Assembly: GCF_024296665.1 (NCBI RefSeq) | Contig: NZ_CP100762.1 | Coordinates: 868,001 to 932,000, forward strand | Origin: Salinilacihabitans rarus | GTDB taxonomy: Archaea; Halobacteriota; Halobacteria; Halobacteriales; Natrialbaceae | Length of the DNA stretch: 64,000 nt | Direction of reading: 5' to 3' | In this document: positions 1 through 64,000 of the stretch, in pieces | Layout of the letters: each line of letters begins with the position of its first letter | Numbering within the stretch: position 1 is the first letter of the stretch | Made by a program: the position numbers and the translations under genes | Notes under the pieces: generated by a model | The model's input: only the letters and a program-made list of their open reading frames with translations | What the model was told of the DNA's origin: nothing | Database searches by the model: none

Positions 1-1
1 G

Positions 2-844
2 CTCGCTCGTGAACTCAACGTGGGTGTCCTAGGCGTTGACACAAGTGGAGACGTAGAGCCGCTCGAAGTCCCGCGCGTCGTCGGCAACCGGACCTCCGAC
101 GACGCGACCGCCATCCGCTTCCAAGCTACGGCTCAGGGCGTTGCCAACAAGTCCTTCGGGCTGAACCACCCGAAGAATTACCTTGGCGTTCCGCTCGCGC
201 TGTATCACCCTGACGACACCGACGAAGTACTCGCCAAATACGTTGTCCGAGCCACAGACGATGCTCGTCGAGGTGCTGCGTTCCTTGGGCTGATTGAAGA
301 GCGTCCTGATCGTGTTGATCTCACACCACTTGGCGAGGAGGTGGTCCGGTTTGCGTTGAGTCAATACGAATCAGTCGGCGCTGCACTGAACGTCTTTGAA
401 GAGTGGCAGGGTTCACAAAAACGGTTCTCCGACCTGGCCCCAGAGTGGGGATTGCTTACCAGACGGGTGGTCTGGACGTATCCGGCGACGCAGATCCTCG
501 TCGAAGAACTCCAAACGATGCACGATGATGGGATCCACGAACCGTCACTCGTTGACCTTGTTGAGTGGTTGCACATCCATCATCCAACGTTTACAGTCGA
601 ACTGTTTCTGCGCGGAACGGATGACGTCCGGAGCCGAGTGCTTGACGCAGAGGGTAACATTCAGGCGGACGAACTTGTAGACGGAAACGTTTTTCATTCA
701 CCGACGGTCTTCCAGCTGAAAGCGATGCTGTATCACGGCGGAATACTTACCGAGCGAGGTGCGGAGCCTCATCGGCTCACTCCCCAAACTGACGTCTGGC
801 AATTACGCGAACCATTGGATTTCAATCCCTCTAATACTGAGTAG
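2..844 (+). CDS. Hypothetical protein, 5' end outside window (partial)
   Basis: The reading frame is open from base 2 to the TAG at 842-844. The GTG at 20 lies inside what reads as continuous protein, so the true start is probably upstream of the window. About 280 residues are visible. The middle (roughly residues 80-130) and the end (roughly 235-270) look like small winged-helix modules of the kind that end in 'LTPLGEEVV' or 'HRLTPQTDVW'. I recognise no catalytic motif. GC and codon use are visibly lower and more mixed (GAA, AAT, TTT, ATT are common) than in the genes after the tRNA, which fits accessory DNA. The product is unknown. Confidence 0.75.
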   Translation, partial: LARELNVGVLGVDTSGDVEPLEVPRVVGNRTSDDATAIRFQATAQGVANKSFGLNHPKNYLGVPLALYHPDDTDEVLAKYVVRATDDARRGAAFLGLIEERPDRVDLTPLGEEVVRFALSQYESVGAALNVFEEWQGSQKRFSDLAPEWGLLTRRVVWTYPATQILVEELQTMHDDGIHEPSLVDLVEWLHIHHPTFTVELFLRGTDDVRSRVLDAEGNIQADELVDGNVFHSPTVFQLKAMLYHGGILTERGAEPHRLTPQTDVWQLREPLDFNPSNTE

Positions 845-1066
845 CAGAGCAATCCATGATATTAGTCCAACATTATGCAGAATCTGATAGGAGGGTCGTG
901 CGAGATACAACGCGCATATCGGTCACAGCTAAGTAGCTAATCAGCGCCAACTTCGAAGTTCCGGCCTTGTTTAGACGCGCGGAGTGACAGTCTGTTCCTT
1001 TGAGGTGACATGATTGTGCCACCTTTCTGTCACGGACAAACCCACCGGAACGCGGAAAGGAAGGAG

Positions 1067-1141
1067 TGCTCCGACGGGGATTCGAACCCCGGTCATTGCC
1101 TCGAGAGGGCAATATGATTGGCCGGACTACACTATCGGAGC
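1067..1141 (-). tRNA. tRNA-Glu (anticodon CTC)
   Basis: The reverse strand gives a complete cloverleaf. The acceptor arms are GCTCCGA and TCGGAGC with discriminator A. The anticodon stem is TTGCC/GGCAA around the loop CTCTCGA, so the anticodon is CTC and reads GAG. The T arm is CGGGG/CCCCG around TTCGAAT. No CCA is encoded and no intron is visible. Its 3' end faces the lower-GC gene at 2-844, so it is a possible integration site for that DNA. Confidence 0.95.
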
Positions 1142-1224
1142 CCGTCTGACTGCACTCGTCCGTTGTCCGGTACGATGTTTAAGGGTATCGTTTCGGTCCG
1201 GGAATGCAGACCGTTCGCACAGCG

Positions 1225-2370
1225 TCACTCGTCGAACGGCGACTTGGTGGCCTCGGGTTCGAACCCTTCGAGGCTGATGATGTTCTCGCGGCCGACGCGG
1301 AGTTTGCTGATGGTCCCCTCGTCCTCCATGTCCGACAGCAGCATGCTCACCTTCGACTTCGACCAGCCGGTCTCCTCGACGATGTTGACCTGCTTCATCC
1401 GGCCGCCGTTCTCGCGGATGAGTTCGACGACGCGGTCCTCGTCGGTGAGCAGTTCCTCCTCGGAGATGGGATCGGGGTCGGACGCCGCCCGGTCGTCGGC
1501 GGCCTCGGCTCCACCGGCGGGGGCCTCCGGCGGGGAGCCGTCGTCGCCGCGCTCGCGCGAGCGGAACCAGACGAACGCGCCGCCGAGGCCCGCGACGACC
1601 GCGAGCAGGCCGCCGACGAGCAGCCACGAGCGCGACTCCCCGTCGGGGCCGGTCCCGTCGCCGCCCGGGGACGCCGTCGGCTCTTCGAGGACGATCCGGG
1701 GCTGGCCGTCGAGGAACTCCCGCTCGCCTTCCCACGTGATGGAGGTGGCGTCCTCGATCGAGGCGGTGTTGTACTCGGGTTCGGGCAGGGCGCTCGTAAC
1801 GACGAGGTCGTCGCCGGGGACGATCACGAGTTTCTGATCGGCGCCGATGTAGAGGCCGCCGTCGAAGACGTCCCCGACGACGACCCGGCCGTCGTCCTCG
1901 ACCTCGGCGAAGCCGGTCCACGTGAACGACATCTCGACGACCCCCTGCGTGTTGAGCCGCCGTTCGACCCCGGCCGAGCGCTCGAAGTCGGTCGCCTCCA
2001 TCTCCCGGCCGGTCTCCTGTGCGCCGGCGTCGGTGAGCGCCGCGGCCTGCTCGGTGAAGCTGACGTAGAAGTCGGTCTCTTCCTCCTCGAAGCGATCGGC
2101 GAACGTCTCGAAGTTCTCCCGTTCGGTCTCGTTCGTGAGGAGCCGTTCGTGGCGGAACGTCCACTCGGCGGTTCCGTTGCCGTGGACGGTGATCTCGAAA
2201 GTCGTGCTGTCGAACTCCGGGGAGGAGACGGCCGCGGTCCGGTCCGTCGACGTGACAGTCGCCGCGCTCGCTGGCTGGCCGTCGCCGAGGCCGACAGCCG
2301 CGACCGGGCCGCTCGCGCCCGCGACCAGAAGAAAGAGCGCGACGACCCCGGCGAGGACCGACCGATTCAT
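1225..2370 (-). CDS. Membrane-anchored protein with C-terminal winged-helix domain
   Basis: This 381-residue protein starts with a signal peptide (residues 1-25, ending GPVAAVG). An acidic extracytoplasmic domain of about 220 residues follows, then one membrane segment (about 247-268, 'LLVGGLLAVVAGLGGAFVWF'), a low-complexity Ala/Asp linker, and a cytoplasmic winged-helix domain (about 305-370, with 'TGWSKSKVSMLLSDMEDEG'). The layout suggests a one-component regulator that senses something outside the membrane and acts on DNA. Proteins of this plan are common in haloarchaea and carry numbered DUFs. The signal and target are unknown. It is transcribed away from the tRNA. Confidence 0.85.
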   Translation of the reverse strand: MNRSVLAGVVALFLLVAGASGPVAAVGLGDGQPASAATVTSTDRTAAVSSPEFDSTTFEITVHGNGTAEWTFRHERLLTNETERENFETFADRFEEEETDFYVSFTEQAAALTDAGAQETGREMEATDFERSAGVERRLNTQGVVEMSFTWTGFAEVEDDGRVVVGDVFDGGLYIGADQKLVIVPGDDLVVTSALPEPEYNTASIEDATSITWEGEREFLDGQPRIVLEEPTASPGGDGTGPDGESRSWLLVGGLLAVVAGLGGAFVWFRSRERGDDGSPPEAPAGGAEAADDRAASDPDPISEEELLTDEDRVVELIRENGGRMKQVNIVEETGWSKSKVSMLLSDMEDEGTISKLRVGRENIISLEGFEPEATKSPFDE

Positions 2371-2428
2371 TCGTCTACCACTTCGTGCCGCGAGTAAAAG
2401 AGCTTGTGAATGGCCTCCGGCGCGACCA

Positions 2429-3586
2429 CTACGTCCGGTGAACGGTTCCGTCGGTCAGCACGTGCGTCGGCGCCTCCCAGGCGGTCGGATCGTCGAGCGG
2501 GTTCCCGTCGAGGACGACGAGGTCCGCCCGGTAGCCGGCCTCGACGCGGCCGACGTCCGACAGGCCGAGCAGCGAGGCGGCCTCGACGGTGGCTGCCTCG
2601 AGCGCCGCCGCCGGCGAGAGGCCGTGGTCGACGAGGTACCCGAGTTCCGCGGGGATCGAGCCGAACTCGTTGAACGGCGTGCCGGCGTCGGTCCCCATCG
2701 CGATCCGGACGCCCGCCTCGCGGGCGTGGTCGAAGGCCTCGTCGAACGCGTCGAGCGCGGTCTCGGCCTTCGCGACGGCCTCCGCGGGGATGCCCGCGTC
2801 GCTCCCGGCGTCGACGATGGAGTGGAGCGCGCTCGCCGTCGGCACCCATCGGGTGCCACGCTCGGCGAGCAGGTCGGCGGCCGCCCGGTCCATGAACGTC
2901 CCGTGTTCGACGCTGTCGATCCCCGCCTCCGCGACGGCGACGATCCCCTCGCGGCCGTGGGCGTGGGCGGCCGACGGCACGTCGGCGGCGTCGGCGACAG
3001 CGGCCGCGGCGTCGAGTTCCGCGCGGGTCAACTCGGGCGCGCCGGTGCGCGTCCCGGGCGTCAGGACGCCCCCGGTCGCGATGCACTTGACGACGTCGGC
3101 GCCGCGTTTGAGCTGTTCTCGCGCGGCCGCGCGAACCTCGTCGGCGCCGTCGGCCTCGCGGCCGAACCAGTGGCCGTGACCGCCCGTCATGGTGACGGCC
3201 TCGCCGGCGGCGACCACCCGCGGGCCGGGGATGGTGCCGTCGGCGACGGCGCGGCCGGCGTCGACGGCCATCGACCCCCAGCTTCCGAGGTCGCGGACCG
3301 TCGTGACGCCCGCGTCGAGCGCCCGCCGGAGGTTCGCCGCGACCCGGTAGGCCCCGGCGTACGGGCTCTCGGTGCGGTAGGTCGAGACGTCGGGCCGGCC
3401 GTCGAACGCGAGGTGGACGTGTGTGTCGATCAGACCGGGCGCGACGAACCGGTCGGAGACGTCGAGTTCGCGGTCGGGGTCGGCGTCGACGTCGCCGACG
3501 GCCGCGATCGATCCGCCCTCGACCGCCACGTCGGCGGTCCGTGCGCCGTCGGCGTCGACGACCGTCCCGCCGCGGAGTACGAGCAT
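2429..3586 (-). CDS. Amidohydrolase family protein (imidazolonepropionase-like)
   Basis: The 385-residue protein has the standard metal-dependent amidohydrolase layout. An N-terminal beta sandwich ('LRGGTVVDADG') leads to the first metal site (APGLIDTHVHL, near residue 50). There are further His residues in 'SAAHAHGREG' and 'VEHGTFMDR', and the late Asp in 'IAMGTDAGTP'. The C-terminal strand 'GYRADLVVLDGNPLDD' closes the sandwich. Relatives act on cyclic amides, Xaa-Pro dipeptides or other C-N bonds, and the substrate cannot be told from sequence. It is divergent from the MBL-fold gene across a 108-base gap. Confidence 0.9.
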   Translation of the reverse strand: MLVLRGGTVVDADGARTADVAVEGGSIAAVGDVDADPDRELDVSDRFVAPGLIDTHVHLAFDGRPDVSTYRTESPYAGAYRVAANLRRALDAGVTTVRDLGSWGSMAVDAGRAVADGTIPGPRVVAAGEAVTMTGGHGHWFGREADGADEVRAAAREQLKRGADVVKCIATGGVLTPGTRTGAPELTRAELDAAAAVADAADVPSAAHAHGREGIVAVAEAGIDSVEHGTFMDRAAADLLAERGTRWVPTASALHSIVDAGSDAGIPAEAVAKAETALDAFDEAFDHAREAGVRIAMGTDAGTPFNEFGSIPAELGYLVDHGLSPAAALEAATVEAASLLGLSDVGRVEAGYRADLVVLDGNPLDDPTAWEAPTHVLTDGTVHRT

Positions 3587-3694
3587 GGATCACACAGTAC
3601 GCGCGGGCGACAAAATACTCCCGGCTGACGCCGGCGCCGGCACCGACGCCGACGTGTCGACACCGACAAACCCCCGGGTTCCGTACCGGTGGCT

Positions 3695-4273
3695 ATGATC
3701 TCGAACGTGGCCCAGGGCGTTCGGGCGTTCACGAGCAACGTCTTCCTCGTCGGCGGCGACCGGCCCGTGCTGGTCGACCCCGGGGCGAACTTCGACGTCG
3801 TCGAGCGACTCGACTCGCGCGTCGACGACCTCGACGCGGTCGTACTCACCCACACCCACCCGGATCACGTGGGGAACCTCGCGGCGGTGAAAGGGGCCTT
3901 CGACGTCGAAGCGTGGGGGTTCGACCCGTCGATCGACGGCGTCGACCGCGCGGTCGACGACGAGGAGACGGTCCGGCTTGGCGACCACGAGTACGTCGCC
4001 CTCCACACTCCCGGCCACAAGGACGACCACCTCTGTTTCTACGCCGAGGAGCCGGGAATCCTGTTCGCGGGCGACCTCGTCTTCCAGAACGGCGGTTTCG
4101 GTCGGACGGACCTCCCCGAGGGCGACCGGGAGACGCTGATCCGGAGCATCGACCGCGTGCTCGACCGTATCGACCCCGACCTCGCCGAACTCCACACCGG
4201 CCACGGCCCGAGCGTGACCACCGACCCCTACGGCCACGTCGAACTCGCGGCCCGGATGGCCCGGCAGACCTAG
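3695..4273 (+). CDS. MBL-fold metallo-hydrolase
   Basis: A 192-residue single-domain metallo-beta-lactamase-fold hydrolase. The zinc motif THTHPDHVG is complete. Further ligands are seen in 'LHTPGHKDDHL' and 'LFAGDLVF', and the closing His in 'ELHTGHGP'. Size and motifs resemble the glyoxalase II-like group, but the substrate is not certain. I chose the ATG at 3695. A GTG six bases upstream would add two residues. Its TAG stop lies in a CTAG shared with the convergent ATPase gene, so the two genes overlap by four bases. Confidence 0.9.
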   Translation: MISNVAQGVRAFTSNVFLVGGDRPVLVDPGANFDVVERLDSRVDDLDAVVLTHTHPDHVGNLAAVKGAFDVEAWGFDPSIDGVDRAVDDEETVRLGDHEYVALHTPGHKDDHLCFYAEEPGILFAGDLVFQNGGFGRTDLPEGDRETLIRSIDRVLDRIDPDLAELHTGHGPSVTTDPYGHVELAARMARQT

Positions 4274-5094
4274 CGGCCGGCGACTTCGAGCATCGCGTCG
4301 TAGGCGTCCGCGTACGCCCGCGCGACGCGCTCCGGGTCGCGCCGGTCGTCGCTCCCCAGCGGCGGGAGGGGGACGCGTGCGACGGGGTCGAGGTAGTCGA
4401 TCACGTCCGGCACCCGCTTCTCGAGGCGGCCGTCCTGCGGGCTCGATCGGGCGACCTCGCAGGCGCGCCAGTAGCGGTCGCCGCGGTAGATCCGCGCCCG
4501 CCGGGGTTCGACGACGGCGACGGCCGCCACGCGGGCGGGATCGAGCGACCGGAGCGGACGGGCGACGTCGCCGTAGGACTCGACGACCGCGAGGTCGGCC
4601 GCCTCGACCTCGGCGGCCAGCGCGTCGAGCGCGGGGGCGTGGCGTCGCTCGACGGCCGCGTTCAGTTCGTCGACGGTCTCGACGGCGTCGGCCGCCCCGA
4701 GCGGCAACCGTTCCTCGACGGCGGCCGGGAGGTCGGCCGTCGCGTTGACGACGTACGTCTCCTCGCCGGGCCGGCCGATGCGGTCGACGACGAACTCCCG
4801 GTCGGACCGGCCGAGCAGCCCCGTGCCGCCGTCCGGCGCCGGCTGCCAGAGCCGGTGGACGGGGTTGAGCGCCTCCGGCTCCCGGCCCCGACCCTCCGCG
4901 GCGGCGAGTCGCGCGGCGTCCTTGCCGTAGAGGCGGCCGTCGGCGAGCGCGCGCCGGCAGTCGTCGTGGTCGAACCAGAAGTCGTTGCCGGCCCGGGGCT
5001 TGTAGCCCGCGCCGCCGACCCGTTCGAGCAGGCCGACCGAGAAGGTGGTCTTGCCGGCGTCGACGCGGTCCGCGCCGGCGACGAGGAAGATCAT
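4270..5094 (-). CDS. Predicted P-loop ATPase
   Basis: The 274-residue protein begins MIFLVAGADRVDAGKTTF, a Walker A-like loop (GADRVDAGKTT) at the extreme N terminus, which fixes the start. A longer in-frame start at 5175 would only add an Arg-rich tail read from the previous gene. The fold resembles dethiobiotin-synthetase or MinD-like P-loop enzymes, with 'DLAVVESYGD' as a probable Walker B/switch segment near residue 180. The start codon overlaps the stop of the 90-residue gene upstream (ATGA), so the pair is translationally coupled. Substrate or partner is unknown. Confidence 0.8.
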   Translation of the reverse strand: MIFLVAGADRVDAGKTTFSVGLLERVGGAGYKPRAGNDFWFDHDDCRRALADGRLYGKDAARLAAAEGRGREPEALNPVHRLWQPAPDGGTGLLGRSDREFVVDRIGRPGEETYVVNATADLPAAVEERLPLGAADAVETVDELNAAVERRHAPALDALAAEVEAADLAVVESYGDVARPLRSLDPARVAAVAVVEPRRARIYRGDRYWRACEVARSSPQDGRLEKRVPDVIDYLDPVARVPLPPLGSDDRRDPERVARAYADAYDAMLEVAGR

Positions 5095-5357
5095 TCTTTC
5101 AGGCCGTAGAAGCCGGGTTCGTCGTCGCTGCGCGGTTCGGCGACGACGAGGTCGTCCGCGTTCGTCATGATCCACGGGATCGCCCAGTCGAGCAGGACGT
5201 CCTCGGTCTCGCGGTCGATGTCGGCGTCGGGGTCGAGCCCCTGCAGCAGGCGCGCGATCTCGTAGACGGTGTACATCCGGTCGCCCTCGAGCAGTTCGTC
5301 GGCCGTGTAGAAGTCACAGGGGTGTAGCTGGTCGAACTCGTCTTTCGAGACTGGCAT
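5091..5357 (-). CDS. Conserved small haloarchaeal protein (DUF5827-like)
   Basis: An 88-residue acidic protein beginning MPVSKDEFDQLHPCDFY. An ATG two codons upstream (5363) is an alternative start. It contains a helical 'MYTVYEIARLLQGLD' segment and 'LLDWAIPWIM'. I recall this as a haloarchaeal domain of unknown function (DUF5827), from memory only. A TATA-like GTTTAGGG lies about 27 bases upstream of the start region, which suits a leaderless transcript. It is coupled to the P-loop ATPase through an ATGA overlap, so the two may work together. Confidence 0.8.
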   Translation of the reverse strand: MPVSKDEFDQLHPCDFYTADELLEGDRMYTVYEIARLLQGLDPDADIDRETEDVLLDWAIPWIMTNADDLVVAEPRSDDEPGFYGLKE

Positions 5358-5626
5358 ACCCATCGATACCCCCGTGAGGTCCCTAAACGGTGCGGTTTCG
5401 ACGCCTCACCGTCGGGCTCGCTCGATCCGGACGAGCCCGTCGTTCCACACTCGGAGCAGCGGTTCTTCGTCTCGTACGTGCACCCACAGACCGGACAGCG
5501 GAGGACCGGTCCGTCCCAGCGCCGTCACCGCCTCGATCGGCCCCGCACCCGATCGACCGAAGGGGTCGATCCAGCGAGTGGGAATCACGGGTCATCATTA
5601 TTCACGTCCGTTTCCTTCCCCCGCGT

Positions 5627-7546
5627 ATGGGCTACTGGAAACGGCTCCTCGAAGTCGACCTGACCGGCGGCGACCACGGGACGGAACCGCTCTCGGAGGA
5701 GTTCGTCCGGACGTATCTGGGCGGGGCGGGCTTTACGACGCGGCTCCTCTACGACGAGGTCGGCCCCGACGTCGACCCGCTCGACCCGGAGAACGTCCTG
5801 GCGATCGCGCCGGGACTGCTCGTCGGCCCGTCGGTGCCGACGGGATCGAAGACGACCTTCGGGTTCAAGTCCCCGCTGACCGGCGGTTACGGCAAGTCGC
5901 TGGTCGGCGCGAAGATGGGCGACCAGCTAAAACGCGCGGGCTACGACGCGCTCGTCGTGAAAGGGGCCTGCGAGGGGCCCTCCGTCCTCGTCGTCGACGA
6001 CGAGGAGGTGCGCATCGAACCGGCCGACGACCTCTGGGGGCTCGACACGCGGGAGACCCACGAGCGCCTCGAAGAACGGTACGGCTCCGGCGTCCGGTCG
6101 GCGGTGATCGGCCCGGCCGGCGAGGCGGAGTCGCGCATCTCGATGATCGAGTGCGAGGACCGACAGGCCGGCCGCGGCGGCCCGGGCGCGGTCATGGGCT
6201 CGAAGAACCTCAAGGCGATCGCCGTCAGGGGCTCGAAGGACGTCCCCGTCGCCCGGCCCGAGGAACTCGAGGAGCTAAACCGGAAGTGGCGCCTCGAGAC
6301 GACCGGCCGCGGCGAGATCGAGATTTCGGGGACGGGCGACGCCTCGGTGGACGTCCAGTACGGCACCGGGGAGGCCTTGGACGCGAAGAACACCGCCCTC
6401 GGGATCTTCCCGACGCGCAACTGGCAGTCGGGGTACTTCGAGCGGGCCTACGAACGTCTCGACGATCGGTCGGCGGACCGCATCTCTATCGACCCCCGCC
6501 ACTGGACCGAGGAGTACGTCGAGACCAAGCGGCCCTGTCCGTACTGTAGCAAACCCTGCAGCCAGTGGTTCGAGGCCGAGGACACTGCGTACGGCGACGT
6601 CGCCGTCGACGGGCCCGAGTACGAGACCCAGTACGCCCTCGGGGGCAACGTCGAGGTCGACGACATCGAGGCCGTCGCGAAGGCCAACGAGATCTGCGAC
6701 CGCCTCGGTCTGGACACCATCGACGCGGGCAACGCCATCGCGTGGGCCATGGAGGCCGCCGAACGGGGGCTACTCGACGAGTTCGACGCCGACGTCGAAC
6801 TCGAATTCGGGAACGCGGAAACCGTCCTCGAACTCCTCCGGCGGATGGGCCGCGGCGAGGGCGACCTCGGCGAGTTGCTGATGGACGGGCACGTGCGGGC
6901 GGCCCGGCGGGTCGGCGCCGGCGAGGAGTTCGCCGTCCACGTGAAAAACCAGTCGCCGGCCGGCTTCGAGCCCCGCGGCATCAAGGGGATGGCCCTCGCC
7001 TTCGGCGTCTCACCGCGCGGGGCCGACCACCTCACCTCCTGCCTGTACGCCCTCGAGATGAACGGGAACTTCTGGGAGTTCGAGAACTACGACCGGACCC
7101 GGATGGACGGGAAGGCTCTGGCGCTGAAGTCGATGGAGGACCTGATGGCGGTCTACGACGCCACCGGGATCTGCAAGTTCACCCGCGGGCTCACCCTCGC
7201 GGAGGGGGTCCGCGAACTGGTCAACGCCATGACCGGCTTCGACCTCACCCGCTCGGAACTGCTCACCGCCGGCGAACGAACCTACAACCTCTCGAAGGCG
7301 TTCAACGTCCGCGAGGGGTTCGGCCGCGAGGACGACCGGCTACCGCCGCGGTTCACCGAGCCGGTTCCCAACGGCCCGAACGAGGGCGAATCGATCGACG
7401 AGGAGCGCTACGAGCGGGAACTCGACCGGTACTACACCGCCCGCGGCTGGAACGTCGAGGGAGTGCCGCTGGCCGAGACCCTCGCGGAACTCGACCTCCC
7501 CGACGTGGCCGAAGCGGTGGGCGTGACGAACGAACTCCGGGCGTAG
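5627..7546 (+). CDS. aor: Aldehyde ferredoxin oxidoreductase (tungsten pterin family)
   Basis: A 639-residue member of the AOR family, which oxidises aldehydes to acids with ferredoxin as acceptor, using a tungsten bis-pterin cofactor and a 4Fe-4S cluster. The N-terminal domain shows 'YLGGAGFTTRLLYDEV' and the pterin-binding 'GRGGPGAVMGSKNLKAI'. The cluster ligands are complete: C304, C307 and C311 in CPYCSKPC, and C516 in TGICKF. Length matches the family. The start MGYWKRLLEVDLTGG is the family start, and the upstream extension to 5390 is not coding-like. The physiological aldehyde is not evident. The D-lactate-type dehydrogenase converges on it. Confidence 0.95.
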   Translation: MGYWKRLLEVDLTGGDHGTEPLSEEFVRTYLGGAGFTTRLLYDEVGPDVDPLDPENVLAIAPGLLVGPSVPTGSKTTFGFKSPLTGGYGKSLVGAKMGDQLKRAGYDALVVKGACEGPSVLVVDDEEVRIEPADDLWGLDTRETHERLEERYGSGVRSAVIGPAGEAESRISMIECEDRQAGRGGPGAVMGSKNLKAIAVRGSKDVPVARPEELEELNRKWRLETTGRGEIEISGTGDASVDVQYGTGEALDAKNTALGIFPTRNWQSGYFERAYERLDDRSADRISIDPRHWTEEYVETKRPCPYCSKPCSQWFEAEDTAYGDVAVDGPEYETQYALGGNVEVDDIEAVAKANEICDRLGLDTIDAGNAIAWAMEAAERGLLDEFDADVELEFGNAETVLELLRRMGRGEGDLGELLMDGHVRAARRVGAGEEFAVHVKNQSPAGFEPRGIKGMALAFGVSPRGADHLTSCLYALEMNGNFWEFENYDRTRMDGKALALKSMEDLMAVYDATGICKFTRGLTLAEGVRELVNAMTGFDLTRSELLTAGERTYNLSKAFNVREGFGREDDRLPPRFTEPVPNGPNEGESIDEERYERELDRYYTARGWNVEGVPLAETLAELDLPDVAEAVGVTNELRA

Positions 7547-7562
7547 GCCCCCGGTGGCCGAC

Positions 7563-10500
7563 TCACTCGGCCAGCGCCGCCGCCACCGCCTCGACCGGGT
7601 GCGGGGGCCGGTCGCGCCCGTCGAAGTCGCCGATCTGGGTCCGACAGGAGGCGCCGGGCGCGACGACGACCTCCCCGTCGCTCGCGTCGAGGCGCTCGCG
7701 CAGTAACTCGCCGATCGCCAGCGAGAGGTCGTGGTGTTCGGCCTCGTAGCCGAAGCTACCGGCCATCCCGCAGCAACCGGAGTCCAGCGGGTCGACCGCG
7801 TAACCCGCCCGCCGGAGGACGCCGACGGCGTGGTGGTCGGCGCCGCGGGCCTTCCCGTGACAGTGGCCGTGGTACGCGAGCGACGTCGCCGGCGCGTCGA
7901 ACGAGAGGCGCTCGTCGAGGCGCTCGCGGTCGAGGTACTCGCAGACGCCGTAGGCGTTCGCGGCGAGGCGGTCGAGGCGGTCGTCCGAGAGCAGCGAGGC
8001 GTACTCGTCGACGACCATCGACGCGTCAGACGGTTCGACGAAGAGGACGGACCACCCCGCCTCGACCCGCGGGGCGAGCGCGTCGACCAGCGCCTCGGCC
8101 CGCTCGGCCGCGAGGTCGAGTCGTCCCTGCGAGTAGGCCGCCCGTCCCGTCGGCCCGAGGTCGGGGACCTCCACGCGGACGTCGGCGGCTTCGAGCACCT
8201 CGACGGCCGCCTTCCCCGGGTTCGGGTACGAGTAGTTCGTGTACGTGTCCGGGAACAGGAGGACGCGGTCGGTCGCCCGCGCGGAGTCCACGCGCGGGCC
8301 ACCCCTGGCGTCGAACCACCCGGTCAGCGACTGCCGGCGGAACGCGGGGAGCGAGCGGTCGGCGGCGACGCCGAGCGTTCGCTCCAGCAGCCCGCGGGCG
8401 CCCGGGAGGTCGGCCGCGCGGTTCGCGACCGGGGCGAGCGCGCTCCCGAGCGCGGACAGGCGGTCGACGTTCGAGAACAGCCGCTCGCGGAGGCTCACCC
8501 CCTCGCGGTCGTGGTACTCGTGTTTCACCTCCGCCTTGAGTTTCGCGAGGTCGACGCCGGTCGGACAGTCGCTCTGACAGCCCTTGCAGCCGATACAGAG
8601 GTCGAGCACCTCACGCTGGAACCGCTCGTCGTACAGTTCCTCGGGATCGAGTTCGCCCGAGATGGCCGCCCGGAGCAGGTTCGCCCGCCCCCGGGTCGTC
8701 GCGATCTCTTCGTCGGTCGCGCGGTAGGTCGGACACATCACGTCGCCGCCGGTCTGCCGGCAGGTGCCACAGCCGTTGCAGAGTTCGACGAGGTGCGAGA
8801 ACCCCCCATCGTCCGCGAAGTCGAGGGTCGTGGCGGGTTCGAGCGAGGCGTAGTCCGGGCCGTACCGGAGGTGTTCGCGGACGTCGGTCGGGTCGTCCTC
8901 GCGGTAGACGACCTTCCCCGGGTTCATGAGCCAGTCGGGGTCGAACGCCGACTTCACCTCCCTGAACGCCGCCCACAGGTCGGGGCCGTACAGCTTCGGG
9001 TTGAACGCCGTGCGCGCGAGGCCGTCGCCGTGTTCGCCGGAGAACGAGCCGTGGTGGTCCAGCACCAGCGAGGTGACGTCCTCGGCGATCGAGCGCATCG
9101 TCTCGACGCCGTCCTCGGTCTTGAGGCTCAGCACGGGCCGGATGTGTAACGTCCCGACCCCCGCGTGGGCGAAGTAGGCCGCGGTCGTGTCGTGCTCGTC
9201 GAGGATCTCCTGAAAGCCCGCGACGTACTCGGCGAGTTCGTCCGGCGGGACGGAGGCGTCCTCGACGAACGGGTACGGCTTCGGGTCGCCCTCCATGCTC
9301 ATCAGCAGGGGGATGGCCGCCTTGCGGAGCTTCCAGAGTCGATCCTGCTCCTCGGTGGAGAAGGCCTCGACGGCCTCGAACGCCGCGCCCCGGTCGACGA
9401 GGTCGGCGGTCGCCGCGGCGACCGCGTCGGGGAGGGCGCCGACCGTCTCGTCGTCGAACTCGAGCATCAGCGCCGCCTCGGTGCCGTCGGGGATCGCCGC
9501 GGCGTACTCGGCGTACTCCGGGGAGTCGGCCGCCAGCCGGAACACCTCCCGGTCCATCAGTTCGACCGCGCTCGTCCCGAGGGAAAGCGCGTCGGGCACC
9601 GCCGACAGCGCTTCCAGCAGGTCGTCGTAGCAGGCGACGACGAGCGCGGTCTCGTCGGGCCGGGTGACGAGCGAGAGCGTCGCCTCGACGACGACGCCGA
9701 GGGTCCCCTCCGCGCCGACGAGGAGTTTCGAGAGGTTGACGACCCGCTCGCCGCCCTCGCGGTCGTCGTCGGCCGCCCCGGTCTCCCGCTCCCGGATCAC
9801 CTTCTGCAGGTTGTAGCCGCTGACGCTGCGCTTGAGCTTCGGGTACCGCTCTTCGATCTCCTCGGCGTTGTCCTCGACGACGGCCCGGACGGTCCGGTAG
9901 ATGGCGGCCTCGCGGTCGTCCTTCGAGACGATCCGCTCCCACTCCGGGCTATCGAGGACGACGTCCCGCGTGCGGATCAGCGAGCCGTCGGCGAGGACGA
10001 CCGCACACTCCTCGACGTAGGCGTCGGTGATCCCGTAGCGCACCGAGTGGGCACCCGTCGAGTTGTTGCCGATGCCGCCGCCGATCGTCGCCCGGTTCGA
10101 GGAGGCGGGGTCGGGCGCGAACCGCAGGCCGTGGGGTTCGAGCGCGTCGTCGAGGTCGTCCTGAACGACCCCGGGCTGGACGACCGCGCGCCGTTCCTCG
10201 GGGTCGACGTCGACGATCCCGTCCATGTGCCGCGAGAGGTCGAGGACGATACAGCCGGGGCCGACGGCCTGCCCGGCGAGCGACGACCCGGCCCCCCGCG
10301 GGAGTACCGGCACGCCGTGGTCGCTCGCGACGCGGACCGCCGCCCGAACGTCGTCGACGTCCCGCGGGAAGACCACGCCCGCCGGTTCCGCCCCGTAGAC
10401 GCTCCCGTCGGTCGCGTAGAGCACGCGGGTGTACTCGTCGAACCGGACGTCGCCCTCGCAGGCCCGTCGGAGGTCGGCGGCCAGCCGACGCGACGCGCCC

Positions 10501-10583
10501 TCGCCGCGGTCGTCCGAGGTCGGTTCCGTCCCCGCCGTCGCCGGCCGCGTCGCGTCCGACGGACCGGAGTCCTGCGCTGCCAT
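7563..10583 (-). CDS. FAD-linked oxidase fused to Fe-S oxidoreductase (D-lactate/glycolate dehydrogenase type)
   Basis: At 1006 residues this is a fusion of a GlcD-like flavoprotein and a GlpC/LutA-like iron-sulfur subunit. The N-terminal half has the PCMH-type FAD domain ('LPRGAGSSLAGQAVG', 'TIGGGIGNNSTGAHS') and the FAD-oxidase C domain ending 'GEHGDGLART'. The second half has two 4Fe-4S motifs (CNGCGTCRQTG...CP and CIGCKGCQSDCP) and a CCG domain ('LDSGCCGMAGSFG'). It probably oxidises D-lactate or a related 2-hydroxy acid and passes electrons to the respiratory chain. It lies 119 bases downstream of sod on the same strand and may share its transcript. Confidence 0.9.
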   Translation of the reverse strand: MAAQDSGPSDATRPATAGTEPTSDDRGEGASRRLAADLRRACEGDVRFDEYTRVLYATDGSVYGAEPAGVVFPRDVDDVRAAVRVASDHGVPVLPRGAGSSLAGQAVGPGCIVLDLSRHMDGIVDVDPEERRAVVQPGVVQDDLDDALEPHGLRFAPDPASSNRATIGGGIGNNSTGAHSVRYGITDAYVEECAVVLADGSLIRTRDVVLDSPEWERIVSKDDREAAIYRTVRAVVEDNAEEIEERYPKLKRSVSGYNLQKVIRERETGAADDDREGGERVVNLSKLLVGAEGTLGVVVEATLSLVTRPDETALVVACYDDLLEALSAVPDALSLGTSAVELMDREVFRLAADSPEYAEYAAAIPDGTEAALMLEFDDETVGALPDAVAAATADLVDRGAAFEAVEAFSTEEQDRLWKLRKAAIPLLMSMEGDPKPYPFVEDASVPPDELAEYVAGFQEILDEHDTTAAYFAHAGVGTLHIRPVLSLKTEDGVETMRSIAEDVTSLVLDHHGSFSGEHGDGLARTAFNPKLYGPDLWAAFREVKSAFDPDWLMNPGKVVYREDDPTDVREHLRYGPDYASLEPATTLDFADDGGFSHLVELCNGCGTCRQTGGDVMCPTYRATDEEIATTRGRANLLRAAISGELDPEELYDERFQREVLDLCIGCKGCQSDCPTGVDLAKLKAEVKHEYHDREGVSLRERLFSNVDRLSALGSALAPVANRAADLPGARGLLERTLGVAADRSLPAFRRQSLTGWFDARGGPRVDSARATDRVLLFPDTYTNYSYPNPGKAAVEVLEAADVRVEVPDLGPTGRAAYSQGRLDLAAERAEALVDALAPRVEAGWSVLFVEPSDASMVVDEYASLLSDDRLDRLAANAYGVCEYLDRERLDERLSFDAPATSLAYHGHCHGKARGADHHAVGVLRRAGYAVDPLDSGCCGMAGSFGYEAEHHDLSLAIGELLRERLDASDGEVVVAPGASCRTQIGDFDGRDRPPHPVEAVAAALAE

Positions 10584-10702
10584 AGGCGCCCCATCGACGG
10601 GGACCGTGTTAAAGTGTGGTAGCCGCTGGCACGTGACGGGGGTGGCAGCCGCGACGCTGGGCGGCGCGACGTCGAAAAAACGTGAGGGCTACGGCTCGTC
10701 GC

Positions 10703-11305
10703 CTACTCGAAGTGGTCGAGACACTTCTGGTACTCCTCGCTCACCTTGTCCCAGTTGATCACGTCGAAGAAGCCCTCGATGAAGCTGCCGCGATCCGGGC
10801 CGTAGTCGTAGTAGTAGGAGTGCTCCCAGACGTCACACGCGAGGATGGGGTGGGCACCCCACAGCGCGTGGAGGTCGTGGCGGTCGACCTTGAGGTTGCG
10901 AAGCCGCTTCGCGACGGGGTCGTACACCAGCAGGGCCCAGCCGCCGGCGGCGCCCGCGGCGGCCTCGAACTCGCCTTTCCAGGCCTCGTAGGAGCCGAAG
11001 TCGGCCTCGATGCGGTCGGCGAGGTCGCCCGAGGGCTCGCCGCCGCCCTCGGGGGACATGTTCTCCCAGAACAGCGTGTGCAGGTAGTGCCCGCAGCCGT
11101 TGTGGGTCACGTTCTCCATCGCCGCGGGCGTCGACTCGAAGTCGCCCTCCTCGCGGTTCTGCGCGAGTTCCTCCTCGGCGGAGTTCAGGCCGTTGACGTA
11201 GCCCTGGTGGTGTGTGTCGTGGTGCCAGGTGACGACCTGTTCGGAGATCGCCGGCTCCAGTGCGTCGTAGTCGTACGGAAGGTCCGGTAGTTCGTGCTCA
11301 GTCAT
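10703..11305 (-). CDS. sod: Superoxide dismutase (Mn/Fe family)
   Basis: A 200-residue superoxide dismutase. The metal ligands are in place: the first His in 'TWHHDTHHQGYVNG', the second in 'GHYLHTLFW', and Asp and His in 'CDVWEHSYYYDYG'. Gly-rich 'AAGAAGGWALLVYD' is the usual core. I start at MTEHELPDLPYDYDALEP. An upstream in-frame extension to 11371 has no family counterpart. Haloarchaeal enzymes of this kind generally use manganese. The FAD/Fe-S dehydrogenase follows it on the same strand. Confidence 0.97.
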   Translation of the reverse strand: MTEHELPDLPYDYDALEPAISEQVVTWHHDTHHQGYVNGLNSAEEELAQNREEGDFESTPAAMENVTHNGCGHYLHTLFWENMSPEGGGEPSGDLADRIEADFGSYEAWKGEFEAAAGAAGGWALLVYDPVAKRLRNLKVDRHDLHALWGAHPILACDVWEHSYYYDYGPDRGSFIEGFFDVINWDKVSEEYQKCLDHFE

Positions 11306-11501
11306 GATGGAACACCCGTGTTCGGTATCGTTCGCTCGCCTGTTAAGTTTTGAGGAGTGATACGGTACCACGCCGCACCGACGCGGTCCCGTACCTCGGT
11401 TCGGACTCCTCCCGGCGGTACCACCACAGGCGACGTGTTAAACCTTTCACGCGAGCGGCGGCTCGAACGGCGAGGACGGCGAGAACGCGGCGCCGGACCC
11501 G

Positions 11502-11864
11502 TCAGGCCAGTTCCTTGTGCTGGGCGTGTTCCAGCCACTCCTCGAGCGAGGGCTGGCGCCAGTAGCGGACCGTCTCGCTGCGCGCGTCGTGTTCGACGAT
11601 CCCGGCGTCCTCCAGTTTCGGCAGGTGGACGTGCTGGAGGGAGGTGAGGACGTGCAACCGATGGTCCTCGGCGTGCTCCGGCGGCGCTTCGAGCGCGACG
11701 ACGTGATCCGCGATCTCGTCTACCGTCGCCACGCCGTCCGGAGCGTCGTACAAGTAGTACAGCGCGTACCGTCGTCGCTGGTCGGAGAGGACGTCGAACA
11801 CCAGGTCGAGCGACGGGAGCGGCCCCGCGGCCACCGCCGCGGACTCCCGCTCGGAGTTACGCAT
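11502..11864 (-). CDS. Winged-helix regulator, DUF7344-like
   Basis: A 120-residue helix-turn-helix protein. The N terminus 'LDLVFDVLSDQRRRYALYYL' and the C-terminal 'HVHLPKLEDAGIVEHD' are the hallmarks of a very common haloarchaeal winged-helix family (now filed as DUF7344, from memory). It is probably a DNA-binding regulator with no sensor domain. It is followed after 196 bases by sod on the same strand, so an effect on sod is possible but unproven. A second, membrane-tethered member is at 54352-54948. Confidence 0.85.
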   Translation of the reverse strand: MRNSERESAAVAAGPLPSLDLVFDVLSDQRRRYALYYLYDAPDGVATVDEIADHVVALEAPPEHAEDHRLHVLTSLQHVHLPKLEDAGIVEHDARSETVRYWRQPSLEEWLEHAQHKELA

Positions 11865-12060
11865 CCGCGAACCACCTACCGTGAGTTACCATTCGAAACC
11901 ACCACGCACCTCTACTACAGCCGTCACATTAGCTGTTACGTGTGTCTCTAACGTGACGTTTACTCGGGGTGTCGCACGCGGGCAGGCGTCGGAAAACGGC
12001 GTCGTCGACACTTCTCCGTGCCGGATCGGGGCCGCGGCGGCAGAAGGCGCCGGCTACCGA

Positions 12061-12525
12061 CTACTCGTACAGCCAGGCCGCGTCGTGCTGGTCGTAGTCG
12101 ATCAGTTCGTCCTCGTCGAAGTGGATCGCGATCTCGCGCTCGTTGGCGCCCTCGTCCTCGTGGTCGGCCGCGTGGACGACGTTCCGGCCGAGGTCGAGCG
12201 CGTAGTCGCCCCGGATCGTACCGGGATCGGCTTCGAGCGGGTCGGTCGCGCCGATCATCCGGCGGACCTGACGCGTGGCGTCCTGTCCTTCCCAGACCAT
12301 CGGGACGACGGGGCCGGAGGTGATGAAGTCGACGAGGTCGTCGTAGAACGGCTTGTCCTCGTGTTCGGCGTAGTGTTCCTCCGCGCGCTCGCGGGGCATG
12401 GTCTCGACCTTGATGCCGACGAGTTTGAGCCCGCGCTCTTCGAGCCGGGAGACGACCTCGCCGACGAGCCCGCGCGCGAACGCGTCGGGCTTGACCATCA
12501 CGAAGGTGCGCTCGTGCTCGCTCAT
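12061..12525 (-). CDS. ndk: Nucleoside diphosphate kinase
   Basis: A 154-residue enzyme that moves the gamma phosphate between NTPs and NDPs. It has '[18 protein letters not shown]' at the N terminus and the catalytic His in '[18 protein letters not shown]' order ('[11 protein letters not shown]'). Length is standard. The ATG overlaps the TGA of rpl24e (ATGA), so it is the last gene of the ribosomal operon rpl7ae-rps28e-rpl24e-ndk, an arrangement seen widely in archaea. The upstream in-frame extension to 12735 is Arg-rich antiparallel noise. Confidence 0.97.
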
Positions 12526-12887
12526 TCCTCGTCCTCCACGGCTTCGGTTTCGGCGGCCTCGTCCTCGTTCTCGGCGTCCTCGGCCTCGGTCGACGGGACT
12601 TCCTCCTCGACGTCCTGCTCCGTATCCTCGGTCTCCCCGGCGACGTCCTCGTCCTCGCTCCCGGCGCCGGCGGACTCGTCGGCGGGCGTCTCGGCCTGAG
12701 CGGGACCCTTGCCGCGGCGGCCCTCCTCGGTCCACTCGAGATCGCGGGGCTCGCGGCCGAGCATGTAGTTTTTCTCCGCCTTCGAGTTGACGAAGTGGAG
12801 TACGGTGCCGTCGTTGCGGACGTACATGATGCCCGTGCCGGGCTCGATCTCCTCGCCCGTGTAGTCGCAGGTGCGTTTCTCGACCAT
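12522..12887 (-). CDS. rpl24e: 50S ribosomal protein L24e with long acidic tail
   Basis: Residues 1-60 are a normal archaeal L24e with the zinc-binding start '[16 protein letters not shown]' and '[13 protein letters not shown]'. From about residue 62 to 121 there is an extension almost wholly of Glu, Asp, Ala and Thr with no hydrophobic core. Archaeal L24e is usually 55-70 residues, so the protein is about double length. The start overlaps the stop of rps28e (TAATG) and its stop overlaps ndk (ATGA). I begin at MVEKRTCDY. The frame is open further upstream only through rps28e. Confidence 0.93.
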
Positions 12888-13111
12888 TATTGCCCTCCGA
12901 TCGAGTCGGCCTCGCGGGCGGTCTCGCGAAGCTGGAGTACGTCCCCCTCGCGGACCGGCCCGAGGCAGTTTCGGGTGATGATACGTCCCTGGTTCTCGCC
13001 CTCCTTGATCCGGCACTTGACCTGCATGGCCTCGCCGTGCATGCCGGTCTTGCCGACGATCTCGATGACCTCGGCGGGCGTGGAACCGCTTTCTCCCTCT
13101 TCAGCGCTCAT
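12887..13111 (-). CDS. rps28e: 30S ribosomal protein S28e
   Basis: A 74-residue small-subunit protein with the family core '[20 protein letters not shown]', then '[17 protein letters not shown]' and the C-terminal 'ETAREAD'. It is the second gene of the ribosomal operon, 11 bases after rpl7ae, and shares a TAATG junction with rpl24e. Length and sequence are ordinary. Confidence 0.97.
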
Positions 13112-13122
13112 CCAGAGTCACC

Positions 13123-13485
13123 TCAGTTGAGTTCCTCGACCTTGTCGGCGATGTCGTCGACGTCGCCGGAGGCCTCGCCCGCGTTGACGATCGCCGCGGC
13201 GGCCGAGCCGACTTCGAGGCCGGCGGCGTGACCGACGTCGTCCTGCGTCTCGATGAAGACGACGGGAATGCCCTTCTCGTCGGCCAGTTCGGGGAGGTGC
13301 ATCACGATCTCCTCCGGCGAGACGTCCTCGGCGACGTAGACGAGTTCGGCGTTGCCGCGCTCGATCGCCTTCGTCGTTTCGTTGGTTCCTTTCTTCACGC
13401 TGCCCGTGTCTCGTGCGACCTCGAGCGCCTCGAGGGCGTCGTCCTGGAGGTCGGCTGGGATCTCTGTGGTTACGTAGACTGCCAT
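13123..13485 (-). CDS. rpl7ae: 50S ribosomal protein L7Ae
   Basis: A 120-residue K-turn-binding protein that serves the 50S subunit, box C/D and H/ACA RNPs and RNase P in archaea. The signature '[20 protein letters not shown]' and '[18 protein letters not shown]' is complete. It is the first gene of the operon. A Shine-Dalgarno-like GGAGAGGTGA ends 7 bases before the ATG. That is unusual where leaderless messages dominate and implies a real 5' leader (13486 to about 13615). Confidence 0.97.
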
Positions 13486-13615
13486 TGGTTGTTCACCTCT
13501 CCTACGCGCGGGCTCGCGCTCCCCTGCCGTCCGGAGTCGGGAGACTCCGTGCCGGGGCTGGATCCCGGCGGAGGTCCTGTGCGGCTAGGAGCATCATCAA
13601 CCCCGCGTAGGGTGT
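13486..13615 (-). promoter_or_regulatory. Structured 5' leader of the rpl7ae operon
   Basis: A TATA-like CTTTTAAG on the minus strand at 13638-13645 would start transcription near 13612-13618, leaving about 130 bases before the ATG. The leader holds three perfect hairpins: 13551-13556 with 13564-13569 (GCCGGG/CCCGGC), 13533-13538 with 13543-13548 (GGAGTC/GACTCC, 4-base loop) and 13506-13510 with 13515-13519 (GCGCG/CGCGC, 4-base loop). A Shine-Dalgarno element is at 13493-13502. A box C-like TTGATGATG lies near 13592-13600. Autoregulation by L7Ae is a possibility, not shown. Confidence 0.5.
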
Positions 13616-13740
13616 ACGACTCAGTAACGCTGCCCCCCTTAAAAGCCCTTTCAAACGTTCGAGGGGGTGCCAACCGTCCGCATTCCCAACAGGCCCGACC
13701 GACCGGGGAGTATTACGGTCGGGCGACCCAACGACCCCGC

Positions 13741-15975
13741 ATGGAGCCACCGGTGCCGGCGCTGGCCGCCGACCTGCGCCGCGAGGCCCGCCGGGCGAAC
13801 GAGCGACGCCTCCTCGTCCTCGCCGGCGACCGCGAGCGCGGCTACGAGGCGCTCGCCGCGGCCCTCGACGCGCTCCCCGTGGGCATCGCCGAGACGACGC
13901 TCGTCGGCCCCGAGGATCGCCTGCGCTGCGAGCACGTCCCCCAGTCGAACGCCGGCCGCCTGCTCGGAACCACCCGCGAGGTCGTGATCGTCGACGCCCA
14001 CGAGGCGCTGCGCCCGAACGCGCTCGGGCGCGTCGTCGGCGCGGTCGACGGCGGGGGACTGCTCGTCCTGCTCGCGCCGCCGCTCGACGCGTGGCCCGAC
14101 CGCCGCGACGCCTTCGACGAGTCGCTGGCGGTCCCGCCGTTCGACGTCGACGACGTCGCGGGCCGGTTCCGCACGCGGCTGGTCGAGACGCTCCGGGCCC
14201 ACCGCGGGGTCGCGACCGTCGACGTCGACGCCGGGACGGTCGAAGACGACGGGCTGACCGACCCGCCGCCCGCCCGGCCCCGAGCGCCGGTCGAGCGGCC
14301 CGCCGACGCCGCGTTCCCGGCGGCCGCCTACGACGCCTGCTACACGCGCGATCAGGCCGACGCGCTCGCCGCCTTCGAGGCGCTCGACGCGGGGCCGGCC
14401 GCGGTCGTCCTCGAAGCCGACCGCGGCCGCGGCAAGTCCAGCGCCGCCGGTCTCGCGGCGGCCTGCTTCGCCCTCGACGGCGAGGACGTGCTCGTGACGG
14501 CCCCCTCGCGGCGCAACGCCGCCGAACTGTTCGCCCGCGCGCGGGAACTGGTCGCGGCGGTCGAGGGCGACGCGCCGGCCGACGACGACGTCGAGACCGC
14601 CGCGGGCGGCCGCGTTCGCTACCGCGACCCCGCGGCCGCCGTCGACCGGGCCGCCGACGCGGACGTCCTGCTGGTCGACGAGGCCGCGGCGCTGCCCGTC
14701 CGGCGCCTCGAATCGCTGCTCGCGGCCGACCGGATCGGCTTCGCGACGACGATCCACGGCTACGAGGGCGCCGGCCGGGGCTTCTCCGTGCGCTTCCGCG
14801 AGCGGCTGGCAGCGGGCGAGCACGCGGTGACCGACGTCTCGCTCGCCGAACCGATCCGGTACGCCGCCGGCGACCCCGTCGAGGTGTGGGCGTTCCGCGC
14901 CCTGCTGCTCGACGCGCGCCCGCCCGTCGAGCCGGCCGTCCGCGGCGCGGCCCCCGACGCCGTCTCCTACCGGCGGCTCGACCCCGACGCCCTGCTCGAC
15001 GACGAGCGACTGCTGCGGGAGGCGTTCGGCCTGCTCGTGCTCGCCCACTACCGCACGGAGCCGGCCGACCTCGCGCGGCTGCTCGACGCCCCGAACCTGG
15101 AGGCGCGCGCCCTGCTGTTCGACGGCCACGTGGCGAGCGTCGCGCTGCTGGCCCGCGAGGGCGACCTCGCCCCGGAAGACCGCGCGATGATGTACGAGGG
15201 CGGGCGCATCCGCGGGAACATGCTCCCGGACGTGCTCACCAGTCAGCTCCGCGACGAGGCCGCGGGCGAGCCCGCGGGGCTGCGCGTCGTCCGGATCGCC
15301 ACCCACCACGCGGTCCGCTCGCGGGGACTCGGCTCGCACCTGCTTTCGCGCGTCCGCGCGGAGTTCGCGGACGCGGTCGACTGGCTGGGCACCGGCTTCG
15401 GCGCGACGCCCGGCCTGCTCGACTTCTGGGCCGACAACGGCTACGGCGCGGTCCACCTCTCGACGACGCGCAACGACGCGAGCGGGGAGTACTCGGCGCT
15501 GTTGCTCCGGCCGACGAGCGAGGCGGGCCGGCGGTTGCGCGACCGCCACGCCGACTGGTTCGCGCGCCGGTTCCCCGCGGTCTGCTCGGACGCGCTGTCG
15601 GACCTCGACCCGGACGTCGCGCGCGCCACGCTCCGGAGCGTCGCGGCGACGCCGCCGCTGTCCCTCGACGACCGCGAGTGGCGCGTCGTCGCCGGCGCGG
15701 CCTACGGCCCCGGCCTGTTCGACGTCGACCCCGGCCCGTTCCGCCGGCTGATCGTCCGCGCCCTCGTCGAGGACCCCGACGGCGTCGCCCTCTCGGCCCG
15801 CGAGGAGCGCCTGCTCGTTCTTCGGGGGCTGCAGGGGCGGCCGTGGCCGGCGGTCGCCGACCGACTCGGCTACCACTCGCCGGGCGGGTGCATGCGCGCG
15901 TTCGGCGACGCGCTGGTCCCGCTGGTCGACCGCTACGGCGGCGAGGCCGCCAGCGAGGTCCGCGAGCGCTTTTAG
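13741..15975 (+). CDS. tmcA: tRNA(Met) cytidine acetyltransferase TmcA
   Basis: A 744-residue enzyme that makes N4-acetylcytidine in RNA from acetyl-CoA with NTP hydrolysis. An N-terminal DUF1726-type region (about 1-180) leads to the RecD-like helicase core with Walker A 'EADRGRGKSSAAG' (about 225-237) and Walker B 'VLLVDEAAALPV'. The GNAT domain follows ('LRVVRIATHHAVRSRGLGSH'), then the tRNA-binding C terminus. Start MEPPVPALAADLR gives the expected family length. The frame is open to 13228 but that part is antisense to the rpl7ae leader. Its TAG stop overlaps the SDR stop by four bases (TTAG). Confidence 0.93.
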   Translation: MEPPVPALAADLRREARRANERRLLVLAGDRERGYEALAAALDALPVGIAETTLVGPEDRLRCEHVPQSNAGRLLGTTREVVIVDAHEALRPNALGRVVGAVDGGGLLVLLAPPLDAWPDRRDAFDESLAVPPFDVDDVAGRFRTRLVETLRAHRGVATVDVDAGTVEDDGLTDPPPARPRAPVERPADAAFPAAAYDACYTRDQADALAAFEALDAGPAAVVLEADRGRGKSSAAGLAAACFALDGEDVLVTAPSRRNAAELFARARELVAAVEGDAPADDDVETAAGGRVRYRDPAAAVDRAADADVLLVDEAAALPVRRLESLLAADRIGFATTIHGYEGAGRGFSVRFRERLAAGEHAVTDVSLAEPIRYAAGDPVEVWAFRALLLDARPPVEPAVRGAAPDAVSYRRLDPDALLDDERLLREAFGLLVLAHYRTEPADLARLLDAPNLEARALLFDGHVASVALLAREGDLAPEDRAMMYEGGRIRGNMLPDVLTSQLRDEAAGEPAGLRVVRIATHHAVRSRGLGSHLLSRVRAEFADAVDWLGTGFGATPGLLDFWADNGYGAVHLSTTRNDASGEYSALLLRPTSEAGRRLRDRHADWFARRFPAVCSDALSDLDPDVARATLRSVAATPPLSLDDREWRVVAGAAYGPGLFDVDPGPFRRLIVRALVEDPDGVALSAREERLLVLRGLQGRPWPAVADRLGYHSPGGCMRAFGDALVPLVDRYGGEAASEVRERF

Positions 15976-16715
15976 GCGAACAGTCGGCGCAACAGCGGCT
16001 CCGGCGTCGCCCGGAGCAGCCACGAGACGAGCCGCCACCGCCGGGTGACGTAGACGTGGCGCTTGCGCTTCCGGATCGCGCGGGCGATCTGTCTCGCCGC
16101 GGTCTCCGGCGAGCACATCCAGAAGAGGTTCTCGCCCATCGCCATCTCCGTGTCGACGAACCCCGGTTCGACGGTCGTGACCGCCACGTCCGTCTTGCGG
16201 CCCGCCTGCCGGTGGCGCAACCCTTCGAGGTAGGTCGAGACGAACGCCTTCGAGGCGTTGTACGCCGGCGCCGCGCCGTTGCCGAACGCCGACGCCACCG
16301 AGGAGATGCCGACGAGGTGGCCGTCGACGTCGCTCGCGCAGACCGGGTTCGCCTCGAAGTACTCGACGGCCGCGGTCGCGAGCGCCGCGAAGCCGCGGAC
16401 GTTCACGTCGATCGTCTCGCACTCCGGGCCCCACTCGAGGGCGGGGTTCTCGTGGCCGATGCCGGCGCTGAGGACGACCACGTCGACCGACGGCATCGCG
16501 TCGGCGAGCTGAAAGAACCCGCGCCGGGCGTCCGCGGTGTCCCTGAGGTCCAGCGTCGCGACGTACGCCTGCGTCGGCAGCGACGCGCCGATCTCCCGCA
16601 TCCGCTCCGTTCGCCGGGCCGCCAGACCGATCTCGTACCCGTCGGCGGCCAGTTTTCGAGCCAGCGCCTCGCCGATCCCCGACGAGCCGCCGACGATGAT
16701 CGCTCCCCTTGTCAC
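15972..16715 (-). CDS. Short-chain dehydrogenase/reductase
   Basis: A 247-residue classical SDR. The nucleotide-binding loop is GGSSGIGEAL at the N terminus, followed by 'VVVLSAGIGHENPAL', the catalytic Ser in 'VGISSVASAFG' and Tyr-Lys in 'YNASKAF'. The start is the GTG that precedes TRGAIIVGGSSG. No other start fits the Rossmann strand. The C-terminal 'LVSWLLRATPEPLLRRLF' could be a membrane-associating helix. Substrate is unknown. It converges on tmcA. Confidence 0.9.
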   Translation of the reverse strand: MTRGAIIVGGSSGIGEALARKLAADGYEIGLAARRTERMREIGASLPTQAYVATLDLRDTADARRGFFQLADAMPSVDVVVLSAGIGHENPALEWGPECETIDVNVRGFAALATAAVEYFEANPVCASDVDGHLVGISSVASAFGNGAAPAYNASKAFVSTYLEGLRHRQAGRKTDVAVTTVEPGFVDTEMAMGENLFWMCSPETAARQIARAIRKRKRHVYVTRRWRLVSWLLRATPEPLLRRLFA

Positions 16716-16872
16716 GTTCGACCGTTCTCGCTCGGGAGCATAATTGTCGGCATTCGCGGCAGTCCTTCGGCGCCGGTCGCGAGTATCGTCGGCCCCCGAG
16801 TTCGACTTGCACACCCGGGCCCGAGCGCCCGCGGACGGTACGCCTTTGACCCGTCCCGTATTTCCCACGAGC

Positions 16873-17358
16873 ATGGTCGACGCGGTCACGGTCGTCGCCG
16901 TCGCGTTGCTCGTGGGTGGGGTCGTCGGCACGGTGGTCCCGCTGGTCCCCGGCGGCGGCCTCTCGCTCGCCGGGGTGTACCTCTACTGGTGGGGCTCGGG
17001 GTTCGCCGCGCCGGGCCCGCTCGCGCTCGCCGTGCTCACGCTCCTCGGCGTCCTGACGCTGCTCGCGGAGTACTTCGCTGGGTCGGCCGCCGCCCGCGCC
17101 GGCGGCGCCTCGTGGCGGACGACGGCGGTCGCGGCCGCCGTCGGGGTCGCGCTGATGATCGTCGCCGGCCCGCTGGGGCTGCTCGTCGGCCTCTTCGGGA
17201 CGGTGTTCCTGCTGGAGGTCGCCGCCGGCGGCGACGTCGACCGCAGCGCGCGGGCGGCCGGCTACGCCACCGTCGGCGTCCTCGCCTCGACGGCGATTCA
17301 GGTGTTGCTGACGACCACGATTCTCCTCGGCTTTCTCGTCGCCGTCTTCGCCCTCTAG
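16873..17358 (+). CDS. DUF456 family membrane protein
   Basis: A 161-residue polytopic protein with about four or five membrane segments. The 'VPLVPGGGLSLAGVYLYWWGSG' stretch near residue 25 and the Gly-rich central helices ('GPLGLLVGLFGTVFLLE') fit the DUF456 family of small membrane proteins. Function is unknown. I start at MVDAVTVVAVALLVGG. The frame upstream to 16744 is not coding-like. A 56-residue gene follows 40 bases downstream on the same strand. Confidence 0.85.
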   Translation: MVDAVTVVAVALLVGGVVGTVVPLVPGGGLSLAGVYLYWWGSGFAAPGPLALAVLTLLGVLTLLAEYFAGSAAARAGGASWRTTAVAAAVGVALMIVAGPLGLLVGLFGTVFLLEVAAGGDVDRSARAAGYATVGVLASTAIQVLLTTTILLGFLVAVFAL

Positions 17359-17398
17359 CGGCGAAAACGCCGTAACGCCGGCGCGCGTACGGCCGCGC

Positions 17399-17569
17399 AT
17401 GGAGTGTTCGGAGGAGGGCTGTGACCGCCCCGCCGCGGTCGAGTTGCACGTCCCGTGGGACGACAACCGGCTGGTCTGCGCGGCGCACGCGCGGGTGCTC
17501 GGCCGACAGGACGGCGTCGTCGCGGACCCGTTGCCTGACAGCGCGGACGACCTGCTGGAGGAGAAGTGA
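17399..17569 (+). CDS. Small Cys-rich haloarchaeal protein (56 aa)
   Basis: An ATG at 17399 opens a 56-residue frame ending in TGA at 17567-17569: MECSEEGCDRPAAVELHV at the start and an acidic tail ending 'DDLLEEK'. Three Cys and a His (C3, C8, C27, H30) could form a zinc site. Codon use has very high GC at the third position and the product is acidic, as in real haloarchaeal genes. It lies 40 bases after the DUF456 gene and probably shares its transcript. Function is unknown. Confidence 0.75.
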   Translation: MECSEEGCDRPAAVELHVPWDDNRLVCAAHARVLGRQDGVVADPLPDSADDLLEEK

Positions 17570-17692
17570 CCGCGGGAGATCCGGGCGGGGACCGTAGCCG
17601 CCGAACCGGATCGGTGCCCGTGCTTTCGAACGACCGCCCGTCGACACCCGACCGGCGGGTCCGGGTGAATCTCGCCCCGGGTGGGACGGCGC

Positions 17693-18424
17693 TCACCGGC
17701 GCAGGACCGTCTCGCCGACTACCCCCAGGGCGACTCCGCCGGCGACCGTCCCGGCCAGAACGACCGTCCCCTCGTCGAAGACGAACGCCTCCGGAACCGA
17801 CGCGAAGGGGGTGACGAACGGGAGCGCGACCGCGGCAGTCAGGAACGGTCTGGGGTGGACGCCCGTCGCGGCGGCGACCCCGAAGCCGATCGCCGGACTC
17901 GTGAGCAACAGCCCGAGCGCGAGTTGCTGGGGGAACGCGGCCGTCTGGTACCAGTACGAGGAGGAGTCCACGATGAGCACGACGAGCGTCATCGCGAACA
18001 GGAAGCCGAGACTGACCAGCCAGTGGCGCCACGCGTCGCGCTCGATCGCGACGGGGGCGCCGCGACGACGCGCGACGAGCAGTCCGACCACGGCCGCGGA
18101 GAGAACCGTCAGGACGGCGAACGCGCCGAGGGCGACCTCCACGGCCGTCGGATCGTCGCGGATCGACGGCGCGATCACGAAAGCGGTAACGACCCCGAGC
18201 GTGGCCCCGGGGACGAGCGAGCCGACGCCGAGCCGCACGCTCGCGACCAGCCAGACGCCGGGTACGAACACCAGCGGGAGCCACAGGGCGAAAAAGGTCG
18301 CGTCGCTCGCCGGCAGCGGGAGGATCGTGGCGGCACCGACGAGTCCGTACAGCGCTCCCGTCGGTACGACGAGACCGTAGAGGAACGCCAGGAGGTCACG
18401 GCGCCCGAGACCACCGACCGCCAT
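17693..18424 (-). CDS. Polytopic membrane protein, unknown function
   Basis: A 243-residue integral membrane protein with about seven hydrophobic segments ('LLAFLYGLVVPTGALYGLVG', 'FFALWLPLVFVPGVWLVA', 'AVLTVLSAAVVGLLVA', 'GFLFAMTLVVLIVD' and three more to the C terminus). No transporter or enzyme motif is recognisable. A TATA-like GATATAAC about 26 bases before the ATG fits a leaderless transcript and supports the start. It stands alone between the small Cys protein and gltX. Confidence 0.8.
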   Translation of the reverse strand: MAVGGLGRRDLLAFLYGLVVPTGALYGLVGAATILPLPASDATFFALWLPLVFVPGVWLVASVRLGVGSLVPGATLGVVTAFVIAPSIRDDPTAVEVALGAFAVLTVLSAAVVGLLVARRRGAPVAIERDAWRHWLVSLGFLFAMTLVVLIVDSSSYWYQTAAFPQQLALGLLLTSPAIGFGVAAATGVHPRPFLTAAVALPFVTPFASVPEAFVFDEGTVVLAGTVAGGVALGVVGETVLRR

Positions 18425-18584
18425 ATACGTACCTTTCGCCGACAGGTTATATCGTTTGTCGTCGTCGAGAGGACGGGTTGTAGTCGGGTGGATCTAGGGC
18501 CAATCGAACGGGGCGTCGCTCACGGCGGGCCGCCGTCACACCGTGACGGGGACTGCGGCGACGCCGGGGCCGACGCGCGAGCGC

Positions 18585-20303
18585 TCAGGGGTGCGCGTAG
18601 TAGACGACCGTCTCGTCGTCCTCGTGGCGGTCGACTCTGACGAAGCCGACGCGCTCGAACTGGACCACCTCGTCGGTCGGGGATGCCGCGACGCCGGGTT
18701 CGGCCCGCCCCGAGACGTCGCCGTCGACCGTCCGCATCCGGACCGGCACGCTCTCGCCGGCCGGAACCCAGTGGACGACGTCGACGCCCTCCTCGCGGAC
18801 GACCTCGATGTCCTCGCCGGTGTACTGCAACGCGTCGCGGGTGTACCGGAAGGGGCCGAGGCCCTTCAGCCAGACGCGCGCCTCGCGGTCGGGCAGGTCG
18901 TCGGCTTCGATCAGGACCGCGTCGCCGACCGGAATCTCGCGGACGCCGCGCTCGGCGTGGTCGGGGTGCAGCGGCGGGTTCGCCTCGGCGGGCGCGTCGC
19001 CGGCGAGCTGGACCTCGACGCCGTCGCGGACGAAGAAGCGCCGGTCGGAGTCGTCGTCGATCAGGTCGCGGTTGTTCGCGTAGATCGAACTCATCGCGAG
19101 GTCGACGTCGCTGGTCGAGGTGCCGAGTTCGACCATCGCGTCGGTGATCGCCTCGCCGCGAATCCCGCGGCGCCGGAGGCTCTCGAGCGTCGGCGCGCGC
19201 GGGTCGTCCCAGCCGTCGAGTTCGCCCGCGTCGATCAACTCCGTGATCCGCGAGGTGCTCATCTTCACGTCGTACTCGTCGACCTGGACGTGGCCCCAGT
19301 GGACGACCTCGGGGTACTCCCAGTCGAAGTAGTCGTAGACGAACCGCTGGCGTTTCGCCGAATCCTGCAGGTCGATGCCGCGGATGATGTGGGTGATCCC
19401 GATCAGGTGGTCGTCGATCCCCGACTGGAAGTCGAGCATCGGCCAGCACCGGTACTCGCTGGCTTCCTCGCGCGGGTGAGGGGTGTCGACCATCCGGAAC
19501 GCGACCCAGTCGCGGAGCGCGGGGTTCTTGTGCTCGATGTCGGTCTTCACGCGGAGGACCATCTCGCCGGCCTCGTACTCGCCGTCGACCATCGCCTCGA
19601 ACTCCTCGCGGACCGTCTCGACGCCCTTGTCGCGGTGGGGACACGGCTCGCCGGCGTTTTTCAGCTCCGAGAACTCGTCGCCGGGACACGAGCAGGTATA
19701 CGCGCCCCCGCGGTCGATCAGGTCGCGGGCGTGCTCGTAGTAGGTCTCGACGCGGCCGCTCGCGCGGTAGACCGCGTCCGGTTCGAAGCCGAGGTACTCG
19801 ACGTCTTCGAGGATGGCGTCGTAGGCGTCGAGGTCCGGCCGCTTCGTCTCGGGGTCGGTGTCGTCGAAGCGGACGCAGAACCAGCCGTCGTAGCGTTCCT
19901 TGTACGTGCCGATGACGGCGGGCATCCGGGCGTGGCCGACGTGCCACGGCCCGTTCGGGTTCGGCGCACAGCGCATCCGGACCTCGTCGTAGTCGTCGGC
20001 GTTCGGCAGGTCCGGCAGGGCGTGTTCGTCCCCCTCGTCCTCGGCCTCGATCGCTTCGAGTTCCTCGGGGGCGAGTTCCTCGAGGCGCGCACGCTTCTCG
20101 TCGTAGTCGAGGTCGTTGACCCGGCCGACGACGCCCCCGACGACCCCCGGCACCTCGTCGGCGTGCTCGCGGAAGTCGGGGTTCTCGCCCATCAGCGGCC
20201 CCATGACGGCGCCGACGTTCGCGTCTCCCTCGTGCTTGACGGCGTTCAACAGCGCGTGTTTCTCGGCTTCGCGCTCGACGCGCGTCCGTAACTCGTCGTC
20301 CAT
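18585..20303 (-). CDS. gltX: Glutamate--tRNA ligase (archaeal type)
   Basis: A 572-residue class I aminoacyl-tRNA synthetase of the archaeal/eukaryotic GluRS branch, with the beta-barrel anticodon domain ('VKHEGDANVGAVMGPLMGE' is the family N-terminal region). The HIGH motif appears as PNPNGPWHVGHARM and the KMSKS motif as VKMSTSR. The zinc-type Cys pattern around 'YTCSCPGDEFSELKNAGEPC' is present. In archaea without AsnRS/GlnRS it also charges tRNA-Gln with Glu for the amidotransferase route. Length and start are ordinary. idsA and rnj, frequent neighbours of gltX in haloarchaea, lie 2 kb away. Confidence 0.95.
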   Translation of the reverse strand: MDDELRTRVEREAEKHALLNAVKHEGDANVGAVMGPLMGENPDFREHADEVPGVVGGVVGRVNDLDYDEKRARLEELAPEELEAIEAEDEGDEHALPDLPNADDYDEVRMRCAPNPNGPWHVGHARMPAVIGTYKERYDGWFCVRFDDTDPETKRPDLDAYDAILEDVEYLGFEPDAVYRASGRVETYYEHARDLIDRGGAYTCSCPGDEFSELKNAGEPCPHRDKGVETVREEFEAMVDGEYEAGEMVLRVKTDIEHKNPALRDWVAFRMVDTPHPREEASEYRCWPMLDFQSGIDDHLIGITHIIRGIDLQDSAKRQRFVYDYFDWEYPEVVHWGHVQVDEYDVKMSTSRITELIDAGELDGWDDPRAPTLESLRRRGIRGEAITDAMVELGTSTSDVDLAMSSIYANNRDLIDDDSDRRFFVRDGVEVQLAGDAPAEANPPLHPDHAERGVREIPVGDAVLIEADDLPDREARVWLKGLGPFRYTRDALQYTGEDIEVVREEGVDVVHWVPAGESVPVRMRTVDGDVSGRAEPGVAASPTDEVVQFERVGFVRVDRHEDDETVVYYAHP

Positions 20304-20456
20304 TGGCGGGAGGTTTACCCCGCCAGTTCAAAATCCCCGCGGTGTCGCCTCGCCGCCGCGGATCGGCGTTCGCGCGGCGGCGAGGCGACCGAGCTAGCTG
20401 AAACGGAAGTTGTACCTTGGAAAACTTGTTAGTAAGCCGGAACCGTCGCATCGCGC

Positions 20457-22130
20457 ATGATACAACGGAGACGGGTGCGAACGGTTGCGACGCTCGCGGT
20501 CGCGGCGATGCTCGTGCTCGCCGGCTGTTCGGGCGCACAGGACGCCGGTATCGGCGGCGACGACGCCGGGGACCTCGGCTACGCCGTCGGCGGCGCACAG
20601 GACGTCGACAACTTCCGGGACAACGTCGAAGCGGGCAACCTGCCGCTGCGATCGGACGTCACCCACGAGGGGCTGTTCTACGACTACTACTTCGAGACGG
20701 GCGATAGAGACTGCGAGGAGCTGTTCTGTCCGGCCTACAGCCGGGCGGTGACGGCCGATCCGCTCTCGAACGAGACCGAGCGGTACCTCTCGGTCGGGCT
20801 CAACTCCAACGTCGACGCCGAGGAGTTCGAGCGCGAGAAGCTCAACCTCGTGGTCGTCCTCGACGTCTCCGGGTCGATGGACTCCGGGATGGCCGAGTAC
20901 CACTACGACCGCGACGACCCCGAGGCCGAGCGACCCGAGACGAAGCCGAAGATGGAGGCCGCGAACGAGGCGACCGTCGCGCTCCTCGACCAACTGGAGG
21001 ACGAGGACCGCTTCGGTCTCGTCACCTTCGAGCGTCGGGCCGAGACCGTCGTCCCCCTCGAACGGCTGGACGAGCGCGACCGCGAGGCCCTCGCGGACGA
21101 CGTGCGCTCGATCGAGGCCGACGGCGGGACGAACCTCGAAGCCGGGATGGACACGGCCCGCGAGATGGTCGAACCGTACGCCGACGAGGAGGGTTACGAC
21201 ACCCGGATCGTCTACCTCACCGACGCGATGCCGAACGTCGGCGACACGAGTTCCGGCGGGCTCGAATCCCGCCTCGAAGCCGACGCCGAGCGCGGGATCC
21301 ACTCGACGTTCGTCGGCGTCGGGATGGACTTCAACTCCGAACTCGTCGATCGGATCACGGCCGTCCGCGGCGCCAACTACTACGCCGTCCACTCCGCCGA
21401 GGACTTCGAGGAGCGGATGGGCGAGGAGTTCGAGTACATGGTGACCCCGATGGTCTACGACCTCGAACTCGCCGTCGAGTCGAACGGCTACGAGATCGAG
21501 GCGGTGTACGGCTCGCCCGACGCCGACGGAGCGACCGGCGAACTCATGTCGGTCAACACGCTGTTCCCCTCGCCGACCGAGGACGGCGCCAGCAAGGGTG
21601 GGGTCGTCCTGCTGGAACTGAACCGGACCGGCGACGACCCCGACCTCGCGTTGACCGCGAGCTACGAGGACCGCGACGGCGAGCGCCACGAGACGACCGA
21701 GCGCGTGACGTTCGACGACCGCGAGCCGGAGTACTTCGAGACCGACAGCGTCCGCAAGGCCGTCGCCCTCTCGCGGTACGCCACCCTGATGCAAAACTGG
21801 ATCGACCACGAGCGCGCCGCGCTCGCCGGCGACGACCCCGAGGTCCCCGACGACGGCCTCGAACGGACCGACGCGCCCGACCTCGGCCAGTGGGAGCGCC
21901 AGTCGGCGGACCTGCGGGTCTCGCCCGCCTACGCCGAGCGCATCGACGACTTCCGCGACCACTTCGCCGCCGAGGCCGACGCTATCGGCGACGACTCGCT
22001 GGAGCGGGAACTCGAGGCGATGGCGACGATACTCGAAGCGGCCGAGGACGCCGACCCGGCCGACGACGGCGCGGACGGCAACGAGAGCGCCGACGACGAG
22101 AGCGCCCTCGTCGCCCCGCCGGCCGACTGA
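20457..22130 (+). CDS. VWA-domain lipoprotein
   Basis: A 557-residue exported lipoprotein. The signal peptide ends in the lipobox LAGC (residues about 20-23). A von Willebrand A domain runs from about 135 to 330 with an intact MIDAS (DVSGSMDSGM, then Thr in 'DGGTNLEAGM' and Asp in 'YLTDAMPNVGD'). Beyond it there is a beta-rich domain and an acidic, Ala-rich C-terminal tail. This plan matches bacterial and archaeal surface VWA proteins that bind partners in a metal-dependent way. Ligand unknown. It is divergent from gltX. Confidence 0.88.
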   Translation: MIQRRRVRTVATLAVAAMLVLAGCSGAQDAGIGGDDAGDLGYAVGGAQDVDNFRDNVEAGNLPLRSDVTHEGLFYDYYFETGDRDCEELFCPAYSRAVTADPLSNETERYLSVGLNSNVDAEEFEREKLNLVVVLDVSGSMDSGMAEYHYDRDDPEAERPETKPKMEAANEATVALLDQLEDEDRFGLVTFERRAETVVPLERLDERDREALADDVRSIEADGGTNLEAGMDTAREMVEPYADEEGYDTRIVYLTDAMPNVGDTSSGGLESRLEADAERGIHSTFVGVGMDFNSELVDRITAVRGANYYAVHSAEDFEERMGEEFEYMVTPMVYDLELAVESNGYEIEAVYGSPDADGATGELMSVNTLFPSPTEDGASKGGVVLLELNRTGDDPDLALTASYEDRDGERHETTERVTFDDREPEYFETDSVRKAVALSRYATLMQNWIDHERAALAGDDPEVPDDGLERTDAPDLGQWERQSADLRVSPAYAERIDDFRDHFAAEADAIGDDSLERELEAMATILEAAEDADPADDGADGNESADDESALVAPPAD

Positions 22131-22203
22131 TCGGCGAGCGTCCGGGCCGGGATACGCCCCCGGCCATCGACAGCTATATGACACGCGACGGGCACGCTCA
22201 GCC

Positions 22204-22398
22204 ATGGATCCCCTGTTCGTTCCCGGCGTCCCCGGCGCTCCCGAACTGCTGGTGCTGCTGGTGCTATTCGTGATCTACCTCGCGATCCCGATCCTCGTCA
22301 TCGTCGCCCTCTTCTACTTCCTCGACGGCAAGCGCGGCTACGAGGAGCGGATCGCACGACTCGAACGGCGGGTCGAGAAGTTAGAGGACGAGCGCTGA
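22204..22398 (+). CDS. Small single-span membrane protein
   Basis: A 64-residue protein: a short Pro/Gly N terminus, one strong membrane helix (residues about 15-42, 'LLVLLVLFVIYLAIPILVIV') and a charged heptad-like tail ('RIARLERRVEKLEDER') likely to form a coiled coil. The plan resembles TatA-like or phage-shock-type small proteins but I see no diagnostic motif. It ends 4 bases before the stop of the convergent idsA and lies 73 bases after the VWA lipoprotein. Confidence 0.75.
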   Translation: MDPLFVPGVPGAPELLVLLVLFVIYLAIPILVIVALFYFLDGKRGYEERIARLERRVEKLEDER

Positions 22399-22402
22399 AC
22401 GC

Positions 22403-23452
22403 TCAGTAGCCGCGCTCGATCAGGTAGTCCGCGATGTCACACAGCAGGTCGCGCGCCTCGTTGTCCGGCAGGACTTCGAGTCGGTCTTTCCCGCGCGCGA
22501 CGAGGTCGCGGGCCGTCTCGTTTGCGTACTCGATCGAGCCGACCTCTTCGAGGGCGGCGACGGCCTCGTCGATCTCGGCCTCGGTGACGGCCTCGACGCT
22601 CGTCGTGTCGACGAGGTCCTCGGCGTCGACACCGTGTTGATTGGCGTGGACGGTGATGAGCGTCCGCTTGTTCTCGACGAGGTCGCTGCCGCGTTGTTTG
22701 CCGAGTTTCTCGCTCGGCACCGTCAGGTCGAGCACGTCGTCCTGGATCTGGAACGCCCGGCCGACGTCGAGGCCGTAGCCGTAGAGGGCGTCGACGACCT
22801 CCTCGTCGGCGCCCATCAGGATCGCGGGCAAGCAGGCGGAGGCGGCGTACAGCACCGCGGTCTTCTGCTCGACCATCTCGAGGTACTCCTCGGGCGTGAC
22901 GTCCTCGCGGCCCTCGAACTCCACGTCGAGCGACTGCCCCTCACAGATCTTCGTGCAGGTCGTCGCGAGCACGTCGAGCGCCCGGACGGCCCGCTCTGCG
23001 GGCGCGCCGGTTTCGAGCAGGATCTCGAACGCCTTCGAGTAGAGGGTGTCGCCCGCGAGGATGGCCGTCTCGAGGTCGTACTCGCGGTGGACGGCCGGCA
23101 CGCCGCGCCGGAGGTCGTCGTCGTCCATGATGTCGTCGTGGATCAGCGTGAACGACTGGATGACTTCGACGGAGACGGCGGCGGCCATCACGTCGATCTC
23201 GTCGCCGCCGAGCGTCGGGAACGCGTGATAGTCCCGCGAGACGGGTTCGACGTCGGCAAGCGACTCCGCCGTCGTGAGCAGGACCGTCGGCCGGAGGCGC
23301 TTGCCGCCGGCGTCGAGCAGGTACCGCGAGGCCTCGTAGAGACGCTCGGGCCGACGGATCGGCAACTCCTCCGGGATGGCCTCGTTGACCAGTTCGCGAC
23401 GCTCGCTGACCGCTTCGAGCACCGCCTTCTCGCGTGCCTCTGGGGACGTCAT
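22403..23452 (-). CDS. idsA: Geranylgeranyl diphosphate synthase (polyprenyl synthetase)
   Basis: A 349-residue trans-prenyltransferase for archaeal membrane lipid chains. The first Asp-rich motif is DDIMDDDDLRRG (from D106) and the second 'QIQDDVLDL'. Phe101 sits five residues before the first motif, the position that limits product length in archaeal C20 synthases, so GGPP is the likely product. Start is one base after the rnj stop (TGATATG), so it is the downstream gene of an rnj-idsA operon. Confidence 0.95.
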   Translation of the reverse strand: MTSPEAREKAVLEAVSERRELVNEAIPEELPIRRPERLYEASRYLLDAGGKRLRPTVLLTTAESLADVEPVSRDYHAFPTLGGDEIDVMAAAVSVEVIQSFTLIHDDIMDDDDLRRGVPAVHREYDLETAILAGDTLYSKAFEILLETGAPAERAVRALDVLATTCTKICEGQSLDVEFEGREDVTPEEYLEMVEQKTAVLYAASACLPAILMGADEEVVDALYGYGLDVGRAFQIQDDVLDLTVPSEKLGKQRGSDLVENKRTLITVHANQHGVDAEDLVDTTSVEAVTEAEIDEAVAALEEVGSIEYANETARDLVARGKDRLEVLPDNEARDLLCDIADYLIERGY

Positions 23453-23453
23453 A

Positions 23454-24803
23454 TCAGTCGACCAGCTGGATCAGGTTGCCGTTTCGCGTGACGTGGACGT
23501 CCCGTCCCATCTTGTACCCCTCGCTCTCGCAGAGGTTGACGTACCCCGAGAAGCCCTTGAGGTCCTGGTGGGCGGGGATGACGTGCTGGGGCTGGAGCGC
23601 GTCGAGCATCTCGTAGTGGCCCTCCTGGTTGAGGTGGCCCGAGACGTGGATGTCGTCGTAGATGCGCGCGCCCTGCATGCCGAGGAGTTTCTCGGCCTGG
23701 TAACGCTGGCCCTCGTTGGTCGGCTCCGGAATGACCCGCGCGGAGAAGACGACCTTGTCGCCGTCGTCGAGTTCGTAGGGGGTCTCGCCGCGGGCCATCC
23801 GCGTGAGCATCGCGCGCGGTTCGCCCTGGTGGCCCGTCACGACGGGCAGGAAGTTCTCCTTGCCCTCGTTCATGATGCGTTTGAACGTCCGGTCGACGGA
23901 CTTGCGGTGGCCGAACATCCCGAGGTCGGTCGGGAAGTCGACGAAGTCGAGCCGTTCGGCGGTGCCGGAGTACTTCTCCATCGACCGGCCCAGCAGGACC
24001 GGCTGGCGCCCGATGTCGTCGGCGAACTCGACGAGGCTCTTCACGCGGGCGATGTGGGAGGAGAACGTGGTGGCGACGATGCCGCCGTCGTAGTCCTCCA
24101 TGCTGTAGAGGACGTCACGCAGGTGTTCGCGGGCGACCCGTTCGCTCGGGGTCCGGCCCTTCTTGTTCGCGTTGGTGCAGTCCTCGATGTAACAGAGCAC
24201 GCCGTTGCCCTCGCGTCCGATCTCGCGGAAGCGCTCCATGTCGATCGGATCGCCGATGACCGGCGTGTGGTCCATGCGCTTGTCCAGTCCGTAGACGATC
24301 GACCCCTCGGGCGTGTGGAGGACGGGGTTGATCGCGTCGATGATCGAGTGGGTGACGTTGACGAACTCGAGTTCGACCCCGTGATCCCCGATCGTCATCG
24401 TCTCGCCCGCCTCCATCTTGATCAGGTCGTTCTCGACGCCGAACTTCTGCTCGCCCTCGATCTGCTGTTTGACGAGTTCGATCGTAAACGGCGTCGCGAC
24501 GACGGGCGCGTTGTACCGGTGGGCCAGCTTCGAGATGGCGCCGATGTGGTCCAGGTGACCGTGGGTCGGCACGATCGCCTGCACGTCGCCCTCCAGATCC
24601 GACATGACCCGATCGTCCGGGATCGCGCCCATGTCGATCAGGTCCAGACTGTGCATCCGTTCTGTCTCGACGTTGTCGTGGATCAGAACCTGCGAGAGGT
24701 TCAGTCCCATGTCGAAGATGACGACGTCGTTTCCTGCGCGGACGGCAGTCATCTGCCGTCCGACTTCCTCGTAACCGCCTATCGTTGCGATTTCAATTTC
24801 CAT
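23454..24803 (-). CDS. rnj: Ribonuclease J (archaeal RNase J)
   Basis: A 449-residue MBL/beta-CASP ribonuclease, a 5'-to-3' exonuclease in archaea. The zinc motif HGHLDHIGA is at residues 81-89. Further metal ligands are in '[19 protein letters not shown]', and the beta-CASP His signatures are in '[15 protein letters not shown]' and 'VTGHQGEP', then 'SGHLNQEGH' and 'PAHQD'. Start [15 protein letters not shown] is the family start. It is first in an operon with idsA. The promoter candidate is about 200 bases upstream. Confidence 0.95.
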
Positions 24804-25110
24804 GGTTGTAGCACTGAAAGCCGCGTGTGGGCTCTCGTCGAAACGGTCCGCGGACTCCCGGTTACGCAGGCCCAGGCACCTTCCAGCGCGTCGGCCGCAG
24901 TCCCGCTATGCGTTCGGGATCGCTCCGGGCGGACACACGGCGAGGCCGATGTGCCCGCCACGCGAACGCACTTGCCCGCGGGTTTCGCTACCTCACTCTA
25001 CACACCCGGACGTTAAAAACTCCGTGGGTTGGTCGCGCGACAGGTCTCCGGGAGCGACCGTCCGCGCGCCGGCGGGTGATTCGGCGGGCGGTGAGCGCGG
25101 GACCGGACGC
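24804..25110 (-). other. Intergenic region upstream of rnj
   Basis: This 307-base gap holds no convincing gene on either strand. On the minus strand GTTTTTAAC (about 25010-25018) is the best TATA-like element and would leave a leader of roughly 185 bases before rnj. I compared the leader by eye with SRP RNA and RNase P RNA hallmarks and saw no match. No Shine-Dalgarno sequence is visible before the rnj ATG. Confidence 0.4.
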
Positions 25111-25293
25111 TCAGTAGTAGTAGAGGTCGAGTTCGTGACCGCACTCCGTGCAGTGCTCCGCTCGCCCTCGCAGCCGGTTGTCCCCCGGGCCGTCGACGTC
25201 CAGTATCCCGGTGCCGGGAGGGATGGCCGCGGAGATCGTCGCGTCGCAGTTCGGGCAGCCGATCCGCATGCTCGCCCGTTCGGATCGAGACAT
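25111..25293 (-). CDS. Small zinc-ribbon protein (60 aa)
   Basis: A 60-residue protein with two Cys pairs, GCPNCD near the N terminus and 'HCTECGHELDLYYY' at the end, a classic zinc ribbon. An internal ATG eight codons in (25269) is an alternative start. A palindromic GGATAGTTATCC (25318-25329) lies about 27 bases before the first ATG and may serve as TATA/operator. Function unknown. Such small zinc-finger proteins are numerous in haloarchaea. Confidence 0.8.
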   Translation of the reverse strand: MSRSERASMRIGCPNCDATISAAIPPGTGILDVDGPGDNRLRGRAEHCTECGHELDLYYY

Positions 25294-25438
25294 GCCCGAC
25301 GCGTTATCTACCCCCCCGGATAGTTATCCGAGACGTAACCCGACCGCCGAACGCCGGCGTCGAGTCGGGCGGCAGTATCACACGCGTTAACCCGCCGAAC
25401 CGTGCCGAATCGTCGCCCTACCGGGCGCAGCAGACCGG

Positions 25439-26539
25439 TCACGCCTCGAAAGAGACGGGCTCGAACTCGAAGAATGCGGTCTCGTAGCCGTCGTGGCGTG
25501 CCACCTGCGGCGGGGCGTCGACGGTGACCGTCACCTCGTCGCCCGCCTCCAGCCCGTCGACCGGGACGCCGTAGTGGTGGCCGAACTCGCCGTCGAGCGT
25601 CTCCCGCAGCGGTTCGTCGGCGACCGCCTCGCCGTCGCGCTCGACGGTCGCGCTCAGCGCCGTAAACGGGAGGCTAACGTCGTTGTACGGCGTCCGCGGG
25701 CAGACCGCGAGGTACGACGACGCGTCGCCGGCCAGCCGGTCCGCGTCGGTTTCGAGGACGGAAATCGCCGCGTCCGCGCTCGAGGCCGTCCCGAGGTGCC
25801 GACCCGGGAGGTCCTCGACCGGCCGCGCTCGCGAGGTCGGCGGGTGGACCGTCCCCGCCTGCCCCTCGTCGTGTCCGCCGTCGCCGTGGGGCATCGGTTC
25901 GAGGGCACCGCGCGAACCCTGCCGGTCCGCCTCGATCCGGCGCAACTGGAGGTCGTGGATCGCCGCCCGGCGGTACTCGAAGTCGACTTCGAGGGTGGCC
26001 GCCGACTCGAAGCGGCCCGCGAACGCGCCCGTCCGGCGGATGGCGCCGACCGGGCCGACGCGCGCCCGCGCGGTGTACTCACCCTCGTCGGACAGCGAGA
26101 CGTTGTCGCCGTAGTGAAAGCCCATTCGCTGGGAGAGCATCGCCCACGGGTTGACCGTGCGGACGGACTCGCCGTCCCGGCGGACGTCGAGGCTCACGTC
26201 CGTCGGCAGGATCGTCCGCGTCTCGGCGTCCCAGACGGTGACCATGAGGTGGAGGCTGTCGTCCGCGTCCACGTCGACGCGCTCGCGCTCGCCCGCGACG
26301 AGCCAGAACCGGTGGGGGAACGTGTAGGTGAGCGCGACGGCGTACTCGCCGTCCGTCGTGGTCCCGTAGGTTCCCATCTCCTCCTCGGAGGCGGGGACGT
26401 AGACGGCGTCGGGGCGGTCCTCGACGAGCGGCGCCCCTTCCCAGGCCGACCGCTCCTCGAAGCCCAGTCGTTCGAGACAGCCCGCGAGCGCGAGGCCGCC
26501 GGCGACTGGGGCGTCACGGAGGAAGCGTCGACGGTTCAT
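25439..26539 (-). CDS. Tat-exported lipoprotein with P19/Tpd-like metal-binding repeats
   Basis: A 366-residue protein with a Tat-type signal (NRRRFLRDAP) followed by a lipobox (LAGC). Residues about 60-170 read like the periplasmic P19/Tp34 iron-copper protein family, with 'YTFPHRFWLVAGER' and 'GFHYGDNVSLSDEGEY'. The second half repeats the pattern ('FGHHYGVPVDGL...'), separated by a His-rich stretch 'MPHGDGGHDEGQ'. It probably binds a metal outside the membrane. It lies upstream in map order of a membrane protein and the SCO/TlpA/CcdA genes, which suits copper or iron handling. Family assignment is from memory. Confidence 0.75.
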   Translation of the reverse strand: MNRRRFLRDAPVAGGLALAGCLERLGFEERSAWEGAPLVEDRPDAVYVPASEEEMGTYGTTTDGEYAVALTYTFPHRFWLVAGERERVDVDADDSLHLMVTVWDAETRTILPTDVSLDVRRDGESVRTVNPWAMLSQRMGFHYGDNVSLSDEGEYTARARVGPVGAIRRTGAFAGRFESAATLEVDFEYRRAAIHDLQLRRIEADRQGSRGALEPMPHGDGGHDEGQAGTVHPPTSRARPVEDLPGRHLGTASSADAAISVLETDADRLAGDASSYLAVCPRTPYNDVSLPFTALSATVERDGEAVADEPLRETLDGEFGHHYGVPVDGLEAGDEVTVTVDAPPQVARHDGYETAFFEFEPVSFEA

Positions 26540-26615
26540 CGCCGGGAGCTACGGTCGAGGGGACAAAACGCCTGTCGTTTCGACCGACGCGAGCGCCCCG
26601 GGCGCGGCAGGGCGC

Positions 26616-28022
26616 TCAGCCGCCGACGTACGGCGGGGCCGCCGTCGGCAGCGAGAGCAGCCAGAGGCTCGCGGCGGTGTAGCAGACCATGACGGCGACG
26701 AACGGGTACTGGCTGCGGATCGCCTGCAGGCGGCCGGGGAAGCGGTCGAGGGCGACCGCGTGGGCGACCCAGACCGCGAGCAGGTGGCCCGCGAGGACGA
26801 ACGCGGTCTCGAGGCCGCCCACCCACCCGGGAGCCGCGAGCACCGTCGGGTTTACCGGCGGGGAGAGGGGGTTCGCGAGCGCGGCGAGCGTCGCGGGCGC
26901 CAGCGAGACGGCGAAGGCGACGTAGTGGGCGAGGTGGTAGCCCGCGGCGACGGCGAGCAGCGGCGGGGCGAACAGCCGCGCCAGCGCGGGCGCGGCGAGG
27001 AACGTCGGCGCCGTCCGCCGCGAGAGAACGGCCGCGAGCCGATAGAGGCCGAGGAACAGCGCGAAGCCGGCGAGGAAGACGAGGAGGTAGCCGGCCCGCG
27101 GCGGGACGCCGGCGGCGACCAGCCCCTCGATCGTCCGCGCGCCCGGGGGCGTGACGACGAAGCCGTTGAACGTCAGCTCCCAGACGACGAGGACGACGAA
27201 CGCGACCTCGCTCGCGTCGGCGACGACGCCCCCCTCGCGCAGCCGCGACCCGGGTAGTGACAGCCGCAGGCCGTCCCCGTCGCGCCGGAGCGGCGCGACG
27301 GCGCCGTACAGTCGAAAGAGGACCGCGAGCGGGTCGCCCCGGCGGAACCAGATCCGGGGCGAGAACGCGAACGCGCAGGCGACGGTGACGGCCGCGTACC
27401 CGAGGGTCGCGGTCGCGAGCGCGCGCGGGTCGGTCGTCACCGGGGCGAGCAGTTCGAGCAGGAGCAGGGCCGCGAGGCCGACGACCGCGGGCCAGGATCG
27501 CAGGCGCTCGGGGTACGCGACGACCCCGTCGGCGCCGGCGGCCCGCGAGAGCGCGCCGGCGAGGGTCCGGAACGGGTCGACCGCCGGCCACGGGTTCGCG
27601 ACGAGGAAGGCGACCATCGGCAGGACCGACCGCAGGCCGACGAACGCGAGCAGGACCGCGAGGTTCGCCGTCGGCGTCCGCGGCCCGTCGAGGCCGACGA
27701 GGACGACGGCCGCGAGGCCGGCGACGCCGAGGCCGCCGGCGAAGCGCCGGACCGGTCCGCGGGGGAGCCACGTCGCGACCGGCCGGGACCGGCCGTGGAG
27801 GGCGTCGACGAACGCGCGGTCGGTGACGAGCGCGGCGAGCAGTCCCGAGGCGCCGACGGCCGCCGCGCCGGTGAGCACCGAGAGCCACGTCGGCACGGTC
27901 AGCGTGCGTCCTTCGCCGAGGCCGGCGGCGACGTTCGAGGCGTCCGCCGGGCGGGTCGCCGCGTACAGCGCCGCCGCGGCGAGGGCGACCGCCAGCGCGG
28001 CGCGCGTCGAGTGCCGTCCCAT
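26616..28022 (-). CDS. Polytopic membrane protein, unknown function
   Basis: A 468-residue protein with about ten or more membrane helices spread over its length and short loops. I see no enzyme or transporter signature. His occurs in 'GYHLAHYVAFAVSLAP' and 'AGHLLAVWVAHAV' within helices and could bind a metal or heme. I start at MGRHSTRAALAVALAAAALY. Frames to 28166 add only basic, non-coding-like sequence. The P19-like lipoprotein gene follows 76 bases downstream on the same strand. Divergent are SCO, TlpA and CcdA, so a role in metal or cytochrome maturation is plausible. Confidence 0.78.
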   Translation of the reverse strand: MGRHSTRAALAVALAAAALYAATRPADASNVAAGLGEGRTLTVPTWLSVLTGAAAVGASGLLAALVTDRAFVDALHGRSRPVATWLPRGPVRRFAGGLGVAGLAAVVLVGLDGPRTPTANLAVLLAFVGLRSVLPMVAFLVANPWPAVDPFRTLAGALSRAAGADGVVAYPERLRSWPAVVGLAALLLLELLAPVTTDPRALATATLGYAAVTVACAFAFSPRIWFRRGDPLAVLFRLYGAVAPLRRDGDGLRLSLPGSRLREGGVVADASEVAFVVLVVWELTFNGFVVTPPGARTIEGLVAAGVPPRAGYLLVFLAGFALFLGLYRLAAVLSRRTAPTFLAAPALARLFAPPLLAVAAGYHLAHYVAFAVSLAPATLAALANPLSPPVNPTVLAAPGWVGGLETAFVLAGHLLAVWVAHAVALDRFPGRLQAIRSQYPFVAVMVCYTAASLWLLSLPTAAPPYVGG

Positions 28023-28150
28023 CGTGGGCGACGTCCACGCCCGGCGGGATGTAGCTGTCCGGGGGTCGCGCCCCGCGAGACCGGGCCCGGGCGGACGGAT
28101 CGGGCGGCGAACCAACGGACATTTCATCGTTCGCTCCGTTCGATTCGAAC

Positions 28151-28882
28151 ATGGACAGGCGCACATACCTGCGCTCGCTCGGCGTCGCGGGTGTCGCCGC
28201 CGGAGCGGGCTGTCTCGGCTCGGTCCCCGGACTCGGCGACGACGAGACGGTCCTCGACCCCCCGGAACAGTCGCTCGCGGGGGCGTCCCACCCCTCCCAC
28301 GGCGACGAGATACCGGCGGTCGAACTGCCGGACCCGCTGACCGGCGAGACGGTCTCGACGGCCGACTTCGAGGGCGAGCGGGCGTACCTGCTGACGTTCT
28401 TCTACACCTCGTGTCCGGACGGGGCGTGTCCGGCGCTTCTGTTCCACCTGCGGGCCGCGCAGGCGGACGCGACCGAGCGCGGGTACGCGGACGACATCGC
28501 GTTGCTCGCGCTGACGTTCGACCCCGACCGCGACACCCCGGAGGAACTCCGGACGTACGCGGACCAGCAGGGCGTCGACCGCGAGCCCGGCAACTGGCAC
28601 TTCCTCCGGCCGGAGGACAACGAGGCGGCCAGAGAGATCGTCGACGGCGAACTCGGCGTGCCGATCGAGCGGACCGACGACCCGGACGCCCTCACGGACG
28701 ACGAGGGTGGCGACCACGGGGACGGCGGCGACCACGACCACGGCGACTACATGTTCGTCCACCCGAACCTGATCCTGCTCGTCAACGAGGACGGGGTCGT
28801 CGAGCGCGCGTACCCGAACGCGTGGACCCGACTCGACACCGACGACCTGCTCGCGGACGTGCGGACGGTGGTGGGTGACTGA
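28151..28882 (+). CDS. SCO1/SenC family protein
   Basis: A 243-residue exported thioredoxin-fold protein with a Tat-like start (MDRRTYLRSLGVAG) and lipobox-like GAGC. The SCO Cys pair is present in 'TSCPDGACPALL' but the spacing is CxxxxC, one residue longer than the usual CxxxC of SCO proteins. The distal His is in 'YMFVHPNLILL'. A His/Asp-rich insert ('GGDHGDGGDHDHGDY') precedes it and could hold metal. SCO proteins deliver copper to the CuA site of cytochrome oxidase. A TlpA-like gene starts 3 bases after its stop, so this is an operon. Confidence 0.88.
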   Translation: MDRRTYLRSLGVAGVAAGAGCLGSVPGLGDDETVLDPPEQSLAGASHPSHGDEIPAVELPDPLTGETVSTADFEGERAYLLTFFYTSCPDGACPALLFHLRAAQADATERGYADDIALLALTFDPDRDTPEELRTYADQQGVDREPGNWHFLRPEDNEAAREIVDGELGVPIERTDDPDALTDDEGGDHGDGGDHDHGDYMFVHPNLILLVNEDGVVERAYPNAWTRLDTDDLLADVRTVVGD

Positions 28883-28885
28883 CCG

Positions 28886-29467
28886 ATGCGCCGCAGGGAA
28901 CTCGTCGCCGGCCTCGCGGGCGCCGGGGTACTCGCCGCGGGCGGCTTCGTCGCCGCCCGCGGGGTGCCCTCCCCCGAGTCGCTCGGGGACGAGGGAGGGG
29001 ACGAAGGCGACGCCGAGTCCGACGACGCGGACGAGCCCCTCGACCCGCTTGAGATCGAGACGATCGACGCCCGGGGAAGCGAGGCCGGCTCCGTGGTCGT
29101 GCCCGCGCCCGACCGGCCGACGTTCGTCGACTTCTTCGGGACGTGGTGTCCGCCCTGCATCGAGCAGATGCCGGCGCTGGCGGAGGCCCACGAGCGGGTC
29201 GGCGACGAGGTGCTGTTCCTCTCGGTGACGACCGAGTCGGTCGGCCGCTCGATCACGCGCGAGGAACTGGCGGCCTGGTGGGCCGAACACGACGGGAACT
29301 GGACCGTCGGCCTCGACCCGAACGTCGACCTGGCGATGCAGTGCGAACTCGCGGGCTACCCGTGGGCCGCCGCGATCGACGCGGACGGGCGGCTGCGGTG
29401 GGCCGACGGCGGGATCAAGACGGCCGACGAACTCGTCGCCGGGATCGAACGGGCGACGGAGAGATGA
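28886..29467 (+). CDS. TlpA-like thioredoxin
   Basis: A 193-residue membrane-anchored or exported thioredoxin. The N-terminal helix (MRRRELVAGLAGAGVLAAGG) is followed by an acidic linker and the thioredoxin fold with the redox motif FGTWCPPCIEQMP and the cis-Pro region 'LAGYPWAAAID'. It would keep Cys residues of apocytochrome c or CuA apoprotein reduced outside the membrane. Its stop overlaps the ccdA start (ATGA), so electron supply by CcdA is the obvious partner. Confidence 0.9.
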   Translation: MRRRELVAGLAGAGVLAAGGFVAARGVPSPESLGDEGGDEGDAESDDADEPLDPLEIETIDARGSEAGSVVVPAPDRPTFVDFFGTWCPPCIEQMPALAEAHERVGDEVLFLSVTTESVGRSITREELAAWWAEHDGNWTVGLDPNVDLAMQCELAGYPWAAAIDADGRLRWADGGIKTADELVAGIERATER

Positions 29468-30138
29468 CCGACGCGACACTCCTCCCGACGGTCGCCTTCG
29501 CGGTCGGCGCGGGCGTGGCGACGTTCTTCTCCCCGTGTGCCTACCCGCTGTTGCCCGGCTACGTCGGCTTCTACGCGAGTCGGTCCGACGGGGAGCGCGT
29601 CACGCTCGGGGGCTCGCTCGCGCGCGGGCTGATCGCCGGCGCGGGCGTCCTCGCGACGTTCGCCGTCCTCGTCGGGGCGTCGTTCTGGATCGGCCACGCG
29701 ACGCTCTCGAACGTCGCGCTCTTCGAACCGATCGTCGGGGCGATCCTCGTCGTCTTCGGCCTGCTCGTGGTCCTCGACCGGGCGCCCTCGCTGTCGATGA
29801 CGCTGCCGAAGCGCCGGTCGAGCGTCCTCGGGTTCGGGGTCTTCGGCGCGGGCTACGCGCTCGCGGCCGCCGGCTGCGTCGCCCCGCTGTTCGTCGGCGT
29901 GATCGGCCGCGCGCTGTCGATGCCGCCGGGCGACGGCATCCTCGTCCTCGGGACGTACGTCGGCAGCATCGTGTTGCTGATGGTCTCGCTGACGGTCGTC
30001 ACGGGGATGGGGCTGCTGGCGAACGCGGGTCGACTCGCCGCCTACGGTGGGCTCTTCAAGCGGGTCGCCGGCGCCCTGATGATCGTCGCGGGGCTCGGAC
30101 AGCTCTACCTCTCGATCGTCGTCCTGAACGTGCTCTGA
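29464..30138 (+). CDS. ccdA: Cytochrome c biogenesis protein CcdA
   Basis: A 224-residue membrane protein with six helices that moves reducing power across the membrane. The two redox Cys are in FFSPCAYPLLPGY and in 'ALAAAGCVAPLF', the expected pseudo-symmetric positions. The start ATG is inside the TlpA stop (ATGA). It completes an SCO-TlpA-CcdA operon for thiol and copper handling in cytochrome assembly. Confidence 0.93.
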   Translation: MTDATLLPTVAFAVGAGVATFFSPCAYPLLPGYVGFYASRSDGERVTLGGSLARGLIAGAGVLATFAVLVGASFWIGHATLSNVALFEPIVGAILVVFGLLVVLDRAPSLSMTLPKRRSSVLGFGVFGAGYALAAAGCVAPLFVGVIGRALSMPPGDGILVLGTYVGSIVLLMVSLTVVTGMGLLANAGRLAAYGGLFKRVAGALMIVAGLGQLYLSIVVLNVL

Positions 30139-30249
30139 TCGCCGGCGACAATCGGTCACTAACGCGGGATACGGTAGCGATAGTTAATCCCCGCGGCGAC
30201 GGACTCTCCCCACCGTGAGCGCTCGTCCTCGTCCGGGGGTGGGTCGCCG

Positions 30250-33200
30250 GTGAGCGACCGCCCCGCGCTCGAAGCCGGCGACGTCGTCCGGGTGCTCGTC
30301 GTCGGCGACACGGAGCGGGCGGCGGCGGCGACGGGCGCGCTGGAGTCGCGGCTGGCCGACCGGGCGGTGCTGCGCGCGCGGACGGTCCCCGAGGCGCTCG
30401 CCGTCCTCGACGAGCGCGAGGTCCGCTGTATCCTCTTCGAGTTCGACCCCGACGACTCGGGAGCGGCCCTCCTCGAACGGCTCCGGGAGGCGGCGCCGTC
30501 GGTCCCGGCGGTCGCGCTCGCCGACGACGAGGACGCCGCGGCGGCCGTCGCCGCCGGCGCCGACGACGTGCTCGCCCCCGACGCCCCGCCGGCGGTCGTC
30601 GTCGCCCGCGTCGGGACCGTCGCCGAGCGGCGCCGCCTCGAAGCCGAGCGCGAGTCGGCGTCGCCGGTCGCCGCCCGCGCGGTCCTCGAAGCCGCCGCGG
30701 CGCCGGTGTTCGTCCTCGACCGGGACGGCGACGTCCGGTACGCGAGCCCCGCCGTGGCGGACGCGCTCGGCCACACGCCCGGCGAGGTGGAGCGGCGCCC
30801 GTTCGCCCGCCTCGTCCACCGCGACGACCGGGCCGACGCGACCGGCGCGTTCGAGTCGGTCGTCGCCGGCGGGACCGACGCCCGGGCGACCGAACGGCTC
30901 CGGCTCTCCCGGGCCGACGGGGCGTGGCGCGTCGCCGAGGCGACGTACGCGAACCGCCTCGCCGACCCGGCCGTCGAGGGCGTGGTCGTCACGGTCTCGA
31001 CCCCGGCGGCCGGCGCGGCCGGGACGCCGGCCGCGCTCGACCGCCTCGACGCCGCGTTCCTCGCGCTCGGACCCGACTGGGGGCTCCGCGAGGTCAACGC
31101 GGCCGCCGCGGACCTGCTCGACGCCCCCGCCGACGACCTCGTCGGGACCGTCCTCTGGGACCGCCTCCCCGGGTCGGTCCGCGGGAGGTTCCACGAACGG
31201 CTCCGCGAGGCCCGCGAGACCGCCTCGACGGTCGCGTTCGAGGTCGACTACCCCGGGCGCGACGAGCGCCTCGCCGTCGAGGCCCACCCCGGCGAGGACG
31301 GCGTCTCGGTCCTCGTCCGCGAGGCCCCGGCGGCCGACGCGGCCGCCCGCGAGGCCCGCGAGCGCGCCGCCGACCTCGAAGCCGTCGTCGACGCGCTCGA
31401 CGCCGGGGTGTTCGTCATCGAGAGGGAGACCGTCGCGTTCGCCAACGAGCGCCTGTTCGCGTGGTGTGGCGCCGACGCGCTCGTCGGCCGCGAGGCGACG
31501 GCGCTGTTCGACGAGGAGGCCGTCGCGGAGATCCGAGAGCGCGCCCGCTCGCGCGTGGTCCGGCTAACCGACCCCGTCGAGGCGACCCTCGCGGCCGAGG
31601 ACGGGCCGCGACGGGTGTCGGTCGCGGTGACGCCGCTGCCGGGCGAGGAGCGGGCGGTCTGTGTCGTCCGCGACGCCGCGGCCCGGCCGGCGGCCGAGTC
31701 GGCGGCCGTCCTCGAACGGCTGGCCCGGCGCCTGCGGGCGGCCGAGACGGGGTCGGAGGTCGGGCAGGCGGCGACCGACGCCGTCCGCGACGGACTGGCG
31801 GCCGACGTCGCCGGCTGTTACGCCGCCCGCGAGTCGGAACTCCGGCCGGTCGCGGTCGCCTCGCGCGAGGGCGACCCCGTCGACCTGCCGACGGTCGGCC
31901 GCGGGAGGACGCCGCTCGACCGGACGCTCGAACGCGGCGAGGCGACGGTCCACGACGGCCCGTCGCTCGACGCGTTCGCCTCGCTGGTCGGCGAGCGGCC
32001 GGCGCGGGCGCTGACGGTCCCCGTCGGCGACGACCTCGTCCTGTTCGCCGCCGCGGGCGCCGCGCCGTCGGGGACGGCCGACCTCGCGTTCCTCTCGGCG
32101 GTCGCGGCGGTCGCCGAGGGGGCACTCGCCCGGATCGGGAGCGAGTCGCGTCTGGAGAGCCGCGACCTCGAACTCGCCCGGACGGCGGCGCGTCTCGACC
32201 GGCTTCGGACGCTCGGGGAGCGGATCCGGGAGATCCACCGGTTGCTCGTCGACGCCGACTCCCGGGCGGACGTCGAGCGGGGCGTCTGCGACGCGTTAGC
32301 GGCGCTCGAGTGGGTCGACCTCGCGTGGATCGGCGAGGTCGGCGCCGACGGGGTGTCCGTCCGCGCGGCGAGCGGCGACGAGGGCTACCTCGAATCGGTC
32401 GCCGTCGCCGTCGACCCCGAGGGGGAGCCGGCGGGGCGGGCGGCGGCGACGGGGGCGCCGACGGTCGTCGACGCCGTCGCGAGGGCGGAGCGCGGCCGCG
32501 GGTGGCGCCGGGTGGCGCTGGACCGGGGCCTCGAATCGGTCCTCGCCGTGCCGCTCGCGGCCGACGGCGCCGCCTACGGCGTCCTCGCGCTGTACGCGAA
32601 TCGGCCGCTCGCGTTCGACGCGGACGCCGTCGACGCGATCGAGTCGCTCGGGCGGACGGTCGCCCACGGCATCACCGCCATCGGGCGCAAGCGGGCGCTC
32701 GTCGCCGAGACGGTGACCGAACTCGAGTTCGTCGGGACCGACATCGACGACCCGCTCCCGGCGATCGCCCGGGCGGCCGGGCGCCGCCTCGAATTGCGGA
32801 CGGTGGTTCCCCGCGCCGACGGGGGGTGGTCGATCTTCGCCGCGGTCGACGGCGACCCCGACCCGGTCCGCGAGGCGGCCGCCGACCTCGACGGGATCGA
32901 CGCGGTCGACGTCGTCGCCGAGCGCGAGGACGGGAGCACGCTGGAGGTCGTCGCGTCGGGACCGACGCTCGTCGAGACGCTGGCCGACCGCGGCGCGGCC
33001 CTGCGCTCGATCGCGGCCGACGCCGACGGGACGCGGTTCGTCGTCGAGGTGCCCCCGGAGGCCGACGTCCGCTCGCTCGTCGACCTGCTCGACCGCGAGT
33101 ACCCGGGGACGGACCTGCTGGCCCGCCGGGAGCGCGAGCGGCCGGCGCGGACCGCCCGATCGTTCGACGCCCACCTGCGCGAGCGCCTCACCGACCGGCA

Positions 33201-33378
33201 GTTGCGCGCGCTCGAAGCGGCGTACTACGGCGGCTTCTTCGAGTGGCCCCGCGAGCGCACTGGCGAGGAGGTCGCCGCCTCCCTCGGCGTCTCCCAGCCG
33301 ACGTTCAACCGGCACCTCCGTACGGCCGAGCGAAAACTGTACGCGCTGCTGTTCGAGGGCGACGACCCCGGCCGGTAG
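30250..33378 (+). CDS. Multi-domain PAS/GAF regulator with Bat-type helix-turn-helix
   Basis: A 1042-residue protein. Residues 1-125 look like a response-regulator receiver, but the phosphoacceptor position in 'CILFEFDPDDSG' is Glu (E64) and the usual Thr and Lys are missing. Three PAS-like segments follow (about 145-260, 260-365, 375-480), then two GAF-like regions (about 500-640 and 650-820), a bacterio-opsin-activator domain, and a C-terminal HTH_10 ('LTDRQLRALEAAYYGGFFEWP'...'SQPTFNRHLRTAERKL'). It is probably a transcription regulator that senses light, redox or small ligands. Start is GTG. A second Bat-type regulator follows. Confidence 0.88.
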   Translation: MSDRPALEAGDVVRVLVVGDTERAAAATGALESRLADRAVLRARTVPEALAVLDEREVRCILFEFDPDDSGAALLERLREAAPSVPAVALADDEDAAAAVAAGADDVLAPDAPPAVVVARVGTVAERRRLEAERESASPVAARAVLEAAAAPVFVLDRDGDVRYASPAVADALGHTPGEVERRPFARLVHRDDRADATGAFESVVAGGTDARATERLRLSRADGAWRVAEATYANRLADPAVEGVVVTVSTPAAGAAGTPAALDRLDAAFLALGPDWGLREVNAAAADLLDAPADDLVGTVLWDRLPGSVRGRFHERLREARETASTVAFEVDYPGRDERLAVEAHPGEDGVSVLVREAPAADAAAREARERAADLEAVVDALDAGVFVIERETVAFANERLFAWCGADALVGREATALFDEEAVAEIRERARSRVVRLTDPVEATLAAEDGPRRVSVAVTPLPGEERAVCVVRDAAARPAAESAAVLERLARRLRAAETGSEVGQAATDAVRDGLAADVAGCYAARESELRPVAVASREGDPVDLPTVGRGRTPLDRTLERGEATVHDGPSLDAFASLVGERPARALTVPVGDDLVLFAAAGAAPSGTADLAFLSAVAAVAEGALARIGSESRLESRDLELARTAARLDRLRTLGERIREIHRLLVDADSRADVERGVCDALAALEWVDLAWIGEVGADGVSVRAASGDEGYLESVAVAVDPEGEPAGRAAATGAPTVVDAVARAERGRGWRRVALDRGLESVLAVPLAADGAAYGVLALYANRPLAFDADAVDAIESLGRTVAHGITAIGRKRALVAETVTELEFVGTDIDDPLPAIARAAGRRLELRTVVPRADGGWSIFAAVDGDPDPVREAAADLDGIDAVDVVAEREDGSTLEVVASGPTLVETLADRGAALRSIAADADGTRFVVEVPPEADVRSLVDLLDREYPGTDLLARRERERPARTARSFDAHLRERLTDRQLRALEAAYYGGFFEWPRERTGEEVAASLGVSQPTFNRHLRTAERKLYALLFEGDDPGR

Positions 33379-33550
33379 TAAGATCGTATTGGGGCCCTCT
33401 CGCGGCGGAAAGTGTCCGTTTATCGGTCACCCGCGATCCGGGATCGGCCGGCGGGTGAATAGGTATAGCCCCCGCGACCGGCGCGGTTTACACACGTAGC
33501 GTCCACGGTCATGCCTCCGCGGTTGCATTCCACAACACATGCTTGAGCGA

Positions 33551-33571
33551 GCGATAAGGATCGCTTATCGC
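33551..33571. repeat. Perfect inverted repeat upstream of the second Bat regulator
   Basis: GCGATAAG and CTTATCGC are exact reverse complements separated by five bases (GATCG). The site is 90 bases before the GTG of the 33661 gene and has the size of an operator for a dimeric helix-turn-helix protein. It could also fold as a small RNA hairpin. No T-run follows, so a terminator is less likely. Confidence 0.5.
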
Positions 33572-33660
33572 GGCGAACGCGCCGCCCTCTCCCGCCGCGG
33601 TCGCCGCGTCGTCCGCCCGCGAAGTCGTAGCCGTCCTCCAGTCGCCCGGAGGGGCCACGC

Positions 33661-34359
33661 GTGAGCACCGACGCCGCCGACTCGCGGTCGGCCGGCGTGC
33701 AGTCGCGGGCCGACGGCGGGATCATCGCCGAAGTCCGCCTCGACCACCCCGACCTCGTCCTCCGGCCGACCCTCGAACGGCTCCCGACGGCGGTCGTCGA
33801 ACCCGAGTACTGGACCACACTCGACGACGGGCGCACGCTCGCGTTTTTCACGGTCTCCGAGACGTCCTACGACGAGTTCGAGGCGGCACTCGACGTCGAC
33901 CCGACGGTCGCGGACCCCGCCCTCGTCGACCGCTACCCCGACCGACGGATCTACCGCGTCGAACTCGTCGGCGGGACGGTCGGCGTCGTCGCCGCGACGG
34001 CCGAGTGCGGCGGCCGAATCCTCGACCTCGTCGGGAACCGCGACGGCTGGACGGTCCAGCTTCGCCTCCCCGACAGGGAGTCGCTGGTCGCGCTCAACGA
34101 GTTCTGTCGCGAGCGCGGCGTCACGTTTCGGGTGAACCACCTCCGGCTGTCGGACGACGGCGAGGACGGCGTCGTCGGCCTCACGCCCAAACAGCAGCGG
34201 CTGCTGACCGTCGCCTACGAGGAGGGCTACTTCGACGTGCCCCGGGGCATCTCCCAGGACGAACTGGCGGACCGACTCGACGTCTCGAAGTCGGCCATCT
34301 CCCAGCGGCTCCGCCGGGCCATCGCGCAGTTGTGCGCGTCGTCGATCGGGAAGCCGTAG
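33661..34359 (+). CDS. Bat-type helix-turn-helix regulator
   Basis: A 232-residue regulator with an N-terminal bacterio-opsin-activator-like sensing domain ('IIAEVRLDHPDLVLRPTLER') and a C-terminal HTH_10 ('LTPKQQRLLTVAYEEGYFDVP' then 'SKSAISQRLRRAIAQL'). The start is GTG at 33661. It shares only the last two domains with the 1042-residue regulator just upstream. The inverted repeat at 33551-33571 may be its own operator. Targets are unknown. Confidence 0.88.
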   Translation: MSTDAADSRSAGVQSRADGGIIAEVRLDHPDLVLRPTLERLPTAVVEPEYWTTLDDGRTLAFFTVSETSYDEFEAALDVDPTVADPALVDRYPDRRIYRVELVGGTVGVVAATAECGGRILDLVGNRDGWTVQLRLPDRESLVALNEFCRERGVTFRVNHLRLSDDGEDGVVGLTPKQQRLLTVAYEEGYFDVPRGISQDELADRLDVSKSAISQRLRRAIAQLCASSIGKP

Positions 34360-34927
34360 GCGGGTGCTCGCTGACGGCGCGAGGCATCGCCGCGAACGGT
34401 CGTGAACGTTCGCGCTCGTGGTTCCTCGTCGGGGTTTCGAGCGGCCGACGGTAAGCCGTTCACAACGATTCGTACGCCGAGTATTCCGCCCGTCAGGCCG
34501 GTCGTACGGCCGTTCGGCGGGCGATACGGCGGCCGTTCGGTTGACATACCTCTCCTCGCGGCCGCCGCGCGGTTGACACTCGTCGACATATCCATCGACG
34601 GTGGACGTTCGGTCACCTGCGACCGATCGAGCGGTCCGGTCGTGGACTATTCTCTCGGTTCGGAAGACGATCGACGGCCGGCCGTTACCCTCGCGCTACG
34701 GGGATCGTAGCCTATCTATAGTAATGGGTCGGGCAGGACTGAGTTGGTATCATGTCCGTGCACCGTTCGCCGTCTCGAACAGTCGCCACGGACGTCCGAC
34801 CGATCATGACACGACGAACGTCCGGCGCCGTCGACGCGCCGACCGCGCACGCCGGCGCCGTCCACGGGCGGCGTCCGGCCGGCAGGACGGCGACGCCGGA
34901 GACGGTGCGACGCGAGGTGACTCCCTG
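34360..34927 (+). other. Intergenic region and leader of glmS
   Basis: 568 bases with no well-supported gene. A TATA-like CTATAGTAA at about 34715-34723 would start a transcript near 34743, leaving a leader of about 185 bases. That leader contains a 58-codon ATG frame (34752-34928) whose TGA overlaps the glmS ATG (TGATG) and which carries the glmS Shine-Dalgarno GAGGTGA. The encoded peptide is Arg-rich, unlike halophile proteins, so it may be a leader peptide or chance. No fold resembling the bacterial glmS ribozyme was recognised. Confidence 0.4.
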
Positions 34928-36742
<1,815 letters not shown>

Positions 36743-36870
36743 CCGCGCGGCCCGTTTCTACGGCTCCGTTGAAATTCTCGGCAGATGATATATGTCAGTC
36801 GTGCTAAATACATAGCGCGTATCGGTCGCGCTCTCGAATACGTATTGACAGAGTAGACGGTGAAGTGGAG

Positions 36871-37059
36871 TTACGGCAGGTCAGTATCGCAGTACGTACA
36901 CACCGACGCACCCGGTTCGTTCGGGGTTCCACACTCAGGACAGTTCTTCCGATTCGTTCCGCTGGTGGCGCTACCCGCGGAGCCCGGGGCAAACGTCAAC
37001 ACGCTCCCAAGAAGGTGGAATCCACCCCCGAAAAGAACGTATCCGAAGGGGCCAATCAT
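36871..37059 (-). CDS. Zinc-ribbon membrane protein, probably frameshifted at its 5' end
   Basis: The intact frame encodes 62 residues: a hydrophobic N-terminal segment ('MIGPFGYVLFGGGFHLLG') and a C-terminal zinc ribbon (NCPECGTPNEPGASVCTYC). Just upstream, another frame starting at the ATG 37124-37126 encodes 'MEQFGPALVTAGVA', and this frame encodes 'LLFVPLAE' directly before MIGPFG. Removing one base from the GGGG run at 37083-37086 joins them into an 84-residue protein with two membrane helices and a zinc ribbon. So this is either a frameshifted gene or a sequencing error. Function unknown. Confidence 0.6.
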   Translation of the reverse strand: MIGPFGYVLFGGGFHLLGSVLTFAPGSAGSATSGTNRKNCPECGTPNEPGASVCTYCDTDLP

Positions 37060-37370
37060 CTCGGCGAGTGGGACGAATAAGAGGGGCCACTCCAGCGGTG
37101 ACCAGTGCTGGGCCGAACTGCTCCATACGCAAATTCGTCCAGAATCCGGGAAATGATTTTCCTCGGATAGAACACACTCAAGTGAACTCTGTTGGTAAAT
37201 ACAGCCTCTGGGCCTCGTTCAGACTGCGCTGTGTCCGCGTCTCGTCGTCGCCATCACCAACTACGAACGAGGAGACGATCCGGGCAGCACCGTGACCACG
37301 GTGTGGGAGACCTTCTATGACATCCTCGTATGAGTCAGTGTGCTCCTGATTTACTTCCCGTGAGTCCCGG

Positions 37371-37390
37371 AATTTTAAAGTATATATAAT
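37371..37390 (+). promoter_or_regulatory. TATA region of the GIDE-domain gene
   Basis: The AT-rich block AATTTTAAAG followed directly by TATATATAAT lies 16-35 bases before the ATG at 37406. The TTTTAAAG part is centred about 28 bases upstream, so transcription would begin at or next to the ATG, consistent with a leaderless message. Confidence 0.6.
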
Positions 37391-37405
37391 CGGTCATCTC
37401 TACCA

Positions 37406-38179
37406 ATGGTCAACAGTTTTGTCATTTCGCTCAGTAGTATCGTATTCGTGGCGGTGGGGCTGATCACGTTGAACAAGGGCCGTACGGCGCGGGCCGAAAG
37501 CACCCGGATGGAGGAAACCGAGACGACGACGATCCACAACCTGAAACCAGGGCCGGTCGAGGTTAAGGGGACTGTACACGGGACCGACGATGCGACCCTC
37601 CAGCAGTCCCCCATCGACGGGACGGAGGCGTTAGCCGTCCACGTCGAGGTCAAAGAATTGCACTCGGACGGCAACGGCCCGGGCAACTGGCAGACCATCT
37701 TCGAGGACCAGACGGCCGAACCCATGTTCATCGACGACGGTACCGGCGAGGTACTGGTCGACCCCCCGGAAGACGGCGGGTTGAACCTCGATCAGTCGGA
37801 ATGGAGAGTCGAAGCCGGCGACGACCCGCCGGAAGAGATCCGCACGTACGTCGAGAACGAGCCCGCACTCGATCTCCCGGATGGCGTCGACATCGGTCCA
37901 TTGAGCACCGGCGAGCGCCGGCGCTACCTCGAGGGCACACTCGAACCGGGCGAGGATGTCTATCTCCTCGGAACCGCTAGGGAGACCGAGGCGGGCTGGG
38001 ACAATCGCGAGTACGTAATCGACGAGCCGACGTCCGATTGTGACTTCATCCTCTCGGACAAGTCGGAGGCCACGCTGATAGAGGAGGGGCGGAGCAGTGG
38101 CCTCGTCTTCCTGGCCGCTGGCGCGCTCATGACCGTGATCGGGCTGGCTTCACTCGTCTCGCCATTCCTGTCGGTATAA
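37406..38179 (+). CDS. GIDE-domain membrane protein
   Basis: A 257-residue protein with an N-terminal membrane helix (residues 3-21), a soluble domain of about 190 residues and a C-terminal helix (about 233-254). The soluble part contains 'GPVEVKGTVHG' and 'RYLEGTLEPGEDVYLLGTA', the pattern of the GIDE/BAM domain known from mitochondrial E3 ligase MUL1 and many prokaryotic membrane proteins. No RING domain is present. Role unknown. GC is lower than in glmS. A leaderless-type promoter precedes it. Confidence 0.8.
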   Translation: MVNSFVISLSSIVFVAVGLITLNKGRTARAESTRMEETETTTIHNLKPGPVEVKGTVHGTDDATLQQSPIDGTEALAVHVEVKELHSDGNGPGNWQTIFEDQTAEPMFIDDGTGEVLVDPPEDGGLNLDQSEWRVEAGDDPPEEIRTYVENEPALDLPDGVDIGPLSTGERRRYLEGTLEPGEDVYLLGTARETEAGWDNREYVIDEPTSDCDFILSDKSEATLIEEGRSSGLVFLAAGALMTVIGLASLVSPFLSV

Positions 38180-38370
38180 TAGCAGCTGTCACTACTTCTG
38201 ATGCGGAATCGTTCGTCGACGACCAGGGAGTCAACCAGTGTTTCAGTCTCTTCTTCACTGTCGAACCAAGCCATATCAGTACAGCTTTCGGCGCAATGGA
38301 GTCGTGTCCCACGCCCCCCTGACTTGATCTGTAGGGAGCAACCGTACTGTGATCCAGAATTGTCCGACAT
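38180..38370 (-). pseudogene. Possible gene fragment (coding-like, no own stop)
   Basis: On the minus strand an ATG at 38370 opens a frame that reads like protein for about 63 residues ('MSDNSGSQYGCSLQIK', then Cys-containing 'HCAESCTDMAWFDSEEE' and 'LVDSLVVDERFRI'). It does not stop in the gap and runs antisense through the end of the GIDE gene to 37960. Acidic, Glu-rich composition is better than expected by chance, so it may be a truncated small Cys protein. I cannot name it. Confidence 0.3.
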
Positions 38371-38402
38371 AATTGTGTACTCGTTACAGGAAAACCCCGC
38401 GT

Positions 38403-39530
38403 ATGCTTGCCCTCCAAAGTTCACCACTTTCGCTTGGTCCCCCAGTCGCCGTACTCATCACGCTCGTTCTCATCGGAAGTCTCGTCGGAGCGGTAGGAAG
38501 TGCGGTAGCCCGCCGTCTCCCGAATCCTGTCGGAAAGTACCGCCTGCTGTACGGGGCCGTGCTCTTCCCGTTTACATTGCTATCCTACGGCGTTCTGGCC
38601 CTCCTCGGGTTCGGTCCTGCGATCAGAGCCCTCTTTCCCACTGGTTCGGGTTTCCTCAGCAGCATCCTCACCGATTTCATCACCTTTCTCGCCACAGGTT
38701 TCGTCTGGCTCGTGGCCTACGCACCCACGATACGTGGCGTCCGCGACGTACGAGATGTGGAGGTGACAACGAGCGCAGCTCTTTCGAAGATGGGGCGATA
38801 CGTAATCGGATTGAGCGCCGTCCTCGCAGTCGTGATCGTCCCGCTTCAAGCAATCCCATCCGAATCATCTCCCCTCGTCTTGGCAGTTGGAGTTGCGGCC
38901 ATCGCCATCATTTTTCTCTACGCTTCTCCGTGGCTCTTTCTGCTACTCCGCCCAACACGGGAACCAACCGAAGACGTCGCTAGCCGAATTGCGACGCTCC
39001 GTTCCAGAGCTGGCCTCGACGTCCGGGATGTCAGAGTCCTCGACACAGACGACGAACAAACAGCTAATTCGCTCGTCCGTGGTCCACCGAACTATCGCCG
39101 GCTGTTCCTCACGAGTACGTTCCTAGATCTGCTCGACGATAAGACTGCAACTGCACTCTTGGCGATCGAGGCAGGGCGGCTCGACACTCGCGTCTTCGAA
39201 ATCAGAGTAAGTACTGTGATCGTGGCTGGCATCGCCCTCATTGCGTCTCTGACCGGGGTTGGGTCAAGATGGCTCTTACTCGGGCTCTCGGTCAGCGTAC
39301 TACTCTTTGGGTTCTGGCTGTCCCGGCGACAAATCCGGGCAGCCGACGAATACGCCGCCGAACGGGTAGGCGAATCCGCGCTCTCGGACGCCCTCAATCG
39401 ATACGCCGGCGTTCACGCAATTGAACCAACCCGTCGACGATTCCCGAACCCGCTATCAGCCAACGTTCCTCTTGGCGATCGAATTGATCGGGTCAGTACG
39501 TCGACTGATGCTGAAGAGATAGACAGCTAA
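38403..39530 (+). CDS. M48-like membrane protein lacking the zinc-binding His residues
   Basis: A 375-residue protein with four N-terminal membrane helices and two more near 270-305. The soluble middle follows M48 (HtpX/Ste24) metalloproteases closely: 'NSLVRGPPNYRRLFLTSTFLDLL' order, then 'LAIEAGRL' exactly where HExxH should be, and 'ADEYAAERVG' at the third-ligand site. In the motif both His are replaced (I255, R259) while Glu256 and Gly258 remain. It is therefore likely to be a non-catalytic homologue. I start at ATG 38403. GTG 38373 is possible. GC is lower than in flanking core genes. Confidence 0.75.
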   Translation: MLALQSSPLSLGPPVAVLITLVLIGSLVGAVGSAVARRLPNPVGKYRLLYGAVLFPFTLLSYGVLALLGFGPAIRALFPTGSGFLSSILTDFITFLATGFVWLVAYAPTIRGVRDVRDVEVTTSAALSKMGRYVIGLSAVLAVVIVPLQAIPSESSPLVLAVGVAAIAIIFLYASPWLFLLLRPTREPTEDVASRIATLRSRAGLDVRDVRVLDTDDEQTANSLVRGPPNYRRLFLTSTFLDLLDDKTATALLAIEAGRLDTRVFEIRVSTVIVAGIALIASLTGVGSRWLLLGLSVSVLLFGFWLSRRQIRAADEYAAERVGESALSDALNRYAGVHAIEPTRRRFPNPLSANVPLGDRIDRVSTSTDAEEIDS

Positions 39531-39557
39531 AGTAGTAGAATCGAACTCGTCTGGCGT

Positions 39558-40025
39558 TCACTTCCGTGTTTTACTGCCAGCGAGCCGCCCGGCCAGTCCA
39601 AGCAGTATCAGCCCCGAAACGCCCGTAATAACGACCGGTTCTATCGGGGTATGGGTCGTTCCGGAAAATTTAATTCCCCACTCTATCCAGTGGATACCGA
39701 CTATACCGAGGGCACCAGCCACGCCGAGATGCCACCCGGTATGGTAGCCGTCGGTTGCCCAGCGGTGAACGAGGTGCGCACCGGCGGTACCGACCAGTCC
39801 GAGAAGAAAGAGTTCTGCGATAAAAACCACTGGCTCAACCGCTTCCGGGTAATGCAGCCCCAGTATCGTGGTAACCCTCTTCGGATTGGACGGAAAGAGA
39901 AGCGACCATCGCCACGGGCTTTCGAGCGTGTCGAGTGGAGCCGCCGCTCGAAGACCGTACACCCCTGCAAGGAGTACCGTAGCGAGAGTGGTATTCCGGA
40001 TAAACGAGCTCCACCGTGTATGCAT
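39558..40025 (-). CDS. Small polytopic membrane protein
   Basis: A 155-residue protein with about four membrane segments ('TLATVLLAGVYGLRAAAP', 'PVVFIAELFLLGLVGTAG', 'LGVAGALGIVGIHWIEWG', 'PVVITGVSGLILLGLAG') and a short basic C terminus. No motif is recognised. ATG at 40025 lies about 25 bases after a TATAAC box, which favours it over the adjacent GTG at 40028. It belongs to the lower-GC stretch between glmS and glmU. Confidence 0.75.
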   Translation of the reverse strand: MHTRWSSFIRNTTLATVLLAGVYGLRAAAPLDTLESPWRWSLLFPSNPKRVTTILGLHYPEAVEPVVFIAELFLLGLVGTAGAHLVHRWATDGYHTGWHLGVAGALGIVGIHWIEWGIKFSGTTHTPIEPVVITGVSGLILLGLAGRLAGSKTRK

Positions 40026-40180
40026 CACCCATATTTCAGTCTACTATGTTATAATTCTTTGTCTGTACGTAGTGGTCAGTAACGTCGCAAATCGAGTCGA
40101 ATCTCGTGGCACATTCGCGCCTCGTATTCAACACGACCGCTGAAAACCGTCACCGGCGGAGGATTTCAACAGGGCCGTTT

Positions 40181-41362
40181 CTACCGGTCCCGGCCGACCG
40201 TCTCGCCGGGGGTCGTCGTCGCGCCCGCCGACAGCCTCAGCCCGGGCGTGAGGCTCGTGTTGATGCCCGTCTTGACGCCGTCGCCGGCGACGACGCCGAA
40301 CTTGCGCCGGCCGGTCGAGACGCGCTCGCCCTTGACGGTGAACCGGACGGCGTCGTCGTCGTGGCGCAGGTTCGCGACGGTCGTGCCGGCGCCGAAGTTG
40401 ACGTCCCGGCCGAGGACGCTGTCGCCGACGTACGAGAGGTGGCCGACGGTCGCCCCCCGCGAGAGGACGCTGTTTTTCACCTCGACCGCGTGGCCGACCG
40501 TCGAGTCCTCGCCGAGCAGCGTCGCCCCGCGGACGTAGGCGTTCGGCCCGACGCTCGCCCCCGAGCGGACGAGCGCCGGCCCCTCGATCACGACGCCCGC
40601 TTTCACCGTCGCGCCCGCCTCGACGACGACGTCGCCCTCGAGGACCGCCTCCTCGCTGACGTCGCCGTCGATCCGCCGCTCGAGGTCGCCGAGTTTCCAC
40701 TCGTTGGCCGCGAGCAGTTCCCACGGCCGGCCGACGTCCAGCCAGCCGTCGAGGGTGACCGGCGAGACGGCGTACCGGTCGATCACGCGCGCCAGCACGT
40801 CGGTGATCTCGCGCTCGCCGCGCTCGCTGGCGGGCACGTCGAGCCACTCGCTCGCCTCGGCGGGGAAGGCGTACGCGCCCGCGTTCGCGAGGTTCGTCGG
40901 CGGGTCGTCGGGCTTCTCGACGATGTCGGTCACGGCGCCGTCGGCCGTGCTGAGGACGCCGTAGTTACGGGGGTCGTCGACCTCGACGGCACAGACCGCC
41001 GGCGCGGCGGAGAAGAGGCGATCGATCGCCGCGGGGTCGTAGAGGTTGTCGCCGTTGAGCACCGCGAACGGCCCGTCGAGGTGCTCGCGCGCCGCGTTCA
41101 CGGCGTCGGCCGTCCCCGCCCGCTCCTCCTGGACGGCGTACTCGACCGGCACCCCCCGGTACTCCGGGCCGAAGTACTCCCGGACGGCGTCGGCCTCGTA
41201 GCCGACGACGAGGACGACCTCGTCGGCCCCGGCGTCGACTGCCGCGTCGACGGTGTGGGCGACCAGCGGCCGGTCGGCGACGGGCAGCATCGGTTTCGGG
41301 AGCGACTCCGAGAGCGGGCGGATGCGCGTTCCCTCGCCCGCCGCGAGAACGATTGCGTTCAT
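40181..41362 (-). CDS. glmU: Bifunctional sugar-1-phosphate nucleotidylyltransferase/acetyltransferase (GlmU-like)
   Basis: A 393-residue protein. Residues 1-230 are a nucleotidyltransferase with the motif 'LAAGEGTRIRPLSESLPKPM', 'LNGDNLYD' and 'GWLDVGRPWELL'. The rest is a left-handed beta-helix of hexapeptide repeats ('VEAGATVKAGVVIEGPALV', 'GATVGHLSYVGDSVLG'), as in archaeal enzymes that acetylate GlcN-1-P and then make UDP-GlcNAc. With glmS and glmM nearby that is the best reading. dTDP-glucose synthase-type activity is the alternative. The TATA box at 41389-41397 places the start at or near ATG 41362, not the ATG five codons upstream. Confidence 0.9.
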   Translation of the reverse strand: MNAIVLAAGEGTRIRPLSESLPKPMLPVADRPLVAHTVDAAVDAGADEVVLVVGYEADAVREYFGPEYRGVPVEYAVQEERAGTADAVNAAREHLDGPFAVLNGDNLYDPAAIDRLFSAAPAVCAVEVDDPRNYGVLSTADGAVTDIVEKPDDPPTNLANAGAYAFPAEASEWLDVPASERGEREITDVLARVIDRYAVSPVTLDGWLDVGRPWELLAANEWKLGDLERRIDGDVSEEAVLEGDVVVEAGATVKAGVVIEGPALVRSGASVGPNAYVRGATLLGEDSTVGHAVEVKNSVLSRGATVGHLSYVGDSVLGRDVNFGAGTTVANLRHDDDAVRFTVKGERVSTGRRKFGVVAGDGVKTGINTSLTPGLRLSAGATTTPGETVGRDR

Positions 41363-41377
41363 CAGTACTGCGTACAT

Positions 41378-41719
41378 CCAACACGGGCATAATTATACAG
41401 ATGGTACTGTCCCCCGAAACCGCCGCCTGCGGCGACTTTCGGGGGTCGTCCCCCGACGTCTCCCGCCGGCCGGGGTCGACCCGCGTTCGGGACCGACCCC
41501 GGACGACGACCAGTGCGGGCCGCCCGGTCGCCCCCGAACCGCGGCTGAAAGCCGGCATTTCTTCAGGAAAGACTGAATTTCTCCGGGACGTGAACGGGGT
41601 GTGCGAGACTCGCGTCCCCGTTCGCGCAGCCGAGTTTCACGGGTGAACGAGTCGTTACGGTCGCGCCGTTGCAGTTATGCTACCTATAGTAAATATCGTA
41701 CTATCACTATCCGGTTGTG
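41378..41719. other. Intergenic region with two long hairpins
   Basis: Between divergent glmU and the 41720 gene. TATAATTAT (minus, 41389-41397) serves glmU. Hairpin 1 spans 41411-41445: CCCCCGAAA pairs with TTTCGGGGG, and GCCGC/GCGGC is nested inside. A further GGGGG/CCCCC pair overlaps it at 41441-41454. Hairpin 2 spans 41592-41623: GAACGGGG pairs with CCCCGTTC with GCGA/TCGC nested inside. A TATA-like CTATAGTAAATA lies about 40 bases before the 41720 start. No protein gene is supported. Confidence 0.6.
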
Positions 41720-41929
41720 ATGTCGACGGAACCAACCGACGCGAAGTGGACCCCCATGGCGTCCTCCCGGAAGACGACCGCTCCCCGGTGTGTCAACTGC
41801 GGTAACCAGGTCACGCGGCAGTTCGCCCGCGTCTTCGGCGACAACCGCGACGTCGTCCACGCCTGTCCGGAGTGTTCGACGTATCGTGAGATGAAGACCT
41901 CCGACTTCATCCCGGAGGAACTGCGGTAA
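41720..41929 (+). CDS. Small zinc-ribbon protein, DUF7563-like
   Basis: A 69-residue protein with Cys pairs RCVNCGNQV and ACPECSTYREM. The first half 'RCVNCGNQVTRQFARVFGDN' resembles a widespread haloarchaeal family (DUF7563, from memory). ATG 41720 follows a GTG at 41717. Role unknown. Small zinc-ribbon proteins like this may act as partners in transcription or RNA complexes. Confidence 0.82.
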   Translation: MSTEPTDAKWTPMASSRKTTAPRCVNCGNQVTRQFARVFGDNRDVVHACPECSTYREMKTSDFIPEELR

Positions 41930-42001
41930 CCCCTCGCTCGGCCCTCCCTTTCTCGGCGGCTCCCGTCGCGTTCGATCCCGTCCCCCCGAGCGACGCGGGC
42001 C

Positions 42002-43318
42002 TCAGCCGGCCGCGTCGGCGACGAGCGCCGTCGCCGTCTCGTACAACTCCTCGGCCCGGCGCTCCTCGCGTGCCTCGGCGGTGACGCGGATCACCGGCTC
42101 CGTGCCGCTGGCGCGCAGGAGGAACCAGCCATCCCCGGCGTCGACGCGCACGCCGTCTAACGTGTCGACGTCGTCGTACCGGTCGAGCACGCGCTCGCGA
42201 AGGCGCTCGACGACGGCGGCCTTCTCGTCGACCTCGATCGAGGTCCGCCGGATGGGGTAGGTGTCGACCGCGCCGACCAGCGCCGACAGCGGCCCCCGCT
42301 CGGCGACGAGTTCGGCGAGCCGACAGGCCGCCAGCGGCCCGTCCGGGCAGAGCGTCTCCTCCGGCCAGATCCACGCCCCGCTTGGCTCGCCCCCGAAGAC
42401 GACGCCGTCGTCGGTCGCCCGCTCGGCGACGTAGACGTCGCCGACCTTCGTGCGGGTCAGCGACGCGCCGCGGGCCGTCAGGGCGTCCTCGACGGCGAGG
42501 CTGGTGTCGACCGGGGCGGCGACGCGGTCGCCATCGCCGGCGGCGTCGCAGGCGAGCAGCGCGAGCAGCGCGTCCTTCGGGACGAACGTCCCGGTCTCGT
42601 CGACGGCCATCGTCCGGTCGGCGTCGCCGTCGTGGCCGATCCCGAGGTCCGCGTCGGTGTGCTCGACGACCGCCGCCAGCATCCCGAGGGTCTCCCGGGT
42701 CGGCTCGCTCGGCCGCCCCGGGAAGGTGCCGTCGGGCTGACCGTTCAGCGTCGTCACCGAACAGCCGAGGTCGTCGAGGACCGACGCGGTGATCTCGCCC
42801 GCGCCGTTGCCCACGTCGACCACGACCTCGAGCGGTTCCGGGAGCGAAACCGCCTCCCGGATCCGGCGCGCGTGGTGTTCGATCGCCCCCTCTCGCTCGG
42901 CGCGCGCGCCGAGGTCGTTCCACGGCCGGAGGTCGTACTCGTCGGCCTCGACGCGCCGTGCGATCGCCGCCCGCCGGTCGGGGCCGAACGCCTTCCCCGA
43001 GGGGGTCCAGAGTTTGATCCCGTTGTCCGTCGCCGGGTTGTGCGAGGCGGTGACGGCGACGCCCGCGTCCGCGTCGAGCCAGCCGACCGCCCGGGCGATC
43101 GTCGGCGTCGACGCGACCCCCACTTCGAGGACGTCGGCGCCGGTCTCTCGCAGGCCGGCCGCGAGCGCGTCGACGAGCAGGTCGCCGCTCTCGCGGACGT
43201 CGCGCCCGACGACGACGCGTTCGTACCCCTCCGATCCCACCGCCCGCCCGACCGAGAGGGCGAGGGCGGCGGTCACGTCCTCGCCGACGGTCCCGCGGAT
43301 GCCGCTCGTTCCGAACAT
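42002..43318 (-). CDS. glmM: Phosphoglucosamine/phosphohexomutase
   Basis: A 438-residue alpha-D-phosphohexomutase. It begins MFGTSGIRGTVGEDV, has the phospho-Ser loop TASHNPATDNG, the metal loop GHDGDADRTM, the sugar-binding FGGEPSGAW and the C-terminal phosphate loop RASGTEPVIRV. The glmS and glmU neighbourhood points to conversion of GlcN-6-P to GlcN-1-P, though archaeal enzymes often accept several sugars. I chose the MFGTSG start over the ATG 13 codons upstream because it is the family start. Confidence 0.93.
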   Translation of the reverse strand: MFGTSGIRGTVGEDVTAALALSVGRAVGSEGYERVVVGRDVRESGDLLVDALAAGLRETGADVLEVGVASTPTIARAVGWLDADAGVAVTASHNPATDNGIKLWTPSGKAFGPDRRAAIARRVEADEYDLRPWNDLGARAEREGAIEHHARRIREAVSLPEPLEVVVDVGNGAGEITASVLDDLGCSVTTLNGQPDGTFPGRPSEPTRETLGMLAAVVEHTDADLGIGHDGDADRTMAVDETGTFVPKDALLALLACDAAGDGDRVAAPVDTSLAVEDALTARGASLTRTKVGDVYVAERATDDGVVFGGEPSGAWIWPEETLCPDGPLAACRLAELVAERGPLSALVGAVDTYPIRRTSIEVDEKAAVVERLRERVLDRYDDVDTLDGVRVDAGDGWFLLRASGTEPVIRVTAEAREERRAEELYETATALVADAAG

Positions 43319-43600
43319 GGCGGACGGTCGCCGCCGTGGACGGTTACTATGTGGCAACTAAAACGGCTCCCGGCCGGCGTCGGACGCTCGATCCGGCCGT
43401 CGGAACCGGTCACGGGCCGCCCGCGACCGGGTTAGCGCCCCCCTAGATTTCTGAACGATCATCGCCGTACTTACGTCGACGCGCCGTCGTTCCGACCGAG
43501 GTCAACGGCGTCCGGTCCCGCGACGTCGTCGCGGTCGCGGTCCCCGGCCGGAGCCACACGGCGCCGCCGACGCGGCGTCCGCTCCCCACCGACAGCCACC

Positions 43601-43861
43601 ATGAGCGCAACCGACCAGGAGACGGACGGTAGCACCGAGCAGCGAGACCCCGCCGTCGGGGACCTGCCGCCGAGCGCGAAACTCGTCTACAAGGTCCTCG
43701 AGTACGAGGGGGCGATGACCCAGGAGGGCATCGCCGAGGAGTCCCGGCTCTGTCCACGGACGGTCCGGTACGCGCTGGGAAAACTCGAGGATCGAGAACT
43801 GGTATCGAGTCGGGTCAGCCTCGAAGACGCGAGACAGTCGGTCTACCGGCTGGCCGACTGA
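43601..43861 (+). CDS. Winged-helix transcription regulator
   Basis: An 86-residue DNA-binding protein: an acidic N terminus of about 20 residues, then a MarR/TrmB-type winged helix ('SAKLVYKVLEYEGAMTQEG', 'LCPRTVRYALGKLEDREL', wing 'RQSVYRLAD'). No sensor domain. It converges on the acyltransferase/phosphodiesterase operon and might regulate a neighbour. Nothing in the sequence proves that. Confidence 0.85.
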   Translation: MSATDQETDGSTEQRDPAVGDLPPSAKLVYKVLEYEGAMTQEGIAEESRLCPRTVRYALGKLEDRELVSSRVSLEDARQSVYRLAD

Positions 43862-43880
43862 CGAGGCGGTTCGAGTCGGC

Positions 43881-44891
43881 TCACCGGATCTTCTGGTAGC
43901 GATCGATCAGCAGGTCGATGCCGAACGCGCCGGCGGTGATCGTGTAGTGGGGCTCCAGCCGCGGGTTGAACTTCGCCTTGTACCGGTTGATACTCGGGAC
44001 CCCGGCGCCGACGAGGTCGTAGCGGTCGATCCCGTCGCGGAGGCCGTCGCGCATGACGTACCAGTCCAGCAGGTCGTTGATCGAGAGGTCGACGTCGACG
44101 TCGGGTTTGACCCCGCCCTGCCAGCGGTAGCGCGTCGTCTCGGACTCGGCGACGAGGATGCCCCCGAGGAACTCGCCGTCGGACCGACAGACGTACGGCC
44201 GGATCGTCCCCTCGGGAAGTCGTTCGTACAGCGAGCGGGCGAACCACGCGCTCAGGTGGAACGGCCGGTTCTGGTTCTCGTAGCGCGTCCGCACCTGCTC
44301 GACGATCCGCTCGACGTCGTCGCCGTCGCCCTCCGTGACGACGTAGTCGTCCTCGGGGGCGTTGCGGACGTTGCTGCGGGCGTCGCTGCTGAACCGCCCG
44401 AGGAGGTCGTCCTCGGACCCGTCGAGGTCGACGACGTAGGTGTAGCCGGGTTCAACGTCGTAGTCGTTCCAGGTGAACGGCCGGAGGTCCTCGAACTCGG
44501 CGACGACGAACTTGCTGTACATCGGCGACAGTTCCTCGTCGATCCACTCCAGACAGCCCTCGACGAACCGGCGCGTCCGCCGGTCGGCCTTGCGCTGTTT
44601 CAGCTTGTCGACGTTCAGCAACGCGGGGCCGAGGTAGCACGTCCACGCGTACGGCGGCGGCGAGAACGCGCCCCTGATCGGCCCCTTCCGGTAGGCGAAG
44701 ACGGGGAAGAGCCCGACCGCCTCCTGACCCTTGAAGCCGGCGAGGGCGTGGGCGGTCGTGTTCGTCTCCTCGGCCTGCAAAGCGAGGGCCTCGGCGCGGT
44801 AGAAGGGGTTCGTCCCGCGGGAGCGTTCGACGTAGCGGTTCCACTCGTCGGCGTCCGTTTCGAGGTCGAGTTCCCTGACGTCGACGCTCAT
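43881..44891 (-). CDS. FemAB/GNAT-like acyltransferase
   Basis: A 336-residue protein of the lipid II/FemAB-like GNAT group: N-terminal 'DADEWNRYVERSRGTNPFYRA', central 'FPVFAYRKGPIRGAFSPP', and a C-terminal GNAT half with 'FLGGILVAESETTRYRWQGG' and 'LDWYVMRDGLRDGIDRYD'. Such proteins occur in archaeal polysaccharide gene clusters and transfer acyl or aminoacyl groups to cell-surface molecules. The start overlaps the stop of the phosphodiesterase gene (ATGA), so they form one operon. The frame open to 46853 is not real. Confidence 0.85.
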   Translation of the reverse strand: MSVDVRELDLETDADEWNRYVERSRGTNPFYRAEALALQAEETNTTAHALAGFKGQEAVGLFPVFAYRKGPIRGAFSPPPYAWTCYLGPALLNVDKLKQRKADRRTRRFVEGCLEWIDEELSPMYSKFVVAEFEDLRPFTWNDYDVEPGYTYVVDLDGSEDDLLGRFSSDARSNVRNAPEDDYVVTEGDGDDVERIVEQVRTRYENQNRPFHLSAWFARSLYERLPEGTIRPYVCRSDGEFLGGILVAESETTRYRWQGGVKPDVDVDLSINDLLDWYVMRDGLRDGIDRYDLVGAGVPSINRYKAKFNPRLEPHYTITAGAFGIDLLIDRYQKIR

Positions 44892-46507
44892 AGGTAGCCC
44901 AGATCCGAGAGCCGATCTTCCACGCCCGCGTCGTCGGTGGCCGTGATCGGCTCGGGCTCGTAGTCGGGGTACTCGGCGCGCTCGCTCGGTTCGACGACCG
45001 AGAGCGCCCCGCCGTCCATCTCGGCGTCGACGGGGACGCCGAACAGCGAGCAGATCGTCGGCGCGACGTCGAAGATGGTCGCCCCCTCGATCGAGACCCC
45101 CTCCTCGAAGGCGGGCCCCGCCGCCGCGACGACGCCGGTGCGCTTGTGGTTCCACGGCTCGACCGGGTCGGCGAACTGCTCGCCGTCGAGGCCGGCGACG
45201 ATGGCGGTGTCGAACGCCCGCGGCACCGTCAGGATATCGGGCGCCTTCCCGATCTCCGGCCCCTCGAAGTACGTCTCGCGGGGCTCGACCGCGTCGAACA
45301 TCGGCTCGCCGTCGGGCGTCCGCACGTCCGACAGCGCATCGATCAGGTCCGCGCGGACCGACTCGTACTCGGATTCGGGCACCTGCCCGCTGGGCTCGCG
45401 GCCCTCGAGGTTGATCCGCACGCCGAGTTCGCTCTTCGAGCGGACGTACGCCCGCGACTCGGGGAAGTCGACCTGCTCGCTGGCCGCCCGGATCCAGTCG
45501 TTCGGGACCCGCCGGCCGATCGGTTCCGCGAGGCCGACGGTGTCGAGCGCGCCCGCCACCCGCTGGGTCGTGATCCCGAACCGCGCGGCGACGTTCATCG
45601 CCCGTTCGAGCGCGCCCGTCTCGTGGTCGCCGGCGTCCTCGCCCTCGAGGAGGTCGTTCTCCCAGGCCCGCGACCACGTGGGCATCCCCTCGCCGCCGCT
45701 GCGGGCGGCGACGTCCCCGCGGGCGCGGAGGAACTCGTTGACGCGGAACTCGGGGCCGCGGACCCTCCCGATCCCGTGGTCGCTGACGACGAGGACGTTC
45801 TCGGGGTCGACCTCGCGGAGCGTCGCGGCGAGTTGCCGGTCGACGGCCCGGTAGACGGCCTCGATCGCCTTCTTGTCGCCCGGTCGCTCGTGGAACACCG
45901 AGTCGGTCTGCTGGAACTGCAGGAAGCCGAAGTCGGGGGCGAACCGGCGACAGAGGTACCGGAACGCCTCCCCCCGGAGTTCGATCGTCCGCTCGTAGCC
46001 CTCGATCGAGGCGTGTGGCTCCGGGCCGCTCTGGGGGTAGACCCGGTAGCCGCCGCAGGCGACCTCGACGTCTTCGAGAATCCCCTCGGGGTGACACGGC
46101 GGGTCCTCCGGCGCGGTCATCCCGGGGATCAACGCCCCGTCGAACTCGCGGGCCGGGTGGGTGACGGGGACGTTGACCACGACGCTCGAGAAGCCGTGGT
46201 CGCTCAGCAGTTCCCAGACGGCCCGCTCCCGGACGTGGGTGGCGTTGACGACGTCCCAGTCGTAGCCGTCGAACGAGAGGAAATCGAAGACGCCGTGCTT
46301 GCCGGGGTTCTTCCCGGTGTACAGCGAGGGCCAGGCGCTCGCGGTCCACGGCGGGATCTGGGACTCGAGCGGTCCCGTCGACCCGACGTCGAACAGCCGA
46401 CGCAACGTCGGCGTCTCGCCCGCCTCGAACAGCGGCTCGAGGACCGGCCGACACCCCGCGTCGAGGCCGACGACCAGGAGCCGCATCTCGTCGTCCGAAC
46501 CTTCCAT
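44888..46507 (-). CDS. AlkP-superfamily phosphodiesterase/nucleotide pyrophosphatase-like protein
   Basis: A 539-residue alkaline-phosphatase-fold enzyme. Metal ligands are visible in 'LLVVGLDAGC', 'FQQTDSVFHERPGD', 'VVSDHGIGRVRGP' and a late His ('EPWNHKRTG'). The nucleophile region is 'PPWTASAWPSLYTGKNPG'. It has no membrane anchor. The C terminus is VEDRLSDLGYL, a tail also found on the small protein at 57426. It probably hydrolyses or transfers phosphate esters on nucleotides, lipids or glycans. ATAACAAAG at 46533-46541 (minus) is centred 30 bases upstream, favouring the first ATG. Confidence 0.88.
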   Translation of the reverse strand: MEGSDDEMRLLVVGLDAGCRPVLEPLFEAGETPTLRRLFDVGSTGPLESQIPPWTASAWPSLYTGKNPGKHGVFDFLSFDGYDWDVVNATHVRERAVWELLSDHGFSSVVVNVPVTHPAREFDGALIPGMTAPEDPPCHPEGILEDVEVACGGYRVYPQSGPEPHASIEGYERTIELRGEAFRYLCRRFAPDFGFLQFQQTDSVFHERPGDKKAIEAVYRAVDRQLAATLREVDPENVLVVSDHGIGRVRGPEFRVNEFLRARGDVAARSGGEGMPTWSRAWENDLLEGEDAGDHETGALERAMNVAARFGITTQRVAGALDTVGLAEPIGRRVPNDWIRAASEQVDFPESRAYVRSKSELGVRINLEGREPSGQVPESEYESVRADLIDALSDVRTPDGEPMFDAVEPRETYFEGPEIGKAPDILTVPRAFDTAIVAGLDGEQFADPVEPWNHKRTGVVAAAGPAFEEGVSIEGATIFDVAPTICSLFGVPVDAEMDGGALSVVEPSERAEYPDYEPEPITATDDAGVEDRLSDLGYL

Positions 46508-46527
46508 GGGCGGACCGTAGACCAGTT

Positions 46528-46542
46528 CGGGCTTTGTTATGC
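46528..46542 (-). promoter_or_regulatory. Promoter box CATAACAAAGCCCGA of the phosphodiesterase operon
   Basis: The 15-base sequence is identical, base for base, to the one before the CoA-transferase gene (62885-62899). Its ATAACAAAG core also occurs before the sulfatase gene (57838-57846). The core is centred 30 bases before the phosphodiesterase start, the TATA position for a leaderless haloarchaeal transcript. Confidence 0.6.
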
Positions 46543-46769
46543 GACCGCTGTCCCCGCGTAGGTGCGGGCTGTCTCGCGCCGCGACGCGGCGTCGAGCGCC
46601 CGGTTCGGCACGTAAGCGGCGCCTGCCGCTCGGGCCACCGGAGTACGCGCTCCATCACTAAGGGAAGCCGCGTGATACGGCCCCCCATGCCTGCACCGGA
46701 ACCGCCCGCGACCGATCGTTCCCCGCTGCGAGGTGACGCCCCGGACCACGACTCCCGCGCCCGGAACGG

Positions 46770-47876
46770 ATGATCGGCGAGTCGCCCTCGCTGGTCGCCT
46801 GGTCGCTCTCGGAGCCCCGCCCGGCGGACCTCCGGTCGTTCCTCGACGTCCACGCCGACGCCTACGAGTGCTACGGCTCCGGAAAGGTCGCCCTACGAGA
46901 CGGCCTCGCGCCGCTCTCCGAGCCCGGGGAGAACGTCCTCCTCCCGGCGTACCTCCCCGACGCGGTGGCCGAACCGCTCGCCGAACTCGGCCTCGAAGCG
47001 CGTTACTACGCGATCGAACCGGACCTCTCGCCGGACCTCGCGGACCTCGAATCCCGCGTCGACGAGGGGACCGTCGCCGTCCTCACGGTCGACTACTTCG
47101 GCTTCCCGACCCCCGACTTCGAGGCGGTGGCGGCGCTCGCCGACGAGCGCGGCTGCTACCACGTCGACGACAACGCCCACGGGGCGCTCAGCGTCCACGA
47201 CGGGACGCTGCTGGGCACCCGCGGCCACCTCGGCATCGCGAGCCTCCGGAAGCTGTTCCCGGTTCCCGACGGCGCCGTCCTCTACCTCGGCGACGACGGC
47301 GTCGCCGACCGCTACGAGCCGACCGCCCTCGCCGGCGTCGCCGACGGGGTCGACGCCGGCGACTGCCGGTTCGTCCTCAAGTCGCTCGCGGCCGACCTGC
47401 TCGACCGGAACGCGCTAGTGAAGGAGTCCGTCGAGTCCATCGCTGGCCGCCGCGGCGGCGCCGGCGACCCGGGCGAGCGGTACGAGGCGGCGAAGACGCG
47501 GATGTCGCGGCTCACCGCCCGCGTCGTCGCCGACGTCGACCCCTCCGGGGTCCGGGCCGCGAGGCGGACGAACTACCGCGTCTGGCGGCGACTCCTCCGG
47601 GACCGGTCCGACGTCGAACCGCTGTACGAGACGCTCCCCGAGGGGATCTGTCCGCAGGTGTTTCCCGTCCGCGCCGAGCGGCCGCGGCGGCTGCTCGCGG
47701 CGCTCGAACGCGGCGGCGTCGAGGCTCACACCTGGCCGCGGCTCCCCGCGGTGGTCCGCGGCGGGCCCGCCTACGGGACGGCGCGGCGGCTCTCACGCGA
47801 GGTCGTCGCCCTCCCGGTCCACCAGCACGTCGAGCCGTCGGCGATCGAAGAGGCGGGCGCGGCGCTCCGGCGGTGA
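46770..47876 (+). CDS. DegT/DnrJ/EryC1-type PLP protein
   Basis: A 368-residue fold-type I PLP protein of the sugar aminotransferase kind. Visible landmarks are 'YGSGKVALRDGL' in the substrate loop region, 'VLTVDYFGFPTPDFEAV', the PLP Asp in 'YHVDDNAHGALS' and the putative Schiff-base Lys in 'GIASLRKLFPVPDGAVLY'. Relatives aminate keto-sugars for surface glycans, and some only bind PLP sugars. It is divergent from the phosphodiesterase operon across 262 bases, which adds to the glycan theme. Confidence 0.83.
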   Translation: MIGESPSLVAWSLSEPRPADLRSFLDVHADAYECYGSGKVALRDGLAPLSEPGENVLLPAYLPDAVAEPLAELGLEARYYAIEPDLSPDLADLESRVDEGTVAVLTVDYFGFPTPDFEAVAALADERGCYHVDDNAHGALSVHDGTLLGTRGHLGIASLRKLFPVPDGAVLYLGDDGVADRYEPTALAGVADGVDAGDCRFVLKSLAADLLDRNALVKESVESIAGRRGGAGDPGERYEAAKTRMSRLTARVVADVDPSGVRAARRTNYRVWRRLLRDRSDVEPLYETLPEGICPQVFPVRAERPRRLLAALERGGVEAHTWPRLPAVVRGGPAYGTARRLSREVVALPVHQHVEPSAIEEAGAALRR

Positions 47877-47882
47877 CGGCGG

Positions 47883-49595
47883 TCAGCCGTCGTACTCGAG
47901 GGACGCGAGTTCTTCGAGGAACCCGTCGTCGACGGCGTAGGTCCCCTCGCTCACCCGGTCGAGCACCGAACGCGTGCGCAGTTCCGAGAGCAGGCTCTGG
48001 ACGGCCACCGTCGAGCGCTCGACCCGGCGCGCGAGCCGCCCGGTTTCCATCGGGCCGTCGCGGACCAGTTCGGTCACGAGCCGTCCGGCGTCGGCCTCCG
48101 AGCAGCGCGAGTCGGCGGCCGCGCTCGCGAGGCGCTCGGCGATCCGCGGGCTCTCCAGCAGTTCCGAGAGCGGGCGCTCCTCGGCGGCGACCGTGATCCC
48201 CGGCAGGCCGTCCGCACCGGCGTCATCGGCCGTCGACGCCGCGTCGGGGTCGGTGTAGCCGAACTCCAGGGCGTCGCCGTCGCCGTGGATGATCCGCGCC
48301 CCGTCCTCGTCTGCCGTCCCCGCCGTGTCGGCGAGTTCCCGCAGGCGCTCCCGGAGGGCCTCGTTCTCGCTTTCGAGCGACTCGACCCGCTGGGTGCGGG
48401 CGTCGAGTCTCCGTTCGAGTTCGTCGCGTTCGGCCCGGAGGGCGTCGCGTTCGGCCCGCACGTCGTCCAGTTCGTCGTGGAGTTCGTCGCGGCGTTCCTC
48501 CAGTTCGACGAGTTCGTCGTGGAGCCGACGCAACTGCCCGCCGCCGCCGTCCGGAAGCTGGCTCTGGACCGTCTCCGGCTGGCTGAGCGCGTCGGCCATC
48601 CGGCGGGCCGCCTCGGAGACGTCGCGGGCGGAGTCGAGTTCCGCCTGCAACTCCTCGATCCGCGACTCGCGGCGTTCGAGTTCGGCCTCCAGTTCCTCGA
48701 TCCGGCTCTCCTCGGTTCGCTTGCGCTCGGATATCTCCTCGAGGTCGCCGACGAGCGCGTCGGAGACGGACTTGAGATCGGGCCGTTCGAAGTCGTCGAG
48801 GCCGGGCGTCGCGCCGGCGTCGAACGTCCGCTTGCGCCGGAACTGCACCTTGCGGACGTCGACGTCGGTCCAGTCGGTCTGGACGTACGCCTGCCCGTCG
48901 TCGAGGTCGGAGACGAGTTCGGCGTACTCGGTGTCGATGATGCGGCCGACGACCTTCGTGTCGTTGTCCCACGTGAGCCGGTGCCAGACGAGCCAGTTCG
49001 CCTGCGTGATGAAGTCCTTCTTGACGTCGGCCGGTCGCTGGCTGATCCCGAGGATGCCGAGGCCGTGTTTGCGCCCGCGCTTGCCGATCTTGATCAGCAT
49101 CTTGCCCGTCTCGCCGCCGCCACCTTTCTGCGGGAGGTACTCGTGGACCTCCTCGACGACCAGCAGGAACGGCTTCTTGAGCTTCTTCTCCTTGACGAAC
49201 AGCTGTCGGGCCGTCTCGCGCAGGAGTTCGTCGGCCTCCTCCTCGTCGAGGTAGCCGGAGACGTCGAGGATGACCGGCACGTTCTCCTCCAGGGCGATGT
49301 CCGCCATCTGCTCGGCGTGTTCGGGGCCGATCTGGATGTCACACTCCTCGTCGGCGCCGGCGTGGAGCATCTCGTACTCCTCTTTCAGACCGTAGTACTC
49401 CCCGTCGGTGTCGACGATCAGGAGCGGGAAGCCGGCGTCGAGCAGTTCCTCGGCGATCACCGACGCCGTGTTCGACTTCCCGCTGCCGGACTTGCCGGTG
49501 ACGAACCCCCGTCCCGTCAGTATCTCGACGACAGGCAGCGTCACCTCGTTGCCGCGTTCGGACTCGCCGACGACGATCTCGCGCTGCTCGCTCAC
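47883..49595 (-). CDS. HerA-like ATPase with coiled coil and winged helix
   Basis: A 570-residue protein. Residues 1-240 are a DUF87/HerA-type ATPase: Walker A 'VTGKSGSGKSNTAS', Walker B 'KPFLLVVEEVHEYLP', arginine-finger region 'GKRGRKHGLGILGISQRP'. Residues about 290-430 are a long charged coiled coil rich in Glu-Arg heptads. The C terminus (about 480-560) is a winged helix ('GRLARRVERSTVAVQSLLSEL'). No nurA, mre11 or rad50 gene is nearby. It may pump or tether DNA. Start is GTG at 49595, since the frame upstream is not coding-like. Confidence 0.85.
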   Translation of the reverse strand: MSEQREIVVGESERGNEVTLPVVEILTGRGFVTGKSGSGKSNTASVIAEELLDAGFPLLIVDTDGEYYGLKEEYEMLHAGADEECDIQIGPEHAEQMADIALEENVPVILDVSGYLDEEEADELLRETARQLFVKEKKLKKPFLLVVEEVHEYLPQKGGGGETGKMLIKIGKRGRKHGLGILGISQRPADVKKDFITQANWLVWHRLTWDNDTKVVGRIIDTEYAELVSDLDDGQAYVQTDWTDVDVRKVQFRRKRTFDAGATPGLDDFERPDLKSVSDALVGDLEEISERKRTEESRIEELEAELERRESRIEELQAELDSARDVSEAARRMADALSQPETVQSQLPDGGGGQLRRLHDELVELEERRDELHDELDDVRAERDALRAERDELERRLDARTQRVESLESENEALRERLRELADTAGTADEDGARIIHGDGDALEFGYTDPDAASTADDAGADGLPGITVAAEERPLSELLESPRIAERLASAAADSRCSEADAGRLVTELVRDGPMETGRLARRVERSTVAVQSLLSELRTRSVLDRVSEGTYAVDDGFLEELASLEYDG

Positions 49596-50112
49596 GGCGC
49601 CCCCACCCCGGTCGTTCGGCGCTCGGTCATGTCGTCCGAACAGTTCCGTCCGGACACCTTGAATATTGGCCTCGCTTACACGATCGGAAAGGCCTGCCAA
49701 CGAGTGGCAGTGGCGGGAAACTATTATGTGAGACCCTCCGAATGTGTGGGGTACGCGGTCGCCCCCGAGGCGACCGGAACCGACCATGACCACCGTCACG
49801 ATTTCCACGATCCGCTCGCCGGCGCTCGGTAGCGCCGCGAAGCGGGTCCCGGACGCCGACCCGTATTGCGGGTCCAGTCCGTTCGCACGTGGCGGGGTCT
49901 CGGGTCGGTCGAACCCGTCGACTTCGGTCGACGCGAACCCCGTCCGCGCCGCGTAGGTCCGTATTCTCGGTCGGACGGGTCGTCCTCACCGTGGCCACCC
50001 ACCCTCGACGGTGGCCACCGTCTACGATTCTCCGGCCAGCGGACCGCGCGGCCTCCCTCGCGGGTCGCGCGGGTCAGCCCCGCCGCCGAGTTCGACTCTC
50101 GGCGAGGGACTC
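49596..50112. other. Intergenic region between the HerA-like gene and 50113
   Basis: 517 bases without a secure gene. A TATA-like AAACTATTATG (plus, about 49716-49726) points right, but the first frames after it are short: 49744-49791 (15 codons) and 49786-49956 (56 codons, basic, Ser/Pro-rich product). Near 50000-50025 GTGGCCACC and its close copy GGTGGCCACC form short palindromic repeats. I see no RNA gene. Confidence 0.4.
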
Positions 50113-50445
50113 ATGGCACGAACCAGCCGAACCGTCGCCGCGACGCTCGCCGTGCGCGTTCCCGTCAACGCCGCCGGCGACCTCGTCGACGGCGCCGCAC
50201 GCATCGTCGAACGAATAGACGCAGTCGAGCGCGTCGACGAGCCCCGGATGAACGGCCTCGCGCCCGGCCTGAACGACACGACCGTCCGCCTGCGCGCCCG
50301 GGTGACCGTCGCGGTCGGCGACCGCGGCGAGGACGTCGCCGTCGCGAGACGCGAACTCGAAGCTGGCGTCGGCGTCGCCGACGTGGCCGACGTCGAGGCC
50401 GTCGACCCCGACGCGACCCTCGCCGGTCGCGCCCGGGTCGGCTAG
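50113..50445 (+). CDS. Hypothetical haloarchaeal protein
   Basis: A 110-residue protein rich in Val, Ala, Arg and Asp with a predicted alpha-beta pattern: 'TLAVRVPVNAAGDLVDGAAR', then 'IDAVERVDEPRMNGLAPG', 'VRLRARVTVAV' and 'GVGVADVADVEAVD'. It may be an RNA- or protein-binding alpha/beta fold, but I recognise no family with confidence. Its stop lies in a CTAG shared with the XPB-like helicase gene on the other strand, a four-base convergent overlap. Confidence 0.7.
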   Translation: MARTSRTVAATLAVRVPVNAAGDLVDGAARIVERIDAVERVDEPRMNGLAPGLNDTTVRLRARVTVAVGDRGEDVAVARRELEAGVGVADVADVEAVDPDATLAGRARVG

Positions 50446-52322
50446 TCGTCGACGGTCCGCTCGCGGACCGCGATCCCCTTGCGGCCGAGGTGCTGGAGCT
50501 GGCGCCGGGCGAACTCCTCCTCGCGGGTCCCCCGCGTGGCGAGCACGTAGACGAGCGCGCCTCCCGCGGGGCGCATCGTCCGGCCCGCTCGCTGGGTGCC
50601 CTGACGGCGCGACCCGCCCAGTCCCGAGGCGACGATGGCGAGGTCGGCCGTCGGGAGGTCGATCCCCTCGTCGCCGACCCGGGAGACGACGAGCAGGTCG
50701 CGCTCGTCGGTCCGGAACTCCTCCAGCAGCCGTCGTCGCTCGTGGTGGGGCGTCTCCCCGCTGAGGAACGGGACGTCGAGGGCGGCCGCGATCTCCCGGC
50801 CCTGGTCGAGGTAGTCGGCGAAGACGAGCGCCTTCGCGTCCGGGTGCGCCGAGAGCAGGTAGCGGACCTCGTCGACTTTCCCCGAGTTCTCCGCGGCGAT
50901 CCGGTAGCGCTCGCGGCCGTCGGCCGAGCCGTAGGCGTTTCGCTCCTCCTCGTCGCCCCACGGCACGTACCGGATTTCGAGTTCCGGTTCGGCGACGAAG
51001 CCGGCGTCGAACAGCGCCTCCCAGTCGGTGCCGATCGGCGGGCCGACGAGCGTGAAGATCTCCGTCTGGCGGTCGTCCTCGCGGATCGGGCTCGCCGACA
51101 GCCCGAGGCGGTGGCGGGACTGCAGTTGCGTGCTCCGGCGGTAGACCTCGCTGGGGACGTGCTGGCACTCGTCGAAGATCACCAGCCCCCACTCGCGGTC
51201 GTCGAACAGCGAGCGGTGCCGGTCCATCCCGGCGATCTGGTAGGTCGCGACCGTCACCGGGCGGCGTTCCTTGACGCCGCCGTGGTACTGCCCGACCTGC
51301 TCGGGGTCGAGGGAGGTAAACTCCAGCAGCGACTCCTCCCACTGGCGCGCGAGGTCCCGGCTCGGGACGAAGATCAGCGTCTCGCCGCCGACGCTCGCCA
51401 TCGCGCCCATCGCGGCGACGGTCTTCCCGCTTCCCGGCGGGCCGACGAAGACCCCCTCGCCGGCCTCCTCGAAGCGGTCGACCCACGTCCGCTGGTAGTC
51501 CCGCAGGCGAACGCGCAGGTCGACGTCGAGGGGGTCGCCCGATTCGAGCGAGCGCTCGTCGCGCACGGGGTAGCCCGCCTCGTAGAGGACGCGCTTGATC
51601 GCCGCCTCCGCGCCGTCGCGCACCCAGTCTTCGGTCTCGGAGATCGGCGCGTGGACGTGCTCCTCGTCGAGTTTCTCGCGGGCGACGTTGCCCATCACCT
51701 CCGGGCTGCGGGCCGCCAGCACCGTGTAGCCGTCCGGGTGGGTGTAGAGGCGGAACTGCCGGGCGCGGTCGAACTGGCTGCGTACCCACTCCTCCAGACG
51801 CTCCGACCGTCGCCCGAGCGCCTGTCGCATCGTGCGCGCGAGCGCGTCGAAGGAGTCGTGGGGGGCGCTCCAGACGTCCTCGGGGCGGACGACGTACCGG
51901 TAGCCGCCCTCGCCGTTGGCGTCCGCGAGGTGGGCGAACTGCGACAGTTGGGCGCGGGTGAACTGGTCCGGGTGGTCGACGACGACCTCGCGGCGCTTCG
52001 GGAAGACGACGACGCGCTCGCGGGCGGTCAGGTCCTCGAGTTCGCGCGGGAACCAGACCACGGGGTCGGTCGAGACCGAGAGGCGTTCGACGTCGCCGCG
52101 GTCGGCGAGCGCTTCGAGGGCGTCGCTGACCGCCGCCTGCGAGCGGTCGAGCGCGCGGGCGACCTCGGCGGCGGTCACGACCGGCCGGCCGGCCCGCTGA
52201 CAGGCGTCGTGGAACGCCGAGAGGTCGAGGGCGGCGTCCCCGTCGTCGGGACCGTCCCCGGACGGGTTCGACGCCGGCGGCTCCTCGGGTCGCTCCGAAC
52301 GTGGAGGGCGATCGTCGGTCAC
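50442..52322 (-). CDS. rad25: XPB/Rad25-type DNA helicase
   Basis: A 626-residue SF2 helicase. The N-terminal 200 residues include a winged-helix segment ('TAAEVARALDRSQAAVSDAL') and a damage-recognition-like domain. The helicase core has motif I 'FVGPPGSGKTVAAMG', motif II 'LVIFDECQHVPS', motif III 'LGLSASPIREDD' and motif VI 'QRAGRTMRPAGG'. It would unwind DNA at promoters or lesions, in line with TFIIH XPB and archaeal homologues. The GTG at 52322 is the start. The Arg-rich extension to 52502 is not coding-like. TFB is 294 bases away on the same strand. Confidence 0.92.
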   Translation of the reverse strand: MTDDRPPRSERPEEPPASNPSGDGPDDGDAALDLSAFHDACQRAGRPVVTAAEVARALDRSQAAVSDALEALADRGDVERLSVSTDPVVWFPRELEDLTARERVVVFPKRREVVVDHPDQFTRAQLSQFAHLADANGEGGYRYVVRPEDVWSAPHDSFDALARTMRQALGRRSERLEEWVRSQFDRARQFRLYTHPDGYTVLAARSPEVMGNVAREKLDEEHVHAPISETEDWVRDGAEAAIKRVLYEAGYPVRDERSLESGDPLDVDLRVRLRDYQRTWVDRFEEAGEGVFVGPPGSGKTVAAMGAMASVGGETLIFVPSRDLARQWEESLLEFTSLDPEQVGQYHGGVKERRPVTVATYQIAGMDRHRSLFDDREWGLVIFDECQHVPSEVYRRSTQLQSRHRLGLSASPIREDDRQTEIFTLVGPPIGTDWEALFDAGFVAEPELEIRYVPWGDEEERNAYGSADGRERYRIAAENSGKVDEVRYLLSAHPDAKALVFADYLDQGREIAAALDVPFLSGETPHHERRRLLEEFRTDERDLLVVSRVGDEGIDLPTADLAIVASGLGGSRRQGTQRAGRTMRPAGGALVYVLATRGTREEEFARRQLQHLGRKGIAVRERTVDD

Positions 52323-52446
52323 TACCCGACCGTATCGGCGTGAGTCGTAAACGGATTTCGTTCGTCCGGCGCGGCGTCGACGGCCGGTCGGGGGTCGGAC
52401 CGCCGGCGGGCGAACCCATATGCGGCTGGCCGGCGTACGGGCACGT

Positions 52447-52623
52447 ATGTACCGCGCGATCCTCCCGGAGGGGCAGATCCTCTGTGACCGATACGAGCGC
52501 AACGATCAGGGCGTCGAGCTCTACAACGCGAACGACCGGTTCATCGCGTTCGTGCCGTACTCGAACCTGCACGCGCTGCTCGACGAGGACGTCTACAGCG
52601 AGGACGAGCGGTCGATCATGTAG
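52447..52623 (+). CDS. Small conserved haloarchaeal protein (58 aa)
   Basis: A 58-residue protein beginning MYRAILPEGQILCDRYER with a beta-rich middle ('GVELYNANDRFIAFVPYSN') and an acidic end. Coding-like codon use and acidic composition support it. An ATG nine codons upstream gives only a basic extension. Its stop overlaps the tfb stop region by eight bases (convergent). Function unknown. Confidence 0.8.
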   Translation: MYRAILPEGQILCDRYERNDQGVELYNANDRFIAFVPYSNLHALLDEDVYSEDERSIM

Positions 52624-53578
52624 CCGGCGCCTGGTCGATGGCGTCTAGCTGTTCGCGGTAGCGGTTCCGGACGGTGACGACGGTCGTCTGTGCGGTCTCC
52701 GCGACCGCCCGCTGGGGGATGGTCTCGTCGCAGAGCAGGCCGGCGGCGTAGATCGCGGCGGCGGCGTAGCCGGTCGGTGACTTCCCCGAGTGCAGTCCCT
52801 GTTCGGTCGTCCGGTCGATGATCTCGATGGCCTTCGTCTCGACGTCCTTGCCGACGTCGAGTTCCGAGCAGAATCGGGGGACGAACTGGCGGGGGTTCGT
52901 CGGTTCGAGGTTGATGTCGAGTTCGTCGGCGATGTAGCGGTATGTGCGGCCGATCTCGCGCTGGTCGACCCGCGAGACCGCGGTCACCTCCTCCAGACTG
53001 CGCGGGATGCCCTCCTTGCGGCAGGCGGTGTAGAGCGCCGAGGTCGCGACCCCCTCGATCGATCGGCCCCGGATGAGGTCGCGCTCCAGGGCCTGCCGGT
53101 AGATGACGCTCGCGGTCTCCTTGACCGGCGTGGGGACGCCGAGGGCGCTGACCATCCGGTCGATCTCCGAGAGGGCGTACTTCAGGTTGCGCTCGCCGGC
53201 GTTTTTCGTGCGGATGCGTTCCTGCCAGACCCGGAGCCGGTGGAGCTGGCCGTGCTTGTCGGCCGACATCGAGTGGCCGTTGGCGTCGCGGTTGCGCCAG
53301 TCGATGGTCGTCGTCAGCCCCCGGTCGTGCATCGACTGGGTCAGCGGCGCGCCCACGCGCGAGAGCTGATCGTGTTCCTCGGCGTTGAACGCGCGCCACT
53401 CCGGACCGTAGTCGATCGGATCTTCGGTCAACACGAGGCCACACTCCCGACAGACCCGTTCGCCGCGGTCCGGGTCGTGTACGATCGTGTCGGTCTCGCA
53501 GTCCGGACACCGACCCGTCTCCGACTCGGCGGCGGCCTGTGACTCGTATCGGGCGTGATCGCTGCGGGACCGCGTCAT
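52616..53578 (-). CDS. tfb: Transcription initiation factor IIB
   Basis: A 320-residue TFB, the factor that joins TBP-TATA and RNA polymerase. The N-terminal zinc ribbon has CPDCETDTIVHDPDRGERVC order with a second pair CRECG, followed by the B-finger region and two cyclin repeats ('AGERNLKYALSEIDRMVSAL', 'DVETKAIEIIDRTTEQGL'). Haloarchaea have several TFB copies with different targets, and which one this is cannot be told. The 14-codon extension to 53620 is unlikely. A GTTTC/GAAAC inverted repeat lies about 45-60 bases upstream. Confidence 0.95.
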   Translation of the reverse strand: MTRSRSDHARYESQAAAESETGRCPDCETDTIVHDPDRGERVCRECGLVLTEDPIDYGPEWRAFNAEEHDQLSRVGAPLTQSMHDRGLTTTIDWRNRDANGHSMSADKHGQLHRLRVWQERIRTKNAGERNLKYALSEIDRMVSALGVPTPVKETASVIYRQALERDLIRGRSIEGVATSALYTACRKEGIPRSLEEVTAVSRVDQREIGRTYRYIADELDINLEPTNPRQFVPRFCSELDVGKDVETKAIEIIDRTTEQGLHSGKSPTGYAAAAIYAAGLLCDETIPQRAVAETAQTTVVTVRNRYREQLDAIDQAPAT

Positions 53579-54220
53579 CAGTAGCCGGTGGGAATCCGCG
53601 CGCCACTGTAAGGGGTTCACATGGTTTCGGGGGAAACACCGACTTACTCCAGTCGACGGCGCGCCGACGGAGAGGTAAAGAGAGCGGAGAGTGCAGGCGT
53701 CGCGTCCGCCGTCCCGGAGCGGACGCGAACGACGCCGAAACCGCGTCCCATCGGTACGAGCGGGCCGGGTGACCGCCGCCGATCACCCTGCCCACCGTGG
53801 GAGACGTGAACGATCGACATGAAACGTCCGCATCGTTCGCGGCCCCGCCGCCGATAAATCCGGTCTTCACCGGGTAAACGGGTCTTTCGTCGCCGAACCG
53901 TCGGCCAACTTTATACTCGTCACGGCGTACCCGTCAGGCCGTCAGCCGTGTCTCTGCCACCGCCGCACGCCGACGCCGCCGGACCGCCCCGCGGACGCCG
54001 CCGGGTCCGACGACCTGCCCAGGGCTGTACGCCCACGATACGCCCGGGCAATCGTTCGATACCGCGGGCCCGTTCGAGCCGCGATTCGCTCGCTCGGAGC
54101 GCGCCGTCAGCCGGTCGAACGTCGTTCCCGGATACGCCCGGAAGTCCGCCCGTACAGGCTTTGCAGCCGGTGCGAAACGTGGCCGTGCTTAAGAGTCTCA
54201 CCGTTGGCCTCCAAAATGGT
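53579..54220. other. Long intergenic region upstream of tfb
   Basis: 642 bases with no secure gene. GTTTC-gggg-GAAAC (53624-53637) is a perfect inverted repeat just before tfb. On the plus strand a good TATA, ACTTTATACT (about 53908-53917), points right. A GTG 30-odd bases later opens a 134-codon frame to 54352, but its product is Arg/Pro-rich, so a non-coding transcript or long leader is more likely. CTTAAG at about 54189-54194 is another TATA candidate for the small frame at 54221. Confidence 0.45.
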
Positions 54221-54352
54221 GTGTCAATCGTGACTGCGAGCGAGCCTTCGACGGTAAAGCGGTTGCTCTCGGCGCTTTCCCGGGGAGAGGCGTCGAACCG
54301 GCACGAGCAGCGGCGTCAGTGCGCTCCCCCCGACTACGAGGGATACCGATAA
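54221..54352 (+). CDS. Possible small protein coupled to the winged-helix gene (43 aa)
   Basis: From GTG 54221 (or GTG 54230) a 43-residue frame runs to a TAA at 54350-54352 that overlaps the ATG of the next gene (TAATG). The product has a helical 'PSTVKRLLSALSRG' segment and ends 'CAPPDYEGYR'. CTTAAG sits about 30 bases upstream, in leaderless position. The junction suggests translational coupling, but the length is short and composition basic, so I hold this lightly. Confidence 0.35.
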   Translation: MSIVTASEPSTVKRLLSALSRGEASNRHEQRRQCAPPDYEGYR

Positions 54353-54948
54353 TGTCGTCGATCGACACCTCGCTGCCCGAGGAGATCACGTCCGTCACCG
54401 ACGCGGAGGACGACGGACGGCTCTCGAAGGACGTCATCTTCGAACTGCTGAAGAACCGCCGCCGACGCGAGGTCCTCGAGTACCTCCTCGAAGCCGAGGG
54501 GACGGTGACCCTCGGCGAACTCGCCGAACAGATCGCCGCCTGGGAGAACGACACCTCCGTCTCCGCGCTCAGTTCCGACCAGCGAAAGCGCGTCTACGTC
54601 GCCCTCTACCAGACTCACCTGCCGAAGATGGACGACGCCGGCATCGTCGACTACGACCAGGACCGCGGTCTCATCGAACTCTCGGACAACGCGGACCTGC
54701 TCCTGATGTACCTCGACACCGACGCCCACCGGCGCGACCGCTGGGACCGCTGGTACGCCGCCGCCAGCGTCGCCGGCGCCGCGCTCGTGGGCGCTGCCGT
54801 CATCGGGCTCCCGCCGCTGTCGGCCGTCTCGACCGCCGGCGTCGCTGCCGGCGTCGTCGCGGCGTTTCTCGTCCTCTCGTTTTCACACGTCGTCGTCAAC
54901 CACCGCTCCCAGCGAGCCGTCGACGGCAAACTCTCCCGCATCGAGTGA
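54352..54948 (+). CDS. Membrane-tethered DUF7344-type winged-helix protein
   Basis: A 198-residue protein. Residues 20-125 are the DUF7344-type winged helix ('LSKDVIFELLKNRRRREVLE', 'ALYQTHLPKMDDAGIVDYD'), related to the soluble regulator at 11502. Two membrane helices follow ('YAAASVAGAALVGAAVIGLP' and 'VAAGVVAAFLVLSFSHVVV'), then a short tail. This would place a DNA-binding domain at the membrane. I start at ATG 54352. The ATG 11 codons upstream has no family support. Confidence 0.87.
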   Translation: MSSIDTSLPEEITSVTDAEDDGRLSKDVIFELLKNRRRREVLEYLLEAEGTVTLGELAEQIAAWENDTSVSALSSDQRKRVYVALYQTHLPKMDDAGIVDYDQDRGLIELSDNADLLLMYLDTDAHRRDRWDRWYAAASVAGAALVGAAVIGLPPLSAVSTAGVAAGVVAAFLVLSFSHVVVNHRSQRAVDGKLSRIE

Positions 54949-55140
54949 TCCGAGAAGGTTTTTTACGACCGACTTCGTACGTACACACGGCTCCCGACGA
55001 CCGTCATCCAGTACCGGAGCAGTTCGCGTGCCAGCAACCTGTTCCCGGCGCGGGAGCCACCTTCTGTCGAGACGCCGCGCTCGCGAGCCGTCGGCGTCGG
55101 CCGCGACTCGTGGGGCGACGCGTCCGCCCGCCGCGAACGC

Positions 55141-57192
55141 TTACTGCTCGCGGACGTTGTAGTCGACGTGAACGCGCGCGTCACCGGAGACGGTGACGTC
55201 CTCCGGATCGCCGTCGAACCAGTAGGCGTCGAGCCAGCCGCCGACCGAGCCGCGGACGGCCCGGCCCTCGACGACGTCCTCGTCGTCGATCGAAGCGCCG
55301 CGGTGGTCCGACTTGCGGACGCGGCCGTCGACCGCGAACGAGTAGCGACTCCGCCCGTCGGCCTCGCGGCCGTCGAAGACGATGGCGTGTGGCAGGAGGT
55401 CCTGGTCGCCGTACTCGTCGGGGTCGATCGCCTCGCCGTCGAGCCTGACGGTGGCCTCGCCGCTCGTGAACGTCACGTCGGTCAGCGCCCCGGAGAACCG
55501 GAACCGCTGGGTGCCGTCGGTGACCGAACTCTGGACGGTCGATCCGGAGATCACCGTCGCCTCGTCGTTCGGGTCGTCGTCGCCGTCGATCTCGATCGTG
55601 CCGTCGACCGTGATCTCGAAACTCGAGGGACTCCCGTCGCCGACGACCTCGAGGACGTGGGGGAGCGCCTCGCCGTACTCAAAAGGGTCGACCACCTCAC
55701 CGTCGAGCGTGACGGTCGCGGGGCCGTCGACGGTCAGCGATTCGAGGTCGCCGTCGAAGCGGTAGGCGTCCTTCCAGTTGGCGACGACGCCGTGGACGGC
55801 GCCGTCGTCGATCTCGTCCTCGTCGTCGATCGAGGCGCCCCCGTCGTCGGACTTCTCGACCGGGCCGTCGACGACGAACTCGTAGCGGGTGACGCCCGCC
55901 TCGGAGCCCTCGACGACGAGGACGTGGTCGGGCCCGCCGTCGAACTCGTCGGGGTCGATCTCGACGCCGTTGACCCGGACGGTCGCGGGGCCGTCGACGG
56001 TCAACTCCTCGAGTTCGCCCTCGAAGCGGAAGGCGTCGAGCCAGTTGGCGACGACGCCGCTCGCGCGCTTGCCGTCGACCGTGGCCTCGGCGTCGATCGT
56101 CGCGTCCTCGTCGGTGCTCGGCGCGACGTCGCCGGAGGCCGCGAACTCGTAGCTCGTGTTGTCGCCGGCGCCGCGGCCGTCGAAGACGATGGTGTTCGGG
56201 AGGATCCGTTCTTCCTCCTGCTCGCCGGCGGAACTCGACCCGCCCGCGGCGGCCTCCGCGGCGGAGGTCGGACAGCCCTCGGGGACGAATTCCCGGGGGT
56301 TCGAGCCGTTGCCGCCGCGGAAGTTGATCGATCCGCCCTGAACGGTACGGGTGCCCTCGTCGCCGTAGCCGCGGTCGTACTCGGTGTTCGAGACGTTCAG
56401 GACGCCCCCGCGGGCGTGCAGCGAGTAGTGGCGGCCGTTCATCGCGAGGTGGCAGTTCTCCACCTCGACCGGACCGGGGGCCCACCCCCAGACGCCGCGA
56501 CCGTCCTTGTGTCGCTCGTCGTTGACGGCGACGCTGTTCGTCACCTTCCCCTCGGACAGACGGAAGTGCGAGACCCAGGAGTTCGCGGAGTAGCAGTTGT
56601 CGATGTGGATGGTGCCCCCGCCATTGCCGCCGGGCGCGGAGCAGTAAAAGGAGTTGTCGCCCATCTCCTGGATGTTGACGTTCCGGATGTCGATGTGACC
56701 GCTGTGCTGGGGGGCGACCCAGAGGCCGAGGCCGTGGCGGTGGCCGGCAGTCGCGCCGTCCCCGAGGTAGACGTTCTCGATCAGCGACCGGTTGCCGCCG
56801 CGGTCGGAGACGCCGAGGACGGCGTTCGCGTCGCCGATCCGGCCCTTGATCCCCACGTTGCGGATCGTCCAGTTCGTCCCGTGTGCGATGATCTGCGGCC
56901 AGCAACCGCCGGCCGTACAGTCGATCAGGACGTTCTCGAACGTCTCGCCGTCGTCGACGAAGAACTGTCGCTTCTCGCCGCGCGAGAGTTTCACGACTTC
57001 GTAGTCGTCCTCGTCCGCCGCGGCCGTCGTCGCGGCCGCGGCCGTCGTCGCCGCCGCCGCGGCGGCCGACCCGGCTAGCTTCAGGTACGAGCGGCGGTGG
57101 AGTAATCCACCATTACGCCCGCGATCGGCGCTCTCGCGGCCGATTCCGGCGGGTTCGTCGTCGTCGTCCAGTACCGAAGGTTCGCGTGCCAT
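55141..57192 (-). CDS. Tat-exported beta-helix protein with four C-terminal repeats
   Basis: A 683-residue surface or secreted protein. A Tat motif (HRRSYLKLAGS, residues 32-42) follows an unusually long 31-residue acidic/basic lead. Residues about 80-310 are a right-handed parallel beta-helix ('TWTIRNVGIKG' type rungs, 'SAPGGNGGGTIHIDN'). From about 330 to 683 there are four repeats of about 85 residues, each with 'VFDGRG..YEF' then 'ATID' and 'VANWLDAFRFEGEL'-like strands. It is paralogous to the 59240 gene over the beta-helix. It may bind or process a polysaccharide. Shared promoter boxes lie upstream (57217-57254). Confidence 0.85.
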   Translation of the reverse strand: MAREPSVLDDDDEPAGIGRESADRGRNGGLLHRRSYLKLAGSAAAAAATTAAAATTAAADEDDYEVVKLSRGEKRQFFVDDGETFENVLIDCTAGGCWPQIIAHGTNWTIRNVGIKGRIGDANAVLGVSDRGGNRSLIENVYLGDGATAGHRHGLGLWVAPQHSGHIDIRNVNIQEMGDNSFYCSAPGGNGGGTIHIDNCYSANSWVSHFRLSEGKVTNSVAVNDERHKDGRGVWGWAPGPVEVENCHLAMNGRHYSLHARGGVLNVSNTEYDRGYGDEGTRTVQGGSINFRGGNGSNPREFVPEGCPTSAAEAAAGGSSSAGEQEEERILPNTIVFDGRGAGDNTSYEFAASGDVAPSTDEDATIDAEATVDGKRASGVVANWLDAFRFEGELEELTVDGPATVRVNGVEIDPDEFDGGPDHVLVVEGSEAGVTRYEFVVDGPVEKSDDGGASIDDEDEIDDGAVHGVVANWKDAYRFDGDLESLTVDGPATVTLDGEVVDPFEYGEALPHVLEVVGDGSPSSFEITVDGTIEIDGDDDPNDEATVISGSTVQSSVTDGTQRFRFSGALTDVTFTSGEATVRLDGEAIDPDEYGDQDLLPHAIVFDGREADGRSRYSFAVDGRVRKSDHRGASIDDEDVVEGRAVRGSVGGWLDAYWFDGDPEDVTVSGDARVHVDYNVREQ

Positions 57193-57216
57193 GCATTCGG
57201 GTAACCTCGGGATTCC

Positions 57217-57254
57217 CCCATAAACATTTCGTTCTCTCCACTATTAAAATTTAC
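57217..57254 (-). promoter_or_regulatory. Two-box promoter of the first beta-helix gene
   Basis: On the minus strand GTAAATTTTAA (57244-57254), 18 bases, then GTTTATGGG (57217-57225), with GTTTATGGG centred about 30 bases before the ATG. The same two boxes with the same 18-base gap and the same distance to the ATG precede the paralogue at 60187. GTTTATG is probably the TATA/BRE region and GTAAATTTTAA an activator site. Confidence 0.65.
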
Positions 57255-57425
57255 ATACATTCTCTTGTTACTGGAGGATCGTTCAGAATATCTTCTACGT
57301 TTAGCAAGGATTATTAGGAGGCGGCGGCGGGTTGGCGCTCGGTAATACCGTATTACCGGTTTCGGGACGGACGGCCGGCCGCGAGTCGTGACGAGGAACC
57401 GTCAGGGTCGGCCGCCGCGGGCCGC

Positions 57426-57677
57426 TCAGTCGAGATAGCCGAGCGAGCGCAGGCGCGTCTCGACCTCCTCGCGGTCGACGGTCCCGTCGGGGTCGTCGTC
57501 GCTCTCGGCCTCGACGCGCCCGAGGACCTCCTCGAGGACGTACGTCACGTACTCGTCTGCGGTCTCGAACTCGGTGCGTTCGATCCGCGCGTCGACCCGG
57601 TCGACGAGGGGCGTCGGGAGTTCGACGGCCGTCGCCCGGGCGTCCACGTCAGCGTCGGTGAGGTTTCGCTGCTCCAT
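57426..57677 (-). CDS. Ribbon-helix-helix-like small protein with sulfatase-type C-terminal tail
   Basis: An 83-residue protein. Residues 14-52 ('ATAVELPTPLVDRVDARIER', 'TADEYVTYVLEEVLGRVE') fit a ribbon-helix-helix DNA-binding fold. After an acidic linker it ends VETRLRSLGYLD, nearly the same as the tail VEDRLSDLGYL of the phosphodiesterase at 44888. That tail is familiar from AlkP/sulfatase proteins. The sulfatase-fold gene next door (57872) lacks it. It may act with that enzyme as regulator or partner. This is inference. Confidence 0.8.
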   Translation of the reverse strand: MEQRNLTDADVDARATAVELPTPLVDRVDARIERTEFETADEYVTYVLEEVLGRVEAESDDDPDGTVDREEVETRLRSLGYLD

Positions 57678-57836
57678 AGCGTGTCCGTCCGGTTACTGTC
57701 CAATCGCATTGTTATTCCGCGGGTACCGGACGTTCGGCTCGCGACATCGTTCGTACCCGGAATATAATTTTCCCGTCACTTCCGCCGGCTCGCGGTGCCG
57801 CCCGCCCGCTCGACGCCCGTCGGACGGAACCCGGGC

Positions 57837-57852
57837 GATAACAAAGGACCGA
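57837..57852 (+). promoter_or_regulatory. Promoter box GATAACAAAGGACCGA of the sulfatase gene
   Basis: ATAACAAAG at 57838-57846 is centred 30 bases before the ATG at 57872, the TATA position for a leaderless transcript. The same nonamer stands before the phosphodiesterase (46533-46541) and CoA-transferase (62890-62898) genes, followed in each case by a CCGA or CCCGA. Confidence 0.55.
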
Positions 57853-57871
57853 CTCCGCGTCGTGACGACCC

Positions 57872-59113
57872 ATGACGGAACCGCGTGACGTCGTCCTGAT
57901 CACCGTCGACAGCCTGCGCGCCGACCGCTGTGGCTTCATGGGGGGCGGGGCCGACGTGACGCCGACGCTCGACGCGCTGGCCGCGGACGGCCTCGTCTTC
58001 GAGAACGCCGTCGCCCCCGCGCCGGAGACCAACGGCTCGGTCGCGACGACGTTCACCGGCCAGTACTCGAACCCGAAACTCGAGTCCGACCTCTCGAACT
58101 ACACCGAGCGCACTCGCGAGCACATGAGCGCGCTCCGGACGATTCCCCAGCGGTTCTCGGAACTCGGCTACGAGACGGCCGGGATCACCGCGAACCCGTG
58201 GACGTCGCGGTACTTCGCGTTCGACCGGGACTTCGACCGCTTCGAGGACACGATGGACGACAACCTCTCGAAGGGGCTCGTCGCCGAGGGGAACGACCGC
58301 GGACTCGCACGCGACGTGCTCGCGCAGGTGCTCAACTGGTGGCAGGGACAGGATATGTTCATGTCCTGGGAGTCGCTGTACGACGAGATCGAGACGACCC
58401 TCGCGGACCTCGAGTCGCCGTACTTCTGCTGGATCTTCCTCGTCGACGTCCACATGCCCTACTTCCCCGGCGACGGCTACCGCACCCGTTCGCGGCTGCT
58501 GACCTACCCGGCGAACGCCTCGCTGTTCGTCGGCAAGTACGAACTCCCGCTGCAGTCGCTGTTCCACGACGTGCTGGTCCAGTCGTACGACGACGCCGTG
58601 CGGTACACCGACGCGTTCTTCGAGCGGTTCCTCGACGACGTCGAGGGCGACCCCCTGATCGCGGTCACCAGCGACCACGGCGAGGGGTTCGGCGAGGACG
58701 GCATGTACGGCCACGGGCCGAAGGTCTCCGAGGAGGCGCTGCACGTCCCGCTGGTGGTGGCCAACGGGCCCACCGGCTCTGTCGAGCGGCCGTTCTCGCT
58801 GCGCCGACTCCCGTCGCTGCTCACCGCGCTGGCGACCGGCGACGCCTACGAGGACCTCCTCGAACCGGTCGTCGTGGGCCGCAACTACGATCCCGCCATC
58901 GCCGTCCGCGGCCGGCGGTGGCGCTACGTGTGGCGTCCGGAGGAGCAACGCGTCGAACTCCGGGGAGACGACCCGTTCGAGTGGGAACCGGCCGACGTCC
59001 CTGAACTGGCGGCCATCGGCCGGGACGTGGTCGAGGCGTTCCTCGAGAGCGAACGGGAGCGAAAGCGGATCATCGACGCCGCGTCGGACGTGGCCGCGAG
59101 CGCGGCGCTTTGA
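57872..59113 (+). CDS. Sulfatase-fold hydrolase or transferase (no formylglycine motif)
   Basis: A 413-residue AlkP-superfamily protein. N-terminal metal site 'DVVLITVDSLRADRCGFMG', later 'FLVDVHMPYFPGDG' and 'AVTSDHGEGFGEDG' and 'YGHGPKVSEEALHVPL'. Where true sulfatases have C/S-x-P-x-R this one has 'APAPETNGSVATTFTG', so no formylglycine can form. A Ser/Thr nucleophile as in phosphoglycerol transferases is likely. It probably acts on surface glycan or lipid esters. It is divergent from the ribbon-helix-helix gene and lies between the beta-helix paralogues. Confidence 0.88.
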   Translation: MTEPRDVVLITVDSLRADRCGFMGGGADVTPTLDALAADGLVFENAVAPAPETNGSVATTFTGQYSNPKLESDLSNYTERTREHMSALRTIPQRFSELGYETAGITANPWTSRYFAFDRDFDRFEDTMDDNLSKGLVAEGNDRGLARDVLAQVLNWWQGQDMFMSWESLYDEIETTLADLESPYFCWIFLVDVHMPYFPGDGYRTRSRLLTYPANASLFVGKYELPLQSLFHDVLVQSYDDAVRYTDAFFERFLDDVEGDPLIAVTSDHGEGFGEDGMYGHGPKVSEEALHVPLVVANGPTGSVERPFSLRRLPSLLTALATGDAYEDLLEPVVVGRNYDPAIAVRGRRWRYVWRPEEQRVELRGDDPFEWEPADVPELAAIGRDVVEAFLESERERKRIIDAASDVAASAAL

Positions 59114-59239
59114 GGGGGCGGCGATCGAAACCGCTCGCGAGCCCGCGAACCCACGCGCGGAGTGAGAGGGAGTTCGGGAGCGGAGAGCCGAACCGTCGGC
59201 GGGGATCGAAGGCGGAGGGCCGAGTCGTCAGCGGAGCCG

Positions 59240-60187
59240 TCAGTCACGGCCGCCGGAGGCGGCCTCCTCGGGGCTCGTGGGGACGCCGTCGGGGACGACG
59301 TCTTCGGGGTTCGAGCCGTTGCCGCCCGCTTCGCTGATGTCGCCGCCGTTGGGGAGGATGCCGTCGCCGTTCCAGTCCGTGTTGCGAATGGTCACGGTCG
59401 AGCCCCGGCCGTTCGCGCCGCCGACGACCGCGTAGTGGCGGCCGTTCGTCGCGAGCTGGCAGTCGTCGATCGCGACCTCGCCCGGTGCCCAACACCAGAC
59501 GCCGCGACCGGCGTAGCCGTCCTCGTCGATGCAGACCGTCGAGTTCGTCACCTTGCTCCCCTCGGAGCCGATCCGGAAGTGAGAGATGCGACAGTTGGCC
59601 GCGTAACTCGAGTCGATGTGGACGGTGCCCCCGCCCTTGCCGCCGGGCGCGGAGGCGTAGATGCCGTTGTCCGAGAACGCCTGTACGTTGACGCGCTCGA
59701 AGTCGATGTGGCCGCTGTGCTCGGGGCTGACCCAGATGGCAGTCTCGGCCGTCGAGTGGCCGGCGTTGGTGCTGCCGTCCCCGAGGTAGACGTTCTCGAA
59801 CGTGCTCGTGTTGCCGCCGGTGTCCGAGACGCCGAAGACGGCGCCCGGCTTGCCGACGTCGAGTTCCCCTTTGACCGCGACGTTGCGGATCGTCCAGTCG
59901 GTGCCGTGGGCGGCGACCGTCACGCGGGCGCCGGGAGCGGTGCAGTCGAACAGAACGTTCTCGAACGTTTCGCCGCTCTCGACCCGGATGGTCCGGTCCT
60001 CGCCCGCCGAGATCGTGATGGTCTCGTACTCCTGCTGGGCGGCCGCGGTGCCGGCCACCGCGGCGGACGACGCGCCCACCGCGGCGACGGCCGCCAGCGA
60101 GCGGACGTACGAGCGCCGCGTTAACCGCGAATTACGGCCGGCGGTCGGGAGGGACGCGTCTTCGGTCGTAGGGGGTTCATGCGGCAT
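59240..60187 (-). CDS. Tat-exported beta-helix protein (paralogue)
   Basis: A 315-residue protein with a Tat motif TRRSYVRSLAAV near residue 22 and a right-handed parallel beta-helix closely related to residues 80-310 of the 55141 protein: shared 'GETFENVL', 'TDWTIRNVAVKG', 'ENVYLGDGS', 'SPEHSGHIDF', 'SAPGGKGGGTVHID' and 'NGRHYAV'. It ends where the other protein's repeats begin. I start at MPHEPPTTED. The ATG ten codons upstream falls in the shared promoter segment. Substrate unknown, probably a surface polysaccharide. Confidence 0.85.
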   Translation of the reverse strand: MPHEPPTTEDASLPTAGRNSRLTRRSYVRSLAAVAAVGASSAAVAGTAAAQQEYETITISAGEDRTIRVESGETFENVLFDCTAPGARVTVAAHGTDWTIRNVAVKGELDVGKPGAVFGVSDTGGNTSTFENVYLGDGSTNAGHSTAETAIWVSPEHSGHIDFERVNVQAFSDNGIYASAPGGKGGGTVHIDSSYAANCRISHFRIGSEGSKVTNSTVCIDEDGYAGRGVWCWAPGEVAIDDCQLATNGRHYAVVGGANGRGSTVTIRNTDWNGDGILPNGGDISEAGGNGSNPEDVVPDGVPTSPEEAASGGRD

Positions 60188-60212
60188 TGCGTCCGGGTAA
60201 TAAGCAGTTGGG

Positions 60213-60250
60213 CCCATAAACTTTTCCTTATTGACGGGGTTAAAATTTAC
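60213..60250 (-). promoter_or_regulatory. Two-box promoter of the second beta-helix gene
   Basis: GTAAATTTTAA (60240-60250), 18 bases, GTTTATGGG (60213-60221), about 26 bases, then the start codon, all on the minus strand. TTACCCG-A-GCA just before the ATG is also shared with the paralogue. The rest of the two upstream regions differs, so the boxes stand out as conserved. Confidence 0.65.
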
Positions 60251-60436
60251 TGAAGATTTTTAGATCTATATGGAACCGCTAGCAAACTATGACGGTTCGT
60301 GCGTGAACGAACGACCGTCGGGTCCGGTCGACCGTCGGGACCGCGCGAACGAAAACCGTCTATTACGCGGGCGGTGGAGCCGTTCCGAACGAGTAATAGA
60401 CTATTATCGGCCGGTTTCGCGGTTCGGGGCGGACGA

Positions 60437-61618
60437 TCAGCGGGTGTCCTGTTCGGCGAACGTGACGGTCCAGTTCCGCGGGTCCGCGATGGCCCGGTCG
60501 GCGACGGTCCACTCGTGGCCGTCGTCGGCGGCGATCGGGTAGGTCACCTGGGTCGTTCGGACGGTGAACTCCGACAGCGGCGGCGACTCGTCCGACCGGA
60601 AGCCGAACCGCGCGAGGAGGTCCCGCGGGACCGCCCGGCCGCTCGCCGCGAGCAGGTCGGCGTCGCGTTCGTCCTCGACGATCCGCTCGACGATCGCGAC
60701 CAGTCCCTCGCGCCTGCCGTCCGCCTCGGCGAGCGGGACGACGTCGGTGAGACACGTCACGAGGGCCCCGTCGCGGACCTGCGTCCCGGCGATCACCCCA
60801 GCGATCGGTTCGCCGCCGCGGCGTGCGACGTAGGCGTCGTACTCCCACTTCGGGTTCTCGAACCGCCAGCCGTAGAACGTCTCGTTCCGGTTCGCGTGGA
60901 GCGTCGGCGGGACCGACCGCTCGTAGAGGTCGACGAAGACGCCGACCGGGACGTCGTCGAACCGCTCGACGGTGACGCCGCTCGTCCGGGGAGCGGTCGC
61001 CTCGCGCCCGCGCAGGTACAGTCCCATCGGCCCCCGCGAGAGTTTCGCCAGTAGCCGCAGGCGGTCGTCCGCGCCGTCGCCGATCAGGGCGTCGGGGTGC
61101 TGGACGCGGTAGAACGTCGGCACCTCCTCGACGATCCGCCAGCCGTGTTTGAGGCTGCCGTTGAGCGTGGCCTCGTTCGGGAAGTTGAAGAACAGCGACG
61201 GGTCGCGGTCGCGGTACCGTTCTTTCATCCGCTCGGTGGTCCGCGAGTACAGTCCCCGCCGGCGATGGTCGGGGTGGACCATGACGTCCGCCGGCTGGAA
61301 CCCCCGCAGCCTCCGGTCGCCAGCGCGCAACTCGAGGGCGAAGCAGGGCTTCGTCCCGACGACCTCGCCCTCGAACGTCGCGAGCACGATGGGGACGTGG
61401 TCCGCGTAGGGGTTCTCCTCGTACTTCCAGCGGAACCACTCGTCGTTCCGGTCGCCGAGCACGAGGTCGTACAGGTCGAGAAAGCCCTCCCGGTCGCGGG
61501 CCTCGTAGGGCCGGATCACGTAGGGGTCGTCCCCGGCGTCTACGTCCGCGCGCTCGCTTTCGGTCTCGGTCGTCGCCTCCGCCGCGTCGTCGCCGGGCTG
61601 TGAGCGTTCGGTGGCCAT
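60437..61618 (-). CDS. GNAT-family N-acetyltransferase
   Basis: A 393-residue protein with an N-terminal acidic lead of about 30 residues and a GNAT domain ('YVIRPYEARDREGFLDLYD', acetyl-CoA loop 'VMVHPDHRRRGLYSRTTERM'). A second, degenerate GNAT-like half follows ('AYVARRGGEPIAGVIAG'). Two-domain GNATs like this are common in archaeal polysaccharide gene clusters. It starts 16 bases after the CoA-transferase stop, so the two are cotranscribed. A link between the CoA product and acylation is possible. Confidence 0.85.
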   Translation of the reverse strand: MATERSQPGDDAAEATTETESERADVDAGDDPYVIRPYEARDREGFLDLYDLVLGDRNDEWFRWKYEENPYADHVPIVLATFEGEVVGTKPCFALELRAGDRRLRGFQPADVMVHPDHRRRGLYSRTTERMKERYRDRDPSLFFNFPNEATLNGSLKHGWRIVEEVPTFYRVQHPDALIGDGADDRLRLLAKLSRGPMGLYLRGREATAPRTSGVTVERFDDVPVGVFVDLYERSVPPTLHANRNETFYGWRFENPKWEYDAYVARRGGEPIAGVIAGTQVRDGALVTCLTDVVPLAEADGRREGLVAIVERIVEDERDADLLAASGRAVPRDLLARFGFRSDESPPLSEFTVRTTQVTYPIAADDGHEWTVADRAIADPRNWTVTFAEQDTR

Positions 61619-61634
61619 CGTGTCCTCGTTCGGA

Positions 61635-62858
61635 TCAGTCCTCGGGCGTGCCGCCGTCGGAGACGCCCACCTTGCCGGAGTCGCCCTCGACGACGCCCTC
61701 GACGTCGGCCGCCGGGTCGGTTTCGAGCAGTTCGCCGCGGTGCTCGTCGAGCAGGGGCGCGCGCTCGCCCGGCGACGGCGGCGTCTTCGTCATCTTCAGC
61801 GGCGTCCCCGCGATGGTGACCGTCCCCTCGGCGTCCGGCAGGGCCGACTCCACCAGCATCTCCCGCCGCTCGGCGTGTTCGCACTCGTAGACGTCGGCGA
61901 CGGTCTGGACCGGGGCACAGGGGACGTCGTCGCCCAGCGCCGAGCACACCTCGTCGACGGTCCGGTCGGCGACCCAGTCGCCGATCGCCGCGCGGAGTTC
62001 GTCGCGCGCTTCGAGGCGGTCGCGGGCGTCGGGGTAGTCGACGACCCACTCGGGGCGGCCCATCGCCTCGCAGAGGCTCGCCCAGTGGTTGTCCCCGAGG
62101 GCGGCGACGACGACGTAGCCGTCCGCGGCCTCGAAGGCGTTGTAGGGAAACAGCGTCGGGTGGGAGTTGCCCTGTCGCTTGGGCACCTCGCCGGTGTAGG
62201 AGTACTGGTAGACGGCGCGCTCGGCGAGGCTGATCATCGCGTCGTACATCGCGGTGTCGACGAACTGGCCGACGCCGGTCCGGTCGCGGTAGTGGACGGC
62301 CGCGAGGATGTTGACGGCGTGGAGGACGCCCGTGAAGATGTCGCCGATGCCGAAGCCGACCTTCGTCGGCGGGCCGTCCTCCTGTCCGGTGAGGTGCATG
62401 ATCCCGCCGAGCGCCTGCGCGACGAGGTCGAACGCCGGTTCGTGCTGTTTCGGGCTCTCGCCGGTGCGCGGGTCGCCGAACCCCCGCATCGAGGCGTAGA
62501 CCAGTTGCGGGTTGATCTCGGCGAGCCGTTCGTACTCGAGGCCGAACTTCTCCATCGTCCCGACGCGGTAGTTCTCCACGAGGACGTCCGCCTCCTCGAC
62601 GAGCGATCGGAAGTGCTCGCGGTCGGTCTCGTCGGTGAAGTCGAGTTCGAGGCTGCGCTTGCCGCGGTTGACGCTCTGGAAGTAGCCGCCGAAGCTGTCG
62701 TCGTCCTCGTGAAACGGCGGCGTCTCGCGGACGAAGTCCCCGCCCGGCGGTTCGATCTTGACCACGTCCGCGCCCAGATCCGCCAGCAGCATCGTACAGT
62801 ACGGTCCACCGAGGACCCTCGTCAGATCGAGCACGCGTAAGTCGTCGAGGGCTGGCAT
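61635..62858 (-). CDS. CaiB/BaiF family CoA-transferase
   Basis: A 407-residue family III CoA-transferase. It begins 'LRVLDLTRVLGGPYCTMLLADLGADVVKIE', quoted here as two pieces 'LDLTRVLGGPYCTMLLADLG' and 'ADVVKIEPPGGD'. The catalytic Asp is D173 in 'KVGFGIGDIFTGVLHA', at the expected distance. 'MRGFGDPRTGESPKQHEPAF' and 'NSHPTLFPYNAFEAADGY' are family landmarks. Succinyl-CoA:mesaconate CoA-transferase of the haloarchaeal methylaspartate cycle is one candidate. Formyl- or carnitine-type enzymes are others. First gene of an operon with the GNAT. Confidence 0.9.
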   Translation of the reverse strand: MPALDDLRVLDLTRVLGGPYCTMLLADLGADVVKIEPPGGDFVRETPPFHEDDDSFGGYFQSVNRGKRSLELDFTDETDREHFRSLVEEADVLVENYRVGTMEKFGLEYERLAEINPQLVYASMRGFGDPRTGESPKQHEPAFDLVAQALGGIMHLTGQEDGPPTKVGFGIGDIFTGVLHAVNILAAVHYRDRTGVGQFVDTAMYDAMISLAERAVYQYSYTGEVPKRQGNSHPTLFPYNAFEAADGYVVVAALGDNHWASLCEAMGRPEWVVDYPDARDRLEARDELRAAIGDWVADRTVDEVCSALGDDVPCAPVQTVADVYECEHAERREMLVESALPDAEGTVTIAGTPLKMTKTPPSPGERAPLLDEHRGELLETDPAADVEGVVEGDSGKVGVSDGGTPED

Positions 62859-62884
62859 GTGTCGTATCAGGCAGGAAGGGTGTG

Positions 62885-62899
62885 TCGGGCTTTGTTATG
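62885..62899 (-). promoter_or_regulatory. Promoter box CATAACAAAGCCCGA of the CoA-transferase operon
   Basis: Identical over 15 bases to the box before the phosphodiesterase gene at 46528-46542. Its ATAACAAAG core is centred 36 bases before the ATG at 62858, a TATA-compatible position with a leader of a few bases. Confidence 0.6.
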
Positions 62900-62917
62900 G
62901 AGGTTACAAGGCTAAAA

Positions 62918-62937
62918 CCCCGCCCTTCAGGGCGGGG
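62918..62937. repeat. Perfect GC hairpin near the IS left end
   Basis: CCCCGCCC and GGGCGGGG pair exactly around the loop TTCA, flanked by AAAA on the left and ATACAGCC on the right. Read on the minus strand it resembles the hairpins that end haloarchaeal tnpB elements and their guide RNAs. It could mark this element's left end or the remnant 3' end of another element of opposite orientation. Confidence 0.55.
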
Positions 62938-63050
62938 ATACAGCCGACAATTCCTCCACAATCCACCGTCGATGGCAAGGCAGGATATTCCACGTTCCAG
63001 TCGTTACTTTTAATGCTGAATTTACTATAAGTTCTTATGAACACAGTACG

Positions 63051-64000
63051 ATGCTGGAGACAACCCGTACCTATCGGGCGAAAATCGTCAATCACCAACA
63101 GGTGAGTGACGACCTCGATGACTGCGGATACTCAGCGTCCAAACTGTGGAACGTCGCTCGCTACCACGCCCAACAAGTGTGGGACGAAACCGGTGAGATT
63201 CCGTCCGAAGCCGACCTCAAGCGCGAATTAAAAGCCCACGAACGCTACAGTGACCTCCATTCTCAGTCAAGTCAGCGCGTTCTCGAAGAACTCGCTGAGG
63301 CGTTCAACGGTTGGTTCAAAAAGCGCAAGAACGACGACACGGGCGCGAATCCTCCCGGCTACCGAAAGCGAGGTGACAACCATCCGCGCTCCACCGTGAC
63401 GTGGAAGCAGAACGGCATCAAGCACGACTTTAAGCACAACAAACTCCGTCTGAGCAAGGGCTTCAACCTGAAGGCCCACCGCTCGGACTTCATCCTCGCA
63501 GAGTACGAGACGCGCCCGGACGTGACCGTGGAGAACATCCAGCAAGTACGAGCCGTGTGGAACGGCGACCGCTGGGAACTCCACCTTGTCTGCAAAGTCG
63601 AAATTCCCGTCGAGGACGCACCCGGCGATAACGCGGCGGGTATCGACCTTGGTATCAAGAACTACCTCGCAATCGCCTACGATGACGGTGAGGCTGAACT
63701 ATATCCGGGGAACGTCCTGAAGCAGGACAAGCACTACTTCACGCGAGACGAGTACGAAACTGAAGGCGAGTACGGGCCGTCACGTCGTGCCCTTCGCGCT
63801 CGGCAGAAACTCTCGCGTCGAAAAAACCACTTCCTGCACGCCCTCGCCAAACACATCGTTGAGAGGTGTATCGACCACGATGTTGGTCACATCGCCATTG
63901 GGGACTTGAGTCAGATTCGAGAGAACGAGAACGGCGAGGCTCGAAACTGGGGCAGGCATGGCAACAAGAAACTCCACGGATGGGAGTTCGACCGTTTCAC
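63051..64000 (+). CDS. tnpB: TnpB, RNA-guided nuclease of IS200/IS605 family (3' truncated by window)
   Basis: 316 codons are visible from ATG 63051 to the window edge with no stop. The N-terminal helix-turn-helix region begins 'YRAKIVNHQQVSDDLDDCG'. 'VRAVWNGDRWELHLVCKVE' leads into the RuvC-like core with the first catalytic Asp D199 in AAGIDLGIKNYLAIA. 'HIAIGDLSQIRENENGE' follows near 280-296 with Gly where many TnpBs have Glu. The zinc finger and the last RuvC Asp should lie in the roughly 100 missing residues. TnpB cuts DNA with a guide RNA from the element's right end. Confidence 0.93.
   Translation, partial: MLETTRTYRAKIVNHQQVSDDLDDCGYSASKLWNVARYHAQQVWDETGEIPSEADLKRELKAHERYSDLHSQSSQRVLEELAEAFNGWFKKRKNDDTGANPPGYRKRGDNHPRSTVTWKQNGIKHDFKHNKLRLSKGFNLKAHRSDFILAEYETRPDVTVENIQQVRAVWNGDRWELHLVCKVEIPVEDAPGDNAAGIDLGIKNYLAIAYDDGEAELYPGNVLKQDKHYFTRDEYETEGEYGPSRRALRARQKLSRRKNHFLHALAKHIVERCIDHDVGHIAIGDLSQIRENENGEARNWGRHGNKKLHGWEFDRF

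Follow-up and report, generated by a model that had tools for sequence, protein, structure and literature searches.

A 17-bp dyad, GGTAAT-N5-ATTACC, flanks and enters two exported beta-helix genes of Salinilacihabitans rarus, and we consider it probable, at about two chances in three, that a dimeric regulator, probably a repressor, uses these external and internal operators to control the pair as part of an envelope regulon. The window, by which we mean the whole 64,000-nt stretch analysed, covers forward positions 868,001 to 932,000 of contig NZ_CP100762.1 (NCBI RefSeq GCF_024296665.1), and its features are collected in Table 1. The 3.6-Mb S. rarus genome was searched by pattern, and comparisons drew on a family sample of 121 Natrialbaceae genomes, with a smaller set of 26 genomes for a second relaxed box-pair scan. 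Dyad scores are given out of 10.

Table 1 Features of the beta-helix gene pair and its surroundings (window coordinates)
Feature	Position	Strand	Description
DUF7344 winged-helix gene	54355..54948	+	PF24035, 3.9e-35; convergent neighbour; candidate regulator
Long exported gene	55141..57192	-	683 aa; Tat motif LHRRSY; N-terminal beta-helix domain and C-terminal tandem beta-rich repeats
Intragenic operator-like dyad CGTAATGGTGGATTACT	57101..57117		Centre +83 of long gene, directly before RRSY codons; 8/10
First eight codons of long gene	57169..57192	-	Conserved at nucleotide level (ATGGCACGCGAACCTTCGGTACTG)
Operator-like dyad GGAATCCCGAGGTTACC	57200..57216		Centre -16 of long gene; 8/10
Box 2, long gene	57217..57225	-	GTTTATGGG, the BRE/TATA core (GAAATGTTTATG)
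Box 1, long gene	57244..57254	-	GTAAATTTTAA; kept as TGTAAATTTTA in long genes family-wide
Putative operator dyad GGTAATACCGTATTACC	57341..57357		Centre -157 of long gene; 10/10
83-aa possible ribbon-helix-helix gene	57426..57677	-	Accompanies sulfatase-fold gene; outside the unit
Sulfatase-fold (alkaline phosphatase superfamily) gene	57872..59113	+	PF00884; insertion, judged outside the unit
Short exported beta-helix gene	59240..60187	-	315 aa; Tat motif LTRRSY; leaderless start 60187
Intragenic operator-like dyad CGTAATTCGCGGTTAAC	60120..60136		Centre +59 of short gene, directly before RRSY codons; 8/10
Putative degenerate operator CCCAACTGCTTATTACC	60196..60212		Centre -17 of short gene; 7/10, right half-site intact
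Box 2, short gene	60213..60221	-	GTTTATGGG, the BRE/TATA core (AAGGAAAAGTTTATG)
Box 1, short gene	60240..60250	-	GTAAATTTTAA
Operator-like dyad GATAATAGTCTATTACT	60392..60408		Centre -213 of short gene; 8/10

An ancient pair of exported beta-helix genes

The long and short genes are an ancient tandem sister pair, and both encode Tat-exported right-handed beta-helix proteins, as an earlier note on this DNA had claimed. Each product has a twin-arginine motif (LHRRSYLKLAG in the long, LTRRSYVRSL in the short), and the two are about 55% identical across the helix domain. The short protein is modelled as a right-handed beta-helix (pLDDT 78, pTM 0.80), and 3 of 10 of its relatives match PF13229, a family to which the window's protein itself has no direct Pfam match; judged on its model, it appears to share the fold of PF13229-type proteins. 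For the C-terminal repeats of the long protein the model shows beta-rich units (pLDDT 81, with pTM only 0.41), and a fold search gave no match. In the tree, the short-gene orthologues form a single clade (27 rows, support 100/100), and this, together with upstream DNA that cannot be aligned, speaks against the recent duplication that the note had named as a refuting outcome.

In fold and export the two proteins resemble right-handed beta-helix and pectate-lyase-like proteins (PF13229; PL3, PL9 and tailspike-like glycan enzymes), but they differ in having no confident match among them: the best Foldseek hit to known structures is weak (E 2.6e-3, TM about 0.43), with PL3 and PL9 lyases among the top matches. 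A sequence search of the PDB found no relatives of the beta-helix proteins, and there was no sequence match to PL3 or PL9 polysaccharide lyases. A role in polysaccharide binding or trimming is a guess, hinted at by the predicted fold type and the neighbourhood. The literature yielded nothing useful on haloarchaeal exported beta-helix genes as such. Haloquadratum has cell-surface island proteins with a pectin-lyase fold (PMC4535781), which by description are similar as variable haloarchaeal surface proteins with exported beta-helix domains, but which are far larger and multidomain.

A shared two-box promoter

The earlier note had pointed to two boxes, GTAAATTTTAA and GTTTATGGG, ahead of both genes. 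Their 18-base spacing is exact at both, and the distance to the ATG, which the note gave as equal, agrees within 1 nt (GTTTATGGG lies 24 nt from the ATG in the long gene and 25 nt in the short). The surrounding DNA does differ, the boxes being identical at 11/11 and 9/9 positions as against 8/18 in the spacer and 35/91 in the next 91 bp upstream. In the window, GTAAATTTTAA-N18-GTTTATGGG matches exactly twice, on the minus strand (57217-57254 and 60213-60250; none in 100 shuffles), and the genome scan that the note had proposed returned only these two sites (reversed-pattern control 0). A relaxed version of the box pair gave 58 matches in 55 of the 121 family genomes, and all 30 that were fetched sit upstream of a beta-helix gene; among the 26 genomes all 22 matches lie, by coordinates, at the beta-helix pair genes, with none at unrelated genes. 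A control promoter from the same genomes is not conserved. Since the boxes are kept on both sisters family-wide while the spacers drift, there is strong support for co-regulation of the beta-helix pair.

As a site for a specific regulator, however, the second box does not stand: the promoter is leaderless, and this box is its TATA element. Together with TTAC at -10 it fits the description of haloarchaeal BRE, TATA and -10 elements (PMC4983044), and relatives have a T tract about 32 nt before the ATG. Box 1 (TGTAAATTTWAA, at about -63; GTAAATTTTAA in S. rarus and GTAAATTTAA in many relatives) is an upstream element confined to this beta-helix gene family, where a second factor, an activator peculiar to the family, probably binds. 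The note's own model, in which one factor reads both boxes and co-regulates the pair with the sulfatase-fold gene between them for the sake of a surface polysaccharide, draws on the exclusivity of the box pair, but given that the second box is TATA, and that the sulfatase-fold gene lacks the boxes, is oppositely oriented and is lineage-specific, we regard it as distinctly unlikely.

Dyads at fixed positions around the promoter

Near the pair the dyad recurs: one copy precedes the long gene at -157, another separates TATA from ATG at -16, and further copies sit within the genes at +83 and +59. GGTAATACCGTATTACC is the sole perfect copy in the S. rarus genome, and in many genera an upstream dyad lies at -156 to -161 of the long genes. 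Across 37 long-gene upstream regions, 40 sites score at least 9/10, compared with 0.3 in shuffles, and they peak at -16 and at -157 to -161. A dyad of at least 8/10 occupies -14 to -18 in 27 of the 37 long genes, and one of at least 7/10 the -17 position in 27 of 30 short genes; the upstream dyads of the short genes have no single fixed position. Five of the window's 14 dyads (at least 8/10) fall within 682 bp (p 2.5e-7; 0/2000 shuffles). Half-site changes preserve the symmetry, for example GGTAAGATTCTCTTACC and GTAATGTATCATTAC. On sequence grounds the dyad is a putative operator, its symmetry kept through half-site changes and its position relative to the promoter fixed above chance. It is the main feature here, and was overlooked by the earlier note.

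The bacterial lac, gal and deo systems use multi-operator repression, with a promoter operator and upstream and intragenic auxiliary operators. The arrangement at the pair is similar, in that a palindromic operator would recur ahead of the gene, at its promoter and within it, always in constrained positions; it differs in having an archaeal leaderless TATA promoter, and looping here is a proposal. We suggest that transcription would start at the ATG or a few bases from it, driven by the BRE/TATA promoter of the second box, and that a candidate homodimeric DNA-binding protein may recognise GGTAAT-N5-ATTACC. Bound at -16, between TATA and start, it would bar the way to RNA polymerase; a second binding site would lie inside the gene (+59 or +83), and looping or cooperative binding could bring in help from an auxiliary site, about -157 or farther upstream.

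The dyads might instead work in RNA as small hairpins, forming a terminator or attenuator, and seven-base stems with three-base loops are possible, as are compensatory changes. We find this extremely unlikely: the copies at -157 and -16 precede the inferred start, which places them outside the message, their spacing is constant relative to the start downstream and not to the stop upstream, and an Rfam search gave sub-threshold noise only.

Some points weigh against the operator reading: part of the -16 box overlaps the -10 region of a leaderless promoter, so that it could belong to the core promoter, the short gene's copy there is degenerate in S. rarus (7/10), and the short genes' dyads farther upstream vary in position.

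Nucleotide-level selection in coding DNA

The intragenic dyad is present in 30 of 44 genes and absent from 35 kb of control coding DNA. Its codons are rare ones: leucine is TTA in 22 of 25 cases there as opposed to 3 of 702 elsewhere, and the figures for AAT are 19/21 and 26/750. Because the internal copies use rare codons, selection acts on the DNA. The first codons are constrained as well, with a synonymous identity of 0.93 over codons 2-8 (0.63 in the background, 0.46 in a DUF7344 control) and GTA used in 28 of 30 cases, against 2%. A hairpin in these codons was considered and rejected, since the ACC-UUC-GGU stem is broken, by eye, in relatives. An operator kept in coding DNA by near-unused codons would be a clean archaeal example of one sequence carrying two codes.

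A strong conserved core promoter might by itself account for the pattern; BRE, TATA, -10 and start-codon context would then all be under constraint in leaderless, highly expressed genes, and there would be no special regulator. The match of the second box and TTAC to haloarchaeal promoter elements speaks for this, as does the importance of start-codon flanks in short-leader genes (PMC4574771), but box 1, the perfect -157 dyads, the rare-codon internal dyads and the dyad at other surface genes are left unexplained, and we think it unlikely.

A candidate envelope regulon

The family sample of 121 genomes contains 60 perfect dyads, compared with one in a reversed control, and in about two thirds of the genomes no perfect copy was found. 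Thirty of these loci were fetched: 16 are beta-helix genes, 7 adjoin MscS channel genes and 1 lies ahead of an S-layer gene, while 3 of the 14 non-beta-helix loci show no clear link to surface or membrane genes. S. rarus has a near-perfect dyad ahead of its S-layer gene, and the dyad also lies beside an SPW gene. The distance to the MscS genes, 526-621 bp, is long for a promoter operator and, like the many genomes with no perfect copy, counts against the operator reading. Read from the DNA alone, the dyad appears to have several functionally related targets among surface and membrane genes, and, because it is common to S-layer glycoprotein, MscS-channel and other surface-protein genes, the pair would join a cell-envelope regulon. 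We give an even chance to the broader proposal of a hitherto undescribed haloarchaeal regulon read from this dyad, in which one regulator links the S-layer glycoprotein, a mechanosensitive channel and exported beta-helix proteins, and in which internal operators inside Tat-signal codons make export signal and switch share bases. A TetR gene adjoins the S-layer genes in two genomes and is a regulator candidate only.

Recombination sites offer another reading of the dyads, by which gene conversion or site-specific exchange would swap the beta-helix domain while the 5' end and C-terminal repeats stay. The long helix domain does fall into deep types, which match the window copy at about 37% and about 65% identity, against a steady 65% or so for the C-terminal repeats, and in two genomes (G013 and G020) the tree groups each genome's own short and long helix domains together. 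Yet the dyads are fixed relative to the promoter and also occur at single genes (S-layer, MscS, SPW) without a swapped partner, and the inter-box spacer is not homogenised, so we hold this to be very unlikely and prefer a regulator acting through operators.

With haloarchaeal TrmB-type and CdrS (ribbon-helix-helix) regulons the dyad has in common a symmetric motif ahead of several genes. The TrmB motif, TACT-N7/8-GAGTA, differs from GGTAAT-N5-ATTACC. CdrS is set apart by description: most of its binding falls 41-110 nt ahead of the start, at genes for cell division and the proteasome, and its repression touches surface-protein genes too (PMC8406309). Little is known of how haloarchaea respond to salt or turgor by tuning their S-layer and surface proteins, and a precise DNA word common to S-layer, channel and exported beta-helix genes is a handle for finding the regulator.

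Neighbouring genes

The middle gene is sulfatase-fold, as the earlier note had it (PF00884, 8e-35), but its place in the co-regulated unit did not hold up: it lies between the pair in S. rarus only and was absent there in all other regions read. Its sole 70% relative, in G013, is unlinked, some 245 kb from the beta-helix pair, and is adjoined by a 53% relative of the 83-aa gene, whose product had no match in a family search, which makes the note's ribbon-helix-helix label only a possible one. The two genes are a lineage-specific insertion. By eye, the S1 formylglycine motif C/S-x-P-x-R was not found in the sulfatase-fold protein, the expected place reading NAVAPAPETNGS.

DUF7344, on which the literature gave nothing useful, is a possible regulator of the pair. 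An orthologue with 73-82% identity is present in the well-covered family genomes possessing the pair; the gene's own promoter lacks the boxes, and where unlinked from the pair it stays with TFB/XPB.

Conserved promoter architecture of the beta-helix gene pair

An earlier note had described two boxes, box 1 (GTAAATTTTAA) and box 2 (GTTTATGGG), as a promoter element shared by the two Tat-motif beta-helix genes of the window, here called long and short. A pattern search for GTAAATTTTAA-N18-GTTTATGGG across the entire genome (one contig, 3.62 Mb) returned exactly two matches, both in the window. Relaxing the box pair gave 58 matches in 55 of the 121 family (Natrialbaceae) genomes, directly upstream of a beta-helix start in 30/30 fetched loci, and all 22 matches to a looser pair, in 26 genomes, fell at a short or long gene when coordinates were compared. 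The outcome named as refuting, a spread over many unrelated genes, therefore does not hold.

Features of the beta-helix locus (window coordinates)
Feature	Position	Strand	Description
TFB gene	52616-53620		transcription factor B; near the DUF7344 gene throughout the family
Long gene	55141-57192	-	Tat-motif protein with beta-helix domain
Long gene, first eight codons	57169-57192		conserved at nucleotide level
Short gene	59240-60187	-	Tat-motif protein with beta-helix domain
Short gene, early codons	60167-60187		conserved at nucleotide level
Possible transposase-like gene	63051-64000		start of gene, at end of window

Across the upstream regions compared (29 short and 35 long), the conserved blocks occur in the order TGTAAATTTWAA, GGAAARGTTTATG, a GTA-N9-TAC element ending in TTAC and the start codon, with a T tract ~32 nt 5' of the ATG. 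In H. volcanii the majority of transcripts are leaderless, and TATA and BRE elements have been described (PMC4983044). The T tract thus sits as far from the ATG as is usual in leaderless promoters of haloarchaea, so box 2 is the TATA; box 1 is left as an upstream element specific to the beta-helix gene family. The stretch from box 1 to the BRE is not conserved (8/18 positions identical between the window's two copies). The adjacent DUF7344 gene, although its protein is more conserved, has no comparable blocks in its promoter.

A dyad upstream of and within the genes

The element missed earlier is a 17-bp dyad, GGTAAT-N5-ATTACC, scored here out of 10 and positioned by its centre relative to the gene start. 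The long gene carries a perfect palindromic copy at -157, the sole perfect copy in the genome; in relatives the upstream dyad shows symmetric base changes and sits either between -156 and -161 or further out, between -202 and -235. The GTA-N9-TAC element, at -16, is a weaker form of the same dyad, scoring at least 8/10 in 27/37 long genes and at least 7/10 in 31/37 long and 27/30 short genes. Long-gene upstream regions hold 40 sites at 9/10, against 0.3 in shuffles. Within the window, 5 of 14 dyads (at least 8/10) lie within 682 bp around the two starts (0/2000 shuffles), with a p-value of 2.5e-7 that is not fully independent because the consensus was picked from relatives and this locus; more weight rests on the shuffles, the reversed control and codon usage.

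A third copy lies within the coding sequence, immediately 5' of the RRSY codons. It scores at least 8/10 in 30/44 genes, with no such copy across 35 kb of coding DNA further downstream, and in long genes is spelled with TTA (22/25 versus 3/702 elsewhere) and AAT (19/21 versus 26/750). The genes otherwise avoid these codons, a choice that protein conservation cannot explain. In the long gene, synonymous identity over codons one to eight is 0.93 versus 0.63 (control gene, 0.46); among relatives, the early codons include rare GTA (28/30) and CCT (22/24) in long genes and AAT (11/20) in short genes. This nucleotide-level conservation of the first seven or eight codons reaches beyond the dyads, which do not account for it.

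Putative regulon and mode of control

Of the 121 family genomes, 39 contain the perfect dyad, with 60 copies in all; its reversed control turns up once. Beta-helix genes make up 16/30 fetched loci; at seven, an MscS-type channel gene (PF05552) lies near the dyad, 526 to 621 bp from the gene start, with a creatininase gene also nearby at four of these. Other fetched dyads stand upstream of genes for an SPW protein, a DUF7282 protein and a glycoprotein of S-layer type (halo_sig_pep TIGR04207). At one more locus the dyad overlaps the start of a Tat protein whose lyase matches are weak. The next best dyad in the window's genome (two mismatches) lies 266 bp 5' of an 803-aa S-layer-type gene at G000:C1:2648282; a TetR gene is found upstream of the S-layer gene in two relatives and is not present before it in the window's genome. 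Together, the dyad-bearing genes form a putative regulon. One dyad (L173, G032:C1:1109327) lies ~460 bp 5' of a nucleotidyltransferase gene resembling the one at window positions 40181-41377.

In archaea, sites at or downstream of the promoter usually repress and upstream sites usually activate (PMC8406309). On this positional rule, the factor reading the dyad would most likely act as a repressor aided by auxiliary sites, with box 1 most likely the site of an activator.

History of the pair

The long and short proteins share ~55% identity across the beta-helix domain. In the tree the short genes, window copy included, fall into a single clade of 27 rows with support of 100/100, so the pair is older than the genera. 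In two genomes (G013 and G020) the short copy clusters with the long copy of the same genome, a sign of gene conversion, and each copy, despite this grouping, retains its type-specific start. The recurrent family gene order is XPB, small gene, TFB, DUF7344, long, short, often followed by acetyltransferase and CoA-transferase genes. Two genes lie between the pair in the window's genome and in no other: one of 83 aa and one, on the plus strand, for a sulfatase-fold protein. G013 has a similar two-gene set ~245 kb from its beta-helix genes. The sulfatase-fold protein lacks the C/S-x-P-x-R motif.

Two genomes of one genus (loci L050 and L051; G008, G035) have the long gene turned around with respect to the short one, but still with a promoter and dyads of its own. 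An expanded array in Natronobiforma (L044, G014; 10672-18600) holds several tandem beta-helix copies, some with degenerate control regions.

Predicted fold and function

The short protein is modelled as a right-handed beta-helix (pLDDT 78, pTM 0.80). Its best solved structural matches are PL3 pectate lyases (E 2.6e-3), a likeness at fold level only, with a TM of 0.43 to both PL3 1ee6 and Pel9A. Across 67 homologues, the invariant or almost invariant positions include E73, D81, R101, E131, Y134, D137, R205, R228 and W231, which are candidate binding-site or active-site residues. We give roughly even odds to glycan binding or modification. In the long protein the C-terminal repeats stay ~65% identical to the window copy and the helix domain falls to ~37% in one clade, a pattern of domain replacement. 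Two more distant paralogues lie elsewhere in the window's genome (L059, G000:C1:452-457 kb), adjoined by an asparagine-synthase-like gene; one of them lacks box 1 and begins ATGGCACGCGAACCTGACGTACTGGAT.
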